This document shows, one piece after another, positions 1 to 64,000 of a DNA stretch of 64,000 nt. The translations under genes and the position numbers were made by a program. Positions within the stretch are counted from its first letter, which is position 1. The number at the start of each line of letters is the position of its first letter. The stretch comes from an uncultured Dehalococcoidia bacterium (lineage in GTDB: Bacteria > Chloroflexota > Dehalococcoidia > Lucifugimonadales > GCA-2712585): contig OY282371.1 in assembly GCA_958295715.1 (NCBI GenBank), positions 811,183 through 875,182 on the forward strand, in the 5' to 3' direction. Below the pieces are notes generated by a model that was not told the DNA's origin, ran no database searches, and saw nothing but the letters and a program-made list of their open reading frames with translations.

Positions 1-1
1 C

Positions 2-298
2 GTCTCCCATGAAATAGACTTTAAGTCTCACGGTCTGGCCATCGGGTGGAACGGCCACTGGGCCTACCGGGACGCTACGTGGAAGCTGATTTGCGGACGC
101 AGGCCCTACCTGTTGAACCGGGAGCCTTTGTCGACCCACGTGGGCCTGCTGGAGAAGCGCGGTTTCGAGATTAGGAGCCTGGTTAGGGCCAAGGCTGAGC
201 CTGCCGTCCCCCGGGAGAGGCCGTCCCCCAGATTTCGGGGCGTGTCTGAGGACGACTTGACCACGCCCAGCGCGTTCATACAGGCGTCAACGGGGTAG
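2..298 (+). CDS. SAM-dependent methyltransferase, C-terminal part (5' end outside window)
   Basis: The frame is open from the window edge to the TAG at 296-298, giving about 98 residues. The visible part begins with SHEIDFKSHGL and continues with a W-N-G-H-W-A-Y segment and NREP. This order of His/Asp, aromatic and Asn-Arg positions is what I know from the C-terminal region of class I methyltransferases found in polysaccharide and secondary-metabolite clusters. The SAM-binding glycine motif would lie upstream and is not visible, so the class is inferred. It stands next to an NDP-sugar epimerase and UDP-glucose dehydrogenase, so a role in sugar or lipid-carrier modification is likely but unproven. 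Confidence 0.5.
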   Translation, partial: VSHEIDFKSHGLAIGWNGHWAYRDATWKLICGRRPYLLNREPLSTHVGLLEKRGFEIRSLVRAKAEPAVPRERPSPRFRGVSEDDLTTPSAFIQASTG

Positions 299-393
299 GG
301 TCTCCGGGCGTGGAGGGGATGGCGGCGCGCCACGGGCGGCGGATATGCCGAAAAGGGCGAAGGGGAAAGGCGGATAAGCGGGAGGGCTGCTGG

Positions 394-1296
394 CTACAGC
401 AGTTGGCGCAGGCCCTGTTCCAGCGGGACCAGCGGCTCCCAGCCGATGGCCGCCTTGGCCTTGGAGTAGTCGGCGGACTTGCGCATCTCTTCGAACATGG
501 CCCTGGGGTTGGGGACTATGCGCTCCACCACGCCGCCCGTAATCGCCGCTATGTCGTTCACCGAAGTCTCCTCCCCGGGGCCGATGTTGAGGACCAGGTG
601 GGACGCCGGGGGGAGGTCGGCGCGGGCCGCCAACAGATTGGCCCGCGTCACGTCGGACACGTGGGTGTAGCCGCGGGTCTGGGAGCCGTTCCCGTAGATG
701 GTGAGGGGCTTCCCCTGGTCGCGTAGGCGCAGGAACCGGGGGATGACCAGGGCGTAGTCCCCCTCTGCCGGCTGCCGCGGCCCGTAGACGTTGAAGTACC
801 TGAGCGAGACTATCCGCAGTCCGAACAGTCCCGCGAACATGGAGGCGTACAGCTCGCCGGCGAGCTTCTGTAGGGCGTAGGGCGACTTCGGGTTGGGGGC
901 CATGTCCTCGTTCACCGGGTTGGAGGGCTGGTCGCCGTACACGCTGGATGATGAGGAGTTGATGACCCTGGCGACGCCCCTCTCACGGGCCGCCTGCAAC
1001 ACGTTGAGGGTTCCCGTAACGTTTACGAGGTGAGTTCCGATGGGGTCGTCGACGGACCTGGCTATCCGCGGCAGGGCGGCGGCGTGGAACAACCAGTCGA
1101 CGCCTTGAGCCGCCGAACTGACCAGGTTGGCGTCGGTTATGGACCCCTCTATTAGAGACGCGGCGGGGTTTAGGAAGGACTTGTCGCCGGTGGAGATGTC
1201 GTCTAGGACCGCCACTTGGTGCCCGGCCTCTATCAGCCCGTCAACCAGGTGGGAGCCGATGAAGCCGCAGCCCCCGGTGACGAGGCATCTCATCAT
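394..1296 (-). CDS. NAD-dependent epimerase/dehydratase (UDP-sugar 4-epimerase-like)
   Basis: A 300-residue extended short-chain dehydrogenase. The N-terminus has the Rossmann dinucleotide motif GGCGFIGSH (residues 8-16), followed by an acidic residue after beta-2 (AVLDD). The catalytic triad region is visible as SSSSSVYG near residue 115 and SPYALQK near residue 140 (Tyr and Lys of YxxxK). SLRYFNVYGPRQ is the substrate-side motif typical of UDP-GlcNAc/UDP-Glc 4-epimerases. The product probably interconverts UDP-hexoses for the polysaccharide made by the neighbouring genes. It is divergent from the dehydrogenase at 1470, and the two share a roughly 170-bp upstream region. The exact substrate cannot be read from the sequence. 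Confidence 0.85.
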   Translation of the reverse strand: MMRCLVTGGCGFIGSHLVDGLIEAGHQVAVLDDISTGDKSFLNPAASLIEGSITDANLVSSAAQGVDWLFHAAALPRIARSVDDPIGTHLVNVTGTLNVLQAARERGVARVINSSSSSVYGDQPSNPVNEDMAPNPKSPYALQKLAGELYASMFAGLFGLRIVSLRYFNVYGPRQPAEGDYALVIPRFLRLRDQGKPLTIYGNGSQTRGYTHVSDVTRANLLAARADLPPASHLVLNIGPGEETSVNDIAAITGGVVERIVPNPRAMFEEMRKSADYSKAKAAIGWEPLVPLEQGLRQLL

Positions 1297-1412
1297 GCCG
1301 GCCTGTGGCCCTGCGCCGGCGGGACGACGGGGCTGGCGCGGCCCTTCACCGTGATTTGGCCTTTTCGACGGGCTTTTGGGCGTGGGTAGGGGATTTATTC
1401 AGCGACTTAGCT

Positions 1413-1418
1413 TATAAT
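1413..1418 (+). promoter_or_regulatory. Candidate -10 element (TATAAT) upstream of the UDP-glucose dehydrogenase
   Basis: A perfect TATAAT lies 51 bp upstream of the proposed TTG start at 1470, in the divergent intergenic region. No convincing TTGACA is present at the right spacing. The position supports starting the dehydrogenase at 1470 rather than at the upstream in-frame ATG near 1305, since that longer version would be transcribed only in part. Confidence 0.4.
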
Positions 1419-1469
1419 AGCCTTTGGTCTGCTACGATCCCTCTCCCGAGGGGCGCAAGGGGTACGAGT

Positions 1470-2843
1470 TTGGATGAGTTGAAGGACTTGACCATTGGCG
1501 TAATCGGCCTTGGCCACGTGGGTCTCCCAACGGCCTTGGGGCTGGCCGACCTGGGGTGGAGCGTCGTTGGGGCCGATGACGACGACGCCAAGGCTAGGGG
1601 AATCGCCGAGGGCCGCGCCCCCTTCTACGAGCCGGGCCTGGACCTGCTGCTCCGCAAGGGATTGGACACCGGCAAGTTTCAGGTCGCGCCGAACGGGGCC
1701 GCCGCCGCGCGCCGCTCCACCGTTCTGATGGTGTGCGTGGGCACGCCCCAGCGGGAGAACGGCAGCGCGGACCTCTCGCGCATCGAGTCGGCGGGCAGGA
1801 CCATCGCCGCCAATTTAGATGGCTACAAGCTGATTGTTGAGAAGAGCACCACCCCCGTCCAAACGGCGGATAGGCTGAGACAGAGCATCATCAGATACTC
1901 CAGGAGAAGGAGTCCGGACACGGGCAACGGGGCTGCGCCGGAGTTCGACGTGGCGGCGAACCCTGAGTTTCTCCGCGAGGGGACTGCCTTGGACGATTTC
2001 TTCAACCCGGATAGGATAGTTATAGGCACGGCCAGTCAACGCGCCGCTGATCTGCTGAGCAGAATTTACCAGCCCCTTTTTGACAGGGCAGGCAGGAAAG
2101 CTGAAGAGGCTTTAGTGGTCACGAGCGTGAACACCGCCGAGATAATCAAGCACGCCTCAAACGCCTTTCTGGCCTCCAAGGTGTCATTCATCAACATGGT
2201 GGCGGACCTGTGCGAAGCCACCGGCGCCGACGTCACCGACGTCGCCCACGGCCTTGGGCTAGACCCGCGCATCGGCCCCCACTTCTTGGAGGCGGGCATA
2301 GGCTTCGGCGGCTACTGTCTGCCCAAGGACATCCGGGCCTTTCAGAAGGTGGCTCAGGACCACGGGGTGGACTTTTCCCTTATGAATGAGGTGGACAGCA
2401 TCAACCGACGCAGGATAGACGCCTTCATTGAGAAGATAAGGAAGGCGCTGTGGGTCATCAGAGGCAAGTCCATTGCCCTTTGGGGCCTGTCTTTCAAGCC
2501 GGGAACCAACGACATTCGCGACGCGCCCAGCGTGTCGGTGGTGGAGCGGCTCATGGCGGAGGGGGCGTTGTTGCGCCTCCACGACCCCCAGGCCATGGGC
2601 GAGTTCCAGACCAGGTTCCCCGCCAGTCCGCCCCAGCTGGTCTACGCAGACACCGCGGAATCGGCGGCGGAGGGGGTGGACGCCGTGGCCCTGGTGACGG
2701 AGTGGCCGGAGTATGGCGAGGTCGACCTGCGGCGGCTGCGGGGCCGGATGTCGATTCCCCTGATAATAGACGGGCGGAATATGATGGACCCGGAGGCCGT
2801 CCGCTCCCTGGGGTTCGAGTACTATGGCGTTGGCAGGCCCTAG
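1470..2843 (+). CDS. ugd: UDP-glucose 6-dehydrogenase family protein
   Basis: About 457 residues from the TTG at 1470, which follows an AAGGGG ribosome-binding site and begins directly before the Rossmann fold (IGVIGLGHVGLPTALGL). The frame is open upstream to 1305, but that extra stretch is low-complexity and overlaps the divergent promoter region. The family catalytic cysteine is in GGYCLPKD (about residue 280) and the C-terminal UDP-binding domain includes LWGLSFKPGTNDIRD. The enzyme oxidises UDP-glucose (or a related UDP-sugar) to the uronic acid with two NAD+. It heads a plus-strand polysaccharide operon with the genes at 2913, 4169 and 6589. A UDP-GlcNAc/ManNAc substrate is possible, but the cysteine motif is closer to UDP-glucose dehydrogenases. 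Confidence 0.85.
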   Translation: MDELKDLTIGVIGLGHVGLPTALGLADLGWSVVGADDDDAKARGIAEGRAPFYEPGLDLLLRKGLDTGKFQVAPNGAAAARRSTVLMVCVGTPQRENGSADLSRIESAGRTIAANLDGYKLIVEKSTTPVQTADRLRQSIIRYSRRRSPDTGNGAAPEFDVAANPEFLREGTALDDFFNPDRIVIGTASQRAADLLSRIYQPLFDRAGRKAEEALVVTSVNTAEIIKHASNAFLASKVSFINMVADLCEATGADVTDVAHGLGLDPRIGPHFLEAGIGFGGYCLPKDIRAFQKVAQDHGVDFSLMNEVDSINRRRIDAFIEKIRKALWVIRGKSIALWGLSFKPGTNDIRDAPSVSVVERLMAEGALLRLHDPQAMGEFQTRFPASPPQLVYADTAESAAEGVDAVALVTEWPEYGEVDLRRLRGRMSIPLIIDGRNMMDPEAVRSLGFEYYGVGRP

Positions 2844-2912
2844 GCGCCGCCTTGGAGGGGAGGCCCTGTGTGTGTGCCGGAACTGTTGAACGATGAAATG
2901 TGATAAGGGTAT

Positions 2913-4172
2913 ATGACGGTCCCGGCGGATAGCCTGCACGTGGGGTTTGTGCTGTCTAGCCTGACGGGAGGGGGGGCGGAGCGGGCCGTTCTTACCTTGG
3001 CCCAGTCGCTCATTGAGGGCGGCCATAAAGTGGATCTGGCCTTGGGGCGGCTGATTGGGAGCTACCGGAGCGTCATTCCCAAGGGGATACGGTTGTATCA
3101 CACGCGGCTCTGGAATTCGGACGGGGAGCTTGCGCGTCACTGCCGTGAGCAGGGCATCCCGGTGAACGGGATAGCCATTAACCCCTTGGGGGCGGCCCGG
3201 GCCTGGCTTTCCATCAGGCGAAGGAGCGGCGGGGCCCACGTGCCTTGGAAGACGGCCGTCTTCGCCTGGGTAATCGCCCAGTACATTCGCCGGGCGCGTC
3301 CCAGGATTCTGGCCCCGGCCTCCGCGATCATTCCCGCCGTCTACGGGGCGGAGTTGGCGGGACGCTCCGTTCCCGTGGTCGCCGCGGAGCACAGCAACGT
3401 CAGCCTGCGTCTCACCAGAGACCAGCTATCGGAGGCGAGGGCCGTCTATCCCAGGGCCGAAGCCGTGGTCGCGGTCTCCAAGGGCGCGGCGGCCGAGGCG
3501 CGGCGGTCTCTTGGATTGAAGGCTGAGCGCGTGCGCGCCATCTACAATCCCGTGCCGGCCGGCGAGATATGGCGGTTGGCTCATGAGGAGGCGTCCCATC
3601 CCTGGTTCAAGGACGGGGGGCCGCCTATAATTATCAGCGTGGGCAGAGAGGCGCCTGTGGGAGAGACGGCCAGCAAGGACTACCACACCTTGATAGAGGC
3701 CTTCGCTCTGGCCCGCCAACGGCTGACCGCTCGGCTGGTTATCATTGGGAACCTTTCTGAATCGTACCGGATGAGGCTGACGGTTCAGGCTAGGACTCTG
3801 GGCGTTGAAGGGGACTTGGGGTTTATCGGGTTTGATGAGAATCCTTACCGCTTCATGCGCCGCGCCGGTCTCCTCGTCCTTTCATCGGTCCGCGAAGGGC
3901 TGCCGACGGTCCTCATTGAGGCCTTGGCCTGCGGAACGCCGGTGGTCAGTTCCGACGCGCCCTACGGCCCCCGCGAGATACTGGAGCGGGGCAGATGGGG
4001 CAGGCTGACGCCGGTGGGCGACGCCTCGGCCCTCGCCGAGGCTATGGTGGAGACGCTGGAGGGCGACAGGCCGCCGGAGGAGGCCCTGCGCCGCCGCGCC
4101 GCCGACTTCTCTTGCGAGCGGGCCGCCGGCGAGTACCTGCGACTGTTCCGGAAGGTGGCAAGACGGACGTGA
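2913..4172 (+). CDS. Glycosyltransferase family 4
   Basis: 419 residues starting at ATG 2913. The N-terminal GT-B domain begins with HVGFVLSSLTGGGAERAV, the usual Gly-rich acceptor-side loop of GT4 enzymes. The C-terminal domain has the E-x7-E signature in REGLPTVLIEALACGTP (about residues 327-343), which binds the nucleotide-sugar donor. There is no signal peptide, so it should act at the cytoplasmic face on a lipid-linked acceptor. Its stop overlaps the GTG start of the next gene (GTGA at 4169-4172), implying translational coupling. Donor and linkage cannot be assigned. Confidence 0.85.
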   Translation: MTVPADSLHVGFVLSSLTGGGAERAVLTLAQSLIEGGHKVDLALGRLIGSYRSVIPKGIRLYHTRLWNSDGELARHCREQGIPVNGIAINPLGAARAWLSIRRRSGGAHVPWKTAVFAWVIAQYIRRARPRILAPASAIIPAVYGAELAGRSVPVVAAEHSNVSLRLTRDQLSEARAVYPRAEAVVAVSKGAAAEARRSLGLKAERVRAIYNPVPAGEIWRLAHEEASHPWFKDGGPPIIISVGREAPVGETASKDYHTLIEAFALARQRLTARLVIIGNLSESYRMRLTVQARTLGVEGDLGFIGFDENPYRFMRRAGLLVLSSVREGLPTVLIEALACGTPVVSSDAPYGPREILERGRWGRLTPVGDASALAEAMVETLEGDRPPEEALRRRAADFSCERAAGEYLRLFRKVARRT

Positions 4173-6592
4173 CCGGGCTTAGGCTGAAAACGGCAACGGG
4201 GTCGGTATTCATCCTGGCCTTGGCCGCCGTGTTCGCCAACCTCTGGTTAGCCAGCTCTCCCCTGCCCCTGGGAGGGCCTAACGTAGTCCTCGCAGGCGCC
4301 GCCATAGTTCTGGCGGTGGCCCTTTTCCTGGTGAGTCTCCTGTCTTGGAAGAGGGGAGAGGGGAAACGGTTCGCCGTTAACGCCGGGTTCCTCCGGGAGT
4401 TCCGCCCGGTGATTCCCGCCCTTGTGGTGTCGGCCCTCATAATGGCGTGGGCCCTGGCGGTTTATCTGCTCAACGACAGCTTCGACGCCACCCGGTTCCT
4501 CCAGATGTTCCTTGGCGTCGGACTCCTGTTCGCCGTCTACCTGTCGGTGGACAGCGCGCAGAGGGCGCGGCTGATGGTGATGGCGATAGTTGTCGCGACC
4601 TTTGTCTCTGCGCTCTTCGGCATTGCCGTGGCCCTCTTTGGAGACCCCTTTCTGACCGTCTGGCTGCAAATCGCAAGCGTGCGGGATAAAGACCTGGAAC
4701 TCATTTTGACCGGGGGCAGGATAGCCGGGCTTGCCGCGCACACGGGCGTGTTCGGCTACCAGTTGGCGGCCGCCGTGCCCTTGGCCTTTGCCGCTCTTCT
4801 GCTCAACCCCTTTGGACGGGACGAGGCGTCCCGCAGGATGTACGACGCGGGGCTGTTCGTGATGCTGATGACCCTGTTGACGGCCCTGGTTATGAACGCC
4901 ACCCGCTCCGCCATCCTTGGCGTCGTGCTGAGCGCAGTGGTCATAGCCTTCGTCTTTCTGCGAGGTTCCCAGCATCGACGGCGCATTCTGGTCACCGTTC
5001 CCCTGGGCGCGGTCTGGCTGTTTGCGTTCTTCAATCCGGTTTACGGCTTTGACGACCTGAGAGAGGCCCTCTTCGACAGAGGGGAGGCTGCGGTCTCTGA
5101 GGATGGCGGCGACACCGGGGACCGCCTAGTCGCCGTGGATAGCGTTCCAACGCCCGTCCCCACGCCCGTGGTTCCCGGTGGTCAGGCGACGCCGGTGGTT
5201 CCGGGTGGTCAGGCGACGCCGGTGGTTCCCGGTGGTCAGACAACGCCCGTGGCCCCTGGTGGTCTGGCGACGCCGGCCGCCACGCCCGTGGCTCCCGGGA
5301 GTCTGGCGACGCCCGTGGCTCCCGGTGGTCAGGCGACGCCCGTGGCTCCGCCTGTTTCCGTCGCCATAGATAAAGGCGTCTTCGATGGTCTCTCCGCCGG
5401 CCCCTGGGGACTGAGGGCCGACCGCGGGGCCACGGTTATAGGACACACCTTCATGGGCATGGCGGCCAATAGAGAATACGCGGTGCAGCTGCGCGCCCGG
5501 ATGGGAGATGGGTACGGGGCTCCGAGCGCGGAGATCACCAACAGGCCCAATGAGGAGGGCGGCATAGTGTTGACGTGGCGCGAACCGGAGGACGCCGCGG
5601 CCATTATCGCCTACCAGTTTCGACTGCGGCCCGTTGAAGAAAGCCGGTGGCTGTCCTGGCGTGACTTCACGCCTACCATGAGCAGCCTCGGCCCGTCCAT
5701 CGACCTCCTCTCCATCGCGGAGGCCGCCTCATCCGAGAGCGGCGGCCTCCCGGTCATCCGTCACAGTCTTGTGGGCCTTGTCCCCGGGTTGGAGTACAGG
5801 GCGCAGATGCGCGCGCGGAACCGGCACGGTTTCGGGGCCACCAGCCGCGAGACCGCCGCCCCGGCGGACGAGAACGGCGACCTGGCTTTGGCCTGGCGCG
5901 AACCGGAGAGCCCCGAGGCCGTTACCGCCTACGAGTTCCGGTTGTGGTCGCCCCACTTTGGGAAATGGTTGCAGTGGCAGGGCCTGGCCCCTTCTTCGGT
6001 GGCCACCCGCGTGACCGGGTTGGGGGACATCAAAGAGAGGATAGCCATGGCTCGCACGGCCCTTGAGGTTTCCGCGGGCGAGACGGGAGAGGTTGACGAA
6101 CGCGGCTTCAACATCTTCGGATGGTCCGCCGGAAGCCGTATACATCAGATGACCACGGCTTTGCGATACCATTTGGACTATCCCCTTGGGACCGGCGTAT
6201 ACGCCCCAAGTGAGTCACACACCGCGAAGGGACTGAGCGACTCAGAGAGGGAGGCCTTGTTGCTGTTTTGGCCCCATAACCAGTTTTTGCACTTTCTGAC
6301 GCTGTATGGACTTCCCGGTCTGATTTTGCTCATCCTCTTCTACGGGCTGGTCATCCGGTCCGTTGTCCGGTCGGGAAGGTTGGTCCTGCTCTCCAAGGAC
6401 GCTGCTTTGCGGCTCCTAATGGCCGCCGTCGCCGGGGCGCTGATGGGCTATACGATAACCAGCCTGTTCACCCCCTCGGGACCCTTCATAGTGGACTGGA
6501 ACCACTTCTTCATTCTTGGGCTGGCCTTCGCCATCCACAGGATCGCGGTCGCGCGAAAGGGAAGTGAGGAGCCGTCGCAGGAACAGGAATGA
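4169..6592 (+). CDS. O-antigen ligase/polymerase-like membrane protein with Pro-rich repeat and FN3-like insert
   Basis: 807 residues from GTG 4169. This start is chosen because GTGA overlaps the previous stop; an upstream in-frame start at 3995 would lie deep inside the glycosyltransferase gene. The N-terminal 300 residues hold about nine or ten hydrophobic segments. Residues about 327-395 are a tandem repeat of TPVVPGGQA-like units. Two FN3-like segments follow (for example LTWREPE...AYQFRLRP and ALAWREPE...AYEFRLW, with GLVPGLEYRAQMRARN between them). The C-terminal membrane part contains FWPHNQFLHFLTLYGLPGL, matching the His-Asn...Gly...Gly pattern of Wzy_C/WaaL proteins. It probably joins or polymerises lipid-linked glycans outside the membrane. 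An extracellular FN3 insert in a loop of such an enzyme is unusual. Confidence 0.7.
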   Translation: MTGLRLKTATGSVFILALAAVFANLWLASSPLPLGGPNVVLAGAAIVLAVALFLVSLLSWKRGEGKRFAVNAGFLREFRPVIPALVVSALIMAWALAVYLLNDSFDATRFLQMFLGVGLLFAVYLSVDSAQRARLMVMAIVVATFVSALFGIAVALFGDPFLTVWLQIASVRDKDLELILTGGRIAGLAAHTGVFGYQLAAAVPLAFAALLLNPFGRDEASRRMYDAGLFVMLMTLLTALVMNATRSAILGVVLSAVVIAFVFLRGSQHRRRILVTVPLGAVWLFAFFNPVYGFDDLREALFDRGEAAVSEDGGDTGDRLVAVDSVPTPVPTPVVPGGQATPVVPGGQATPVVPGGQTTPVAPGGLATPAATPVAPGSLATPVAPGGQATPVAPPVSVAIDKGVFDGLSAGPWGLRADRGATVIGHTFMGMAANREYAVQLRARMGDGYGAPSAEITNRPNEEGGIVLTWREPEDAAAIIAYQFRLRPVEESRWLSWRDFTPTMSSLGPSIDLLSIAEAASSESGGLPVIRHSLVGLVPGLEYRAQMRARNRHGFGATSRETAAPADENGDLALAWREPESPEAVTAYEFRLWSPHFGKWLQWQGLAPSSVATRVTGLGDIKERIAMARTALEVSAGETGEVDERGFNIFGWSAGSRIHQMTTALRYHLDYPLGTGVYAPSESHTAKGLSDSEREALLLFWPHNQFLHFLTLYGLPGLILLILFYGLVIRSVVRSGRLVLLSKDAALRLLMAAVAGALMGYTITSLFTPSGPFIVDWNHFFILGLAFAIHRIAVARKGSEEPSQEQE
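5149..5355 (+). repeat. Coding tandem repeat (about 24-bp units, TPVVPGGQ-type)
   Basis: Roughly eight imperfect copies of a 24-bp unit encode T-P-V-V/A-P-G-G/S-Q/L-A/T, with shorter T-P-V spacers. Every unit keeps the reading frame. The copies differ mainly at wobble positions and in Val/Ala, so the array has been under coding constraint. It forms a flexible Pro/Gly-rich linker in the extracytoplasmic loop of the ligase-like protein. Confidence 0.85.
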
Positions 6593-8973
6593 CGGCCCGC
6601 CGGCTCCTTGACTCCTTAGGCGTGAACCGGCGCGTGGGTGTCTTGGCCTTTATGCTCGCGGCGGCCCTCCTTGCGCTGAACCTGTACGCCCCCGCGAGTC
6701 CCACCGCGTGGCAGCGGTTCTTGGCGGGACTGCTCATCGTCCTGTGCTCCCTGCCAACCCTCATGTGGGCCTCCAACCGGGAGTGGCGCCATTCCATCAT
6801 GCCCTTCGTCGGCGGCGCCTACGCCCTCTACTTCGCCTCACCGGTCTTTCTGCGGAACGGGTTTTGGGGGTACTGGCTCTTTGAACCGCTCATTGAGGAT
6901 TCCCTTATAAACACGGCGCTCCTCTTGGCTCTGGGCGGATGGGTCCTCCTGATGGTTGGATACTTCGCGGTCTTCCGCGGGCGGTTGGCCCGTAAACTCC
7001 CGCGCGTCAACGTCCTTCCGGAGGATGGCCGGCGGCCTGCGCTGGTCTTGGCCGTGGCCCTGGGGCTAGTCGCCGCGCCGTTCCTCTACCTCGACAATTC
7101 CGCCGTGGCGGCCTTTTACAGCGGGCGGGAATTTCTGCCGTCGGCCGTGGCCTTTCCCGTTCATCTGGTGGGGCAGCTCACCGTTCTATCCATCCTCATA
7201 CTCTTCTATCTACAGAGGCGGGGCGAGCTTGGGCCGGCCGGCAGGGCGTTTATGTGGGGGCTGGTCGCCTACTACGTCCTCAGTGGTCTGAGCACAGGCC
7301 TTCTCCTTACGGGCATAACCGCCGTCATTGCCCTGTTTGTGGCCTATGCGGTAGCCGCTCCCGCGCCGACTTGGCGGATGGCGGGTTACGCCGCGCTGGC
7401 GGCGGCGGTCTTTCTGCTGGTCCTGGCGCCGGTGCGAGACCAGTTCCGCTTTCTAACGTGGACTCACGGGGTTGAAGCGAACGCACAGGGGATCTACCGC
7501 GTCTCAAGTCACGAAATCATACCGGGGAGCGAGGAGGCGTCTATCAGGACTTCCGACTATGACGTGTCCCTCTCCGACAACGTCCTCACCTACTCACACC
7601 GGACCCCCGACGTGTGCTACCCGGGGCCGGAGGGGGAGGCCTACCTGGTGTTCTTCCTGCACCTGTATCCCGTTGACGCCGGCAGTCTTTCGGGCGAGAG
7701 GCACGATTACGGCTACGACGCGCTGGACTTCAGGCTATCGGAAGGTGGGCGTGACGTTGGGGGGCGGTGCGTTCACCAAGTGAGGCTGCCCGATTACGAT
7801 ATTGAGCGCATCACCACGGGTCTGTTCTGGCTGCTCCCTCAGGACGCGCCGGACTCAGGCGCGGATGAGCCGGAAGCCTCCCTTGCCGTTGAGCGGCGGG
7901 TCACTGAGGAGGATTCTCCCCTTAGCAAGGAGTTGCTCCACTTAATAGATCGCGGCAGTTACACCGACATTGACGAGGACGGCGAGTGGCAGCTGCGCAC
8001 CGCCGACGAGACCACCTGGGAGATCGACACGTCTGCCTTAAATAAAAGCAGGCTGTTGATAGCGGCGGCCGATGAGACGGAGCGGGCGGCGTTGGCAGCC
8101 GTGGAGCCGGGAGACACGGTTTTGGTGGTGGCTGACTCGGACAACTGGAGCGAGTACCTGGTGGGGAGGGCCCTTGAAAGAGGCGTGCGGGTGCACTTCT
8201 GGTTAGATGAAAGGGTGGACTCGGCCGGCGACAGGTCCTCGCTGGTGGTTGGCGCCTCCGCGACCCTGTACTACCTGGCCCCGGAGCCGGAGGTTGTAAC
8301 GGCCCGGGACGTCCTGAGAGGGGCCGGTAATCCTGAGGCTGAGAGGGGAAGTCTGTCCCTGGCGGGCAGGGTCGGCGCCTTCATGGAGACCGTACAGGGA
8401 TTTGTCAATCCTTGGGACGACTCCTCGGATTCCCCCCAGTCTTCACCGGCCTTCTTGGCCAGGCGCCTGGATATGCTGACCCCCCTGGCCTGGCTCACCG
8501 GCCGGGGGCCGGAGGACGCCCCCCGTTTGGGTGGAGAGACCTACCTGCCGATTCTGTTCAAGCCCGTTCCCAGGTTTATTTACGGGGACAAGCCGGCGGA
8601 CGTGGTTGATATTGGACAGCGTTACGGGTTTCTGCCCAGAGAAAATACGGTCAACGCCTTTAAGATACATCAGGTTGGGGAGCTGTACGTAAACTTCAGC
8701 GTGACAGGCGTTTTACTAGGGATGCTGGTTCTAGGAATCATGTACGGCGCTGTGCGCGGGTTGTTCTTTCACTCCGGAGCCTCGGTGGTGACCATGGCCG
8801 CGGGGGCTCACGCGCTGACTGAGTTGTTGGTGGGGATGGAGGACTTGGCCTCCGTTTCCTGGGGTTTCCTTCTCTGGTACGGGGTCCTTCTGGCGGTCCT
8901 GGGAGTGGGGGTCCGGGTTGTCCTGCGCGCGAGGCGGCGCCGCGCCGTCAGTTCCCCTAGCCCCGGCGAATAG
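6589..8973 (+). CDS. Oligosaccharide repeat-unit polymerase-like (Wzy-type) membrane protein with large soluble insert
   Basis: 794 residues; ATG 6589 overlaps the previous stop (ATGA). About eight hydrophobic segments occupy residues 1-290. A hydrophilic, Asp/Glu-rich domain of about 300 residues follows (about 290-600), then the region VPRFIYGDKPADVVDIGQRY (about residue 660) and gELYVNFSVTGVLLGMLVLG. The Pro-Arg...Lys-Pro and Glu-Tyr...Asn-Phe arrangement is characteristic of oligosaccharide repeat-unit polymerases. The family usually spans 400-500 residues, so the soluble insert is extra. I do not recognise its fold. It probably acts with the gene at 4169 in glycan polymerisation and attachment. 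The end overlaps the convergent glycosyltransferase by 17 bp. Confidence 0.6.
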   Translation: MTARRLLDSLGVNRRVGVLAFMLAAALLALNLYAPASPTAWQRFLAGLLIVLCSLPTLMWASNREWRHSIMPFVGGAYALYFASPVFLRNGFWGYWLFEPLIEDSLINTALLLALGGWVLLMVGYFAVFRGRLARKLPRVNVLPEDGRRPALVLAVALGLVAAPFLYLDNSAVAAFYSGREFLPSAVAFPVHLVGQLTVLSILILFYLQRRGELGPAGRAFMWGLVAYYVLSGLSTGLLLTGITAVIALFVAYAVAAPAPTWRMAGYAALAAAVFLLVLAPVRDQFRFLTWTHGVEANAQGIYRVSSHEIIPGSEEASIRTSDYDVSLSDNVLTYSHRTPDVCYPGPEGEAYLVFFLHLYPVDAGSLSGERHDYGYDALDFRLSEGGRDVGGRCVHQVRLPDYDIERITTGLFWLLPQDAPDSGADEPEASLAVERRVTEEDSPLSKELLHLIDRGSYTDIDEDGEWQLRTADETTWEIDTSALNKSRLLIAAADETERAALAAVEPGDTVLVVADSDNWSEYLVGRALERGVRVHFWLDERVDSAGDRSSLVVGASATLYYLAPEPEVVTARDVLRGAGNPEAERGSLSLAGRVGAFMETVQGFVNPWDDSSDSPQSSPAFLARRLDMLTPLAWLTGRGPEDAPRLGGETYLPILFKPVPRFIYGDKPADVVDIGQRYGFLPRENTVNAFKIHQVGELYVNFSVTGVLLGMLVLGIMYGAVRGLFFHSGASVVTMAAGAHALTELLVGMEDLASVSWGFLLWYGVLLAVLGVGVRVVLRARRRRAVSSPSPGE

Positions 8974-10159
8974 TCACGCCTTCTTTGCCCGACCTGTCCT
9001 CCATAATCCTGCGGTAGTGGCCCAGCATGGACCCGGCTACTGAGGCCCAGGTGTACCGGTGGGCCACCAGTTCCCGCCCGTTTTCGCCCATGCGACGCCG
9101 CATGGTTTCGTCGGACAGGAGCGCGCTCATGGCCTCGGCCACGGCCGCGCCGGTGTTCTCTATGACGAGGCCCGCGGAGCTTTGGGCCGCTTCCGGGAAG
9201 TTGCACTGTTCGGATATGACCACGGGCGTCCCGGCGGCCATGGCCTCGAGAATCGCGTTGCTGAATCCCTCAGAGTGGGAGGGCAGGACGAATAGGTCGG
9301 CGCGCTTCAGGGCGGCCAGCTTGTCGTCGCCGGTCAGCGCGCCGGTGAAGGTGACGCGGCCGCGCAGCCCGGCGGACTCCAGGGCTGATTCCATCGTTGC
9401 GCGAGAATCGTCCTGCTCGGGGCCGGCCACAACCAGTGCGGCGTCGGGGAACCGGCCCGCTATCATGGCGAAGCCCCGCGCCAGGGCTTCCAGTCCCTTC
9501 ATGGCGTGTATCCGACCCATGAACAGGATAACCCGCTTGTCCCTGAGTTCGGGGCGGCTCTTGATGAACGCCGAGGCTTCAAGGGGGCGGGTTGGCGTAA
9601 TGAGGTCTGCCCCGTTGGGCGACACGAACACCCGGCCCCGGAAGCCCAGCTTGCGAATGCGCGCCCTTTCCTGTTGGGTCAGCGCGTGAAGGGCGTCGGC
9701 AGACCTTATAACGCGGCCCTGTATCATCCGCATGTAGAGGCCCTTCTTGAGGCCCTTGGTTCGAAGCCGCCACTCATCCAAGGCCCCTAGAAAGCTGAGC
9801 ACGTAGGGAACCCGCCGTCGGCGGGCGGCGCGGTAGGCCGCGTAACACGGATAGTGCCAGATCTCCTTGATGTGGACTAGGTCGAAGGCGCCGGCCAGCC
9901 GTTCATCCAGGAAGCGGGAAAGCTGGCGCGAGTAGGCGGGCCAGAAGCGGGCCAGGAACCCCGTATCGAAGTGGTGTACCGTGGTTCCCAAGAAGGAGGA
10001 CAGGTCCCCGCCGCCGTCCTTCTGCCCGGTCACCGCCGCCACCTCGCAGTGGACCCCCAGTTTCGTTAGGGCGGAGGTGAGGCCGCGCAGGGCCACCATG
10101 GGGCCGTTCACTTCCGGGGCCACGCTGGGGATGGTGTGAACGACGAATAGGACTCTCAA
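8957..10159 (-). CDS. Glycosyltransferase family 4
   Basis: 400 residues, starting MRVLFVVHTIPSVAPEVNGP with the GT-B first strand and glycine loop. The C-terminal half has VILFMGRIHAMKGLEALARG and the donor-binding E-x7-E motif in SEGFSNAILEAMAAGTPVV. It is cytoplasmic, without a signal peptide. It is convergent with the polymerase gene and its last 17 bp overlap that gene's end, so neither leaves space for an intergenic terminator. It most likely adds one sugar in the assembly of the same surface glycan. The substrate is unknown. Confidence 0.85.
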   Translation of the reverse strand: MRVLFVVHTIPSVAPEVNGPMVALRGLTSALTKLGVHCEVAAVTGQKDGGGDLSSFLGTTVHHFDTGFLARFWPAYSRQLSRFLDERLAGAFDLVHIKEIWHYPCYAAYRAARRRRVPYVLSFLGALDEWRLRTKGLKKGLYMRMIQGRVIRSADALHALTQQERARIRKLGFRGRVFVSPNGADLITPTRPLEASAFIKSRPELRDKRVILFMGRIHAMKGLEALARGFAMIAGRFPDAALVVAGPEQDDSRATMESALESAGLRGRVTFTGALTGDDKLAALKRADLFVLPSHSEGFSNAILEAMAAGTPVVISEQCNFPEAAQSSAGLVIENTGAAVAEAMSALLSDETMRRRMGENGRELVAHRYTWASVAGSMLGHYRRIMEDRSGKEGVTIRRG

Positions 10160-10191
10160 GGCGTGTCCGTTGGGCGAACCGGATTGGGGCT

Positions 10192-10617
10192 CTACTGCTG
10201 GACGGGTCCGAAGAAGAACATCCAGTTGACGCCGAACTTGTCGGTGCAGGAGCCGAAGTAGTCGCCCCAGAACATGTCCGCCGCGGGCATGGTGACGGTT
10301 CCTCCCTCAGACATCTTGGCCATGAGTTCGTCCGTCTGCTCCCTGCTCTCGGTGGAGAAGCTGATGGAGAAGTTGCTGCCCGTGACGGGTGGCGGGCCGA
10401 ACTGGGACGGCATGTCGCTGCCCATGAGCACGGTGGGGCCGACGGGAAGGGAGACGTGCATGATGTTGTCGCGCTCCTCCTCAGGAAGGGTCATGCCCGC
10501 GCTCGGGGGTATGCCGCCAAAGGTCGCGAAGCTGGTGAACTCGCCGCCAAAGACCGACCGGTAGAACTCAAAGGCCTCCCGGCAGTCGCCGTTGAAGTGA
10601 AGATAGGGATTCAGCAA
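10192..10617 (-). CDS. VOC/glyoxalase-fold protein of the PhnB type
   Basis: 141 residues beginning MLNPYLHFNGDCREAFEFY, the standard opening of PhnB/YjdN-like vicinal-oxygen-chelate proteins. Later parts, such as DMFWGDYFGSCTDKFGVNW, fit the C-terminal strand-helix repeat. A strong Shine-Dalgarno (AAGGAGG on the minus strand, about 10625-10631) fixes the start. Family members are small cytoplasmic dimers. Some are annotated as demethylubiquinone methyltransferase-like, but a catalytic role is rarely shown, so no reaction is assigned. It appears to be a monocistronic gene unrelated to the polysaccharide cluster. Confidence 0.8.
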   Translation of the reverse strand: MLNPYLHFNGDCREAFEFYRSVFGGEFTSFATFGGIPPSAGMTLPEEERDNIMHVSLPVGPTVLMGSDMPSQFGPPPVTGSNFSISFSTESREQTDELMAKMSEGGTVTMPAADMFWGDYFGSCTDKFGVNWMFFFGPVQQ

Positions 10618-11297
10618 TATACAACCTCCTTAATAATGCTTTACGCTTTGCTCCCGGCCGTCGCCTGAGCCAGGTTATTATACTGGATGGAGCGCTAAGC
10701 CAACTAGCGGGATGGGGCGTTCTTGCCTGAATAACGCCGGCTTAAGGCGGCCCTAGTTCTCCCTGGGCCTGGGCGGGAGGACCCAAGGCTTGGGTCTTAT
10801 TCCGGCGCCGACGCGCGCAAGGTCGACATGCGGGTCTATCAGACGGGCCGCCCCTCTTTCCGTCATTCCCGCGAAGGCGGGAATCCAGAAACCCTTCATT
10901 GCAAGACCGGCGTTCCTCAAAACAAGGTAGACGCCCCCGCGCAGTTAGGCCACCCTTCCCTTCAAGGGGGAGAGCTGGTGAGGGCGAAAGCCGTTGGTGA
11001 CAACTGACCTTATCCTTGGCCTCCCTCCGCCAGGGCGGAAGCCACTTTGTAAAGCCGTTGGCCCCCTCCCCTGGATTGCCGTTTTCACGGGAATGTCAGA
11101 GCGAGGCGCGGAAAGGAGCGCGGGGTTGGGCGATAAGCCAAGGCGGCCGCGGAGGCGGGGGACGCGGGCTGGCCGCCGGCGCGCGTGGCCCGGCCCAAAA
11201 GGCCCAAGAGACTGAAGAGGCCGAAGGCCTCCGACGTGACGCGGCCGGCCCCGCGTCGCAGCCTTGAGAAAGGGGAAGGCGGCATTACGGCGCCGCG
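10618..11297. other. Intergenic region with repeat element and degenerate copies
   Basis: This 680-bp stretch contains no convincing gene. It holds the 106-bp element at 10846-10951, a decayed inverted ATTGCCGTTTTCACGGGAAT-like core around 11076-11095, and near 11128-11149 a GGCGATAAGCCAAGGCGGCCGC segment almost identical to the sequence flanking the element in the oxidoreductase gene (13508-13529). The short frames here read through the repeats and look non-coding. Confidence 0.6.
10846..10951. repeat. Dispersed palindrome-containing repeat, copy A
   Basis: 106 bp with the core CATTCCCGCGAAGGCGGGAAT, followed by a conserved non-palindromic tail. It is nearly identical to copy B at 13524-13629 (only a few differences). 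It is MITE/REP-like: short, without coding capacity, and shared between unlinked sites. Read on the minus strand it encodes the frequently mis-annotated string FWIPAFAGMTE. Confidence 0.85.
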
Positions 11298-12394
11298 CTA
11301 ACGCATACTGTCGCCGTCGGTGTCCGAGAACCCTACGGACACGCCCAGGAGGCTGACCACCTCGGTGGCCAGCGTGCGCTGCACGTCTAGGAGCCGCTCA
11401 TAGACGCCGCGGGCCTGGTGGGGCCGCTCGACTATGGCCGCGCGCAGGGGGCCTTCAACGGAGTCGATGGCTAGGATGGCGGCCGCGAACTGGTCGCGAA
11501 GACGGCGGTCGGTTTCTTCCGACAGTGGAAGCACGAGGCCGGAAAGCCCAAGGCCGTCTTCCCCGGGGCCTTCGTAGACGGCCCGCATACCCAGCAATTC
11601 GTTGCGGATGTCTTGTAGGCCGTTGCCCGCGTCCGTTCCCGGAATGGCCGTCAGGTCGGGCGCGTCGCCTCTGAGGCCCAGGGCCGACGCCAGTCGCAGG
11701 TCGGCCATGTTCCGGATGAGGAAGACCTGGGCCCGCACGAGTTCCGCCACGGCTGCGCTGGATAACATGGCGGAGCTCGCCCGGTCCGTGAAGTAGTCCT
11801 GGTATGGTGGGCGGCCATCCGACCCTGCGGTCCATTCGGACAGGATGGCGCCCGTCTCCTCCTCGGCCACCTCAGCCAACGCGGTCAGGTAGGAGCAGCG
11901 CAGGGCGGAGGCGCTGAGGTTGGCGAGGGCGTCGTCGCCGAACAGGAACCACTCCATGGCGCCGAAGCCGCGGCGGTTGGCCGCCAGCGTATTCCGCACG
12001 TCGCCGGCTGTTACGGGGCGGCCCCGGGCCAGCGTCTCCTCGATGCCGCCGGTGTCCACAGGGGACCAGTCCAGGAGGCTGAGGGACCGCCTGTCCATCA
12101 CCGGGCCGGACCACACGGCCGCCGAACGCATCCAGGAGGCGCGGGCGTCGCGCCACGACAGCCGCGCGGCGTCCAGCGAGCCTTGGCTGGGGGCTTGACA
12201 TAACGCGGTTGCGTCGCGTCGCAGCTTCGCCGCGTCATCCGCGGCGGCCCGGTAGGCGGGAACTATCACCCCGTCGGTGAGGCTTATCAGGACGTCCCTG
12301 TCCGAGGGGCGTTGGAGCCGCAGGCCGCTAACAAGAGGGCAAGCAGGCCCAAGGCGGGGGCCGGTGATTTGATGACGCTGATGACGCGGTTCAT
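11298..12394 (-). CDS. Imelysin-family lipoprotein, second copy (one frameshift near its signal peptide)
   Basis: The main frame (11298-12269) encodes the imelysin fold with DATALCQAPSQ near the start, RRGFGAMEWFLFGDDA in the position of the GxHxxE region, and four-helix segments to the C-terminus. Directly upstream, ATG 12394 starts a classic lipoprotein signal peptide (MNRVISVIKSPAP...LLALLLAACGS, lipobox LAAC) in another frame. The two frames join perfectly if one C is added to the C4 run at 12306-12309, giving ...SDRDVLISLTDGVIVPAY, as in other imelysins. The ATG follows the upstream gene's TAA by one base. Imelysin-like proteins are periplasmic or surface proteins linked to iron uptake. 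The frameshift may be a sequencing error or a recent mutation. Confidence 0.75.
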
Positions 12395-12395
12395 G

Positions 12396-13622
12396 TTAGA
12401 GGGACTCCAGGAACCGGATTAGGGCCTGCCGCTCCCCGGCGGTTAGGCTGGTGAAGCGGCGCCGCGACTCCGCGGCCTCGCCGCCGTGCCACAGAATGGC
12501 CTCCTCTATGCTGCGGGCGCGGCCGTCGTGCAGAAACATGGTGTGGCCGTTCACCGTTTCCACAAGGCCGATGCCCCACAGGGGCGGGGTGCGCCACTCA
12601 GAGCCTGACGCCTGGCCGTCGGGCCGGTGGTCGGCCAGGCCGGGCCCCATGTCGTGAAGCAGCAGGTCGGTGTAGGGGAAGATGACCTGGTTCCGCAGCG
12701 GCTCAATAGGGTGGTCGTCCCCCGTCACGTGCCGGGGCGTGTGGCACGCCGAGCACTGGGACTGGACGAACAGCCGCGCTCCGCGTTTCACCTCCTCATC
12801 CCCGGCGTCGCGCATGGCGGGGACCGCCAAGGTCTGAATGTAGACGGTCACCTTCTCTAACCGGCTGTCGGGAATCTCCGGGGAGCCTCCGCTGGCGGCG
12901 CGGCGGCATTCCTGTTGGCTGGACGGGCAGTTCTCGTTGGGGAACAGGCTGGAGGTGATGCCGATGTCTCCGAGAAAGGCGCTGGCCGCCTGCTGCTCAA
13001 CGGTGGGTTGGCTGGCCTTCCAACCGAACCGGCCAAGGGCGGTCTGGCCGCTCCGGATGTCCCACACAAAGTTGGGGCGTCCGGAGCGGCCGTCGTCGTC
13101 GTCGGGGTCGGCCAAGGAGAGGACGCGGGACTCCGGCACGGCTTCCAGCAACCCTAGGCCGATGGTGGCGGGGGCCACCCGCGGCGATATCCGGACATCC
13201 GGGCGCGCGGGGCCGAAGGCGAGGTCTCCGAGGCTATAGGTTGGTTGGCGCAGGCTGAACTCAACTCCGTCGGGATACCGGCCCGGCGCCTCCCGGTAGG
13301 ATAGCGCTATGCGGCCTTCGGCGGGCACGTTTAGGATGGAGCGGTCTTGCAGCTGTCCCCCGTAGGTGGGTTCGTCCATGGGGCCATCCGCGCCGGGGAT
13401 GCTGAGGCGAAGGAGCAGGCCGCGCTCCGGGTCGCCGGGGTGGTCGGGGGGCTTTCCCCGGCCGTCGTGGCTGTGGCAGGAAGAGCAGGAGAGGGCGTTG
13501 TGGGTGGGGCGATAGGCCAAGGCGGCCGCCCCTCTTTCCGTCATTCCCGCGAAGGCGGGAATCCAGAAACCCTTCATTGCAAGACCGGCGTTCCTCAAAA
13601 CAAGGTGGACGCCTCCGCGCAA
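12396..13622 (-). CDS. Di-haem oxidoreductase (DUF1111/DHOR family), 5' end replaced by a repeat element
   Basis: The genuine sequence starts at about 13516 (YRPTHNALSCSSCHSHDGRG) and includes two c-type haem sites, CSSCH and CSACH, plus the family ending HDGRARSIEEAILWHGGEA. This family pairs with imelysins in iron-related operons. The first about 36 codons, including FWIPAFAGMTE, are translated from the 106-bp repeat (13524-13629). The signal peptide and roughly 100 N-terminal residues expected for the family are missing, so haem attachment outside the membrane would be impossible. Either the gene is dead or another start restores export. The 3' end is intact and coupled to the second imelysin gene. 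Confidence 0.75.
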   Translation of the reverse strand: MRGGVHLVLRNAGLAMKGFWIPAFAGMTERGAAALAYRPTHNALSCSSCHSHDGRGKPPDHPGDPERGLLLRLSIPGADGPMDEPTYGGQLQDRSILNVPAEGRIALSYREAPGRYPDGVEFSLRQPTYSLGDLAFGPARPDVRISPRVAPATIGLGLLEAVPESRVLSLADPDDDDGRSGRPNFVWDIRSGQTALGRFGWKASQPTVEQQAASAFLGDIGITSSLFPNENCPSSQQECRRAASGGSPEIPDSRLEKVTVYIQTLAVPAMRDAGDEEVKRGARLFVQSQCSACHTPRHVTGDDHPIEPLRNQVIFPYTDLLLHDMGPGLADHRPDGQASGSEWRTPPLWGIGLVETVNGHTMFLHDGRARSIEEAILWHGGEAAESRRRFTSLTAGERQALIRFLESL

Positions 13623-13629
13623 TCAGGCC
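13524..13629. repeat. Dispersed palindrome-containing repeat, copy B, inside the oxidoreductase 5' end
   Basis: Nearly identical to copy A (10846-10951) over 106 bp. It sits exactly where homology of the di-haem oxidoreductase stops, and a duplicated operon-junction fragment starts immediately on its other side. This supports an insertion or recombination event at this point. Confidence 0.85.
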
Positions 13630-13705
13630 CAAGGCGAGGCTTCTGATTTGATGACGCTGATGACGCGGTTCATGTCAGAGGGACTCCAGGAACCGGATTA
13701 GGGCC
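13621..13705. repeat. Duplicated junction fragment (copy of 12341-12425)
   Basis: About 85 bp match 12341-12425 with few differences, including the 3' end of the oxidoreductase gene (encoding FLESL) and the first codons of the imelysin signal peptide (MNRVISVIK). Here the sequence stands upstream of the truncated oxidoreductase, so it is a scar of a tandem duplication or recombination, not a gene. Confidence 0.85.
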
Positions 13706-13772
13706 ACTGGCGGCCGCGCCCTGAGCTTACCGGAAAGGCTGCGGGGTCGCATATGTTTATTGTTTTGCTTGG

Positions 13773-14927
13773 TTAGCTGACGCTAATGGCGATTCCCACT
13801 TCTTGAGCGGCCCTGACTATGGTGTCCGTCTGGTTCTCAAGGGCGACTATGGCGTCGAGGACGGCGCGCCGGCCGTGGTTGCTGTCCGGCAGCCCCTGGG
13901 TCAGCAGCCTGTCGAAGGGGGCTGGAATCGCCCTGGCCAGGACCACCGAGCGGTTTATCTCGTCGGCCAGGCTGTCCGCTAGGAAGGGGTCCTTCGCCGC
14001 GACTAGGTCCATTACGCCTGGGCCGGAGACGTCTCCATAGTGGCCAAGGTATACGCGCTGGACGCCCAGGGCGTTGGCGATAATGTCCGCCGTCGTGTTG
14101 TCGGAGAAGGAGGACTGCTCGTACTCCTGGGAGCGCTGCTCGTAGGCGACGGTCATCCGCTCACCCGCCAGTTCGCCCCGGCTCATTTCGCCGATGCCGG
14201 TGAAGATGTTGTTGAGGGCCTCGTTGGAGTTCTTGGCGACGAAGCGGGAGCGGTAGTTGTCGGCGCCGGGGGCCCAGGCGTCCGCCATCTGCTGGAGGTG
14301 TGTCACCAGGAGATCGGAGGCCACGGCCAGATATGTCCCGCGGCGGCCGGCGTTGTCATTGACGGTGTAGTCCTCTACGGGCCGGTAGCCGGGCCCGTCG
14401 GCGTTCAGGTCCTGTCCCCAGAGCAGGAATTCGATGGCGTGCCATCCGGTGGAGACGTTCTCTTCGCCGCCCTCTTCGTTGAGGGAGACCAGCAGGGCCG
14501 CGTCTATGACGGGGAACTCCCCGGGCTTGTTGATGACGCCGGCGTTGGGGTCGCCGTCAACGTAGTCTATGTAGGCTTCGTCAAGGGGCCAGGCGTTGAT
14601 GAGACCCTCCGGGCCGTCGGCTTCGTTGTCGATGGGGCCATCGTAGAAGCGGTATATCTCGGTGACGCCGTAATCGTCGCGGGCGCGGAGCCACGCGTGT
14701 TTGGCGGCGTCAAGGCGGGGCTGGGACGGAGCCGCTAGGAACCTGTCGATGGCGTCGTCCAAGGCCCAGGCGGACGCCAGACTTCGGGCGTAGGAGGAGT
14801 GGGCGCCGGCCGCGTAGTTTTCCACCACCGCCGACTTGAGAGGGTCATTTCCGCCCACGCCGTCGCAGGCCGCGAGGGCCAGGGCTAGAAGGGGTAAAAC
14901 CAGCAGCGAAGCCGTCTTTTTAAGCAT
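13773..14927 (-). CDS. Imelysin-family lipoprotein (iron-regulated, ICMP-like), first copy
   Basis: 384 residues from ATG 14927, preceded by GGGAGAAAGG. The longer frame to 15017 adds only a basic, non-homologous stretch. It starts with a lipoprotein signal (MLKKTASLLVLPLLALALAA, then Cys), so it should be lipid-anchored outside the cytoplasmic membrane. The diagnostic motif GWHAIEFLLWGQDL (GxHxxE) is intact, as are ARDDYGVTEIYRFYDGPID and YEQRSQEYEQSSFSDNT. Imelysins are non-peptidase relatives of M75 that are thought to bind or sense iron or a porphyrin. It is the first gene of the imelysin / di-haem oxidoreductase / imelysin operon, and candidate operator palindromes lie just upstream. Confidence 0.88.
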   Translation of the reverse strand: MLKKTASLLVLPLLALALAACDGVGGNDPLKSAVVENYAAGAHSSYARSLASAWALDDAIDRFLAAPSQPRLDAAKHAWLRARDDYGVTEIYRFYDGPIDNEADGPEGLINAWPLDEAYIDYVDGDPNAGVINKPGEFPVIDAALLVSLNEEGGEENVSTGWHAIEFLLWGQDLNADGPGYRPVEDYTVNDNAGRRGTYLAVASDLLVTHLQQMADAWAPGADNYRSRFVAKNSNEALNNIFTGIGEMSRGELAGERMTVAYEQRSQEYEQSSFSDNTTADIIANALGVQRVYLGHYGDVSGPGVMDLVAAKDPFLADSLADEINRSVVLARAIPAPFDRLLTQGLPDSNHGRRAVLDAIVALENQTDTIVRAAQEVGIAISVS

Positions 14928-15003
14928 CCTTTCTCCCTGCCTTTCTGTGCCCCGTCGCCCAGACCGGGATGGCCGTCCCTCGGCCTTGTCCGTTGGGCTT
15001 GAA

Positions 15004-15050
15004 GCGGATATCCGCATACATACTAATACATTTTATTTAGTAGAGACTAA
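15004..15050. promoter_or_regulatory. Candidate operator palindromes upstream of the imelysin operon
   Basis: Two perfect inverted repeats lie within 50 bp upstream of the operon: GCGGATATCCGC at 15004-15015 and TTAGT-AGAG-ACTAA at 15037-15050. The region is locally AT-rich and shows -10-like TAAAAT/TATTAG strings on the minus strand. The outer TTAG...CTAA bases resemble DtxR/IdeR-type iron boxes, which would suit an imelysin operon. Regulator identity is inference only. Confidence 0.35.
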
Positions 15051-15147
15051 TTCGGTTGACACGGTACACTAACAGAGTCTGCGCGTCTGTCCACCCGCCC
15101 TCCAGCATCACGGCGGGACCACACCGTCATGGCTATAGCCCGCGCGC

Positions 15148-15545
15148 GGTGGCGCGGTTGCCTGTCGCGGTGGAGGCAAGGGAGATGGATTCCCGCCTGC
15201 GCGGGAATGACGAGAGGGGGTGCGGGAATTCGGAAGCCCCCAACGCTCTTCAAAACTAAGTGGGCGCACGCGCCCTTCCCGCCTGCGCGGGAATGACGAG
15301 ATGGGGGTGCGGGAATTCGGAAGCCCCCAACGCTCTTCAAAACTAAGTGGGCGCACGCGCCCTTCCCGCCTGCGCGGGAATGACGAGATGGGGGTGCGGG
15401 AATTCGGAAGCCCCCAACGCTCTTCAAAACTAAGTGGGCGCACGCGCCCTTCCCGCCTGCGCGGGAATGACGGGCGGGGTGGCGCGGTTGCCTGTCGCGG
15501 TGGAGGCAAGAGGGATGGATTCCCGCCTGCGCGGGAATGACGAGA
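15148..15545. repeat. Tandem 86/87-bp repeat array bounded by direct repeats
   Basis: Three units of 86-87 bp start at about 15190, 15276 and 15363, with the palindromic core of a fourth at 15450. Each unit opens with the TTCCCGCCTGCGCGGGAA palindrome and carries a 60-bp tail ending GGGCGCACGCGCCC. The array is bracketed by two copies of a GTGGCGCGGTTGCCTGTCGC segment (15149 and 15479), each followed by another palindrome. Units 2 and 3 look identical, suggesting recent expansion. It is not a CRISPR: there are no unique spacers. Confidence 0.9.
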
Positions 15546-15585
15546 GGGATGCGGCGGCGGCGGCGGCGGCGTTCGTCCATCCATC

Positions 15586-16131
15586 CTACTTGTAGTAGAC
15601 GGCGATGTAGGCGTGGAAGAGGCCGAGAATTATGGTCAGGGCCGCGAGGAGCACGTGCATCACGACCCAGAAGGCTGTGTAGGCCCGGTTGTGAATCCTG
15701 ATTCCCACCGGGCTGGCGACCCCCACGATGACGTTGGTCAGGAGAACCCAACTCAGCACGGCCAGGTAGCCGTAGCCTATCTGCACGCTGTGGAGGTAGA
15801 AGAGGACGGGGGCGACAACGCCGCTGCGCTGGTGCAGGGCCATTAGACGGTGAACCCTCATGCCCCGCTGCCGCGCCAGAAAGAGGCACCACTGCCAGCA
15901 GACGTAGGCCAGCAGGCAGGAGCCGGTGACGTACTTGTACAGGTCGACGGTCTGGAGTTGGGCCAGCCACTCCCAGCGCAGCCCGGCGGCGTCTTGGACA
16001 AGGTAGGCCAGCAGCAGAAGGACCCCTGCCAGCCGCCACCGCCATTCCGACAGCCGCGACGAGGTTATCCTCTTGACGGGGAACCGCAGCCTGAAGCCGG
16101 CGGGTCTCTCGGCGCGCCCGGCCGCGCTCAC
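15586..16131 (-). CDS. Cytochrome b-like four-helix membrane protein
   Basis: 181 residues from GTG 16131, which overlaps the preceding stop (GTGA). It has four to five hydrophobic helices. Histidines fall in helix positions suited to haem b: HQRSGVVAPVLFYLHS, IHNRAYTAFWVVMHVLL and LGLFHAYIAVYYK. This layout resembles ferric-reductase-like or b561-type proteins, but I cannot name a subfamily. It is the last gene of the three-gene cytochrome unit and would supply the membrane quinol/haem b step for electrons passed to or from the two c-type cytochromes. Confidence 0.6.
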   Translation of the reverse strand: MSAAGRAERPAGFRLRFPVKRITSSRLSEWRWRLAGVLLLLAYLVQDAAGLRWEWLAQLQTVDLYKYVTGSCLLAYVCWQWCLFLARQRGMRVHRLMALHQRSGVVAPVLFYLHSVQIGYGYLAVLSWVLLTNVIVGVASPVGIRIHNRAYTAFWVVMHVLLAALTIILGLFHAYIAVYYK

Positions 16132-16940
16132 TCTTGGGCCTGTTCTAACTCGAGGATGGCGCGCATGGTTCCGGCGGATATCCTCCCCTCAGCCTCCCCC
16201 ATGAAGACGTCGGCGGAGGGCACGTAGTAGCCGTCGGATGGCCAGTTCTCGCCCACGGCGGGCGGATTGGCGAAGGTTGCCGCCTTGTCCAGGTACTGCC
16301 GGTAGGCGTCGCGGAATCCCTGACGCAGCGCGCCCACCAGCGATAAGGCCTCCTCCATGCTCACCTCCGGCTTGGGGTATGACCAGGTCGTCGCGCCCAT
16401 GATATCGCCCAACTTCCAATCGGTCTTGGGGGTCTCCGGGTCGTTGTTGTGGCAGGTGACGCAGGGTTGAGCCACGGCGAGGTCGGGGAACATGGCGCTG
16501 TGCAGGTTGACGTCCTCATCCAGAAAGCGCTGGGGCTGGCCGGTCCGCTTGATTTCTGCGAAGTGGGCCTGCTGCGCGCCGGTGAACCGGTTGGCGTCGT
16601 TCACGGGGAAGTCGGATCCCAGGAAGAGGTAGAGGGGGGCCGGGCTGCGGCGCAGGCTCTCGGCCGTCTCCCGGAGGAACAGGGCGGGCAGTGGGCCGGC
16701 GTCTACGCCGGGCTGCCGCCAGTCCTTGTCGAACATCAGGCCCTGTTCGGAGCCTGCGCCGACAATCTCCTTGGTCCACAGCTCGCGCACCGCGTCGTTC
16801 TCCGCTTCTAGAAGGGCGAACACGGCGGCTATGGGAATGGGCGTCCCGCCGGAGACCTCCGCGTCGGGCGGCGGGGCGTTGACGATGATGAGGGCGACCA
16901 GGGCCGCCGCGACCACAAAGGCACCCGCGGCCCACTTCAC
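16128..16940 (-). CDS. Tll0287-like (DUF3365) monohaem c-type cytochrome
   Basis: 270 residues from GTG 16940, overlapping the pentahaem gene's stop. It has an N-terminal hydrophobic anchor (about residues 4-21). A PAS-like sensory/haem domain follows, with DVNLHSAMFPDLAVAQPCVTCHNNDP containing one CxxCH, then TDWKLGDIMGATTW, the hallmark of Tll0287-like proteins. The domain should face outside the cytoplasm. Family members occur alone or fused to histidine kinases and are proposed redox or ligand sensors. Here the operon position points to electron transfer together with its two neighbours. Confidence 0.8.
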   Translation of the reverse strand: MKWAAGAFVVAAALVALIIVNAPPPDAEVSGGTPIPIAAVFALLEAENDAVRELWTKEIVGAGSEQGLMFDKDWRQPGVDAGPLPALFLRETAESLRRSPAPLYLFLGSDFPVNDANRFTGAQQAHFAEIKRTGQPQRFLDEDVNLHSAMFPDLAVAQPCVTCHNNDPETPKTDWKLGDIMGATTWSYPKPEVSMEEALSLVGALRQGFRDAYRQYLDKAATFANPPAVGENWPSDGYYVPSADVFMGEAEGRISAGTMRAILELEQAQE

Positions 16941-17635
16941 GGCCGGTCTCCCCGCGTCTCGGAGGGTTCGGCGAACTTCTCCGACGAGTAGGGCGACGGG
17001 CCGCCGTCAAAGTACCGCCACACCTCCTCTTCCGACACGCCGTCTTCCAAGCGGGTGGGCGTGGTCATCTTGTGGTTCCCGTGGAAGTCGTGGCACTGTA
17101 GGCACGTGTTCCACGACTGGCTCCGGATGATGTCCGCGTGGGTGGGAAGGATGGGGTCGTCCTTCAACTCCGTGTCCTCGTGGCAGTTGGAGCAGTAGCC
17201 CATGGTGGAAAGGGTCACCCGCTTCCCCTGGTGTTCCGTGTGACAGGTCACGCAGTCGTAGGCCTTGATGTTCTGGCGGGCCTCGGCGAAGCGGGGTTCC
17301 AGGAAGCGGGAGATGGGGTGCCTGTCGTCGGGGCGTTCGTGGCAGGCGAGGCAGTCGCCGCTATCCACGTCCTTGGACCCGAAGCCCATGGACCTCTCGC
17401 GCAGGCCAAGCCACCGGTACACGTTGGCGCTCACCTGCTGGGCCGCGGTCCCGTCGAGGGGGACGTGGCACTGCTCGCAGCCGACGCCTTCGTGCCCGGC
17501 GTTCATCGGGCCTTTGGCGACCAGGCGGTTCCTCTCCGGGTAGGTGAAAAACATCAGGAGGAGCAGTCCCAGGATGACGCCGGCGAGCAGGCCAACGTTC
17601 CTCCACTGTGTCAGAATTTTTTTGAATGAGGCCAT
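16937..17635 (-). CDS. Membrane-anchored pentahaem cytochrome c (NapC/NirT-like)
   Basis: 232 residues from ATG 17635. A single N-terminal membrane helix (LLAGVILGLLLLMFFTYP) is followed by five CxxCH sites: CEQCH, CLACH, CVTCH, CSNCH and CLQCH. Several extra His residues (for example HGNHK) may be distal ligands. The anchor plus haem pattern resembles NapC/NirT/NrfH-type quinol dehydrogenases, although those usually carry four haems. It is first in an overlapping operon with the Tll0287-like and cytochrome b-like genes, so the three probably form one quinol-linked electron conduit. Confidence 0.8.
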   Translation of the reverse strand: MASFKKILTQWRNVGLLAGVILGLLLLMFFTYPERNRLVAKGPMNAGHEGVGCEQCHVPLDGTAAQQVSANVYRWLGLRERSMGFGSKDVDSGDCLACHERPDDRHPISRFLEPRFAEARQNIKAYDCVTCHTEHQGKRVTLSTMGYCSNCHEDTELKDDPILPTHADIIRSQSWNTCLQCHDFHGNHKMTTPTRLEDGVSEEEVWRYFDGGPSPYSSEKFAEPSETRGDRP

Positions 17636-18059
17636 CTTGACGGGGGCATGTATGCGATGGGGTGAGGGAAGCGCGCCGGCTCGCGGGGGCTTGGGGCCGC
17701 CTGCGCGCCGCGTTGGCAGGCCCGGTTGTGGGGGCCAGAACTTTCCGATGGAAGGTCAAGCCGCGCCAGCCGTGAGGTCTCCCTCTGCGCCGCAAGTATA
17801 CCCTATGGAGCGCGCGCGTGTCCTGACGCCGGGGCTAGCCGGGCGTTACGCCGGGGGTGGGCGGGCGGGGGCAGGAGGGATTCATGCCTGGCGCTTTCTT
17901 GGGTAAACTGAACCAAGAATCCAAACAAACTATTGACATGATGAGCCTACTCTGCCTAAGCTGTGAGTGCGGCGCCACAATTTGCCGCACATGTGACTAT
18001 CCCATCATGGGAGGCTGGGGGCCGAATAGGCCCCCATCTTTTTAGGAAGAACGCTTACC
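17636..18059. other. Intergenic region with leader-like structures ahead of the NYN gene
   Basis: This 424-bp region between divergent genes has no supported CDS; the short frames overlap hairpins and show no homology that I recognise. It contains TTGACA at 17933-17938, with a weak TAAGCT 18 bp further on. A perfect 7-bp inverted repeat follows (GTGCGGC 17967-17973 / GCCGCAC 17984-17990), then the terminator at 18016-18043. Together these could form an attenuated leader or a small RNA of about 80-110 nt. Confidence 0.4.
18016..18043 (+). terminator. Intrinsic terminator-like hairpin just before the NYN gene
   Basis: A perfect 8-bp GC-rich stem (TGGGGGCC 18016-18023 / GGCCCCCA 18029-18036) with a 5-nt loop is followed by TCTTTTT. 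It lies only 16 bp upstream of the NYN start codon, on the same strand, so it would stop transcription entering this gene. Either the gene has a promoter inside the hairpin region or termination is conditional. Confidence 0.7.
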
Positions 18060-18908
18060 ATGCCCCTTAGAACAGCGATATTCGTTGACGGAGCAAATTT
18101 TCGAGGCAATCTCCGTAACTTCTCATTTGCATCAGTGTCGCCTCCCAGCGGGCGCAGGTACAGGCTAGAAGAACGACACTTCGATTGGAAGCGATTCTTT
18201 GACGGAGTGCTTGCGAAGTTCAAGCAGGCGACCGGTTGGGAGCATCAACTGCTCCGCATTCACTGGTATTATGCTGAGAGCATATCCCCCTGGATCTCAT
18301 CAGATACTATGAGGCTCCGTCTGGCGCGACGAGTGGTGGACAGGCATCCTGAGATAAACGGGCTTACACCCCAGAAGGTAATCGACATGGCTCATAGCTG
18401 GTACACGCATGAGCGAGATTACTTCGAGCGGTTGAGAGAAGATATCTTCGAGAATATCCAAAGACAAACGGATTTCCTGGAATTCCGGTACGTGGGTCAA
18501 TACCAGGTTAACCCATTCCGTGTCCATCGTATCGAACAGAACGAGAATGGAGAGATTATCTATAAGGGTGTTCAGATAGGTGAAAAAGGGGTGGATACAG
18601 GCATCGCCGTGGACATGATTGCTAAGATGCCCCACTACGATGTTGCTATCCTCGTCAGCGGGGACGCTGATTTCCTTCCAGTGGTCGGATACCTAAAGGA
18701 CCACCTTAAGTACGTCTATCAGTTCTCCGTGGCGCAGGGAGTCCCTCCTTCAATCCGATACCTCTCCCCATATCTCAAAGGAAAAGTCGATTGCTTTGCA
18801 TCATTCGACGAGGCGGAGCTTTTGAGTCAGTATCTGATAAGGCACAGTGGGATTCCACCGGCTATACTTGCCGCTATTGACGCCAGAATCCTGAAGCTTT
18901 CGGCATAG
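18060..18908 (+). CDS. NYN domain (LabA/DUF88-like) ribonuclease-fold protein
   Basis: 282 residues from ATG 18060, with AGGAAG at 18044-18049. The PIN-like NYN core is complete: first acidic strand AIFVDGANFRGNL, the central KGVDTGIAVDMIAKM, and the third strand VAILVSGDADFLPVVGYLKDH. These Asp residues would bind metal. Compared with minimal NYN proteins there are about 100 extra residues between the first and second motifs, rich in aromatic and charged residues. Proteins of this type cleave RNA or act in defence and toxin contexts. The base composition looks lower in G+C than the flanking genes, and a terminator-like leader precedes it, so it may have been acquired and kept under control. 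Confidence 0.8.
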   Translation: MPLRTAIFVDGANFRGNLRNFSFASVSPPSGRRYRLEERHFDWKRFFDGVLAKFKQATGWEHQLLRIHWYYAESISPWISSDTMRLRLARRVVDRHPEINGLTPQKVIDMAHSWYTHERDYFERLREDIFENIQRQTDFLEFRYVGQYQVNPFRVHRIEQNENGEIIYKGVQIGEKGVDTGIAVDMIAKMPHYDVAILVSGDADFLPVVGYLKDHLKYVYQFSVAQGVPPSIRYLSPYLKGKVDCFASFDEAELLSQYLIRHSGIPPAILAAIDARILKLSA

Positions 18909-18988
18909 GATTCGAGTGGCCTGATACTCGGCTACCGTTAGGCGGTGCGCCGTTGGGAGGAAGTGTAGGTTTATTGTGGGAGCGCGCG

Positions 18989-21811
18989 TCACCGGGGCTT
19001 GCCGACCCGAGCCCCCTCGTGCTTCCCTAGTATGTCTTTCACGTCCGAAGGGTTGTAGGAAACGGCGGATGACCAGCGCCCGAAGCCTCCGTGCTGGTTG
19101 ACGGCCTCGGCCCACTGTTCCAAGGCGCGACGCTTGGCGTGGCTTTCTTGGTCCGGTTGCCCCTTCGTCTCCAGAACCAGCATGTCCCCTGACTTCAGAC
19201 GGATTATGAAGTCGGGGCGATATTTCCGCACCACGCCCCGGTACACGTAGAGGATCTCAAAGCCCAGGTGGTCGTTCTTCACCCAGGCGTCGACCAAGGG
19301 GCTACGGTCTAGTTGGAAGGCCTCCGAAGCTTCCCACGTGCTATCGTATACACACATGTTGACGTGGCTGCGGGCGGTGAAGTGGCACGGTTTGCCCGTG
19401 TGCCAGGTCGCCATGTTGGCGGTGGAGCGTATCGGGTGGTCCCGGTCGAACACGGGCTCAAGACGCTCTGTGTTCTCGACGCGTATGGATTCCCATAGGT
19501 GCTGAACAACCTTCGTCATGTTGAGGGTGATGATGAGCCGCCGAGGGGGGCCTTCCTGATAGAACATGGGCGGCGTTACGCTAAGCCTGTTTGACATAAG
19601 AAAATGCTCGACGAGCTTCACCAACTGGGCGATGAGCGACTCCCGGCTCCCCGACCAGGACGTTTCCATCTGGTCGTAGACGTCCCGCGCCGTCTCAAAG
19701 ATGATCTTCTGAGTCCGGTACTCTTTGGCGAGGGCCTCCAGGTCGATTTTACTCAACTTGGTCACGTCCGGCTTGCCGTCCACTATGGGGGCGAGTTCGG
19801 CCAACTGCGGTGTTTTGCCGGCGTCGAGTTCTAGACCCTCCACCCGTTCCCAGTCGAGAGAGAGGCGGGGCCTGTAGACGTGTTCAACGCGTATGACGTT
19901 GGGCCACCTGATTTCGAAGTCGGCCTTTTTCGCCACCGGCTCAATGGCGGTCTTAGGCGTTGGCGGTCTCGGCGCCACGCCGTCGCCGGACTCGTGGGGC
20001 AGGAAGGTGAACGGCACGCCGAATATGTTGACGTACTCAGGTTCGAACATGCCGGTCTTCGCATTCACTTCGTAGGAGGTGCGACGAAGGCCCCGCCCCA
20101 CCACCTGCTCGCACAGCAATTGACTGGTGAACGCCCGGAGTCCCATGATGTGCGTCACCGTCTTGGCGTCCCAGCCCTCTGACAGCATCCCTACGGAGAT
20201 GACGTTCTGTATCCCCTCGCCGGGCTGTCCCGGCTGGCCTACGGTGTCCACCATCCGCCTGAGCCGCTCGGCCCGCTGGTCTGCCGTGAGCTTCGGGCCG
20301 GACGCCTCTTTGGGAGGAACCCCCTTGTCCCGCGGCGCGACCTCTGCTATGGGTTCCTCGGACTCCTCGGCGCGTTTCAGGGCTCCCGAGTCGATATGCA
20401 GGGTCCGTTCGGCGTCGCAGAGCTCTTCGATGCGGATTTGCCTGCGGTCGAAGGCCCGTTTGACGCGAGCCGCCGTTTCGGTGCGGTTAGCGACGGTTAT
20501 CATAACCGGTGGAGCGCTTAATCCGCAGTTCTTCCACTTTCTCGCGGTCTCCCGCCAGTCGTAGCCCAGCAGGTAGTAACCGTTGGTCACCAGGTCCGGA
20601 AGCGGCGCGGTGGGCGGCGCGCGGCGATTCAGGTCGTCCTTCACCTCCGGGTCGTTGTATATGTGGTACAGGCGCGACTTATACGTCTTAACGTCGGGCG
20701 CCGCGTCATCGCGGACCACCACCCGCGGCGTCTTCACCAGGCCCGACTCTATGGCGTCGTTCAGTCCAAAATCGCTCACAATCCAGTTGAACAGGGCCTC
20801 ATCCGAGCTTTTCTTGCCCGACGGGGCGAAGGGCGTGGCCGAGAAGTCGTAGCAGGTGAGGATGCCCCGTGTCTGGTGGATCCTGTCCAGGCCGCCCAGC
20901 CACTTGGTCGCTTCCTCAATGTCGGCCTTGGCGACGCCCCTCACCTTGGATTCGGCTGGAACGCGCCAAGCGTGGTGCGCCTCGTCGTTGATGACCAGCA
21001 GGTTCCGGCAGCCGGCCATATCGTCGCCCAACGCTTGGCGGACATAGGCTTCGTCGCTCTTGACCCCGCGCTTGTCCACGCTACGCTTCCTCGAAATCTG
21101 TTCCTCCGTCTCCCAGTTGAGGGCGTGCCAGTTGCGGACAAGCGCCTTCCCGCTGCGGAGCCTGTCCATCATGGGTGAAGGGACTATGTTGAAGGCCTTG
21201 TAGTAGTTTTGGGGATGGGACGGTTCGAGGACGGCGAGGCGGCTCTTGACCGTGAGGCCGGGGGCTATGACCAGCGCGTTCTTGGCGAAGCGGGTGTCCT
21301 GGGGATTGGCGACCTTGTTCAGGATTTGCCAGGCGATAACCATGGCCATGACCACGGTCTTGCCCGTGCCCGTGGCCATCTTGGCGCACAGACGCCGGAA
21401 CTGCCCGCCGTCACCCGGCACGTCTATCCCCACCCTCTCGCTATCGTGGGCTTCGGTCAGCCAAATCAGCGTCTCGGCGGCCTCGAGTTGGCAGAAGAAG
21501 AACCGGCGGTTCTCGAACTCCTCCGGGTCGTTCCAGTGTTCCAGCAGGCGCTTGGTAATTGCGGTCACGCCGGGGTAGCTGGCCTCCCGCCACGCCTTCA
21601 CCCGCGGCCGGATCCGGTTGACCAGAGGGATTTCGACGAAGACGCCCGGGTCGTCAAAGGTCTTGGAATCCCCCGACGCTATGAGGTAGCCCGCGGGCCG
21701 ACGGCCGGCCGCGCGCGAGAAGGTCCGCCTCTCCCGGCTGTAGCTCCAGTGCTCGGCAGGCTCCTCGTAGGGCCTGTTGATGATGAGCCGGTCAATTGAT
21801 GACTGTTCCAT
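18989..21811 (-). CDS. Type III-like restriction endonuclease subunit (Res: helicase plus nuclease)
   Basis: 940 residues. An SF2 helicase core shows Walker A MATGTGKT (about residue 146) and the DEAH box in INDEAHHAW (about residue 275). Helicase domain 2 has VGMLSEGWDAKTVTHIMGLR and QLLCEQVVGRGLRRTS. At the C-terminus, RPDFIIRLKSGDMLVLETKG has the D...ExK arrangement of a PD-(D/E)XK nuclease. The protein translocates on and cuts DNA lacking the cognate methylation. The methyltransferase gene lies 70 bp upstream on the same strand, so the two form one mod-res unit. It belongs to the larger Res-like group found with a non-classical Mod, not to EcoP15I-type subunits in the strict sense. Confidence 0.88.
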   Translation of the reverse strand: MEQSSIDRLIINRPYEEPAEHWSYSRERRTFSRAAGRRPAGYLIASGDSKTFDDPGVFVEIPLVNRIRPRVKAWREASYPGVTAITKRLLEHWNDPEEFENRRFFFCQLEAAETLIWLTEAHDSERVGIDVPGDGGQFRRLCAKMATGTGKTVVMAMVIAWQILNKVANPQDTRFAKNALVIAPGLTVKSRLAVLEPSHPQNYYKAFNIVPSPMMDRLRSGKALVRNWHALNWETEEQISRKRSVDKRGVKSDEAYVRQALGDDMAGCRNLLVINDEAHHAWRVPAESKVRGVAKADIEEATKWLGGLDRIHQTRGILTCYDFSATPFAPSGKKSSDEALFNWIVSDFGLNDAIESGLVKTPRVVVRDDAAPDVKTYKSRLYHIYNDPEVKDDLNRRAPPTAPLPDLVTNGYYLLGYDWRETARKWKNCGLSAPPVMITVANRTETAARVKRAFDRRQIRIEELCDAERTLHIDSGALKRAEESEEPIAEVAPRDKGVPPKEASGPKLTADQRAERLRRMVDTVGQPGQPGEGIQNVISVGMLSEGWDAKTVTHIMGLRAFTSQLLCEQVVGRGLRRTSYEVNAKTGMFEPEYVNIFGVPFTFLPHESGDGVAPRPPTPKTAIEPVAKKADFEIRWPNVIRVEHVYRPRLSLDWERVEGLELDAGKTPQLAELAPIVDGKPDVTKLSKIDLEALAKEYRTQKIIFETARDVYDQMETSWSGSRESLIAQLVKLVEHFLMSNRLSVTPPMFYQEGPPRRLIITLNMTKVVQHLWESIRVENTERLEPVFDRDHPIRSTANMATWHTGKPCHFTARSHVNMCVYDSTWEASEAFQLDRSPLVDAWVKNDHLGFEILYVYRGVVRKYRPDFIIRLKSGDMLVLETKGQPDQESHAKRRALEQWAEAVNQHGGFGRWSSAVSYNPSDVKDILGKHEGARVGKPR

Positions 21812-21881
21812 TGTCCGGCCTATTGGTCGCCCTCCCGCGTAATCGCAATCAGGCGCGCAGTATCGACGAAGGCTTTGCTCA

Positions 21882-24647
21882 CTAGCGACGGTCCGCTCCT
21901 GAAGTATAGTGGTCCAGATTATCTATCAGGTCGTCGGGCAAGTTGGCCCATTCCTCTTGGGGCACCCTGCTGGCATGTTTTGCGAGTATCTCTTCCACTG
22001 TGGGCCGCTTCTGGCCCTTGGCGGCTTCCAACCCTATAACCTTCAGGCTCTCGATGCCCCGGTCGTCCACTATCTTCACCGCGACGCGGCGATGCTCGCC
22101 GGGCTCGAAGGGCAGGGAGGTGGTTCCCCTATACGCTTCGATAAGCTCCTCGTCAATCTCCGCCCTTAGGTTGCGCGCCAGACGCGCCCACCCGTCTTTG
22201 GAGCCGGCCATGGGGAAGAACACCTGCCGCGGGTACAGGCTGCGGCCGTCGTAGTCCGTATCCAGCATCCACATGGCTATCCTGTCCCGGCCGCCCGACT
22301 CCACCCCGCCGCTCTTGGTGTTGTAGTAGTCGAACCCCTGAACGGATACCCGCGCTTTGCCTGAGTCGGGCCCGTCGACAATCGTCTCCACCTCCACGTC
22401 AGGCTGCCCAATTAGCCAAAAACTCTCGTTGCTGGCCCGCTTGCGCTTCAGGTCCCCGGTGAGCAGGTCGGCGTTCATCTGCGCCTTGAGCAGGCTAATG
22501 CCCGGCCAGTTGGTCTCGTCAATGTCCTTGGCCGCCTCGGGGTCGAACTGAAAGGCCGCAAAGACTATCACTCGCGGCCTTGGCATCAGGGTCTGGGCTT
22601 CCTGAAGGGCTAGGTTCACCTGCTGCTGCTCCAAGGGGGCGTGTTCCGGCCCGAAGGACACGACAACGCGTTGGGATGCCCGGGCCGCGCCCTCGCCAAT
22701 AGACTCGGCGCCGTCTTTGTTGGGAAGGGACTCGCCGTCGGCGTGGAGATAGGGATAGTGTGGTAGCGGCTCCAGGCGGGCGAAGCGGATGAACTGCCCC
22801 GCCTTGCCCCGGATGCCGGTTCTCAACAGTTCGTCCCGCCAGTCCGACTGGCGCAGCGTTTCGCCGGAGCGGGACACCGTGTCATCGGCGAGGGCCGGCT
22901 CCGCGTCTTCAACGTCGTCAATGGGCTTCACCGCCGGGGCGGGGACGGCCTCAACGCTGAAGGGGCCGGTGACCCGCTTCTTGCCCGTGTCCACCAGTGG
23001 CTGGTCGTACAGCGTCTCCCGGGGCGCGTGGCGGGCTATGGCCGCGTCTATCTCGGCCTGGGTCATGCCCTCCCGGATGTCGGGGTTGTTGGCGATGGAG
23101 CCCAGGGTGACGTGGGGCACAGTTTTGTAGTTGAAGCCGCTGCCCACGCCCTCATCCGGCTGGGCCAACTCGTAATAGTCGAATAGGGCGGTCATCAGGC
23201 GCTGCTTGGCGAGAGACACGGCCACGCGGGAGGTGTCGCAGGTAATCCAGCGCCGGCCCCACTGCTCGGCGACGTAGGCCGTGGAGCCGGAGCCGCAGGT
23301 GGGGTCGAACACCAGGTCGCCGGGGTCGGTGGTCATCAGGATGCAGCGCTCGATGATTTCGGTCGAACTCTGGACTACATACACCTTCGGGTCTGACCTG
23401 CTTTGTACGGCTCCACTGATATCGTTCCACAGATTGCCAATTGCCGCAATCGGGAAGTCTGACTTGAACCTCCGGTAGTTTAATGTGTCTCCTGCCGTGT
23501 CGTGCAACCGTCCTGCGTTAGCCAACCGCATTAAGCCGACGAGATTGGTCTTGAAGGTGCCTCTGCCCGGGATGTATTTGCGACCGCGAAATTCGAACTC
23601 CCTTACGTCGCCATCCCCGGCAGGACGTGAACTCGTCAGATTGTCGACACGGAATACCTTCGCATGATTGGTTTGCTTGTCGTCCAGTGTTTTGGTCGGA
23701 ACAAAAGAACCGTCCGCGAGCAATGCTTGATCATATCGTTCATCTGCTGTATCACTGCGAGAAATGAAGATCTGTCGGTACTTGGCGACATTCCGGTCAC
23801 GGGCATACCAAATTATGAAATCCGTCGTTGTACCTAGAAGTACAGCAGTGCCTTGGCTAGTTGTTTTCCGGATGGAAATTATGGAGACAAAATTACGCTG
23901 ACCAAACACCTCGTCCATCAACTCACGAACGTGATGCACATTCTCATCGCTAATCTGCACAAAGCAGGAGCCGCTCTCGGTCAGCAACTCCCGGGCCAGC
24001 ATCAGGCGGTCGCGTAGGTAGCTCAGGTATGAGTGGATGCCCAACTCCCAGGTGTCGCGGAAGGCCTTGATGGTCTCCGGCTCCTGGGTCAGGTCCTCGT
24101 CCCGGCCGTCCCGCACGTCGCGCCGGTTGACGAAGGGCTGGAAGTTGGAGCCGTAGCGGATGCCGTAGGGCGGGTCCATGTACACCATCTGCGTCTTCCC
24201 CGCCATGCCCTCCTTCTCCAGCAGGCTGTTCATCACCAGCAGACTGTCGCCGGCCACCAGGCGGTTGGTCCAGTTGAGGCGGTGCCGGTAGAACTTGATG
24301 GCGCTGCGGATGGGCGGGTTCTCCTCGGGCAGTTCGAACAGGCTGGGTTGCTGGATGGCGCCGTTGCCGTTGCGCTTCCGGGCGGCCTCAATGATGGCGC
24401 GCGGGTCTATGCGCTCGTGAACGTGGAGCGACACGGTGGGGACCTCGAAGGAGCCGCGCTCCGTCTTCCCCGCCCATTGCAACTGCGGGTCCAGGTGGGG
24501 GTCGTAGGCGTAAGTCTTCCGGCCCGCGTCGGGGTCGGTCTCAGACGTGACCAGGCCCACCGGCGGGTTGTTCAGCCTATCCTTATCCCGGTGGTCATAA
24601 GACCTGATGGGTCGCTTGGCTCCCTTAGTCCTTCTTCTTGGCGGCAT
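21882..24647 (-). CDS. Site-specific DNA adenine methyltransferase (type III Mod-like)
   Basis: 921 residues from ATG 24647, with a GGGAGG site in front. The catalytic motif DPPY is in QMVYMDPPYGIRYGSNF (about residue 158), and the SAM-binding motif FDPTCGSGSTAYVAEQWGRR follows at about residue 446. This order is that of beta-class N6-adenine methyltransferases, including Mod proteins. The last about 350 residues form a non-catalytic domain that probably contacts the Res subunit and carries part of the target recognition. It is cotranscribed with the Res-like gene. The recognition sequence cannot be deduced. Confidence 0.88.
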   Translation of the reverse strand: MPPRRRTKGAKRPIRSYDHRDKDRLNNPPVGLVTSETDPDAGRKTYAYDPHLDPQLQWAGKTERGSFEVPTVSLHVHERIDPRAIIEAARKRNGNGAIQQPSLFELPEENPPIRSAIKFYRHRLNWTNRLVAGDSLLVMNSLLEKEGMAGKTQMVYMDPPYGIRYGSNFQPFVNRRDVRDGRDEDLTQEPETIKAFRDTWELGIHSYLSYLRDRLMLARELLTESGSCFVQISDENVHHVRELMDEVFGQRNFVSIISIRKTTSQGTAVLLGTTTDFIIWYARDRNVAKYRQIFISRSDTADERYDQALLADGSFVPTKTLDDKQTNHAKVFRVDNLTSSRPAGDGDVREFEFRGRKYIPGRGTFKTNLVGLMRLANAGRLHDTAGDTLNYRRFKSDFPIAAIGNLWNDISGAVQSRSDPKVYVVQSSTEIIERCILMTTDPGDLVFDPTCGSGSTAYVAEQWGRRWITCDTSRVAVSLAKQRLMTALFDYYELAQPDEGVGSGFNYKTVPHVTLGSIANNPDIREGMTQAEIDAAIARHAPRETLYDQPLVDTGKKRVTGPFSVEAVPAPAVKPIDDVEDAEPALADDTVSRSGETLRQSDWRDELLRTGIRGKAGQFIRFARLEPLPHYPYLHADGESLPNKDGAESIGEGAARASQRVVVSFGPEHAPLEQQQVNLALQEAQTLMPRPRVIVFAAFQFDPEAAKDIDETNWPGISLLKAQMNADLLTGDLKRKRASNESFWLIGQPDVEVETIVDGPDSGKARVSVQGFDYYNTKSGGVESGGRDRIAMWMLDTDYDGRSLYPRQVFFPMAGSKDGWARLARNLRAEIDEELIEAYRGTTSLPFEPGEHRRVAVKIVDDRGIESLKVIGLEAAKGQKRPTVEEILAKHASRVPQEEWANLPDDLIDNLDHYTSGADRR

Positions 24648-24737
24648 AGCAACCTCCCAAAGCCTATTCTACCACCCGCCGCCAACCCTCGGAATACGCC
24701 GGCAGGAGGGAGGCATGGATTCATGCCGGCGCCGGGG

Positions 24738-27700
24738 TTAGTACTGGGGTTTGCGGTAGAATTTGAGGTAGAAGAAGGCGCCGCCGGCTGCGATGGCCAT
24801 GGCCGCGAGGACTCCGCCGATGACCAGCCACAGTGAGCCGCCCACGACTCCGTCGTCTTCAGGCTGGACGGGTGGCGTTGGCGTCACGGGCGCCGGGGTC
24901 TCGGCGGGGGTCGGGGCCGGCGTTGCGGTCGGCTCCGGCGTTAGGGCCGCAACTAGCGTGGGCGTGGGGGTCTCAGCCGGCGCGGGAACGGGGGGCGCGG
25001 TTGGCGATGGCGCAGGCGTTGCGGTTGGCGAGGGCCTGGGAGTTGCGGTGGGCGCTGGCGTAGGCGTCGCAGCCGGCGTGGGTCTGGGCGTCGCGGTGGG
25101 CCCTGGCGTAGGAGTCGCAGTCGGAGCCGGGGTGGGCCCTGGCGTTGGAGTTGGCGCGGGGGGCGCTGGCGTCGGAGCCGGGGTGGGCATTGGCGGCGGT
25201 GGTGGCGCCGGGGCGCCGCTTATGGTCAGCGCGTACCGGCTGAAGTTCGAGAGCTCGGCGACAGCCCACACGCGGCCCGAATCGTCCGTCTCGCAGGTGT
25301 GGGTGAGAAGGGTCCAGACATCTCCGTCCGTCACGCGGTACACCCGCGCCCGGCCCTCTCCGCAGGCCGCCTCGTCGTCTTCGGGAAGGCGCAGGCGCAG
25401 GGTTACGGGAGCCGAGTACTCCGTGGGCTTCAGCGCGCCGGTGTTGGCGTCGTAGGTGTCGATCTCCACGGCCAGGGCCACGTTTCCGCTCTCGGCGGGC
25501 GGCGCGGCCAGCATCGAGACATCCAACCGCGTCAGCCGGATCTCGACCCCTGCCGGGGCCGCTCCCGCCGGGGCTTCCACCTGGGCGGAGCCGTCGGGCG
25601 TTTCTATCTGCGCGCTCTGGCCGGGCGAGGCGCCGCCCCAGGCCGTTTCGGGGGCGAGGACGGTCAGCGTCACCGTCACGTGCTGGGGCCAGTTTCCGGC
25701 GGTGTAGGCCACTATCCGCACGAACCCCGTGTAGGTTCCTGCTTGCAGGCCGACCGGGTTCACGAACACGGACACCTGGGCACGGTCGTTGGGGCCGCTG
25801 GAACTGCCCTGGGAGGGCGTCGCGTTGAGCCAGAGGGCGTCGTCGGAGGCGCTGAAGGCCATGTCTGCGGACTTGGTGTTCCACACGGCAAAGGTCTTGG
25901 GCGGCGGGCTGCCGGCGCCCTGGCGGACGGTGAAGGACAGCGAGGTCGTCCCTAGGGCTATCACGTTCGCCTCGGCAGGGGAGGTGGGAGCGGCGCCTCC
26001 TCCCCCACCGCCGCCGGATGAGGGCGGAGGGGTGACGGGGGGTGGGGGCGCGGCGTCGCCTGCGGTTGTGGCGGTGGCCGTGTTGGACCACGCGGCGGTT
26101 CCTGCGGAGTTGGAGGCCTGGATGCGGTAGGTGTACGTTGTCCCGGGCGATAGGCCGGTGTCGATGTAGCTGGGTGTGCTGGTGGCCACGGACGACGACA
26201 CCAGCGTGTAGGAGGCTCCCGCTCTCCTGCGCTCCAAGCGGTAGCCGGTGATGGCGGCGCCGTTGGAATCGGGCTCCGACCAGGCCAGGTCTATCGCCGT
26301 ATCGCCGTTGGCCGCGTTCCTGGCTGCGGTGAGGTCTGTTATGGCGTCGGGAGGGGAGGGGTTCGCCGTCGTCGCGACGGGTTCGTTGGACCAGGCCCCG
26401 CCGCCTTGGGAGTTCGTAGCCCGCAGGCGGTAGGTGTAGGTCGTGGTGGGGGTGAGGCCGGTGTCGGAGTAGCCGGTTGCGCTGGCCGGTATGCTAGTCG
26501 ACACGTCGGCGTAGGTCCCGGAGCCGGCCTTGCGTTGGAGGGTGTAGCCGGTGATGGCGGCTCCGCCGCTGCCGGGCGCGGTCCATGAGAGGTCGATTTC
26601 CGTTGCGCCGTTGGCCGCGTCCCTGGTTGCGGTGAGATCCGTAATGGCGTCGGGCGCGTTGAGGGCCGTCGTGGCCACGGTCACTTCGGAGGACCACGCG
26701 CCGTTGCCCTCGCTGTTCGTGGCCCGTATGCGGTAGGCGTAGGTGGTTCCCGGCGTGAGGCCGGTGTCGGCGTAGGTGGTCGCGCCGGAGGTTACGTCTA
26801 TGGGGGTGATAGCGGCTGAGGTTCCGACGAAGCTCCCGGCGCCGACCTTGCGCTGGAGCCTGTAGCCGAGGATGGCGGAGCCGTGGGCGGCGGGCGCGTT
26901 CCACGATATGTCGACCGCCGTGGCGCCGTTGACCGCGTCGATGGTTGCGGATAAGCCTGCCGGCACGGCGGGCGGGGCGTTGTCCGTCGTGTCGCTGGGC
27001 GTGTTGGACCAGGCCGCGTCGCCCGCGGAGTTGGTGGCCCTCAGCCGGTAGGTGTAGGTCGTCGCCGGCGTTAGGCCGGTGTCGGTGTAGGTGGTCGCGC
27101 TGGTGGCGATGGACGACGACAGCAGCCCCCAGGCGCCGGAACCTGTCCTGCGCTCCAGCCGGTAGGCGGATATGGCGGCGCCGTTGGCGGCGGGCGTCGT
27201 CCAGGCCAGGTCGATTTCCGTGGCGCTGTTGGTCGCGTCCTTGGTGGCGGTCATGCCCGTTATGGCGGCGGGCGGGGCGGCGTCCGTCGTGTCGCTGGGC
27301 GTGTTGGACCAGCCCGCGTCTCCCACGGAGTTGGTGGCCCTCAGCCGGTAGGTGTACAGCGTTCCCGGCGTTAGGCCGGTGTCGGAGTAGCTGGTTGCGC
27401 TGGTGGATATGGACGACGACAGCAGCCCCCAGGCGCCGGAGCCGACCTTGCGCTCCAAGCGGTAGGCGGAGATGGCGGCGCCGTTGGCGGCGGGCGTCGT
27501 CCAGGCCAGGTTTATTCGCGTGGCGCCGTTGGCCGTGTCCTTCGTTGCGGTCATGCCCGTTATGGCGCTGGGCGCGGTGGAGTCCGTCGTATCGCTCGCC
27601 TCGTTGGACCAACCGCCTGCGCCCTCGGAGTTCCAAGCCCTCAGCCGGTAGGTGTACGTTTTTCCGGGCGTGACGCTGAAGTCCGTGTAGCTGGTTGCGG

Positions 27701-30700
27701 TTACGCTGGGCGCAGATGATAGCGCCGCGAAGTTCCCGGAACCGGTCTTGCGCTCGACAGAGTACTGGGTGAGTGTAGCGCCGTTGGCGGCGGGGGTCGT
27801 CCAGGCCAGGTCTATCTCCGTCGAACTGTTGGTGGCGTCCTTGGTTGCGGAGAGGTCCGTTATGGCGCTGGGCGCGGTGGCGTCCGTCGTCGCGGAGGGT
27901 TCGTTGGACCATGCGGCGTCGCCCACGGAGTTGGTGGCCCTCAGCCGGTAGGTGTACAGCGTTCCCGGCGTTAGGCCGGTGTCGGAATAGGTGGTTGCGC
28001 TGACCGCGATGGACGACGACAGCAGCCCGTAGCTCCCGGAGCCGGCCTTGCGTTCCAACCGGTAGGCGGATATGGCCTCTCCGTTGGCGTTGGGCGTCGT
28101 CCAGGCCAGGTCGATTTCCGTTGAGCCGTTGGCCGCGTCCTTGGTTGCCGTCATGCCCGTTATGGCGCTGGGGACGGCGGTGCTCGTCATAGTTACGGCG
28201 TCTTCGTTGGACCAGTCCGCGTTTCCAACGGAGTTCACCGCCCGGATGCGGTAGGTGTAGGTTGACCCGGGCGTCAGGCCGCTGTCGGCGTAGCTGGTTG
28301 CGCTGGCCGCGATGGACGCCGACACCAGCCCGTAGGAACCGGCGCCTAGCTTGCGCTCCAACCGGTAGCCGCTTATGGCTGCCCCGTTGGCGGCGGGGGC
28401 CGTCCACGTCAGGGACGCGGTGCGGTAGGGGTCGGAGGAGCCGGCCGACGCGGACAGGTCGGCAACGGCGGAGGGCGCCGTGGAGTCCGTCGTGGCGCTG
28501 GCTTCGTTGGACCAGGGCGCGGGGCCTCCCGAGTTCACGGCCCGGATGCGGTAGGTGTAGAGCGTTCCCGGCGTTAGGCCGCTGTCGGAGTAGCTGGTCG
28601 CGCTGGCGGCTATGCTCGTCGATATGCTGGCGAAGTTCCCGGAACCGGCCTTGCGCTGGAGGGTGTAGCTCGTCAGGGCGAAGCCGTTGTTAGCCGGCGT
28701 CGTCCAGGCCAGGTCTATCTCCGTCGAGCCGTTGGTCGCGTCCTTGGTGGCGGTCATGCCCGACACGGCGTCGGGCTTGGTGGCCCCCGTCGTGGCGCTG
28801 GCTTCGTTGGACCAGCCCGCGTTTCCAATGGAGTTCACGGCCCGGATGCGGTAGGCGTAGGCCGTTCCCGGCGTTAGGCCGGTGTCGGAGTAGCTGGTCG
28901 CGCTGGCCCCGATGGTCGTCGATAGGTTGGCGTAGTTCCCGGCGCCGGCCTTGCGCTGGAGGGTGTAGCTGGATATCGCCGCGCCGTTGGCGGCGGGGGT
29001 CGTCCAGGTCAGGTCGATCTCCGTCGTGCCGTTGACCGCGTCGGTGGCTGCGCTGAGGTCCGACACGGCGGCGGGGGCCGCGGCGTCCGTCGTCGCGCTG
29101 TCTGTGTTGGACCACCCGGCGTTGCCCACGGAGTTGCTGGCCCGGATGCGGTAGGTGTACGTCGTCGCCGGCGTTAGGCCCGTGTCTGAGTGGCTGGTCG
29201 CGCCGGCCGCTATGCTCGTAGATATGTCGGCGAAGTTCCCGGAACCGGCCTTGCGCTGGAGGGTGTAGCTAGATATCGCCGCGCCGTTGGCGGCGGGGGC
29301 CGTCCACGCCAGGTCTATCTCCGTATCGCCGTTGGTCGAGTCCTTGGTCGCCGACAGGTCCGTCACGGCGGAGGGCGCGGTGGAGTCCGTCGTCGCGCTG
29401 GGTTCGTTGGACCAGGCCCCGCTGCCTCTGGCGTTGGAGGCCTGGATGCGGTAGGTGTAGGCCGTTCCCGGCGTTAGGCCGGTGTCGGAGTACCTGATAG
29501 CGGTGGCGCCTCTCGTCGATATGGTCGCGTAGTTCGCGGAGCCGCTCTTGCGCTGGATGGTGAAGTTGATGATGGCGGCGCCGTTGGCGGCGGGCGCGCT
29601 CCAGGCCAGATTTATCTGCGACGAGCCGTTGGTCGCGTCCTTGGTGGCGGTGAAGTTCGTTATGCGCGCGGGCGGCGCCGCGTTCGTCGTGGCGCTGTCT
29701 GTGTTGGACCAGGGCGCGTCGCCCAGGGAGTTCGTGGCCCTCAGCCGGTAGCTGTACGTCGTCGCCGGGTTTAGGCCGGTGTCGGCGTAGGTGGTTGCGC
29801 TGACGGCTATGGACGACGACACCAGCCCCCAGGCGCCGGAGCCGGCCTTGCGTTCCAGCCGGTAGGCGGATAGGGCGGCGCCGTGGTTGGCGGGCGTCGT
29901 CCAGGTCAGGTCTATGTCCCTCGAGCCGAAGACCGGGTCCTTGACTGCGGAGAGGTCCGTTATCTTGGCGGGAACGTCGTTGTCCGTCGTCGCGCTGGGC
30001 TCGTTGGACCAGGCCGCGGCGCCGCCGGAGTTGGCGGCCCGGATCCGGTAGGTGTACATCGTCGCCGGCGTCAGGCCGGTGTCGGAGTAGCTGGTGGCGC
30101 TGGCCCCGATGGACGCCGACACCAGCCCGTAGTTCCCGGAGCCGGCCTTGCGTTCCAGCCGGTAGCCGGTGAGGGCGGCGCCGTTGGTGGCGGGAGTCGT
30201 CCAGGCCAGGTCGATTTCCGTCGAGCCGTTGGTCGCGTCCTTGGTCGCGGTCATGCCCGACACGGCGTCGGGCTTGGCGATGTCCGTCGTCGCGGCGGGC
30301 GCGTTGGACCACCCGGCGTCGCCTAAGGAGTTGGTGGCCCGCAGCCGGTAGGTGTAGGTCGTCGCCGGCGTGAGGCCCGTGTCGGAGTAGCTGGTCGTGG
30401 TGACGGTTATGGACGACGACAGCAGCGCGTAGGAACCGGAACCTACCTTGCGTTCCAGCCGGTAGGCCGATAGGGCGGCGCCGTGGTTGTTGGGCGTAGA
30501 CCAGGCCAGGTTTATCTGCGTGTCGCCGTTGGTCGCGTCTACGGTGGCCGACAGGTCCGATATGGTGGCGGGAACGTCGTTGTCCGTCGTCGCCGACGGC
30601 TCGTTGGACCATTCCCCGGAGCCTAAGGAGTTGGTGGCCCGTATCCGGTAGGTGTAGGCCGTTCCCGGCGTGAGGCCCGTGTCGGCGTGCGCAATTTGGA

Positions 30701-33700
30701 TGGAGGTTGCCGACCATATAGTCGCGTAGTCCCCGGAGCCGGCCTTGCGCTGGATGGTGAAGCCGGTGATGGTGGCGCCGTTGTTGGCGGGGGCGCTCCA
30801 CCCCAGGTTTATCTGCGTCTTGCCGTTGGTCAAGTCCTTGGTCGCGGTGAAGCCCGACATGGTGGCGGGGGCGGCGGTGTCCGTCGTCGCGGCGGGCGTG
30901 TTGGACCAGGCCGCGTCGCCTATGGAGTTGGTGGCCCGCAGCCGGTAGCTGTAGCTCTTTCCCCCCTCCAGGCCCGTGTCGGAGTAGCTGGTTGCGGTGA
31001 CCCCGACGGTCGACGACAGCAGCCCCCAGGAACCGGAACCTACCTTGCGTTCCAGCCGGTAGGCGGATATGGCCTGCCCGTGGTTGTGGGGCGTCGTCCA
31101 GGCCAGGTCTATCTCACTAGCCCCGTTGGTGGCGTCCTTGGTCGCCGTCATGCCCGTTATGGTGGCGGGAACGTCGTCTTCCGTCCTCGCAGAGCTGTCG
31201 TCGGACCAGGGCCCGTCGCCTATGGTGTTGGTGGCCCGGATGCGGTAGGTGTAGGTCGTTCCCGGCGTCAGGCCCCTGTCGGCGTAGATGTCGAGGCCGG
31301 CCGCTATGGACGTCGATACGTTGGCGTAGTTCCCGGAGCCGGTCTTGCGCTGGAGGGTGTAGCTCGTTATCGGCGAGCCGTTGGAGGCGGGGGCCGTCCA
31401 AGCCGGGTTTATCTGCGTCTTGCCGTTGGTCCCGTCCTTAGCCACGCGGAAGCTCGTTATCTTGGCGGGGGCGGCGGTGTCCGTCGTCGCGCTGGGTTCG
31501 TTGGACCACCCGGCGTTCCCCAAGGAGTTGACCGCCCGGATGCGGTAGGTGTAGAGCGTTCCCCCCACCAGGCCCGTGTCGGAGTAGCTGGTGGCGCTGG
31601 CCCCGATGGTCGTCGATATGTTGGCGAAGCTCCCGGAGTCGGGCTTGCGCTGTAGGGTGTAGCTGGTTATCGCCGAGCCGTGGGCGTTGGGGGCCGTCCA
31701 CGCCAGGTCTATCTCACTGGCCCCGTTGGTGGCGTCCTTGGTGGCGGTGAAGACCGTTATGGAGGCGGGAACGTCGTTGTCCGTCGTCGCGCTGGGCGTG
31801 TTAGACCAGGCCCCGTCTCCAATGGCGTTGCTGGCCCGTATGCGGTAGGTGTACATAGTCGCCGGCGTCAGGCCCGTGTGGGAGTAGACGGTTGCGGCTA
31901 TGTCTACGGACGTCGATACGTCCTTCCACATCCCCGAACCGACCTTGACCTGGAGGGTGTAGGCGTTGGTGTTTCTGCCGTTGAAGAGGGGCGTGTTCCA
32001 GGCCAGGTCTATCTCCGTCGAGCCGTTGGTCGCGTCCTTGGTCGCCCTCAGGTTCGATACGGCGGAGGGAACGGTCTGGTCCGTCTCTACGGCGGGCGTG
32101 TTGGACCAGGCCGCGTCGCCCACCGAGTTCGCGGCCCGGATGCGGTAGCTGTAGTTTGTCCACGGCGAGAGGCCCGTGTCGGAGTAGGTGGTGGCGCCGG
32201 CCGCGATGGAGGACGACACCAGCCCCCAACTCCCGGAGCCGGCCTTGCGTTCCAGCCGGTAGCCGGTGATGGCTTGTCCGTTGTTGGCGGGGGCCGTCCA
32301 CGCCAGGTCGACTTCAGTCGCGCCGTTGGTGGCGTCCTTGGTCGCGGTCAGGTCCGACACGGCGTCGGGCACGCCGTCGGTAGTCGCGCTGGCCTCGTTG
32401 GACCACACCGCGTTGCCTTCGGAGTTCACGGCGCGGATCTGGTAGGTGTAGGTCGTTCCCGCCGTGAGGCCCGTGTTCGCGTAGCTGGTGGCGGTGGCCC
32501 CCAAGGTCGTCGCTGCCACCGTGTAGCTCCCGGAGCCGGCCTTGCGCTGGAAGGTGTAGCCGGTGATGTTGGCCCCGTGGTTGTTCGGGGCCGTCCACGC
32601 CAGGTTTATCTGCGAAGAGCCGTTGGTCCCGTCCTTGGTCGCCGTGAGGTCCGTTATCTTGGCGGGAACGTCGTCGTCCGTCGTCGCGGAGGGTTCGTTG
32701 GACCAGGCCGCGTCGCCCACGGAGTTGGTGGCCCGGATGCGGTAGGTGTAGGCCGTCCCCGGCGTGAGGCCGGTGTCGGAGTAGCTGGTGTCGCTGGCCC
32801 CGATGGACGACGACACCAGCCCGTAGTTCCCGGAGCCGGCCTTGCGTTCCAACCGGTAGCCGGTTATCGCCGCCCCGTTGTTGACGGGGGCTGTCCAGGC
32901 CAGGTCTATCTCCGTCTTGCCGTTGGTCGCGTCCTTGGTCGCGGTCATGCCCGACACGGCGGCGGGCACGTTGTCCGTAGTCGCGGAGGGTTCGTTGGAC
33001 CACCCGCCGTTTCCTATGGAGTTCACGGCCCTGATGCGGTAGGTGTAGGCCGTTCCCGCCGTTAGGCCGGTGTCGGAGTAGCTGGTGGCGCTGGCCCCGA
33101 TGGAGGACGACACCAGGGCAAAGTTCCCGGAACCGGTCTTGCGTTCCAACCGGTAGCCGGTGATGGCCTTCCCGTTGTTGGCGGGGGTGGACCAGGCCAG
33201 GTCTATCTCCGTCGAGCCGCTGGTCGCGTCGGTGGTCGCGGTGAGGTCGGATATGGTGGCGGGCACGTTGTCCGTAGTCTCGGTGGCCTCGTTGGACCAC
33301 TCCGCGTTCCCCACGCTGCTCACGGCCCGGATGCGGTAGGTGTAGGTCGTTCCCGGCGTGAGGCCCGTGTTCCAGTAGCTGGTGGCGGTGGCCGAGATGG
33401 TCGTCGACACGTTGGCGTAGTTCCCGGAGCCGGCCTTGCGCTGGAGGATGAAGCCGGTGATTGACGCCCCGTTGTCGGCGGGGATAGTCCAGTCCACGTC
33501 GATTTCCGTGGAGCTGTTGGTCGTGTCCTTGACCGCGGTGAGGTCCGTTATCTTGGAGGGAACGTTGTCGGTGGTCGCCGAGGGTTCGTTGGACCAGGGG
33601 GCGTCGCCTATGGAGTTGGTGGCCCGTATGCGGTAGGTGTAGGCCGTGCCCGGCGTGAGGCCCGTGTCGGCGTAGGTGGTGGCGCTGGCCCCGATGGTGG

Positions 33701-36700
33701 TCGACACGTTGGCGTAGTTCCCGGAGCCGGTCTTGCGCTGGAGGGTGTAGCTCGTGATGGCCGAGCCGTGGTTGTTGGGGGCCGTCCAGGCCAGGTCTAT
33801 CTCCGAGGAACTGTTGGTGGCGTCCTTGGTGGCCGTCAGGCCCGACACGGCGGCGGGGGCGGTGGAGTCCGTAGTCGCGCTGGCCGCGCTGGACCAGGCG
33901 CCGCTTCCCACGGAGTTCGTGGCGCGCACCTGGTAGGCGTAGGTCGCTCCCGGCGTTAGGCCGGTGTGCGAGAAGGAGGTGGTTGTAATGGTGTCCGGCA
34001 GCGCCATAAAACCTAGTCCCCCAGGCCCGATGGCCTGGACGGTGTAGCTGGTGATGGCCGCGCCGTTGTTGGCGGGGGCCGTCCACGCCAGGTCGATTTC
34101 AGTCGAGCCGTTGGTGGCGTCCTTGGTCGCGGTGAAGACCGTTATCTGCGCGGGGACGGCGGCGTCCGTCGTTTCAGACGGCGCGTTGGACCACCCGCCG
34201 GCGCCTATGCTGTTCACGGCCCGGATCTGGTAGGTGTAGGTCGTCGCCGGGGTGAGGCCGGTGTCGGAGTAGCTGGTCGCGCTGGCCGCTATGGACGTCG
34301 ACACGGTGGCGTAGCTCCCGGTTCCGGTCTTGCGCTGGAGGGTGTAGCTGGTTATCGCCGAGCCGCCGGTGGCGGGGGCCGTCCACGCCAGGTCGATTTC
34401 AGTCGCGCTGTTGGTTGCGTCCTTGGTGGCCGTCATGCCCGACACGGCGGAGGGGGCGATGGCGTCCGTCGTCGCGGACGGCTCGTTGGACCACTCCCCG
34501 TTCCCCACGGAGTTCCTGGCGCGGATGCGGTAGGTGTAGGCCGTTCCCGGCGTTAGGCCCGTGTCGGAGTACCTGATACCGGCGGCGTTTCTCGTCGCTA
34601 TGGTCGCGTAGCTCGCGGAACCGTGCTTGCGCTGGATGGTGTAGTCGATGATGGCCGCGCCGTTGGCGGCGGGGGCCGACCAGACCAGGTTTATCTGCGA
34701 CGAGCCGTTGGTCCCGTCCTTGGTGGCGGTGAAGCCCGACATGGTGGCGGGAACGTCGGCGTTCGTCGTCGCGAAGGGTTCGTTGGACCAGGGCGCGTCG
34801 CCCAGGGCGTTCGTCGCCCGCAGCCGGTAGGTGTACTTCGTCGCCGGCGAGAGGCCCGTGTCGGAGTAGCTGGTGTCGGTTATCCCGATGGTCGACGACA
34901 GCAGGGTAAAGCTCCCGGAGCCGACCTTGCGCTCCAGCCGGTAGGCGGATATGGCCCGCCCGTGGTTGCCGGGCGTCGTCCACGCCAGGTCTATCTCCGT
35001 TGAGCCGTTGGTCGAGTCCTTGGTGGCGGTGAGGCCCGTTATCTTGGCGGGCACGTCGTCGTCCGTCGCCACCAGGGCCAAGTTGGACCAGTCGGCGTCG
35101 CCCACGGAGTTCGTGGCGCGTATCTGGTAGGCGTAGGCCTCGGAGGGGGTGAGGCCGGTGTCGGAGTAGCTGGTGGCGCTGGCGGCGATGGACGACGACA
35201 CCGTCACCCAGACGGTTGTCCCTCCCAGACGCCGCTGGAGGGTGTAGCCGGATATGGCCGCGCCGTTGGCGTCGGCGGCCGTCCACGCCAAGTCCACCTC
35301 CGTTGAACTGTTGGTCGCGTCCTTGGTCGCCGTCAGGTCTGTTATCTTCGAGGGCTTGGTGGCGTCCGTCGTTTCGGAGACCTCGTTGGACCAGTCGGCG
35401 TCGCCCTTGGAGTTCTTGGCCCGCAGCCGGTAGGTGTATTCAACGCCCGGCGAGAGGCCCGTGTCGGAGTAGCTGGTGTCGGTGGCCCCGATGGTCGTCG
35501 ACACGTCGGTGAAGGTCCCGGAGCCGCTCTTGCGCTGGAGGGTTAAGGCGCTGATGGTCTCTCCGTTGGCGGCGGGGGCCGTCCACGCCAGGTCTATCTC
35601 CGACGAGCCGTTGGTCGCGTCCTTGGTCGCGGTGAGGTCCGTAATGGCGTCGGGCTTGGCGGTCTGCCGCGTCGTTATGGTCACCGCGTTGGACCCCGCG
35701 CCGTTGCCGACGGAGTTCCTAACAATGATGTCGAAAGTATGCTCCGTTCCGGGGGAAAGGCCGGTTGCGGTGTAGCTGGTTGTGCCCCCGTCCACCGTCA
35801 CGTCCGAGGGGCTTACCAGAATCCACTGGGTGGTCGCTCCATAGACCTTCCGGACCGAGTACCGGTCTATATTGGCCCCGTTGTGCGCCGGCGTTGTCCA
35901 CTTAAGCAACACGGAGCGGTGGGGGTCGGAGGCCGGGAGCTCCGCCGTCAGGTCCGTTATGGCGTCGGGCACGGCGGTGTCCGTCGTCGCGAAGGGCTCG
36001 TTGGACCAGCCCGCGTCTCCCACGGAGTTGGTGGCCCGCAGGCGGTAGGTGTACTTTGTCGCCGGGGTGAGGCCCGTGTCGGAGTAGGTGGTGGCGGTGA
36101 CCCCGATGGCCGACGTCACCAGGGCGTAGTTCCCCGTGCCGGCCTTGCGCTCCAGCCGGTAGCCGGTGAGGGTTTGCCCGTGGTTGGCGGGGGTCGTCCA
36201 CGCCAGGTTCACCTGCCGCGCGCCGCTCTTGGTGGCCGTCATGCCCGTTATGGCGGCGGGAACGTCGTTGTCCGTAGTCGCGGTGGGTTCGTTGGACCAC
36301 GGCGCGTTCCCCACGCCGTTCACGGCCCGGATCTGGTAGGTGTACAGCGTTCCCGGCGTCAGGCCCGTGTCGGAGTAGCTGGTGTCGCCGGCCCCGATGG
36401 TCGTGGACACGTTGGCGTAGCTCCCGGAACCGGCCTTGCGCTGTAGGGTGTAGCTCGTTATGGCCGACCCGTGGGCGGCGGGGGCCGTCCACGCCAAGTC
36501 TATCTCCGTCTTGCCGTTGGTCGCGTCCTTGGTCGCGGTGAGGCCCGTTATCTTGGCGGGGGCGTCGTTGTCCGTCGTCGCGCTGGGCGTGTTAGACCAG
36601 GGCGCGTTTCCAACGGCGTTCCTGGCCCGTATGCGGTAGGTGTACGACGTTCCCGGCGTCAGGCCCGTGTCGGAGTAGACGGTTGCGGCTATGTCTACGG

Positions 36701-39700
36701 ACGTCGACACGTCCTCCCAGTCCCCGGAGCCGGCCTTGCGCTGGAGGGTGTAGTAGTTGGTGTTTCTGCCGTTGAAGACGGGCGTGTTCCATGCCAGGTC
36801 TATCTCCGTCTTGCCGTTGGTCGCGTCCTTGGTCGCCATCAGGTTCGATACGGCGTCGGGAACGCCCTGGTCCGTCTCTAGGGAGGGCGTGTTGGACCAG
36901 CCCGCGTCGCCGGCGGTGTTGCTGGCCCGGATGCGGTAGGTGTAGGTTGTCCACGGCGTCAGGCCCGTGTCGGAGTAGGTGGTGGCGCCGGCCGCGATGG
37001 AGGACGACGCCAGGACAAAGTTCCCCGTGCCTTTCTTGCGTTCCAGCCGGTAGCCGGTGATGGCCGAGCCGCCGGATGCGGGGGCCGTCCACGCCAAGTC
37101 GACTTCCGTCGCGCCGTTGGTGGCGTCCTTGGTCGCCGACAGGTCCGACACGGCCTCGGGGGGGCTGGCGGTAGTCTCGCTGGCGTCGTTGGACCACGGC
37201 GCGTTTCCTTCGGAGTTCACGGCCCGGATCTGGTAGGTGTAGGTCGTTCCCGCCGTCAGGCCCGTGTCGGAGTAGCTGGTGGCGCCGGCCGCGATGGTCG
37301 TCGACACGTTGGAGTAGCTCCCGGAGCCGGTCTTGCGCTGGAGGGTGTAGCTAGATATCGCCGCCCCGTGGTTGACGGGGGCCGTCCACGCCAGGTCTAT
37401 CTCCGTCCCACTGTTGGTCGAGTCCTTGGTCGCCGTCAGGTCCGTTATCTTGGCGGGGGCGGCGTTGTCCGTCGTCGCGAAGGGCTCGTTGGACCAGGCC
37501 GCGTCTCCCAGGGAGTTGGTGGCCCGCAGGCGGTAGGTGTACTTTGTCGCCGGGGTGAGGCCCGTGTCGGAGTAGGTGGTGGCGGTGACCCCGATGGCCG
37601 ACGTCACCAGGGCGTAGTTCCCCGTGCCGGCCTTGCGCTCCAGCCGGTAGCCGCTGAGGGCGGCCCCGTGGGATGCGGGGGTCGTCCACGCCAGGTTCAC
37701 CTGCCGCGCGCCGCTCTTGGTGGCCGTCATGCCCGTTATGGCGGCGGGAACGTCGTTGTCCGTAGTCGCGCTGGGTTCGTTGGACCACGGCGCGTTCCCC
37801 ACGCCGTTCACCGCCCGGATCTGGTAGGTGTACAGCGTTCCCGGCGTGAGGCCCGTGTCGGAGTAGCTGGTGTCGCCGGCCCCGATGCTGGTCGACACGT
37901 TAGTGTAGCTCCCGGAACCGGCCTTGCGCTGTAGGGTGTAGCTCGTTATGGCCGACCCGTGGGCGGCGGGGGTCGTCCACGCCAAGTCTATCTCCGTCTT
38001 GCCGTTGGCCGCGTCCTTGGTGGCGGTGAGGCCCGTTATCTTGGCGGGAACGTCGTTGTCCGTCGTCGCGCTGGGTTCGTTAGACCAGGGGCCGTTTCCA
38101 ATGGCGTTGACGGCCCGGATCTGGTAGGTGTACATCGTGCCCGGCGTGAGGCCCGTGTCGGAGTAGCTGGTGTCGCTGGCCCCGATGCTGGTCGACACGT
38201 TGGTGTAGCTCCCGGAACCGGCCTTGCGCTGTAGGGTGTAGCTCGTTATGGCCGACCCGTGGTTGTTGGGGGCCGTCCACGCCAAGTCTATCTCCGTCTT
38301 GCCGTTGGTCGCGTCCTTGGTGGCGGTGAGGCCCGTTATCTTGGCGGGAACGTCGTTGTCCGTCGTCGCGCTGGGCGTGTTGGACCAGGCCGCGTTGCCC
38401 ACGTTGTTCACGGCCCGGATCTGGTAGGTGTACATCGTTCCCGGCGTCAGGCCCGTGTCGGAGTAGCTAGTGTCGCCGGCCCCGATGCTAGTCGATACGT
38501 TCTCCCAGTCCCCGGAGCCGGCCTTGCGCTGTAGGGTGTAGCTAGATATCGCCGCGCCGTTGGCGGCGGGGGCCGTCCACGCCAAGTCTATCTCCGTCTT
38601 GCCGTTGGTCGCGTCCTTGGTCGCGGTGAGGTCCGACACGGCGTCGGGCACGTTGTCCGTAGTCGCGCTGGCCTCGTTGGACCAGACCGCGTTCCCCGCG
38701 CTGTTCACCGCCCGGATCTGGTAGGTGTAGGCCGTTCCCCCCGTTAGGCCCGTGTCGGAGTAGCTGGTGGCCCCGGCCGCTATGGACGTGGACACGTTGG
38801 CGTAGCTCCCGGAACCGGCCTTGCGCTGGAGGGTGTAGCCGGATATCGCCGCCCCGCCGGTGGCGGGGGCCGTCCACGCCAGGTCTATCTCCGTCCCACT
38901 GTTGGTCGAGTCCTTGGTCGCCGTCAGGTCCGTTATCTTGGCGGGGGCGATGGCGTCCGTCGTCTCGCTGGGCTCGTTGGACCAGGCCCCGTCTCCTTCG
39001 GAGTTCTTGGCCCGGATCTGGTAGGTGTAGGTCGTGCCCGGCGAGAGGCCGGTGTCGGAGTAGGTGGTGGCGCTGGCCCCGATGGTCGTGGACACGTTGG
39101 CGTAGTCGCCGGAACCGGCCTTGCGCTGGAGGGTGTAGCCGGTTATGGCCGAGCCGCCGGATGCGGGGGCCGTCCACGCCAGGTCTATCTCCGTAGAGCC
39201 GTTGGTGGCGTCCTTGGTCGCGGTCAGGTCGGACACGGCGGAGGGGACGGCGTTGCCCGTCGTTTCGCTCTCCTCGTTCGACCACCCGCCGCCGCCGAAG
39301 GAGTTCATAGCCCGAATCCGGTACGTGTACGCGGTGTTGGCCGCGAGGCCCGTGTCCGAATAACTCGTCGCGCCTGCCCCTATGCCCGAAGATACGTCCG
39401 CGTAACTCCCAGACCCGCTCTTGCGCTGCAGCGTGTAGCCCGTTATAGATGCCCCCCCGTTGGAGGCGGGCGCGCTCCACGTCAAGTCCACAGCCGACCA
39501 CCCGGAAGCGGTCGCGCTCAGCCCCGTCGGTGCGCCCGGACGCCCAGCCCCCAACGTCGCGCTCTGCTGCCGCGTCGCGTCCCCGACACCCACCGAGTTC
39601 ACCGCGCGTATGCGGTACCGGTACGTCGTGTTGCCCGCCACCGTGCTGTCCGTATACGTAAGGGTCGTGGAAGCCGTGGTCGTAATCAGGTCCCACGGCC

Positions 39701-42700
39701 CGGTGTGGCCTATCCTCCGCTCCACCCGGAACCCCGTGATGGGGTTGCCGAAAACCCTGGTTGACGCCGTCCAGCTCAAAACCACCGAAGCGTTGCTAAC
39801 GGTGGGAGCGCCGAGCGTTCCAGCGGCCGGAGCGCCCACCGTAATGTCGGCGAATCCAAACGGCCCGTCGCGGGTTTGCCAGCTGAACGCGCGCACGCCG
39901 TACCTGTACGTCGTGCCGTGATTGAGATTCGTGCGATGAAGATCGTATGTGTCAAGAGAGAAGGGTGGGTTGACAGAAGCTATCCGGGCCGAGTTCGGAC
40001 AGGGCGCACGACTACAAAGGGAGGCGTTATAGATATGATAAAAATCATCGTCGCCGGTAGATCTCTCCCATCTCAGTCGGGTCCCGGTCGGCCCCTCCGT
40101 GGCGCTCCCGCCAAGCTGTTCGCCCCGCACGTCGAACGGCACGCTCGGCCTCTCCGTTCGGACCGTCGTTGCGGAGGCGGCAGTCGACCACGCCGCGTTG
40201 CCGACGCTGTTCACGGCGCGAATCTGGTACGTGTACGTCACCTCGGGCGTGAGGCCCGTGTCCGAGTAGCTCGTCTCGCTGGCCGCTATGGTCGACGATA
40301 CCTCCGTGTAGCTCCCGGAGCCGACCTTGCGCTGCAATGTGTAGCTCGTGATGGCTGCGCCGTTGGCGGCGGGCGCGGTCCACGTAAGGTTGACCTGGGT
40401 CGAGCTTGGGGAGGTTGCGGACAGGTCGGTTATGGCCGCCGGAACCTGGGCGGCCTGCGTCGTTGCGCTGGCCTCGTTGGACCACTCGGCGTTCCCCACG
40501 CTGTTCACGGCCCGGATCTGGTAGGTGTAGGTCGTTCCCACCGTTAGGCCCGTGTCGGAGTAGCTGGTGGCCCCGGCCGCTATGGACGTGGACACGTTGG
40601 CGTAGCTCCCGGAACCGGCCTTGCGCTGGAGGGTGTAGCCGGATATCGCCGCCCCGCCGGTGGCCGGCGCCGTCCACGCCAGGTCTATCTCCGTCTCACT
40701 GTTGGCCGAGCCCTTGGTCGCCGTCAGGTCCGTTATCTTGGCGGGGGCGATGGCGTCCGTAGTCTCGCTGGGCTCGTTGGACCACGGCGCGTCGCCTTCG
40801 GAGTTCTTGGCCCGGATCTGGTAGGTGTAGGTCGTGCCCGGCGAGAGGCCGGTGTCGGAGTAGCTGGTGGCGCTGGCCCCGATGGTCGTCGACACGTTGG
40901 CGTAGTCGCCGGAGCCGGCCTTGCGCTGGAGGGTGTAGCCGGTTATCGCCGAGCCGCTGGATGCGGGGGCCGTCCACGCCAGGTCTATCTCCGACGAGCC
41001 GTTGGTCGCGTCCTTCGTCGCGGTGAGGTCCGACACGGCGTCGGGCACGTTGTCCGTCGTCGCGCTGGCCTCGTTGGACCAGGGGGCGTTTCCAATGGCG
41101 TTGACGGCCCGGATCTGGTAGGTGTACGACGTTCCCGGCGTCAGGCCCGTGTCGGAGTAGGTGGTGTCGCTGGCCCCGATGGTCGTGGACACGTTGGTGT
41201 AGCTCCCGGAACCGGCCTTGCGCTGTAGGGTGTAGCTCGTTATGGCCGACCCGTGGGCGTCGGGGGCCGTCCACGCCAAGTCTATCTCCGTCTTGCCGTT
41301 GGTCGCGTCCTTGGTGGCGGTGAGGCCCGTTATCTTGGCGGGAACGTCGTTGTCCGTCGTCGCGCTGGGCGTGTTGGACCAGGCCGCGTTCCCCACGCTG
41401 TTCACGGCCCGGATCTGGTAGGTGTACGACGTTCCCGGCGTCAGGCCCGTGTCGGAGTAGCTGGTGTCGCTGGCCCCGATGCTGGTCGACACGTTGGCGT
41501 AGTCCCCGGAGCCGGCCTTGCGCTGTAGGGTGTAGCTCGTTATGGCCGCGTCGTCGGAGGCGGGGGCCGTCCACGCCAAGTCTATCTCCGTCTTGCCGTT
41601 GGTGGCGTCCTTGGTCGCGGTCAGGTCCGACACGGCGTCGGGCACGTTGTCCGTAGTCTCGCTGGCCGCGTCGGACCACTCGGCGTTCCCCACGCTGTTC
41701 ACGGCCCGGATCTGGTAGGTGTAGGTCGTTCCCACCGTTAGGCCCGTGTCGGAGTAGCTGGTGGCCCCGGCCGCGATGGTCGTGGACACGTTGGCGTAGC
41801 TCCCGGAACCGGCCTTGCGCTGGAGGGTGTAGCTGGATATCGCCGCCCCGCCGGTGGCCGGCGCCGTCCACGCCAGGTCTATCTCCGTCCCACTGTTGGT
41901 CGAGTCCTTGGTCGCCGTCAGGTCCGTTATCTTGGCGGGCGGGATGGCGTCGGTAGTCTCGCTGGGCTGGTTGGACCAGGACGCGTCTCCTTCGGAGTTC
42001 GTGGCCCGGATCTGGTAGGTGTAGGTCGTGCCCGGCGAGAGGCCGGTGTCGGAGTAGGTGGTGGCGCTGGCCCCGATGGTCGTCGACACGTTGGCGTAGT
42101 CGCCGGAGCCGGCCTTGCGCTGGAGGGTGTAGCCGGTTATGGCCGAGCCGTTGGATGCGGGGGCCGTCCACGCCAGGTCTATCTCCGACGAGCCGTTGGT
42201 CGCGTCCTTCGTCGCGGTCAGGTCGGACACGGCGGAGGGAACGGCGCCGCTCGTCGATGCGGTTGCCCGCGCCCACGGGCCGCTGCCGGCGGCGTTTAGG
42301 GCGCGGAGGGAGTAGGTATAGGAAGTTCCGGCGGTGAGGCCGGTGTCGGTGTAGCTGGTCGCGGTGGCCGCGATGTTCGACGCTATCCGCACCCAGCTTC
42401 CCCCGGATGGCTGGCGCTCCAGATGGTAGCGGGTGATGGCGGCCCCGCCGGTGGCCGGCGTCGTCCACGTCAGGTTGATAGACGTAGAGCCGTTGGTCGG
42501 GTGTGGGGTTCCCGAAAAACTCGACGGGGCGTCGGGCAGTGAGCGGCTCGTTGTGCTTGCCGAGGGCGTGTTGGACCAGGCCCCGTAGCCGTCGGCGCTG
42601 TTGGCCCGGATGCGGTAGGTGTAGCTCGTTGAGGCCGAGAGGCCGGTGTCGGAGTAGCTGGTGGCGCCGGCCGCTATGGACGTCGATACGTCGGCGTAGG

Positions 42701-43544
42701 AGCCGGAGCCGCTCTTGCGCTGGAGGTTGTAGCCGGTGATGGCCGACCCGTTGGTGGTGGGGGCCGTCCACGACAGGTCTATCTCCGACGCGCCGTTGGC
42801 CGAATCCGCGGTTCCCGCCAGGTCCGACACGGCCGACGGGACCTGGTTGGATGCGGTGGTCGCGGAGGGTTCGTTGGACCAGTCCGCGGTTCCTTCGGAG
42901 TTCTGGGCTTGAATGCGGTAGGTGTAGGTAGTCGAGGCCGTGAGGCCGGTGTCGGTGTAGCTGGTCGCGCCGGCCGATATGGTACCCGTTACCTCCGCGT
43001 AGCTCCCGGAACCGGCCTTGCGGTCCAGTTTGTAGCCGGTGATAGCCTTTCCGCGGGGGTTGGGCGCGGTCCACGTTAGGTATATCCCGGTCGCGCCATC
43101 GGCCGCCGCGCTCAGGTCGCTCACGGCGGTCGGCACGTCGCTATTCGTCTCCACGGTCAAGCTGTCCGACCACTTGGCCTCGCCTATGGCGTTTACGGCG
43201 CGGATCTGGTATTGATAGGACGTTCCCGGGCTGAGGCCGGTGTCGGTGTAGGTGGTTACGCTGGCCCCGATGGTCTTCGATAGCTCCGTCCAGGAGCCGG
43301 AGCCGGTCTTGCGCTGTAACTCGAAGTTGCCGATGGGGGAGCCGCCGTCGGCCGGCGCCGTCCACGTTAGGACGATGGACGTCGTGCCGTTGGTTGCGTG
43401 CGGCGCTCCGGACAGATCCTTTATTTCGGAGGGCTCGGTGGCCTGCGCGCTCACCCCGCCCACCGACGCCAAGGCCAACACAGCCGCCAGCAGAACGGCC
43501 GCCGCCGCAACCCACAAAGCCGTTAGCCGGCCCTCTAACCTCAA
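24738..43544 (-). CDS. Giant secreted protein with about 58 FN3 modules and C-terminal membrane anchor
   Basis: 6268 residues, read from TTG 43544 with GGAGGGGG six bases upstream. It starts with a signal peptide (RLTALWVAAAAVLLAAVLA...VSAQA). I count 58 consecutive FN3-like modules of about 98-100 residues. Each opens with a Pro-x-x-I/V-T/S-x-L/M-T-A-T-K-D-A-T-N-G motif, has DLAWTAP, and ends with YTYQIRA-N. A Gly/Pro hinge, a BACON/Ig-like domain (LSFTVRQGAGSPPPKTFAVW), a further beta domain (VEIRLTRLDVSML...), a long Pro/Thr/Ala-rich stalk and one transmembrane helix (SLWLVIGGVLAAMAIAAGGA) end in a short basic tail. It is probably a surface fibre or adhesin displayed outward. Modules near 39.3-40.4 kb are divergent. 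No enzymatic domain is visible. Confidence 0.9.
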   Translation of the reverse strand: MRLEGRLTALWVAAAAVLLAAVLALASVGGVSAQATEPSEIKDLSGAPHATNGTTSIVLTWTAPADGGSPIGNFELQRKTGSGSWTELSKTIGASVTTYTDTGLSPGTSYQYQIRAVNAIGEAKWSDSLTVETNSDVPTAVSDLSAAADGATGIYLTWTAPNPRGKAITGYKLDRKAGSGSYAEVTGTISAGATSYTDTGLTASTTYTYRIQAQNSEGTADWSNEPSATTASNQVPSAVSDLAGTADSANGASEIDLSWTAPTTNGSAITGYNLQRKSGSGSYADVSTSIAAGATSYSDTGLSASTSYTYRIRANSADGYGAWSNTPSASTTSRSLPDAPSSFSGTPHPTNGSTSINLTWTTPATGGAAITRYHLERQPSGGSWVRIASNIAATATSYTDTGLTAGTSYTYSLRALNAAGSGPWARATASTSGAVPSAVSDLTATKDATNGSSEIDLAWTAPASNGSAITGYTLQRKAGSGDYANVSTTIGASATTYSDTGLSPGTTYTYQIRATNSEGDASWSNQPSETTDAIPPAKITDLTATKDSTNSGTEIDLAWTAPATGGAAISSYTLQRKAGSGSYANVSTTIAAGATSYSDTGLTVGTTYTYQIRAVNSVGNAEWSDAASETTDNVPDAVSDLTATKDATNGKTEIDLAWTAPASDDAAITSYTLQRKAGSGDYANVSTSIGASDTSYSDTGLTPGTSYTYQIRAVNSVGNAAWSNTPSATTDNDVPAKITGLTATKDATNGKTEIDLAWTAPDAHGSAITSYTLQRKAGSGSYTNVSTTIGASDTTYSDTGLTPGTSYTYQIRAVNAIGNAPWSNEASATTDNVPDAVSDLTATKDATNGSSEIDLAWTAPASSGSAITGYTLQRKAGSGDYANVSTTIGASATSYSDTGLSPGTTYTYQIRAKNSEGDAPWSNEPSETTDAIAPAKITDLTATKGSANSETEIDLAWTAPATGGAAISGYTLQRKAGSGSYANVSTSIAAGATSYSDTGLTVGTTYTYQIRAVNSVGNAEWSNEASATTQAAQVPAAITDLSATSPSSTQVNLTWTAPAANGAAITSYTLQRKVGSGSYTEVSSTIAASETSYSDTGLTPEVTYTYQIRAVNSVGNAAWSTAASATTVRTERPSVPFDVRGEQLGGSATEGPTGTRLRWERSTGDDDFYHIYNASLCSRAPCPNSARIASVNPPFSLDTYDLHRTNLNHGTTYRYGVRAFSWQTRDGPFGFADITVGAPAAGTLGAPTVSNASVVLSWTASTRVFGNPITGFRVERRIGHTGPWDLITTTASTTLTYTDSTVAGNTTYRYRIRAVNSVGVGDATRQQSATLGAGRPGAPTGLSATASGWSAVDLTWSAPASNGGASITGYTLQRKSGSGSYADVSSGIGAGATSYSDTGLAANTAYTYRIRAMNSFGGGGWSNEESETTGNAVPSAVSDLTATKDATNGSTEIDLAWTAPASGGSAITGYTLQRKAGSGDYANVSTTIGASATTYSDTGLSPGTTYTYQIRAKNSEGDGAWSNEPSETTDAIAPAKITDLTATKDSTNSGTEIDLAWTAPATGGAAISGYTLQRKAGSGSYANVSTSIAAGATSYSDTGLTGGTAYTYQIRAVNSAGNAVWSNEASATTDNVPDAVSDLTATKDATNGKTEIDLAWTAPAANGAAISSYTLQRKAGSGDWENVSTSIGAGDTSYSDTGLTPGTMYTYQIRAVNNVGNAAWSNTPSATTDNDVPAKITGLTATKDATNGKTEIDLAWTAPNNHGSAITSYTLQRKAGSGSYTNVSTSIGASDTSYSDTGLTPGTMYTYQIRAVNAIGNGPWSNEPSATTDNDVPAKITGLTATKDAANGKTEIDLAWTTPAAHGSAITSYTLQRKAGSGSYTNVSTSIGAGDTSYSDTGLTPGTLYTYQIRAVNGVGNAPWSNEPSATTDNDVPAAITGMTATKSGARQVNLAWTTPASHGAALSGYRLERKAGTGNYALVTSAIGVTATTYSDTGLTPATKYTYRLRATNSLGDAAWSNEPFATTDNAAPAKITDLTATKDSTNSGTEIDLAWTAPVNHGAAISSYTLQRKTGSGSYSNVSTTIAAGATSYSDTGLTAGTTYTYQIRAVNSEGNAPWSNDASETTASPPEAVSDLSATKDATNGATEVDLAWTAPASGGSAITGYRLERKKGTGNFVLASSSIAAGATTYSDTGLTPWTTYTYRIRASNTAGDAGWSNTPSLETDQGVPDAVSNLMATKDATNGKTEIDLAWNTPVFNGRNTNYYTLQRKAGSGDWEDVSTSVDIAATVYSDTGLTPGTSYTYRIRARNAVGNAPWSNTPSATTDNDAPAKITGLTATKDATNGKTEIDLAWTAPAAHGSAITSYTLQRKAGSGSYANVSTTIGAGDTSYSDTGLTPGTLYTYQIRAVNGVGNAPWSNEPTATTDNDVPAAITGMTATKSGARQVNLAWTTPANHGQTLTGYRLERKAGTGNYALVTSAIGVTATTYSDTGLTPATKYTYRLRATNSVGDAGWSNEPFATTDTAVPDAITDLTAELPASDPHRSVLLKWTTPAHNGANIDRYSVRKVYGATTQWILVSPSDVTVDGGTTSYTATGLSPGTEHTFDIIVRNSVGNGAGSNAVTITTRQTAKPDAITDLTATKDATNGSSEIDLAWTAPAANGETISALTLQRKSGSGTFTDVSTTIGATDTSYSDTGLSPGVEYTYRLRAKNSKGDADWSNEVSETTDATKPSKITDLTATKDATNSSTEVDLAWTAADANGAAISGYTLQRRLGGTTVWVTVSSSIAASATSYSDTGLTPSEAYAYQIRATNSVGDADWSNLALVATDDDVPAKITGLTATKDSTNGSTEIDLAWTTPGNHGRAISAYRLERKVGSGSFTLLSSTIGITDTSYSDTGLSPATKYTYRLRATNALGDAPWSNEPFATTNADVPATMSGFTATKDGTNGSSQINLVWSAPAANGAAIIDYTIQRKHGSASYATIATRNAAGIRYSDTGLTPGTAYTYRIRARNSVGNGEWSNEPSATTDAIAPSAVSGMTATKDATNSATEIDLAWTAPATGGSAITSYTLQRKTGTGSYATVSTSIAASATSYSDTGLTPATTYTYQIRAVNSIGAGGWSNAPSETTDAAVPAQITVFTATKDATNGSTEIDLAWTAPANNGAAITSYTVQAIGPGGLGFMALPDTITTTSFSHTGLTPGATYAYQVRATNSVGSGAWSSAASATTDSTAPAAVSGLTATKDATNSSSEIDLAWTAPNNHGSAITSYTLQRKTGSGNYANVSTTIGASATTYADTGLTPGTAYTYRIRATNSIGDAPWSNEPSATTDNVPSKITDLTAVKDTTNSSTEIDVDWTIPADNGASITGFILQRKAGSGNYANVSTTISATATSYWNTGLTPGTTYTYRIRAVSSVGNAEWSNEATETTDNVPATISDLTATTDATSGSTEIDLAWSTPANNGKAITGYRLERKTGSGNFALVSSSIGASATSYSDTGLTAGTAYTYRIRAVNSIGNGGWSNEPSATTDNVPAAVSGMTATKDATNGKTEIDLAWTAPVNNGAAITGYRLERKAGSGNYGLVSSSIGASDTSYSDTGLTPGTAYTYRIRATNSVGDAAWSNEPSATTDDDVPAKITDLTATKDGTNGSSQINLAWTAPNNHGANITGYTFQRKAGSGSYTVAATTLGATATSYANTGLTAGTTYTYQIRAVNSEGNAVWSNEASATTDGVPDAVSDLTATKDATNGATEVDLAWTAPANNGQAITGYRLERKAGSGSWGLVSSSIAAGATTYSDTGLSPWTNYSYRIRAANSVGDAAWSNTPAVETDQTVPSAVSNLRATKDATNGSTEIDLAWNTPLFNGRNTNAYTLQVKVGSGMWKDVSTSVDIAATVYSHTGLTPATMYTYRIRASNAIGDGAWSNTPSATTDNDVPASITVFTATKDATNGASEIDLAWTAPNAHGSAITSYTLQRKPDSGSFANISTTIGASATSYSDTGLVGGTLYTYRIRAVNSLGNAGWSNEPSATTDTAAPAKITSFRVAKDGTNGKTQINPAWTAPASNGSPITSYTLQRKTGSGNYANVSTSIAAGLDIYADRGLTPGTTYTYRIRATNTIGDGPWSDDSSARTEDDVPATITGMTATKDATNGASEIDLAWTTPHNHGQAISAYRLERKVGSGSWGLLSSTVGVTATSYSDTGLEGGKSYSYRLRATNSIGDAAWSNTPAATTDTAAPATMSGFTATKDLTNGKTQINLGWSAPANNGATITGFTIQRKAGSGDYATIWSATSIQIAHADTGLTPGTAYTYRIRATNSLGSGEWSNEPSATTDNDVPATISDLSATVDATNGDTQINLAWSTPNNHGAALSAYRLERKVGSGSYALLSSSITVTTTSYSDTGLTPATTYTYRLRATNSLGDAGWSNAPAATTDIAKPDAVSGMTATKDATNGSTEIDLAWTTPATNGAALTGYRLERKAGSGNYGLVSASIGASATSYSDTGLTPATMYTYRIRAANSGGAAAWSNEPSATTDNDVPAKITDLSAVKDPVFGSRDIDLTWTTPANHGAALSAYRLERKAGSGAWGLVSSSIAVSATTYADTGLNPATTYSYRLRATNSLGDAPWSNTDSATTNAAPPARITNFTATKDATNGSSQINLAWSAPAANGAAIINFTIQRKSGSANYATISTRGATAIRYSDTGLTPGTAYTYRIQASNARGSGAWSNEPSATTDSTAPSAVTDLSATKDSTNGDTEIDLAWTAPAANGAAISSYTLQRKAGSGNFADISTSIAAGATSHSDTGLTPATTYTYRIRASNSVGNAGWSNTDSATTDAAAPAAVSDLSAATDAVNGTTEIDLTWTTPAANGAAISSYTLQRKAGAGNYANLSTTIGASATSYSDTGLTPGTAYAYRIRAVNSIGNAGWSNEASATTGATKPDAVSGMTATKDATNGSTEIDLAWTTPANNGFALTSYTLQRKAGSGNFASISTSIAASATSYSDSGLTPGTLYTYRIRAVNSGGPAPWSNEASATTDSTAPSAVADLSASAGSSDPYRTASLTWTAPAANGAAISGYRLERKLGAGSYGLVSASIAASATSYADSGLTPGSTYTYRIRAVNSVGNADWSNEDAVTMTSTAVPSAITGMTATKDAANGSTEIDLAWTTPNANGEAISAYRLERKAGSGSYGLLSSSIAVSATTYSDTGLTPGTLYTYRLRATNSVGDAAWSNEPSATTDATAPSAITDLSATKDATNSSTEIDLAWTTPAANGATLTQYSVERKTGSGNFAALSSAPSVTATSYTDFSVTPGKTYTYRLRAWNSEGAGGWSNEASDTTDSTAPSAITGMTATKDTANGATRINLAWTTPAANGAAISAYRLERKVGSGAWGLLSSSISTSATSYSDTGLTPGTLYTYRLRATNSVGDAGWSNTPSDTTDAAPPAAITGMTATKDATNSATEIDLAWTTPAANGAAISAYRLERRTGSGAWGLLSSSIATSATTYTDTGLTPATTYTYRLRATNSAGDAAWSNTPSDTTDNAPPAVPAGLSATIDAVNGATAVDISWNAPAAHGSAILGYRLQRKVGAGSFVGTSAAITPIDVTSGATTYADTGLTPGTTYAYRIRATNSEGNGAWSSEVTVATTALNAPDAITDLTATRDAANGATEIDLSWTAPGSGGAAITGYTLQRKAGSGTYADVSTSIPASATGYSDTGLTPTTTYTYRLRATNSQGGGAWSNEPVATTANPSPPDAITDLTAARNAANGDTAIDLAWSEPDSNGAAITGYRLERRRAGASYTLVSSSVATSTPSYIDTGLSPGTTYTYRIQASNSAGTAAWSNTATATTAGDAAPPPPVTPPPSSGGGGGGGAAPTSPAEANVIALGTTSLSFTVRQGAGSPPPKTFAVWNTKSADMAFSASDDALWLNATPSQGSSSGPNDRAQVSVFVNPVGLQAGTYTGFVRIVAYTAGNWPQHVTVTLTVLAPETAWGGASPGQSAQIETPDGSAQVEAPAGAAPAGVEIRLTRLDVSMLAAPPAESGNVALAVEIDTYDANTGALKPTEYSAPVTLRLRLPEDDEAACGEGRARVYRVTDGDVWTLLTHTCETDDSGRVWAVAELSNFSRYALTISGAPAPPPPPMPTPAPTPAPPAPTPTPGPTPAPTATPTPGPTATPRPTPAATPTPAPTATPRPSPTATPAPSPTAPPVPAPAETPTPTLVAALTPEPTATPAPTPAETPAPVTPTPPVQPEDDGVVGGSLWLVIGGVLAAMAIAAGGAFFYLKFYRKPQY

Positions 43545-43555
43545 GACGCCCCCTC

Positions 43556-43600
43556 CGCCCTTTCCGTCATTCCCGCGAAAGCGGGAATCCAGGAAGCCAG
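43556..43600. repeat. Dispersed palindromic repeat just upstream of the giant gene
   Basis: The core CATTCCCGCGAAAGCGGGAAT with the GGAATCCAGGAA tail matches the family seen at 10846, 13524, 53467 and 61572. It abuts the start region of the FN3 gene, so the natural promoter lies either within it or beyond the 300-bp repeats further upstream. Confidence 0.8.
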
Positions 43601-43649
43601 CATGGCAGGACGCGCCTTGGTCCTCGCGGGTGATGCCATCGGAGATTTC

Positions 43650-44101
43650 AACATTTCAATGCCATAAGGCCACGCTCCAACGGCCTGAGAACGCCATTGC
43701 TGCCGATGCCATAAGTGACTCCAACCCTCCAACGCCATAGCGTTAACGCGATACGTCGCTCCCGTTAAAAGTCCGCGCCCCTCCCCCCTCGGCCGGTTGC
43801 CGCCCTTGCCCGGAATGCGCGCGGCGCCATCGCGGGCTAGGGCCAAGTCACCCCCCCCCCCCCCCCGATTTTCGGGGCAGGCGGGAGTCCATCCCCCATT
43901 CCTTACAGGGCGGCCCTTGTCCCACACAGGTGACGCCATAAGCGAAATCAACATTTCAATGCCATAAGGCCACGCTCCAACGGCCTGAGAACGCCATTGC
44001 TGCCGATGCCATAAGTGACTCCAACCCTTCAATGCCATAGCGTTATCGCGGTACATCGCTCCCGTCAAAAGTCCGCGCCCCTCCCCCCTCGGCCGGTTGC
44101 C
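43650..44101. repeat. Two direct copies of a 151-bp repeat, 300 bp apart
   Basis: 43650-43800 and 43950-44101 are over 90 percent identical and exactly 300 bp apart at their starts. Each copy contains several ATGCCATAAG/ACGCCATAG submotifs. The minus-strand frame across both copies is open but reads repeat sequence, including FAGMTE, so I do not call a gene. Between the copies is a run of 16 C residues. Confidence 0.85.
43851..43866. repeat. Homopolymer tract of 16 C
   Basis: Sixteen consecutive C residues lie between the two 151-bp direct repeats, about 300 bp upstream of the giant FN3 gene start. Such a tract is slippage-prone and hard to assemble, so its true length is uncertain. Confidence 0.9.
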
Positions 44102-44217
44102 GGGTGGCAATTCCCCCCAAAGAGTAACCAGCGCCAAGGGTCCTGTCAAGGAGTCGCGGCGCCTGGCCCCCGACCCCCTCTCCCCGCCCTCTCCCCGTAG
44201 GCGGGAATCCAGGAACC

Positions 44218-44434
44218 CTACGCCGTGGGCGGCGATGGCCTTGCGCCACGGGCCACGCGCCGGTGGCCGGGCAAGTGCGCCGACATGAGGGCCTTGAAGA
44301 GCTTGCCGTGGTTCGGCGCCCGGAAGTGAAGCAGTTCGTGGACGATTACGAAGTCTTGGAACCCCGCGTCGCGCTCAACAAGGTCAGAGCCTCGCAGATG
44401 AGGCGTTCCAGCCTCCCTTCGCTGGCGCCGGTGG
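44218..44434 (-). pseudogene. C-terminal fragment of a YgjP/SprT-like zinc metallopeptidase
   Basis: The minus-strand frame contains DAGFQDFVIVHELLHFRAPN and GKLFKALMSAHLPGH. This is the zinc-binding HExxH block (here HELLH) and following conserved text of YgjP-like (DUF45) metallopeptidases. The preceding conserved GRL segment is in another frame (GASEGRL around 44400-44430), so a frameshift is present, and all of the N-terminal half is absent. The last codons run into the dispersed repeat. YgjP-like genes commonly follow hsdR, which fits the truncated hsdR 1.7 kb away. This is a remnant of the original operon end. Confidence 0.75.
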
Positions 44435-44953
44435 TCACAAGAGCGGATCCTTCCAATTGAATTTCGCCCCCAATTCTCGGAGCATGTCATAAGTATTTCT
44501 ATAAACGACTTCGAACTGCTGGCAGACATTGGGCAGCTTCACTTTTCTTTTAACGCTGTGGTCCAGCACTTCGTTGGTAACGATATCCATGTCATGTACT
44601 TTAGCATAGGCGACAAGCCATCCATCGGCTCCACGGGCAAACTCATCTTTTGCCGCGTCCGAAAATTGGGTATTATTTCTCACCCAATCCATAATCTGCC
44701 TATAGACTTGGCCAACGGATGACGTCTTCGTTGTTACAAACGCGCCTTTTGGAACTCTCCTCAGCCATTGGACCAGCATCGGCGGATCTATAATTTCGTC
44801 ACGCACACGGTCGATTACCAAGAGCCGGCCGCTCTTGAGATGATAGTCAATGGAGTCCCAGAAACCGGGGCATATGTCCGGCGCGTAATAGTTCCGGTGC
44901 GCGGCTATTATGACATCGGCGTCCGGAAGCATGATACGGCTCTGGCTTGTCAT
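44435..44953 (-). CDS. PIN-domain (DUF4411) toxin
   Basis: 172 residues from ATG 44953, overlapping the upstream stop (ATGA at 44950-44953). It begins with MLPDADVIIAAHRNYYAP, giving the first metal-binding Asp of a PIN fold. RDEIIDPP and DGWLVAYAKVHDMDIVTNE supply later acidic positions, a DUF4411 pattern. PIN toxins cut RNA and are silenced by a partner. Here the partner is the XRE-ImmA/IrrE protein encoded immediately upstream. The pair occupies the place where the 3' end of hsdR and the 5' end of the ygjP-like gene are missing. Confidence 0.82.
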   Translation of the reverse strand: MTSQSRIMLPDADVIIAAHRNYYAPDICPGFWDSIDYHLKSGRLLVIDRVRDEIIDPPMLVQWLRRVPKGAFVTTKTSSVGQVYRQIMDWVRNNTQFSDAAKDEFARGADGWLVAYAKVHDMDIVTNEVLDHSVKRKVKLPNVCQQFEVVYRNTYDMLRELGAKFNWKDPLL

Positions 44954-46122
44954 AACGGGATATCCATCTTGCCGGCCAGTTGGTCAAATAACCGGCTCTT
45001 CAACCCGGTAAGAGACCAGGCTTCCCGGTAAGTTAAACGTCCTTCCTTTGTGGCTCTGACAACCGCGCCTGCGAAGCGGCGGCCTATGCGCCATCTCTGA
45101 TTGGGCCAGAAGCTGCCTCCTTTGCTTGTTGGTTTCCTACTTTCCTCTTGTTGACGCTTCTGGTTTTTATAAAAGTCAAAAAAAGTGTCTTGGGTAATCA
45201 GTTCCGAATCAAGGGCCCGCCGCGCGGCCACAAGCGAACTAACCTTGAAATGATGGGCGATGGACTGATAACGTTCCTCTAATGGCATTTCGGCTCGGCG
45301 CCAGAACGCGCGCAGTTCGCCTTCGGGGACTAAAAATTCCGCTGCCACCCTGTTGCAGAATAGCTCTGTATCATCTTGTGCCGGTTGCAACTCCTCAAAG
45401 CGGGACACGCCTGCCTCGCCTATATACACGTGCGCCAGTTCGTGGGACATTGTAAAAATCTTGGCCGCTACGAAGTCTGCATTGTTCACGAAGATCAATG
45501 GAGCGTAATCATCCACCAATGCAAAGCCTTGGAACTCATCCGGGTCGAGTCGTCTATTAGTGCTGTTGTTCACGATGCCGTTGGCGACTATAAGCACACC
45601 GGCAGTCTCCAGCCGGTCCCGGAGGGTTCTTAGAGCGTGGGACCAGGTGCGTTCTCTCTCCGCCCATCCGTGTGCGATTCGCAGGGTCTCTCGCATTGCG
45701 CCGGCAACTTCGACATGACTGTGATTAAGGCTGTAGGAGCCAACGAAGCTGAGGGGTTCTGCGCCGTTCTCAATGAGGTCTTCACGCATCCAGGCTTGGC
45801 GCCGTTGCATGAGATAGACCGTCTCTAATAGGTTAGGGCTTGGACGGCGCTCCAAGTATTCGTTCCGAGTACGAAAATCGCGTATCGGCAACCGGTCTTC
45901 GGGCGGTTCAGAGAGGTAGAGGAAGCCCCGGGGAGTGTAGGTGCGCTTAGCGAGCAGGTCCACCTCTTCAACGCTAATGTCGCCGGTTTCCTCCCACTCT
46001 GCAACGCGGCTCGTCTCCACCTTAATCTTATTGGCCAGAGCGCCACGGGTGAGACTGGCGCGCTCCCGCGCCCATCGCAGCACTTTTGGTTGAAGTGCTA
46101 TACGCCCGTGTTGGCTAGTCAT
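44950..46122 (-). CDS. XRE HTH plus ImmA/IrrE (M78) metallopeptidase, antitoxin-like
   Basis: 390 residues from ATG 46122, three bases after the truncated hsdR stop. The N-terminal HTH (residues about 12-60: ARERASLTRGALANKIKVE...EWEETG) is followed by the fixed linker RTYTPRGFLYLSEPPED. An M78 peptidase domain follows with the zinc motif MSHELAHVYIG (HExxH, about residue 225) and ELFCNRVAAEFLVPE. Proteins with this layout regulate or cleave partners in toxin-antitoxin and mobile-element switches. It pairs with the DUF4411 PIN toxin by a 4-bp overlap. The C-terminal about 80 residues contain no motif that I recognise. Confidence 0.85.
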   Translation of the reverse strand: MTSQHGRIALQPKVLRWARERASLTRGALANKIKVETSRVAEWEETGDISVEEVDLLAKRTYTPRGFLYLSEPPEDRLPIRDFRTRNEYLERRPSPNLLETVYLMQRRQAWMREDLIENGAEPLSFVGSYSLNHSHVEVAGAMRETLRIAHGWAERERTWSHALRTLRDRLETAGVLIVANGIVNNSTNRRLDPDEFQGFALVDDYAPLIFVNNADFVAAKIFTMSHELAHVYIGEAGVSRFEELQPAQDDTELFCNRVAAEFLVPEGELRAFWRRAEMPLEERYQSIAHHFKVSSLVAARRALDSELITQDTFFDFYKNQKRQQEESRKPTSKGGSFWPNQRWRIGRRFAGAVVRATKEGRLTYREAWSLTGLKSRLFDQLAGKMDIPL

Positions 46123-46125
46123 GGC

Positions 46126-47976
46126 TTACGCTGCGGCGCCGCAGATGTCCAGCTTGTCGGTGACGATGAGGATCTTCGGGTCCTTGTCGGCCTGCTTGAA
46201 GGCAAGCCGCACGTCCTCCTCCTGCTTCTCGGAAAGCTGGAGCCCGGCGACGAGGGGCCTTTCCACAACGTCATTGGCATTCTCCGAGTAGACGGGCGCG
46301 GTCCACTCCGGCGGCAGCAGCTTGTCGAGGGCCTGTTTGTACTTGGCGCAGGCTTCGCGGTTGACCGCCACCAGAAAGGCCTTGTATCCGAGGGGCAGCA
46401 CGTTATCCTGAAAATGTTGGGCCGTGAATGCCGCGACCTTTTCCACCCTGTCGTCGGCGGTGAGAAAGGCGCGCAGCCCCACGGCCCGGTCAAGGGCCCG
46501 GTTCAGTTCCCCCACGTCGGTGACGCCTTCCATCTCAGCGAGGGCGAAGAACTCCCTGTCGAGTTGATTGGCGGGAACGGTCATCTCGCTCGGGGCCATC
46601 ATGTGGCGGATGGGCAGCGTCGTCTCGTCCTCAATGGACTCGGCTATCGAGTACTTGTCTATGTAGCCCCGATTGTCGTCGGCGCCGAATATCTTGAAGG
46701 TCCCTTCGCCGTAGGCCGTCCGCGCGATGGGCGTGCCGGTGAACCCGATGATGGTGGAGTTCGGCAGCGCGGCCATGAGGTAGGTTCCCAACTCCCTGGC
46801 CACCGAGCGGTGGGCCTCGTCGATGAATACGTAGATGTTGTCGCGGGCGCTGGCGTCCTTCTCGATGCCCTCGAACTTGTGAATCATGGAGATTATCAGG
46901 CCTCTCCTACCGGCGGTGAGCAGGTCCCGCAGCTCGCCCCTAGAGTTGGCGCGCCAAACGGCGATGTCCCCCTGCTGCAACTCGCCCAGCAGCCGCTCGA
47001 CCCACCCCGCAAGCTGGCCCTCCAACTCCGTGCGGTCAACCACGACGACCACCGTGGGGTTTTGGAACCTGTCCTTGTCCTCCAGTACCAGGCGCGCGGC
47101 GGTGAGCAGCGTGAAGGTTTTGCCGGACCCTTGGGTATGCCAGACCAGGCCCCGGCGTTTCACCCCCTCGGCGCACCGTTCGACGATAAGGTCCACGGCG
47201 CGGCGCTGGTGCTGGCGAAGGACCGTCTTCCGCGTCTCGCCGTCCTCTACGTAGAAGAGGATCCAGTCGCGCAGCGCGCGCAGGAACCGGGCCGGCTCGA
47301 AGAAGGACTGAACGGCGACCCGGTAGCTCTCTCCCGTGGACTCCTTCCACCGCGCCATGTAGCGCCGCGACAGGTTCCACGTGACGCCGTACCAGTAGTC
47401 CAGCAGGTGGGTCACGTTGAACAGCTGCGCGGCGACCATTAGCTCCGGCGTCTCAAGCTCGTAGCGGCGCAACTGGGTTAGGCCCCGCTCGATGGCGTCG
47501 GCGTCGGTGGGGTTCTTGTGCTCGACGATGGCGACGGGAACGCCGTTGGCCACGAACATCACGTCGGCGCGGACGCCCTTGCGGGCCGGGGGCTTGAGCC
47601 GCCACTCCCAGGATACGTGCAGGACGTTGGCCTGTGGGTTCTCGAAGTCAAGGAGCCGCGCCTGGCGGGAACGCTGCTCGGCCTCGTCGTACACTTGGCG
47701 CTGGCCGCGCAGCCATTCCAGCGTCTGGCGGTTGCCGTCTATGGTCGGCGGGAGGGCCTGGAGGTTTTCGACCACCGAGCGGATGGCGTCGCCGGTCATC
47801 CAGGGGTTGAACCGGCGCAGGGCGTCTTCCAGGACGCCGCGAAACAGCAGTCCGGCCTCGCTGCCGCGCATGGCGAGGGCCTCCCGCGGCGGCAGCGGCG
47901 TCCAGCCTACCTCTGCCGCGTGCCGGACCATCGGGAACTGGACGGAGCCGGCTTCCGTGATGCGTAGCTCAGTCAT
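46126..47976 (-). CDS. hsdR: Type I restriction subunit R, truncated at the C-terminus
   Basis: 616 residues, against about 1000-1100 for complete HsdR. The N-terminal nuclease is present: [21 protein letters not shown], with the D...ExK pattern near residues 133-153. So are Walker A HTQGSGKT (about residue 283) and the DEAH box FIDEAHRS (about residue 385), then FTGTPI. The protein stops within a helicase motif: family text after ILIVTDKL should continue with a LTGFDAP-like segment, but here reads DICGAAA and a stop. The second RecA domain end and the C-terminal helical region that binds the methylase are missing, so ATP-driven translocation should fail. Immediately downstream lies the XRE-ImmA/PIN module. 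Confidence 0.85.
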
Positions 47977-48009
47977 GGCTTGACCCCGGCGACATCCATA
48001 GCCTCCTTA

Positions 48010-48084
48010 TCATATCCCAGCCCCCGCCTCCAGCGTCTCGGACTCGCCGGCCGTGGTGAAGGATGTGGGCTGGGCAGGTGTCAT
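48010..48084 (-). CDS. Small ORF (24 codons) in the hsd operon; homologue at 62209-62268
   Basis: ATG 48084 to TGA 48010-48012 encodes a peptide ending GESETLEAGAGI. A related 19-codon ORF at 62209-62268 ends GKSKTLEAGA, and a partial relative starts at 48652 (MTPEQPAS). The similarity extends at DNA level around both ORFs. An AAGGAGG site at 48002-48008 follows, and an 8-codon frame from 47999 ends in the ATGA of hsdR. Whether these are translated leaders or merely a repeated intergenic DNA segment cannot be decided here. Confidence 0.3.
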   Translation of the reverse strand: MTPAQPTSFTTAGESETLEAGAGI

Positions 48085-48091
48085 AAACGAA

Positions 48092-48292
48092 CTACTTGGC
48101 GTGGTCCGCAAGCAGCGCCCGCACGGTAGGAACCAACTCGTTGGGAATCTCCATCACCGTCTGCGTGGAGTCCTCAAAGGCAGCCTCATCTTCGGCAACC
48201 TCCTCATCTTCGCTCAGCGAATCGTAGTGACTGAGGATACGTTGAACTCGCTCTTCATTCCATCCCGGCGGGAAATTGGTTGTGTTCACCAT
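48092..48292 (-). CDS. Small antitoxin partner of the DUF4258-like toxin
   Basis: 66 residues, highly acidic in the middle (SLSEDEEVAEDEAAFED), with PPGWNEERVQRILSHYDS before it and VMEIPNELVPTVRALLADH at the end. I know this composition and order from small proteins encoded directly after DUF4258-type toxins. The start overlaps the toxin stop by 7 bp, so the order is toxin then antitoxin, the less common arrangement. It should neutralise the neighbouring toxin by direct binding; no DNA-binding fold is visible. Confidence 0.65.
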   Translation of the reverse strand: MVNTTNFPPGWNEERVQRILSHYDSLSEDEEVAEDEAAFEDSTQTVMEIPNELVPTVRALLADHAK

Positions 48293-48573
48293 AGTCCTCT
48301 CCTTCTCATGCGTCGCCGAAAGGCGACGAGGGGTTTGCCTCTCAACTCGTATGCCGTGATGACGAAAGCCTGGTCAGGTTCGGGGTCTGGCGCGTATATG
48401 ACCCGAAGGTAGCGCCCGCCAAGAGTCCGCCCAATAGCAATGCCCGCACCCTCTCGTCCAGGTCTGTCTTCGCCGGGTGACGCCAAGACCTCCTCGACTT
48501 CACCCTCTACGATTCCGTGACTGAAAATGTGAGGATCACCGGTTTCTCGGTCAATATAAAATCTGAGACGCAC
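48286..48573 (-). CDS. DUF4258-like (BrnT/RelE-fold) toxin
   Basis: 95 residues from GTG 48573. The sequence runs MRLRFYIDRETGDPHIFSHG ... VEEVLASPGEDRPGREGA ... GRYLRVIYAPDPE ... AFVITAYELRGKPLVAFRRR. The strand-helix pattern and the His near the start, with a basic C-terminus, fit DUF4258/BrnT-like ribonuclease toxins. It overlaps the small acidic antitoxin gene by 7 bp. The pair sits inside the type I R-M operon, between the AAA ATPase and hsdR, where accessory toxin-antitoxin genes are often found. Confidence 0.65.
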   Translation of the reverse strand: MRLRFYIDRETGDPHIFSHGIVEGEVEEVLASPGEDRPGREGAGIAIGRTLGGRYLRVIYAPDPEPDQAFVITAYELRGKPLVAFRRRMRRRGLW

Positions 48574-48641
48574 GGCTTCGACCTTTTATCTCTTCTATTT
48601 TAACTCCGAACGGCGCTGGCCCGGCGAGGGATGCGGGCTGC

Positions 48642-50282
48642 TCAGGTGTCATGGGTTATCCTAGTATCTAGCAAATCAGATAGCGGTTTGATACGTAGCC
48701 TGAGTTTACTGGAAAGGTCCTTGTCTTTGCGAATCCGAGCTATCACCATACGCTGATAGTTCTCTTTGTTGCCACACTCAAGGGCTTGTGCGATTTTGTC
48801 AAAAACATCGCTCTTCTTAAGAGGATAACGGGCAATCAGCTCATCCATGTCGTTAGCGTTTGCCAATTTCCTGAATTGGCTGAGTTCACCGGTGTATGGA
48901 GATTTGATAGCAGGTGGGAGTTGGATTTCCTCCCCGGATTTCTGGATCTTTCGCCAATCCGGAGCAAGGGCTTCGATTTGATTCCGCACTCGTCTTTCGC
49001 ACTGCATGGCAGCCATTTTTTCTGGAAGACATTTTTTATTCAGAGCCTTCAAGCCGGATTGCGTAGCTTTGTTAATCAATGTGTTGGGTTCGTAGTCAAG
49101 AGATTCCTCCTGCCTGCGTCCAATGGCTTCAATGGCGTACCAACAATAGTAAAGAGCTTCAGCCGAGCATACGTCTAAAGCAAACACATTTCCTTTGGCG
49201 AGTTCTTCTATTTCATCCTGGGCGCGGTCGTCTCTGTCGATTAGTCCGAACGCCTCAACGCGGTGATGCCCCTGCGAGCTACGCAGGCCCTTCACGGCTC
49301 TAATTACCTCGTCGCAACTCCCCTTAGGAATCACCGACAGTTCTGGAAACAAGGCGCTATACAACGGCAGGTCAAGGCTGTTGGCCGTGCCCTCCACGAA
49401 TAGAATTCTTCGCCGTGACCCCAAAATGTCTCGCTTGAGGTCTTCCGGCAAATGCTCGCCTGACTCCAGAAGCTCGGTATCCCATGATACCGGCTTGTTG
49501 TCTTGCCACCCGCATGAACGCAGCATGATGATCCGGGCCGTTGGATTTGCCATTGGCAGCGTAATCTCATGGGTTGATATCACGAAGGCGCAATCTAGAC
49601 GTTGTCCGAATAAGGCGGATAGAAATGGTTCAATAATAGAACGATGAAGATGACGCTCCGGCTCATCAATCAAGAATATGGTCCCCGGGTCGGCCACGAG
49701 AACAGTAGCTGCCAAGATTGTAGCCGCTCTCTCGCCGTCTGACATTTGAGCCATGCTGTAGCTTAGATGGTTATCCTTATGCTGAGCTAGAATCTCTTCA
49801 CCATCAGAGTTCTTGAGCGAAATCTTAAGTGTTCCCAAGTCGAGTAAGTCATTGAGTTGCCTGAAAGGAGACGTAGACTTTGCGGCGAATGCAGTCGCTT
49901 CTTCCGGGTTATTGTTGTCGATGTATTGTCCAATAGCACGATTACGGGAATTGTCTTTGGCCAACAAATCAAAGAGGAGGGCTGACTGCCGTTCGATAGA
50001 CCTTTGTTCCATCCACCGAGCATCCTCTTGGCTGTCAAGGCTCATCCTGATTCGTTCGAATTGTTTTCTGCTTTGCGTTGAAAAGTCCGGGCTGCCCGAT
50101 GTAAGCCATGTTTGTCTGTGGGCAACGATACGTTTGAAAGTAGGAACACGCATTGATGAAACCCAGTACTGGAATAACGCAGATTTTCCAGCGCCGTTGG
50201 GGCCAACTACATATAGTTGCTGGCCGTGTTCAACGGGTATAGTCAGCGTATCTCCTGAGATTCTAGGAATAGTCAGATTCAT
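48642..50282 (-). CDS. AAA/ABC-type ATPase with DUF4435-like C-terminal domain, embedded in the hsd operon
   Basis: 546 residues from ATG 50282, chosen because GGAGGAACG precedes it; the open frame extends a further ten codons upstream. Walker A is [14 protein letters not shown] (about residue 25), the signature-like segment is MSDGERAAT (about residue 183), and Walker B is [12 protein letters not shown] (about residue 202), followed by VISTHE. The C-terminal part ([20 protein letters not shown] ... [14 protein letters not shown]) resembles DUF4435/TOPRIM-like nucleases. The gene overlaps hsdS by 20 bp and has visibly lower G+C than hsdS and hsdR. It may be an additional defence effector that uses the R-M operon promoter. 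Confidence 0.75.
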
Positions 50283-51534
50283 TCGTTCCTCCATGAAGTA
50301 TTGGCAAGTCAAGCTCGCCCACCTGGACCTCGCCGGTCATCAGCTTGTGGAGCAGGGCCTTGAACAACTCGTCAAGCACGGCCCGCTTCCGCCGGTGCAG
50401 GTCTATCTTGCGGTCGATGGCGTCTAGGATGGCCACGATTTCGCGTTGCTCATCAATGTCTGTAGTGGTCACAACTTCAATCTGTTCAAACACGCCCTTG
50501 CTTAGAATCGGAACTGGGCTCGGGGAAGCTTGTTTCCGGACATGTTCTGCCCAATATACCATGAGGTAGAAGGTGAACATCGAGTCAAAGTCTTTGGACG
50601 GCAGAATTGAATTGATCTGCTGGTTTGTCGAAAAGACTTCAAACTTTGCATACCCGACTTTTCCGATACTGGACCCGATACATACAAAGCAGGTAGCCTC
50701 CGAGGATATTGGCCTTGACTTCTTTAAGCCCTGTTCCGTGATGAGTTTCTGGGTGCTCTCGATTCTCAAACCATGCTCAATGTCGCCGGGCGCAACGAAT
50801 GGGACTCTACCATCGGCATAGTTTGCCGGTTTCTTAGTAGAGGGAGTGTTGCCAGTCACGATATGTCCTAGCGCCAAAATGGGTAGCCGTTCCCAACTCT
50901 CCGGCATCGGCCCGATTTCGGTCTCCTTCTGGGCCTCGCCACGCAGACCGCGGGTGAACAGCCTCCGCATTGCCGCGCGTTTGAGGTCTTGCGTGATGGC
51001 AACGCTTTTGTCCTGCGTTCTGATTGCGTCGCGTATTCGACCGAGCGCCATGCTGATAGCCTGTTGCTCGCAGAGCGGCGGCTGAGGCGCTTCAAGCGCG
51101 GCCAGTCGGTTGCGCGACAAATTCGGTATTGTTGTCTTGTTGCCGGCCCCCTCAAAGATCCCGAGTTGTGTGAAGGCTGATTGTAGGAAGTACACGTAGA
51201 AGCGCGGAATAATGTCATCGACAGAAGGCCGTAGCCGGTGCAGGTGGTTCTGAAATGACATCGTTTCAACTTCGCCGGTCCATATCGCCGCGCGCCCGAT
51301 ATCGCCACCCTCGCAAACGAGCAAGTCGCCTCTCTTCAGCAGCTTGGCAGGCAGTTCACGCTCCGGAATGGACATCTCGTCAACCGACGACAGGTCAATC
51401 TCATCCCAGAGGACGTTTGATGTCCGTAGGAATGGCGTCTTGTCGGCTCCATTTCGTGCGGCGGCAGACATCGTTTTGCCCGCGCCTATCTCGAACAGAT
51501 CTCCAATTGGACGCCAAGTCCAGGCTTCGTTCAT
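50263..51534 (-). CDS. hsdS: Type I restriction-modification specificity subunit S
   Basis: 423 residues; ATG 51534 overlaps the end of hsdM (ATGA). There are two target-recognition domains: residues about 1-160 ([15 protein letters not shown] ... [18 protein letters not shown]) and about 205-370 ([17 protein letters not shown] ... [13 protein letters not shown]). Each is followed by a coiled-coil spacer: [20 protein letters not shown] in the middle, and [20 protein letters not shown] at the end. The subunit reads the two halves of a bipartite DNA target and bridges two HsdM with HsdR. It appears intact, so methylation could persist although HsdR is truncated. Confidence 0.9.
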
Positions 51535-53176
51535 TGCAGACGCGCCAACATTTTTCCTAAATATGCGTCAATCTCACGGGCCTCGTCGTCGAGACGCTGC
51601 ATTTCGGCAATGGTCTCCGAGATTGGGCGATTTACTATGGCGTCGGCCTGCCCCACCCAGCGGCGGGGCTGAGGTTGTAGTCGGCCTCCATCGCCTGCTC
51701 CCGGGTGATGACGGCCACCTCGCCCTCCACCGGCTCGCCCTTGATAAACATGTCGGCCAGGGCTCGGATGTCTTCCTCCGGAATGAAATTCTTGGGGCGG
51801 CCCTTGCCCACCCGCCGGCTGGCGTTGAGCAGGACTATCTTGCCCTGCCGGTCCTCCGCCTTGCGCTTCGACAGCGCGACGATGATTCCCGCGGCGCTGG
51901 TGTTGTAGAAGAGGTTGTCGGGCAGCAGGACCACGCCATCTATCAGGTCGCGTTCCACGAACCACTTGCGGATGTTGCGCTCCCGGTCCTCGTTCTTGCT
52001 GCCGGAACCGCGAGTCACCGCGCCGGTGTCTAGGACCACCGCCGCCCGCCCGCGCTCGTTCAGGCAGGCCAGGGTGTGCTGGAGCCAGGCCCAATCCCCC
52101 TTGCCGGTGGTGACGCCGCCGGCGGCGCGGAAGCGGTCGAAGGGGTCGTTCTCGAAGATGTTCGGGTTGAAGTCCTGGTTCCACATGGGATTGGCGACCA
52201 CCACGTCGTGGGCGGCGATGCGGCCTGTTGCGGTCCTGAACTTGGGGTTGATAATGGTGTCGCCGCGCTCGATGCGCGCTTCCATGTCGTGGATGATGGC
52301 GTTCATCTTGGCCACGGCGTAGCTGTCGGATTGAAGCTCCTGCCCGAAGAGCTTGAGGGGCGCTCGGCTGGTGGGGTCCAGCTCGCGGGCGACCAGTTGG
52401 AGCTTGACCAGCAGCCCGGCGGAGCCGCAGGCGTAGTCGTGGCACGTTTCGCCGGGCCTCGGCCGCATGAGGTGCGCCATGAGGAAGCCGACCTCGGTGG
52501 GGGTGAAGAACTCGCCCGCGCTTTGGCCGGAGCCTTCGGCGAACTTGCGGAGCAGGTATTCGTAGGCGCGGCCCAGGAAGTCGGGCTGCACGTCGGAGAG
52601 TCCGAGCCGGTAGCGGGGGTCGGAGAAGGTCTCGACGACGGCGGCGAGCCGGGCGGGGTTGACGTCGCGTTCGCCGTTTCGCTCGGAGGCGAAGTCCACC
52701 AGGTCTATGACGCCGGAGAGGGTGGGATTGTGGCGGACTACCGCCCGCGCCGCCAGGGTCAGATGCTCGCCCACGTCGTGAGGGCGGGAGCTGCGGCCCT
52801 GGTCGTCGAGGGGCCACTCGTAGGTCTCGCGGCCGCTGACGACTCCCCACCGGGCCTCCGGCGGCAGGTAAAATCGCAGCAGCTTGGGGTCATTCTTGGC
52901 AATCTCCTGCGCGAGCGCCGGGTCTCCGAACTCCTCAGTCATCCGGTTGATCTCATCGTCGAACACGTCGGAGAGGCGCTTGAGGAACAGGAGGGGCAGC
53001 AGGTAGTCCTTAGAACTTGGCCGCGTCCTTCTCGCCTCGGATGGAGCAGGCGGCGTCCCACAGCATCTGCTCCATGGGCTTGGTGGAGGGAACGGGGGCC
53101 GGGCGGCGGCGGGAGCGGCGCCGGGTGACGCCGGCGGCGGACTCGGCCTCACCGGCTCCCGGCTCGGCGGCGTCAA
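51531..53176 (-). CDS. hsdM: Type I DNA methyltransferase subunit M (two frameshifts)
   Basis: The central frame (51635 to about 53015) contains [20 protein letters not shown], the SAM motif region [17 protein letters not shown] and the catalytic segment [13 protein letters not shown] (an NPPF/Y-type site). The frame ends early in AAGWGRPTP. One added C in the C4 run (51665-51668 on the plus strand) restores the usual ending, with [16 protein letters not shown] and a helical tail stopping at 51531. The N-terminal part lies in another frame (see 53010-53372), joined across a TAA. With both corrections the product is a normal-length N6-adenine methylase plus an extra HTH. Confidence 0.82.
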
Positions 53177-53372
53177 CGCCTGCCTCGGCGGCCAGGGCGG
53201 CGATGGCCGTGCGCGCCGCCTTTTTGGGCGTGCCGCCGCCGACCTCCCATCGGTTCACTGTGGCGAACGACGCGCCAAGGCGCTCGGCAAGCTGCTTCTG
53301 AGTCAGGTCCAGCCTTGCGCGGATGGCTTGAAGGGTTTGGGGAATGGTTTTGCGGTCTGCTATGTCTGCCAC
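53010..53372 (-). CDS. XRE helix-turn-helix plus HsdM N-terminal start, separated from hsdM by a UAA frameshift site
   Basis: 120 residues. An XRE HTH ([27 protein letters not shown]) is followed by an Ala-rich linker and then [20 protein letters not shown], the standard first helix of HsdM. The frame ends AAG-TTC-TAA at 53010-53012. If the ribosome slips +1 there, or one T is an error, translation continues AAG-GAC-TAC into the KDYLLPLLF of hsdM without loss of a residue. The product is therefore an HTH-HsdM fusion. The HTH could autoregulate the R-M operon. Confidence 0.72.
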
Positions 53373-53466
53373 GTGCGCAGTGTAGCAAGCAGCGATTTAA
53401 TGGTCAAAAGGTAAGGCGCGCTGGTTCAGTCCCGTGCGCCCCGCGCACCGTTCCGCGTTCCGCCCC

Positions 53467-53500
53467 TCCCGCGCAGGCGGGAATCCAGGAACCCTACACC
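53467..53500. repeat. Dispersed palindromic repeat fragment between the two defence operons
   Basis: TCCCGCGCAGGCGGGAATCC followed by AGGAACCCTACACC, the same family as at 44200 and 61572. It lies between the divergent hsdM and acyl-carrier operons. Little else is in the 270-bp interval apart from the promoter at 53583. Confidence 0.7.
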
Positions 53501-53582
53501 AATCGGCCTTCGGCTACTGGATGCCTAACTGCAGGTGTCCTTCTGTAAGACATTGATATGTGGTGTGCCCACTCCCCACATC

Positions 53583-53611
53583 TTGACAGGATGATCACCT
53601 GACGGTAAGAT
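53583..53611 (+). promoter_or_regulatory. Strong sigma70-type promoter for the base-modification operon
   Basis: TTGACA at 53583-53588 and TAAGAT at 53606-53611 are separated by exactly 17 bp. The start codon of the acyl-carrier-like gene follows 28 bp after the -10 box, so the leader is short. The -10 lies inside the inverted repeat described in the next entry. Confidence 0.7.
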
Positions 53612-53641
53612 ATACTTACCATATGTAAGAGTGGTGATCAT
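53591..53641 (+). promoter_or_regulatory. Nested operator palindromes over the promoter and start codon
   Basis: Two inverted repeats are nested. GGTAAG-ATATA-CTTACC (53604-53620) covers the -10 box. ATGATCACC (53591-53599) pairs with GGTGATCAT (53633-53641), which runs into the ATG at 53640. A third GTAAG half-site follows at 53625-53629. These are suitable binding sites for the XRE protein encoded second in the operon, giving autorepression that the ImmA/IrrE protease could relieve. Confidence 0.6.
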
Positions 53642-53930
53642 GGAGAAGCAAGAAACTATCACCAAAGTAGTAGAAGCCGTAACCCAGGTGCAAGAGGTGA
53701 GTGGGCGGTCATGTGGAGGCATAGGTGCGTCCACTCGCCCGGTGCAGGACGTAGAGGGGTTCGACAGTCTGAGTGGCATAGAGGCCACCGTTATGCTCTC
53801 GGAGTCCCTCGGGGTTGAACTTCCTGAAGACTGCAACCCCTTCATCTCCGAAGATGGGAAGCGGGCGTTGTCGGTGGGCGAGATAGCAGACACTCTGTGT
53901 GCCTACATGGAGGCAGAGGCCATATTATAA
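53640..53930 (+). CDS. Acyl/peptidyl-carrier-protein-like small protein
   Basis: 96 residues from ATG 53640 (a GTG three codons upstream is possible). The C-terminal two thirds match a carrier-protein fold: EGFDSLSGIEATVMLSESLG has the DSL serine to which 4'-phosphopantetheine would be attached, followed by helix II and a helix near GEIADTLCAYMEAEA. The first 40 residues are longer and more polar than in standard ACP. It is the first gene of the operon, overlapping the XRE gene by one base (TAATG). A carrier next to nucleotide enzymes suggests that an acyl or aminoacyl group is loaded and transferred to a nucleobase, but no adenylating enzyme is visible. A degenerate, non-phosphopantetheinylated use is also possible. 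Confidence 0.65.
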   Translation: MEKQETITKVVEAVTQVQEVSGRSCGGIGASTRPVQDVEGFDSLSGIEATVMLSESLGVELPEDCNPFISEDGKRALSVGEIADTLCAYMEAEAIL

Positions 53931-54283
53931 TGAGTGAACACGAAGAGAAACGACGGGCAATCGCATCGCGCCTCCGCCTCTCCAGAGAGATGGCCGGCCT
54001 CAGCCAGGGTCAGGTAGCCAAGGCCCTGGGCTGGCACCGTCCGACGGTGTCCGAGATCGAGGCAGGTCGTCGGAGGGTGTCCGTAGAGGAGCTAGCAACC
54101 CTAACTGAAATGTACGGTGTCAACATCCTTTGGGTCGTGGGCGAGAAGGACGAGGAATCAAACCTAGCTGCCGACCGGGTGCAACTTGCTGCAAGGGAGT
54201 TGAGCAAGTTGCGGGATGAGGACCTTGAGCGAGTCCTCCAGCTTATCCAGGCTCTTCGCGCCTCAGGAGCCGTCAACGAATGA
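53930..54283 (+). CDS. XRE-family HTH repressor
   Basis: 117 residues from ATG 53930, which shares its A with the upstream stop. An open frame upstream (53897) lies inside the carrier gene and is not needed. The HTH is RLRLSREMAGLSQGQVAKAL through GWHRPTVSEIEAGRRRVSV (residues about 11-50). The C-terminal part has an acidic/hydrophobic helix (AARELSKLRDEDLERVLQLI) that may be the ImmA-binding or dimerisation region. It probably binds the palindromes at 53591-53641. It is coupled by an ATGA overlap to the ImmA/IrrE gene, the arrangement of ImmR/ImmA switches. Confidence 0.85.
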   Translation: MSEHEEKRRAIASRLRLSREMAGLSQGQVAKALGWHRPTVSEIEAGRRRVSVEELATLTEMYGVNILWVVGEKDEESNLAADRVQLAARELSKLRDEDLERVLQLIQALRASGAVNE

Positions 54284-55141
54284 CGGATCGGCGAACGATT
54301 GCCCGGCAGGCGATAGCGACTGCCCTGCGTACGCGACGCGCGGCAGGCTATGGGCTTTCCCATGCCGTTTGTGTATATGATCTCGCCGAGAAACTGGGGG
54401 GTAGAGGTCCGGTTTCTAGATCTCCCCAGCATGGAAGGGATGTATTCCTCCGCTTCCAGTCCCACGATCATCATCTCTTCGCTGCGCCCTCCCGGCCGTC
54501 AGGCATTCACCTGCGCCCACGAGCTGGGTCACCACAACCGGAGTGACGGAGCGGAGATTGACGAGCTTGTTGAGCAATGGGCCCAGCCGCGCTTCGACTC
54601 CAAGGAGTTCATGGCAGACTGCTATGCGGGCGCCCTTCTCATGCCCAATATGGCCGTTTCCAGGGCATTTTCAGTCCGGGGATGGCGCATGGAAGAATGC
54701 ACGCCTGCGCAGGCGTTCTTAGTTGCCGGCTACTTCGGCGTCGGGTACACGACTCTGATCCACCATATGCGAAGTGCGCTCCATATCTTGCCTGACACAC
54801 AGGCGCGGGCGTTGCTGAAAGTCAAGCCCCGCAAAGCCCAGTCATTACTGTTGGGATGGGAGACGCCTAATCCTGTCGTGGTAGTGGACGATCACTGGAC
54901 GGGGAGAGCCATAGACGTGGAGGTAGGTGATTCCATCTTTATTCGTCGTGACGCGCAGTATGAGGGCGCGTGCATTGAACCACTGTCAGGCGTAAAGCAC
55001 GGACGGCTCTTCCGGGCGGCGAAGCCGGGCATCGGACGACTGGAAGCAGGCGCCACATGGTCTGCGTTTGTCCGGGTCTCGCGTCGAGGGTATGTGGGCC
55101 GCAGCCTGTATCGGCACTGGGAAGAAGTAGACGATGAGTAG
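54280..55141 (+). CDS. ImmA/IrrE-family (M78) metallopeptidase, frameshift in a G6 run
   Basis: Translation from ATG 54280 gives TRRAAGYGLSHAVCVYDLAEKLG, then the frame is lost. If one G is removed from the G6 run at 54396-54401, it continues VEVRFLDLPSMEGMY and reads to 55141 without interruption. The zinc motif is FTCAHELGHHNRS (HExxH), followed by DSKEFMADCYAGALLMP. The C-terminal domain (about 130 residues, SAFVRVSRRGYVGRSLYRHW) is an OB- or SH3-like addition. By analogy to ImmA it would cleave or displace the XRE repressor on a stress signal. The single indel in a homopolymer makes sequencing error more likely than loss of the gene. Confidence 0.82.
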
Positions 55142-55895
55142 GTCACTGACCATAGAAGAAAACAACCTCTCAGTCGCCTGGGCTAGGGCATTCCTTCACG
55201 TAGTGGCCGCTTGCGAGATTGCGCCTCTGACAGTCATAATATGCGGATTCGACAGAGGAGAGCCTGTGGAGGTGGCGCGGATACGCCAGTTACTTGATGA
55301 CGCTCTGGGTGCGGGGCCAAAGGCGCTTTCTTGCCACGAAGTCGCCAACACTATTTTCCCCCACTCACTGTGGAACCCGCAGGCAGATCGCCAGCAACTC
55401 TACCAGCGCTACCGGCGAATCATGCCGCGTGTACTGCGGGACCGGCGAAACAGGTACGGCGTCTACTTCCAGCGTCTCATCGCGTTCGGCCAGGATGCAG
55501 CCTACGAGGGTGGCGTGAACCAACTGGAGCACATCATCCAGACTTGGCGTCTAGGTAACCATCGGAGGACTGCCTTGCAGGCGGGGATATTTAACCCAAG
55601 GAAGGACCACACCAACCAGCGTCAACGGGGTTTTCCATGCCTCCAGCAGGTCACATTCGCACCGCAAGGCGCCGACGGGCTGGCAGTGACCGGGTTCTAC
55701 GCTACGCAGCACATCTTCGAGCGAGCGTACGGCAACTACCTGGGCTTGTGTCGTCTGGGTCGTTTCATGGCCCAGGAAATGGATAGGGAGCTGACTCAGG
55801 TGACCTGCGTGGCGAGTCCGGCAAAGCGCGACAGGACGAAGAGTTCCCTGCAGGAACTCGCATTGGAGATTGAGAGAATCTTGAACCAGTTGTAG
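55134..55895 (+). CDS. Divergent thymidylate-synthase-like protein
   Basis: 253 residues from ATG 55134, overlapping the previous gene by 8 bp. The C-terminal half shows a thymidylate-synthase-like core: RGFPCLQQVTFAPQGADGL places Cys where the nucleophile lies, and FYATQHIFERAYGNYLGLCR matches the region of the phosphate-binding Arg and substrate Asn in normal enzymes. The N-terminal half (VIICGFDRGEPVEVARIRQL) has no close counterpart that I know. The classical RRxx and GxP-F-N motifs are altered, so the substrate may not be free dUMP. It may form a heteromer with the canonical relative at 57599 or act as a nucleotide-binding partner. Confidence 0.6.
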   Translation: MSRSLTIEENNLSVAWARAFLHVVAACEIAPLTVIICGFDRGEPVEVARIRQLLDDALGAGPKALSCHEVANTIFPHSLWNPQADRQQLYQRYRRIMPRVLRDRRNRYGVYFQRLIAFGQDAAYEGGVNQLEHIIQTWRLGNHRRTALQAGIFNPRKDHTNQRQRGFPCLQQVTFAPQGADGLAVTGFYATQHIFERAYGNYLGLCRLGRFMAQEMDRELTQVTCVASPAKRDRTKSSLQELALEIERILNQL

Positions 55896-55903
55896 GGGGT
55901 CAA

Positions 55904-56524
55904 ATGACAGAGCAACCATCGCTGGGCAAACTCATCGTATTCGAGGGTCTTGACGACGTCGGTAAAAGCACCCTCGCTAAGCGGCTCACAAGCCGACTCT
56001 GTGAGACAGGTGTTCCCTGCAAATGCCTCTCTTTTCCTGGGAAACAGCCAGGTTCTCTGGGCCGCCTGGTCTACGACCTTCACCACAACCCATCCCGATT
56101 CGGACTGAGTGAGGTCAACCAGACGAGCATGCAGACGCTGCATATCGCGGCTCACATTGACGCCGTAGAAGGACAGATTCTGCCTGCCCTCAACGCAGGG
56201 ACCTGGGTAGTCCTCGACCGGTTCTGGTGGTCCACGTGGGTCTATGGCGTCACCTTGGGAGTTCCTGAGAACTCCTTGAAGATGATGATCAGTCTGGAGC
56301 AACTCCACTGGGGGCAAGTAAAGCCGGATGCGCTATTCTTGGTAGAGCGCGAAAGTGGCTCGCCTGATGGTGGTGGGGGACAGCGGGAGCAGATACTTGA
56401 AGGGTATCGCGAATTGGCAAGCCGGGAGCAGACCCACTCGCGGGTGACTAAAATACGCAACGATTCTTCCGTCGAGGACGCACTTGCCTCCGTGTGGAAA
56501 ATAATCATGCCTATCGCCCGGTGA
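55904..56524 (+). CDS. Thymidylate-kinase-like P-loop nucleotide kinase
   Basis: 206 residues. The P-loop is FEGLDDVGKSTLAKRL (residues about 12-27), and the DR(Y/F/W) motif is VVLDRFWWSTWVYG, the position that contacts the thymidine base in Tmk. The lid region has PDALFLVERESGSPDGGGGQ. It is shorter and more divergent than housekeeping Tmk: aromatic residues replace the usual Tyr-Ser after DR, which may accommodate a larger 5-substituent. It would phosphorylate a modified dUMP/dTMP made by the synthase-like enzymes of the operon. The start is 8 bp after the previous stop. Confidence 0.75.
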   Translation: MTEQPSLGKLIVFEGLDDVGKSTLAKRLTSRLCETGVPCKCLSFPGKQPGSLGRLVYDLHHNPSRFGLSEVNQTSMQTLHIAAHIDAVEGQILPALNAGTWVVLDRFWWSTWVYGVTLGVPENSLKMMISLEQLHWGQVKPDALFLVERESGSPDGGGGQREQILEGYRELASREQTHSRVTKIRNDSSVEDALASVWKIIMPIAR

Positions 56525-57606
56525 CTCACCCAAGGGAGGGATTTCGCATCAGACGATCAGACAGGGGAGGGGGCCAACTGACACGGCTTGAGGAAAGAGT
56601 CGTCAAGCCGTCGAGCGGGTCCAGCCTCTCACCGGCGAAGCCGACCATCGTCTATGACACCTATTGGCGGTTCGCGATGGAGCGGCAAGAGGTGTTCTTT
56701 CGCCGGCTTGAGGGCTGCTCGCCGCCGTGGACGCACGACCCGATACTGGCCGGGTTCAAGTTCACGAACGCGTACCGCGCCTCTGACCGAGTAAGTCAGT
56801 ACCTCATTCGCCACGTCATTTACGAAGGCTCGCAATCTTCTGAGGAAGTCTTCTTCCGCACGCTCTTATTTAAGATATTCAACAAGATTGAGACTTGGGA
56901 GATCCTCAAGGCTGCGACTGGAGAGATAGAGTACTCTTCATATTCGTTCGACGCATACGACAACGTCCTGACGCAGGCGCTCGCAGCTGGTCGCACAATA
57001 TACTCTGCAGCCTACATTATGCCCTCAGCCGGCCGCGTCTTTGGGTATTCACGAAAGCACCGTAACCACCTCAGGCTGATTGAGCGGATGATGGAAGATG
57101 ACGTGCCGCAGAGGATCTCCGGGGCACGCACGATGCGAGACGCCTTCGGCATACTGCGGTCCTACCCGACCATAGGTGATTTCCTTGCCTACCAGTTCGT
57201 GACCGACCTGAACTACAGTGAGGTCACCGGCTTCTCGGAGATGGAGTTCGTCGTCCCCGGCCCCGGGGCCTTGGACGGCATCCGCAAGTGCTTCACTGAG
57301 CTTGGGGGCCTGACTGAAGCAGACCTCATCAGGGTGGTCACCGAACGCCAGGAAGACGAATTCGAGCGTCTCGGCCTTAGGTTCCGTGACCTCTGGGGCC
57401 GAAGGCTTCAGCTCATTGACTGCCAGAACCTTTTCTGCGAGGTGTCGAAGTATGCTCGTCTTAAGCACCCTGACTTCAAAGGGGTGGGCAATCGTTCCCG
57501 CATCAAGCAGATCTACCGCCCTACTCCGGAGCCAGTGGAGTATTGGTACCCACCCAAGTGGGGCATCAACAGCCTGATACGTCCTCTGGGAGCCTCTGAT
57601 GTTTAG
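56494..57606 (+). CDS. Alpha-glutamyl/putrescinyl-thymine pyrophosphorylase-like protein (HMUDK helical domain)
   Basis: 370 residues counted from GTG 56494; the exact start is uncertain, but it must precede YDTYWRFAMERQEVFFRRL. Conserved text includes FKFTNAYRASDRVSQYLI, EVFFRTLLFKIFNKIETWE, IGDFLAYQFVTDLNYSE and FVVPGPGALDGIRKCF. These are the hallmarks I know for the family described as 5-hmdU DNA kinase helical domain/aGPT-Pplase in phage DNA hypermodification loci, here as a stand-alone bacterial form. In phages such proteins act on hydroxymethyl-uracil in DNA to place a pyrophosphate or amino adduct. The flanking synthase- and kinase-like genes match that pathway. Catalysis here is inferred. 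Confidence 0.8.
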   Translation: MENNHAYRPVTHPREGFRIRRSDRGGGQLTRLEERVVKPSSGSSLSPAKPTIVYDTYWRFAMERQEVFFRRLEGCSPPWTHDPILAGFKFTNAYRASDRVSQYLIRHVIYEGSQSSEEVFFRTLLFKIFNKIETWEILKAATGEIEYSSYSFDAYDNVLTQALAAGRTIYSAAYIMPSAGRVFGYSRKHRNHLRLIERMMEDDVPQRISGARTMRDAFGILRSYPTIGDFLAYQFVTDLNYSEVTGFSEMEFVVPGPGALDGIRKCFTELGGLTEADLIRVVTERQEDEFERLGLRFRDLWGRRLQLIDCQNLFCEVSKYARLKHPDFKGVGNRSRIKQIYRPTPEPVEYWYPPKWGINSLIRPLGASDV

Positions 57607-58345
57607 GTCGTTTGAGGGCCCCACAGCTGATGGCGTCTGGCAACAGGTCGCGGAGGCGTTCCGAGCGGGCGAGGGTGTCCTCGCGCAGCCAAGCAGAGGA
57701 GGCGCAACGAAGGAGATCCTCCACGCTGCCATTACCATCAGCGATCCGAGACAGCGATGGGTCGCTTCCCGTCAGCCTCCTCTGAACGTCGCGTTTGCCA
57801 TTGCTGAGATTGTCTGGATCATAACGGGCCGAAACGATCTGGCCTTCCTAGAGGCATGGAACAGGAGATTTCGCGAATATGTCGGGGCTGGACCGAAACT
57901 TCACGGAGCTTATGGGTACCGGCTCCGCCACCACGTGGGCCTGGACCAACTTACGCGGGTATACCAGGCGCTGAGTAGAGACCCGAACACACGGCAGGCC
58001 GTTTTGCAAATCTGGGACTCGTCAGTTGACCTTCCGCAACAAGATGGATCTCCTGCTGATCAGGATATCCCCTGCAACCTACTCTCGCTCATAAAGGTCC
58101 GTGCGGGCAAGCTTGAATGGCTTCAGGTTATACGTAGCAATGACCTTTTCCTCGGGGTCCCCCACAATTTCGTCCAGTTCACGTGTCTTCAAGAGATCAT
58201 GGCCGGGTGGCTTGGCATCGACTGTGGAGGCTATCACCAGGTGAGCGATAGCCTCCACATGTACGACTATGACGAGGGCAGCGTACTCGCCTCAGCGCCG
58301 CTCCCTGAACTGCCGTCAAGTAACGGATTCGCTCGCGCTGCCTAA
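57599..58345 (+). CDS. Thymidylate-synthase/dUMP-hydroxymethylase-like enzyme
   Basis: 248 residues in the main frame, overlapping the previous gene by 8 bp. It has IAEIVWIITGRNDLAFLE, GAYGYRLR, and DPNTRQAVLQIWDSS (phosphate Arg). DIPCNLLSLIKVRAGKL holds the catalytic Cys, RSNDLFLGVPHNFVQFT the base-recognising Asn, and QVSDSLHMYDYD the His-Tyr pair. All key residues of the ThyA fold are kept, so it should transfer a one-carbon unit from methylene-tetrahydrofolate to dUMP, as methyl or hydroxymethyl. Context favours hydroxymethylation, but the sequence does not decide it. The frame ends prematurely; the natural C-terminus seems to continue in another frame (next entry). Confidence 0.82.
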   Translation: MFRSFEGPTADGVWQQVAEAFRAGEGVLAQPSRGGATKEILHAAITISDPRQRWVASRQPPLNVAFAIAEIVWIITGRNDLAFLEAWNRRFREYVGAGPKLHGAYGYRLRHHVGLDQLTRVYQALSRDPNTRQAVLQIWDSSVDLPQQDGSPADQDIPCNLLSLIKVRAGKLEWLQVIRSNDLFLGVPHNFVQFTCLQEIMAGWLGIDCGGYHQVSDSLHMYDYDEGSVLASAPLPELPSSNGFARAA

Positions 58346-58607
58346 GAAGGCGTCGGAGGCAGCATTCGTGGAGCTAGGCCGAAGGATAGAGCAAATGATT
58401 GCGCCTAGCCTTCAGAGGGACCAGCTTAAACGGATTGCCGTGTGGGATGAAGCCCCAGAGCCATTCCAGAACATTTTGGCTGTTCTTGTCGGCGAAGGGG
58501 CGCGAAGGCATGGGTGGCCTGATATTTCTGACCAGGCTATGGCCGGCTGCACCAACCCATTATACAAGGAGTTGTGGCGTCGGTGGTTGGAGAGGATTGC
58601 CACATAG
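58319..58607 (+). other. Frameshifted C-terminal extension of the synthase-like gene
   Basis: Directly after the last conserved residues of the synthase-like frame, the +1 frame reads TDSLALPKKASEAAFVELGR and continues with IEQMIAPSLQRDQ to a stop at 58607. It overlaps the terminal codons of the main frame and has no start of its own with a ribosome-binding site. An indel near 58325-58335 is the simplest explanation, giving one protein of about 335 residues. If instead both reading frames are real, this would be a separate 112-residue protein. Confidence 0.55.
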
Positions 58608-58723
58608 TCCTCGGAAGAGGGGAGTTAAGAAGATATCTGATCCGAACACTACGCCTTATAGGATTAGCTCCATTGCTATAATTCTATTGCGCGCGCTGTG
58701 TGCGAGTCGCCAGGCCTTGATTC

Positions 58724-58921
58724 ATGCTTGAGAACTACATTGACGTCATTGAGGCTTCGAAGATTCTTGATGTTCACTCCGATACGGTGAAGCGGTTATG
58801 CGAGAATGCAGGCTCGCCGCCACCAAAGTTCGGCAACAAGTGGATCATGGAGTTCGACCCGCTCCGAGTGTTTGGCAACACTTCTGATGGAAGGCGCGTA
58901 AGGGCGATGAGACTGTTGTGA
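58724..58921 (+). CDS. Small HTH (MerR/excisionase-like) protein
   Basis: 65 residues from ATG 58724. VIEASKILDVHSDTVKRLCE is a winged-helix HTH_17 start, and PPPKFGNKWIMEFDPLRVF is the usual wing plus Trp region of excisionase-like DNA-binding proteins. A TATAAT at 58677-58682 may give it its own promoter. It sits at the boundary between the intact operon and the decayed conjugative genes, so it may be the excisionase or directionality factor of the old element, or a recognition subunit of the modification system. Confidence 0.65.
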   Translation: MLENYIDVIEASKILDVHSDTVKRLCENAGSPPPKFGNKWIMEFDPLRVFGNTSDGRRVRAMRLL

Positions 58922-58948
58922 TCTCGTTTAGGAGAATAGAGAGGAAGG

Positions 58949-59540
58949 GTGGCTAACAGGCTGGACTTCACGAAGCACAGCAAGCTGCTTGGGGCAACGT
59001 CCTTGATAGGATATCTGATGCCGAGGCTGTGCGATATCAACTAAAGAGGGGTTCGGGCTGCTGAGATAGGATTAAGCTTTGAGCCCCACCTCAAACCGCC
59101 GTTCGCCACACGGCTAGCACTCAGGGAAAGCAGATGCAACAGAACTATCGCCCAATCATCGGAATACATAAGTGGTTTGCCCGCCGTCCATGTCCGGTAT
59201 TTCTAAGCCCCTTTTCTTGCGGAAGCTGACAGGAGTGATAGCAGACCCGTTCATGGGAGGAGCCCCCGATCTTTCAGGCTAACTGTCTTGGATTCAGTCA
59301 GACCCTGGGACGCCTCGACACTCAGGCGTTCATGTAGCAGCAGAGGAAGCATTTCATTTGGGTGAAGCCTGAGCGGAACCTTTACGTCAGACCGTGAACG
59401 ACCTTTTCCCGGATACCTGCTGGCCCAAGACGGCAGACACACATACACGTGGTGGAGTGAAGTGAATGCGTATGTCTAAACGAGGACAAGAAGAACCGTG
59501 AAAGAACACGCGGATACCATGACTCGGAGAGGTAGTATGC
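58949..59540 (+). pseudogene. Decayed DNA adenine methylase
   Basis: Starts at GTG 58949 behind GAGGAAGG with ANRLDFTKHSKLLGATSLIG, then breaks down in several frames. Recognisable pieces in order are GLSFEPHLKPPFATRLALRE, QNYRPIIGIHKWFARRPCP and LTGVIADPFMGG. The last is the SAM-binding motif of DUF1156-like adenine methylases, and the order matches intact relatives. At least four frameshifts and several stops interrupt it, so this is real decay rather than one sequencing error. Confidence 0.7.
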
Positions 59541-59544
59541 GAAC

Positions 59545-60905
59545 ATGGCGAGGGCCGGCTCTAAGGTGCTCAATCCCTCGGCGAGAAGCGTCGGCGGTGG
59601 GCACCACAGCGGGCAAGTCCGCCTTCATGCCCGTATCGTCGTCCACAAGATGAAGGAGAAGGCCGAGCGCAGGAACGGTGAAGCCATCCTAGTCGTGGAC
59701 TCTCACGCCGATTTGGTGGGCGGCCTTCTCGAGCAGATAGAGAGTCCCTCATCGACAGGTGCGCCTCATAGACGTGGCCCATGAGCGGGACTCTTCCGGC
59801 ATCAACCTGCTGGACGCGGGCATCTTCGCAGACTGCGATTGCACCACCGATTCGGTGGTAAGGGTGTCCAAGGGCTTGTGGGAGCAGTGGAGGTCGAGGA
59901 TGCAGTTCATCTTGATGGGTTGCGGCTGCTCTCCCCCCACAAGTTCCATAGCGGCGTTTTGCGAAGGTCACCGGATCTTGCCTTCTCGAGTGATGGGCCA
60001 GGGACTTCGTCGTCTGGCGCCCAGACTACCAGGGCGATGTTCTCGCCCCGGTCCAGACCAGGCTGTCACACTAGGACGTTTCCAAGAAGGCATGGGGCAC
60101 CTGAGTCAGTCCCGCTGCACTATCGCCTGCGGGAGGCCATTCTAGAGGACGAATCCTGTTGGTATCCACCTCCTAGGGGAACGTCGGCCGGAACGTGGCC
60201 GCCGTGGTGGGCGCGCCCCGACTCAACATTGTGGACCCGTGATCTCGGAGCAGGTCAGCCTGCCGCTTGAGATGCGTCAGAGTGCCTTGGTGGTGGACGA
60301 GATGAAGTCGATGTCCGGCGTGGACTACGAGTCCATGCTCTCGGAGATCGGCAAGTTCGGGGCCAGCTTCGTGCTGGCGACATAGAGCCTCGCCAAGCGG
60401 GACGACCTCTCTCCCCCACCATGCGCGACACCATCTTAGCCAACGTGAGTTGTCCGGTCGTCTTCCAGGTGACCGGCAACGACGCCAGTAGCTAGTCTGG
60501 GAGCTGGGTAAGAACCGAATGACCGAGGGCGACATCGTGTCTATGCCCGTGCGCCACCCTACCTCCGCGCCACCGTGGGAACCGAGCGGACGCCCGCCTT
60601 TTCCATGATGGTCAGGAAACCGAAGCGGGGAGATCGGGAGAGGTCCGCCTGCATACGCGCCACCACCAATAGCTACCTCATGACGACCGGGAGATTGCCG
60701 CCCAGCAGGCCGAGGGCTGAGGACGGGCCGAGGACATCAGGAATGGACGGAATCCCTCGTCGGATCGGAAGAGCAAGCCGCCGAAGATTCGCAGCGTAGA
60801 AACCATCGGAGCAAGCGCTACTAGCCGCCCGCTGGGGCCGCCGAACAGGGCGTGACCGGTGCAGAGCAGGACGGAGACGCGGCTGATGAGGAGTGGGTGA
60901 AATGA
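59545..60905 (+). pseudogene. Decayed VirD4/TraG-like conjugative transfer ATPase
   Basis: Fragments in three frames follow the order of a DUF87/TraM-recognition ATPase. A Walker A relic VGTTAGKSAFM lies near 59597, then RIVVHKMKEKAERRNGEAIL, VVDSHADLVGGLLEQI and RLIDVAHERDSSGINLLDAG. VISEQVSLPLEMRQSALVVD, DYESMLSEIGKFGASFVLAT and LVWELGKNRMTEGDIVSMP follow, and it ends EEWVK. After FVLAT a TAG replaces the Gln codon expected in ATQSLAK. The final TGA overlaps the ATG of the next pseudogene, so the ancestral operon structure is still visible. It once powered DNA transfer of an integrative or plasmid element. Confidence 0.75.
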
Positions 60906-61489
60906 GCCCCAATGGATGTGAGGCGGAGCTTGTGAGACGTCTGGTTGCGATGCCTCCCCGAGACAGGCTGGAGACATCAGCCATCTCTAGCCGATCCAAG
61001 GGGCTGGTCTACGAGGCCGTTGAGAAGCTGAAGAACTAGAGGTTGGTTGGTTTCGTCTCTTCAAGCATCGGACCTCATCCCGCGACGCCAAGGTTCCACC
61101 TCATCGCAGCCGGGCTGCACCGGATGGCCTGGGATGAGGGCATGACCGTGGACGAGCTACTTCTTAGGTGTCCCGTCTCCGGCCAAAGGCGGCGCGTCCC
61201 GATGGAGCGTCTCGACGCCGAGGCCTTCATATGCCTTCCTGCCTTTACAATCTCCAACGTCGCACATCCTTATGCTTCCCATGGTACAAGGCCATGACTA
61301 TAGACGCAGGTATATTGCGTCCACGACGGGAGGGTGACCGCTGTCGTCGGGATGGACTCACGACCGACACTGCGGCCTTTTCCAAGCGTATGTGGAGCCT
61401 TATGGGTGGGAACCCCGCTCCCCAACGCTGTCCTCATGCTCATGCCCGACTGGGCGCTGCTCAGACACGCCGCAGGGTGATAGCATAAG
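60902..61489 (+). pseudogene. Decayed replication-relaxation family protein
   Basis: ATG 60902 starts MSPNGCEAELVRRLVAMPPR and then DRLETSAISSRSKGLVYEAV, a winged-helix start typical of replication-relaxation proteins. An in-frame TAG at 61038-61040 interrupts it, and the same frame resumes RLVGFVSS...FHLIAAGLHRMAWDEGMTV until 61297. Later pieces (WYKAMTIDA, DGLTTDTAAFSKRMWSL, AVLMLMP) are in other frames. Genes of this family regularly stand next to the conjugative ATPase of the previous entry. The region after it merges into dispersed repeats. Confidence 0.72.
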
Positions 61490-61571
61490 ATCCCGCTATC
61501 GCCTTCTTAGCCCTAGAGATAGGGGTAGCCTCTGCGGGCTTCGCGCCGGGAGCCACGCGCCCCCTCTCGTC

Positions 61572-61765
61572 ATTCCCGCGCAGGCGGGAATCCATCCCCC
61601 ATGCGCCGTGGGCGGCGATGGCTTCCGCCACGCGCCGGTGGCCCCGCGCCGGGGGAATCCAGGAACCCTACGCCATGGGCGGCGATGGTGTTCAGCCCAG
61701 GGCCGGTGGGGAGCCGGAACACCCCATTCTGTCATTCCCGCCTGCGCGGGAATCCAGGAACCCTA
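61572..61765. repeat. Cluster of three palindromic repeats (GGGAATCCAGGAACCCTACGC type)
   Basis: Copies begin at about 61572, 61651 (half copy) and 61733. Each is followed by CCCTACGCxxTGGGCGGCGATGG-like text; the same text occurs at 44210-44240. The third copy terminates the HEPN remnant at 61732-61845. Confidence 0.8.
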
Positions 61766-61845
61766 CGCAGTGGGCGGCGATGGCTTCCGCCCAAGCCCGC
61801 GCCGGTGGCCAGCATATCGAGCAGGAAGGCGCCGTCACGTTCCAT
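61732..61845 (-). pseudogene. HEPN toxin remnant truncated by a repeat
   Basis: ATG 61845 overlaps the end of the nucleotidyltransferase gene and begins MERDGAFLLDMLATG, matching the first helix of HEPN (DUF86-type) toxins. After about 15 codons it enters the palindromic repeat and ends at 61732-61734. The remaining roughly 90 residues, including the RxxxxH catalytic site, are absent. Confidence 0.65.
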
Positions 61846-62146
61846 AGACTACCTCTGCCGATTCAAGGATAGCCCTGCGACGAATGTAATTCCGGCTTCT
61901 CTGCACGGCCGCGCGGGTTACCATGTCCACGTCTCTGCCAAGGACCTCGGACAGTTCCTGCTCCATGCCGGCAATGTCCAACAACCCAGGAATTCGGTCC
62001 GGCTCGAAATCGACGAGCACATCCACGTCGCTATTTGGCCCAAAGTCCTCACGCAGCGCCGAGCCAAAAATGGCGAGCCGCTTGATGCCGTGTTCTTGGC
62101 AGAAGGCGGCGATAGCGTCACCGGGGATAGATGCCTGTGGGTTCAT
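61835..62146 (-). CDS. MNT-type nucleotidyltransferase antitoxin (MntA-like)
   Basis: 103 residues. The Pol-beta motif is intact: LAIFGSALREDFGPNSDVDV with GSxxRxDF and SDxDxLV, the three acidic positions that bind metal and ATP. MntA-like proteins silence HEPN RNases by adenylylating them. Here the HEPN gene is present only as a 5' stub overlapping the end of this gene, so the antitoxin is orphaned in the window. The frame ends inside the overlap as in intact pairs. Confidence 0.85.
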   Translation of the reverse strand: MNPQASIPGDAIAAFCQEHGIKRLAIFGSALREDFGPNSDVDVLVDFEPDRIPGLLDIAGMEQELSEVLGRDVDMVTRAAVQRSRNYIRRRAILESAEVVYGT

Positions 62147-62208
62147 TGCTCTACTCCTCCACTCCGGCGCTCAACTCCTCAATGGCGCGGGAATGACCGG
62201 TTGTCCAA

Positions 62209-62268
62209 TCACGCCCCCGCCTCCAGCGTCTTGGACTTGCCGGGGGGTGTGGGTTGGGCATGGGACAT
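62209..62268 (-). CDS. Small ORF (19 codons) ahead of the nucleotidyltransferase; homologue at 48010-48084
   Basis: ATG 62268 encodes MSHAQPTPPGKSKTLEAGA and stops at 62209-62211. It lies between the OLD-like gene (stop 62280) and the nucleotidyltransferase gene (start 62146). The peptide and the surrounding DNA match the small ORF in front of hsdR, so a common intergenic module is used twice. Translation is unproven. Confidence 0.3.
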   Translation of the reverse strand: MSHAQPTPPGKSKTLEAGA

Positions 62269-62279
62269 GCCGGTTCCCG

Positions 62280-64000
62280 CTATAGGAGTTGGTTCAGCGC
62301 GTCGAATGCGCGCTGGAACCGGTCAAGCGTCTCATTGTCCAGTTTCTCTTGGAGTGAGCCGATGTTCTCGCTGAAGAAACGAGCAGGCCGATAGTGATTG
62401 AAAGTCACGTTGCCTTGGAATGGATTTGCCTTCAGGCTCTCCTCAAGTCTTCGGAGAATCCGAGGATTGCCCTTAGCCAAGGCATCCGTAGATAGGGCTA
62501 CATCAAATTCTGAGTTTACTAGCTCAATGTAGAACTCCGGAGTGAACATGTCTTCTATATCGGCTTCGGCACCGCCGGCGAAGTCTGCGAATGTCAAAAC
62601 CTGTTGTTTCTTGAGCAATTTACTTTTGTAGAGATTTTTTACACTTTGGCTACTCTTCTTCTGAAAGTCGATGAGAACCGCGACGTTCAGATTTGTCTGC
62701 GCGCCAATCAGCGCCACGAACGTTGGAACATTGCCGGCGCCTCCGACGGGGGTGATAGTCCAATCGGGGCTCAAGCCGCGCCGGCCTCGCTTCTGAAGGA
62801 GCGCAGAGATGGTTTGTATGTACAGCAGATCAGAAACGCCTTCAACGACCAAGCAGTTTGGACCTATGAACAGCGATTGATGAATCTCGTAGCCAAGGGC
62901 GCCTTGAAGCGGGAAGAGGCTATCCGATGTTGCCTCAAGCACCTCCGTAATGACTTTAGTACCCTGTTGCTCTTCAGGTAGGTCCTCTGAGTCAGCATCG
63001 ATGCTCAGGTCCTGAACAATACGCACACGGTCAAAGCGTCCCGAATCCACCATAAATGGTGAGTGAGTCGTGTAGATAAGTTGATGATGGGGCTTTAGTT
63101 CTTCCTCGAAATAGCGTAGGAGGTCTTCCTGTGCCTTTGCGTGGAGAGATAAACCTGGTTCGTCAAGAAGTAGGATAAGGTTCTTATACTGTTTTCGAAG
63201 TTTGGAATACCATGCGAGAAAGGAAAAGAACCAGATGAAGCCTCTAGACCTCGTTTTAAGTGGCGTTGTCACCGCGTGCTTTGTGTCTTCGACGCGCCCC
63301 CAGATATTGGTGCCACTATTTAGTCCAGGACCGTCTTGGGGTAGAGCTTGGCGGATGTCGAACTTCATACGAAGATGGCGGTTCTGTGACCAATATCTTA
63401 AGACACTCTGAGTAAGCTGAATCCCAGCAGCTTCGAGCCGCGCTATTAGGGTTTCAGTATTGTCTGGATTGACGAGTTGCTCCAGCTTTAGTCCCGCTAG
63501 ATCTATCAAGCCTAGGAGCGGATGATCAGGTTCTTTGAGAGCATTTCTATTTACACGTGTCAAAAGTGCGTTGAGGTTGTCTTGACCTTTCATTTGATAG
63601 TATTCGTCAAAATAGAGGAAGCTGGGGAATTTTTCCTCAAGTATTTCGTTAAAAATGTAACGGGAGTAACCCTCCCCAGCGATTCGCTGTAACATCGGCG
63701 TCAGACTTTGCACTGCTTCAGTCTGCTCAGCATTGTGGAGAATTTGAATCATGTCTTCGGGCAAACTTAAACTCTTTAGCGCCTCAGCGACCTGCTGTGG
63801 GAGATTGGCGGCTTTTACAAGGTATGTCAGAGCAGCCCGACAATCGATTTCAATTCCACCAACTTCAAGCTTATTTTCATATCCTTTGCTAAGGGTCACC
63901 GATGGTCTATCGTTTGAAAGGCATAAGGGGCCAAAGATATTCTTGATGGCGCCAACATTTTCGGGGTCAAGTTCATATGTGGCTTGCACGACTGTGGCCG
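62280..64000 (-). CDS. OLD-like ATP-dependent nuclease (AAA plus TOPRIM), 5' end outside window
   Basis: At least 572 residues are visible, and the frame is still open at the window edge. The ABC-type ATPase part shows NLILLLDEPGLSLHAKAQED (Walker B and D-loop) and LIYTTHSPFMVD; Walker A must lie upstream of the window. The TOPRIM nuclease part has LFIGPNCLVVEGVSDLLYIQ (first Glu), VGGAGNVPTFVALIGAQTN and a DFAGGAEADIEDMFTPEFY acidic stretch. OLD-family proteins cut DNA and serve in anti-phage systems, alone or with a helicase (as in Gabija). A partner could be further left of the 5' end, outside the window. Its G+C seems lower than that of the surrounding genes. Confidence 0.78.
   Translation of the reverse strand, partial: ATVVQATYELDPENVGAIKNIFGPLCLSNDRPSVTLSKGYENKLEVGGIEIDCRAALTYLVKAANLPQQVAEALKSLSLPEDMIQILHNAEQTEAVQSLTPMLQRIAGEGYSRYIFNEILEEKFPSFLYFDEYYQMKGQDNLNALLTRVNRNALKEPDHPLLGLIDLAGLKLEQLVNPDNTETLIARLEAAGIQLTQSVLRYWSQNRHLRMKFDIRQALPQDGPGLNSGTNIWGRVEDTKHAVTTPLKTRSRGFIWFFSFLAWYSKLRKQYKNLILLLDEPGLSLHAKAQEDLLRYFEEELKPHHQLIYTTHSPFMVDSGRFDRVRIVQDLSIDADSEDLPEEQQGTKVITEVLEATSDSLFPLQGALGYEIHQSLFIGPNCLVVEGVSDLLYIQTISALLQKRGRRGLSPDWTITPVGGAGNVPTFVALIGAQTNLNVAVLIDFQKKSSQSVKNLYKSKLLKKQQVLTFADFAGGAEADIEDMFTPEFYIELVNSEFDVALSTDALAKGNPRILRRLEESLKANPFQGNVTFNHYRPARFFSENIGSLQEKLDNETLDRFQRAFDALNQLL

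What the first reader, a model, noticed from the sequence alone, without database searches (positions are those of the whole stretch)
53583..58921. Stress-switched operon that may make a modified thymine nucleotide or DNA base
One promoter leads an ACP-like gene, an XRE repressor, an ImmA/IrrE protease, two thymidylate-synthase-like proteins, a divergent thymidylate-kinase-like protein, an HMUDK/aGPT-Pplase-family protein and a small HTH protein, almost all overlapping or within a few bases. Synthase, kinase and HMUDK-helical families are the parts list of phage thymine hypermodification. An inducible bacterial chromosomal version with a carrier protein, inside a defence island and next to conjugative remnants, is not a system that I can name. 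It could modify host DNA, poison phage DNA or make a nucleotide signal.
Basis: partly seen in the sequence, partly recalled or inferred. Interest (0 to 1): 0.88.

Follow-up and report, generated by a model that had tools for sequence, protein, structure and literature searches.

The report
Inducible uracil-modifying operon with carrier protein
Bacteria of several phyla share this compact switch-controlled gene set, broken in the genome read here, which is predicted to fight phages by chemically altering a DNA building block with the help of a small carrier protein.

Summary
The gene list is real and not a chance cluster. In 61 of 80 related loci XRE, ImmA/IrrE and a divergent thymidylate-synthase-fold protein (TS1) stand together, same strand and order in all 61, with a carrier protein first in 56. 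The carrier's only invariant residue in 39 aligned sequences is the phosphopantetheine serine; a holo-ACP synthase lies in 34 of 59 such loci and in 0 of 14 TIR-type sister loci. A private operator, GTAAG-N5-CTTAC, marks the promoter: 44 of 44 sites in the loci lie there, and this 2.4 Mb genome has one. TS2 resembles MilA hydroxymethylase and the synthases of thymine-hypermodifying phages; HMUDK matches PF18723 (E 3e-113), with a fold like a phage 5-phosphomethyl-dU glycinyltransferase. Corrections: three frame breaks cut ImmA, kinase/HMUDK and TS2 here, against none in 93 control genes; kinase and HMUDK are one gene in close relatives; the small HTH gene is not conserved. Best reading: an inducible mobile anti-phage operon doing phage-like pyrimidine chemistry with a carrier arm. 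Chemistry and defence are predicted, not shown.

The parts
53583..53611 (+). promoter-like site TTGACA-17-TAAGAT; its second hexamer lies inside the operator
   Evidence: 10 of 12 matches; 3 sites found in the scanned stretch, 2.0 expected
53605..53629 (.). operator: two overlapping palindromes, GTAAG-N5-CTTAC (53605-53619) and CTTAC-N5-GTAAG (53615-53629)
   Evidence: a site of this type upstream of the ACP gene in 45 of 57 loci (dinucleotide shuffles mean 0.085, maximum 2); the first palindrome occurs once in the whole own genome
53640..53930 (+). acyl/peptidyl carrier protein (ACP) with phosphopantetheine serine S43 (GFDSL)
53930..54283 (+). XRE-type repressor (CapH-like)
   Evidence: capH E 9.5e-10
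54280..55141 (+). ImmA/IrrE metalloprotease (CapP-like; HELGH motif), frame changes near 54398
   Evidence: (capP E 8.2e-15)
55134..55895 (+). TS1: divergent thymidylate-synthase-fold protein, Cys169 and Asn201 kept
55904..56524 (+). thymidylate-kinase-like P-loop kinase, N-terminal half of a kinase-HMUDK_hel fusion in close relatives
56572..57606 (+). HMUDK_hel domain protein (PF18723), HhH-glycosylase-like fold; second half of the fusion, other frame here
57599..58607 (+). TS2: MilA/phage-type pyrimidine hydroxymethylase-like synthase, frame changes near 58278-58326; the ORF 58269-58607 is its C-terminus
58724..58921 (+). small HTH (excisionase-like) protein; not found with the operon elsewhere, probably not part of it
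48642..53176 (-). defence neighbours: AriAB-like ATPase (48642-50312), type I R-M specificity (50263-51534) and methylase (51635-53176) subunits

Best explanation
This is a conserved operon, frame-broken in this genome, whose XRE and ImmA/IrrE switch acting at a private operator likely turns on, during infection or DNA damage, phage-type pyrimidine enzymes that would use a dedicated phosphopantetheine carrier protein to modify uracil or thymine in invading DNA or in the nucleotide pool. Shown by sequence: the gene order, the operator, the phosphopantetheine serine and linked holo-ACP synthase, the two TS-type proteins with catalytic cysteine, and the HMUDK_hel domain. Inferred: (1) single-stranded DNA activates the protease, as in CapP/CapH and PprI/DdrO, and the repressor is cut; (2) TS2 makes 5-hydroxymethyl-dUMP and the kinase lifts it to the diphosphate, while other loci use MazG and a dCTP-deaminase-like protein, or a radical SAM enzyme, to supply the substrate; (3) HMUDK_hel, with its glycosylase-like fold, holds a flipped-out modified base; (4) TS1, which has lost several mononucleotide-gripping residues, works with holo-ACP in a last step that has no counterpart known to me; (5) the product blocks phage replication. 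In sister loci TIR and Nmad2 proteins (in one a SLOG-TIR protein) stand beside the same HMUDK_hel protein.
Against: No chemistry, no phage test. The window copy has three frame breaks. Among families recurring in three or more loci I recognised none that would load the carrier (not every family was searched). The kinase is TMK-like, not PF18748, and ADDT is absent from the nine proteins. MazG, not TS2, is the usual partner. 12 of 57 upstream regions and the Streptomyces plasmid copy lack the strict operator. Two of five plasmid stretches opened (Acinetobacter, Mycobacterium; 22 records matched) have HMUDK_hel without the operon. HMUDK_hel has no sequence hit in the PDB; its Foldseek list starts at E 0.058 and also holds unrelated helical proteins such as Nup85 and A2A receptor. 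Distant blastn with two relatives' genes found nothing in the E. coli genomes, so the validated E. coli system may be a different branch.
Confidence: 0.45

Rival explanations
1. The operon makes a modified nucleotide that is itself a signal or a pool poison, not a DNA base; in sister loci TIR, SLOG-TIR and Nmad2 proteins would sense it.
For: TIR plus Nmad2 stand with the same HMUDK_hel in 14 of 80 loci without the XRE/ImmA/TS1 block and in 2 with it; L054 carries a SLOG-TIR protein (PF18163); the kinase, MazG and DCD act on mononucleotides by family.
Against: HMUDK_hel has a DNA-glycosylase-like fold and its phage kin stand in DNA-modification clusters; 59 of 61 loci of the ACP class lack the TIR-Nmad2 pair (one of these, L051, has a TIR alone).
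Confidence: 0.25
2. HMUDK_hel is an N-glycosidase that removes hypermodified bases from phage DNA or salvages modified nucleotides; the operon counters phages with altered thymine.
Confidence: 0.13
3. A protective system: the operon modifies the DNA of its own plasmid or host against restriction, as phages do.
For: Found on plasmids typed conjugative and here beside R-M genes; phage pathways of this kind resist restriction (PMC6449724, passages and start of abstract).
Against: A repressor-protease switch fits an emergency response better than permanent protection.
Confidence: 0.1
4. The carrier protein is a regulator or stress sensor of the XRE/ImmA switch and has no part in the chemistry (this could be true together with any of the other readings of the enzymes).
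For: Its gene lies first, next to the repressor gene (median 14 bases between profile matches).
Against: It travels with TS1 and AcpS, is absent by profile from the 14 TIR-Nmad2-only loci, and its one invariant residue is the arm site.
Confidence: 0.15

Closest known systems
Phage thymidine hypermodification clusters (Pseudomonas phages M6, PaMx11; ViI by recall)
   Same: A TS-type synthase closest to TS2 and an HMUDK_hel protein stand in one cluster
   Different: Phage kinase is a different P-loop family (PF18748 E 7.7e-18 in M6, weak 0.002 in PaMx11); both phages carry ADDT (PF18724), the nine window proteins do not; no ACP, AcpS, XRE or ImmA gene is annotated in the 50 kb of each phage that I listed (not searched by profile beyond ten proteins)
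DefensePredictor E. coli systems with TS, dNMP kinase, 5-hmdU kinase and NMAD domains (PMC13092281; sections 5 and 8 and passages read)
   Same: The same domain kinds appear among domains newly validated in anti-phage defence (TS, 5-hydroxymethyluracil kinase) or in the figure legend
   Different: 'acyl carrier' and 'IrrE' do not occur in its main text; figures and supplements are not held, so which domains share a system is not known to me
CapH/CapP and DdrO/PprI (IrrE) switches
   Same: XRE repressor plus ImmA/IrrE protease gene pair; PADLOC capH 9.5e-10, capP 8.2e-15
   Different: Here an ACP gene precedes the pair and TS1 follows it; cleavage untested
MilA CMP 5-hydroxymethylase
   Same: Best solved relative of TS2 (E 2.4e-43), and the only molecule found for the TS1 profile in the PDB at E up to 0.01 (two sequences, best 0.0034)
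   Different: TS2 has Asn (16 of 17 rows) where MilA has Asp, so a uracil substrate is likely

Membership tests
Phage thymidine hypermodification pathway | TS-type synthase of the pathway | tested here: met
   TS2 profile against PaMx11 gp51 202 bits and M6 gp58 156 bits; hydroxymethylase activity is inferred
Phage thymidine hypermodification pathway | HMUDK_hel protein (PF18723) | tested here: met
   E 2.7e-113; PaMx11 gp50 and M6 gp55 carry it too
Phage thymidine hypermodification pathway | 5-hmdU DNA kinase of family PF18748 | tested here: not met
   PF02223 is the only family over its cut-off; PF18748 not listed at E up to 1
Phage thymidine hypermodification pathway | amino acid:DNA transferase ADDT (PF18724) | tested here: not met
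   None of the nine window proteins matches at E up to 1; M6 gp51 and PaMx11 gp46 do
Phage thymidine hypermodification pathway | modified thymine in DNA | not testable with these tools
   needs nucleoside mass spectrometry
Acyl carrier protein | phosphopantetheine attachment serine | tested here: met
   only invariant column in 39 rows; ACP profile finds solved ACPs, best E 4e-6
Acyl carrier protein | Pfam PP-binding cut-off for the window protein | tested here: not met
   17.9 bits against 20.8; so I call it ACP-like by family profile, serine and AcpS linkage, not by Pfam cut-off
Acyl carrier protein | carries the arm in the cell | not testable with these tools
   AcpS linked in 34 of 59 ACP-class loci is indirect support
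Thymidylate synthase (TS1) | fold and nucleophilic Cys with uracil-reading Asn | tested here: met
Thymidylate synthase (TS1) | phosphate Arg and HxY of mononucleotide binding | tested here: not met
   Arg in 5 of 39 rows at the aligned site; no His or Tyr at the HxY columns, placed by ungapped extension beyond the end of the profile alignment; a second basic pair at 144-145 is mostly kept (Arg in 33 and 26 of 39)
CapH/CapP-type switch | XRE plus ImmA/IrrE with HExxH, and a palindromic operator at the operon promoter | tested here: met
   HELGH visible in the sequence
CapH/CapP-type switch | ssDNA-activated cleavage of the repressor | not testable with these tools
   biochemistry needed
HhH-GPD glycosylase / 5-PmdU transferase fold (HMUDK_hel) | shared fold | tested here: inconclusive
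DefensePredictor TS / 5-hmdU-kinase system | same gene set as the validated E. coli operon | tested here: inconclusive
   figures and supplements not held; distant blastn of two relatives in E. coli found nothing

The most novel reading that the evidence does not exclude
Carrier-protein chemistry on DNA bases: TS1 forms a methylene-uracil intermediate and the free thiol of the holo-ACP arm attacks it, giving a nucleotide or a phage DNA base tethered through a thioether to a protein, with HMUDK_hel presenting the base. No dedicated loading enzyme would then be needed, and TS1 would not need to grip a free mononucleotide, which fits both oddities of the operon.
Probability: 0.12. Interest if true: 0.95.

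Novelty: new variant of a known kind. Interest (0 to 1): 0.8.

Why it matters
A carrier protein with its own holo-synthase, wired by one private operator into phage-style thymine chemistry and shared between phyla, is a combination that I did not see in the capped listings of nine literature searches (two returned nothing). If it works as predicted, bacteria turn phage DNA-hypermodification chemistry back on phages, and ACPs gain a role outside lipid, polyketide and peptide assembly. Apparently intact copies on plasmids make it directly testable. Two papers likely to touch it (Iyer 2013, Burroughs 2015) are not held, so priority is not certain.

Tried and rejected
Considered and rejected. (1) Chance or local cluster: rejected by 61 of 61 order conservation. 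(2) The small HTH gene as a member: it matched only L001, the own locus. (4) Genome-wide sequencing error as the cause of the breaks: 0 true breaks in 93 orthologues, 30,641 aa (one flagged case is three tandem full-length copies; a smaller earlier run found 0 of 12 and, in the other direction, 0 of 13). A local assembly error cannot be excluded without reads. (5) E. coli homologue by distant blastn with L060 and L044: none. (6) PDB relatives of HMUDK_hel by sequence: none at E up to 1. (7) A published description of this operon: not seen in the listings.

Limits of the counts. The 80 loci are the best of 219 by likeness to the window's HMUDK, so they lean to the window's class; 5 of the 80 fall in neither class as counted (L009, L025, L034, L042, L070, several cut by contig ends). 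Alignments used part of what was at hand: TS1 39 rows (window plus 38 of 63 listed), ACP 39 (window plus 38 of 55), HMUDK 29 (window plus 28 of 84), TS2 17 (window plus all 16). The 400-genome Chloroflexota survey (own genome included) is less biased: 11 genomes with PF18723, 12 places; own plus 9 stretches examined, two weak or partial places not. Of the 9: one full ACP class (L098), three papain-peptidase type (L101-L103), two TIR/Nmad2 (L100, L106), one kinase-HMUDK-TS2 (L104), two HMUDK alone (L099, L105). TS1 weak hits outside the system: 2 (E 1.8e-7 and 8.9e-6); one TIR/Nmad2 locus (L014) has TS1 fragments. ACP profile hits beyond the two operon hits are at E 3.5e-5 or weaker and look like housekeeping ACPs (72 of 400 genomes hit in all). 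Five of 61 loci lack ACP by profile (L028, whose left end is cut, L037, L040, L050, L072); an ACP-like ORF with a DSL/FDSL motif lies upstream of XRE in L040 and L072, and in viral L002. 12 of 57 upstream regions lack the strict operator, and the annotated Streptomyces plasmid copy (L164) has none. Of 22 plasmid records with a match five were opened: three carry the operon (Streptomyces, Nostoc, Rhizobium), two do not (Acinetobacter, Mycobacterium). Rows missing from the VIA lists are not evidence.
Full report
What is in the window. Between 53583 and 58607 lies one operon: carrier protein (ACP), XRE, ImmA/IrrE, a divergent TS-fold protein (TS1), a thymidylate-kinase-like protein, an HMUDK_hel protein (PF18723, E 2.7e-113) and a second synthase (TS2, PF00303, E 1.2e-21). 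Type I R-M subunits and an AriAB-like protein lie just upstream on the other strand, so the defence-island setting holds.

The window copy is broken. Against the close relatives L007 and L008, ImmA changes frame near 54398, kinase and HMUDK change frame at about 56524-56572, and TS2 near 58278-58326. In the 120 best HMUDK homologues listed (of 7,999 scored) 103 are single kinase-HMUDK_hel proteins. As a control, 610 ORFs of a same-genus genome found 93 orthologues in 680 kb of this genome plus the window, 30,641 aa, with no true frame change. Decay of a mobile operon is the likelier cause; a local assembly error is not excluded.

A conserved system. Of 219 related genome loci the best 80 were kept. 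In 61 of them XRE, ImmA/IrrE and TS1 stand together, on one strand and in the same order in all 61, with a carrier protein first in 56. The record titles, as I read them, span Chloroflexota, Planctomycetota, Cyanobacteriota, Bacteroidota, Acidobacteriota, Myxococcota, Ignavibacteriae and Pseudomonadota (many are MAGs, so single labels may be wrong). RefSeq annotation of plasmids shows the block independently: Nostoc and Rhizobium plasmids, both typed conjugative, carry HTH, ImmA/IrrE, thymidylate synthase, 'nucleotide kinase domain' and NTP pyrophosphohydrolase genes in the same order, the Rhizobium one also holo-ACP synthase; on a Streptomyces plasmid 'acyl carrier protein', HTH and ImmA/IrrE genes stand beside the kinase-domain and pyrophosphohydrolase genes. 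Two further plasmid stretches opened have HMUDK_hel without the block. Near this genome it is rare: PF18723 in 1 of 60 genomes, the own one, and in 11 of 400 Chloroflexota genomes, own included. In those 400 all 5 strong TS1 hits lie within 4 kb of PF18723; two weak TS1 hits do not.

The carrier protein is real. In 39 aligned members the only invariant column is the phosphopantetheine serine. The family profile finds solved ACPs (best E 4e-6). A holo-ACP synthase (PF01648, E 3.7e-18 in L016) lies in 34 of 59 loci of this class and in 0 of 14 loci of the sister class (Fisher p 4.5e-5). Among families recurring in three or more loci I recognised no loading enzyme (representatives of the main ones were checked in Pfam, others read by eye).

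The switch. The XRE and ImmA/IrrE proteins match PADLOC capH and capP (9.5e-10 and 8.2e-15); CapP and PprI are reported to act on their repressors when bound to single-stranded DNA (PMC10904395 and PMC13373217, passages). Found here: a palindrome GTAAG-N5-CTTAC, often with an overlapping CTTAC-N5-GTAAG. Sites of this family (arms 1-7 bases apart) stand upstream of the ACP gene in 45 of 57 loci (56 genome loci and the window), against a mean of 0.085 and a maximum of 2 in 200 rounds of dinucleotide shuffles. All 44 exact GTAAG-N5-CTTAC sites in loci L002-L086 and the window lie there, and this 2.4 Mb genome has exactly one. In the window it covers the second promoter hexamer. A TTGACA-like hexamer (5 of 6 or better) lies within 40 bases upstream in 32 of 44, at 16-18 bases from the TAAG in 13 of them.

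Variable modules. In the 61 loci a substrate-supply module is nearly always present: MazG-type in 43, TS2 in 12, radical SAM in 5, none in 3; two loci have both MazG and TS2. HMUDK_hel is fused to the kinase in 12 and to MazG in 4 of the 80 loci. A dCTP-deaminase-like gene is found in both classes (27 of 59, 5 of 14). In 16 loci the same HMUDK_hel stands with a ThsB-like TIR and an Nmad2 protein (2 of them also carry the ACP class); of these L054 was scanned and carries a SLOG-TIR protein. In a small group a papain-like peptidase gene joins the operon.

Reading. An inducible, mobile operon that likely modifies pyrimidines against phages, with a carrier-arm step of a kind not known to me. It is not filed as a phage-type hypermodification pathway, because PF18748 and ADDT were tested and not met. 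The nearest experimental support is the DefensePredictor screen, which reports 5-hydroxymethyluracil kinase and thymidylate synthase among domains newly validated in defence (PMC13092281; sections 5 and 8 read, figures not held).

Noticed in passing
window 24738-43544 (-): A single open reading frame of 6,268 codons; not studied.
   Followed up: no
window 44435-46122 (-): A pair of an XRE-plus-ImmA/IrrE-like protein and a small PIN-like protein that looks like a toxin-antitoxin module (by eye; a weak ImmA profile hit on the minus strand of the window appears).
   Followed up: no
window 61835-62146 and 62280-63989 (-): A small nucleotidyltransferase-like ORF (by eye) beside an OLD/AriA-like ATPase.
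   Followed up: partly
L054, L047, L055, L059, L063, L080, L083: Sister class without ACP: a shared protein family F14 (SLOG plus TIR where scanned, L054), ThsB-like TIR, Nmad2, MazG-like and HMUDK_hel in one cluster.
   Followed up: partly
L043 and L073: Both classes (ACP/TS1 and TIR/Nmad2) side by side in one locus.
   Followed up: no
L002, L037, L040, L050, L072, L101-L103: Subtype with a papain-like peptidase gene next to ImmA and TS1 and a divergent ACP-like ORF upstream in some.
   Followed up: partly
L003 and L004: Two large viral contigs (301 and 159 kb) carry an HMUDK_hel gene about 49% identical to the window's, without the other operon genes.
   Followed up: no
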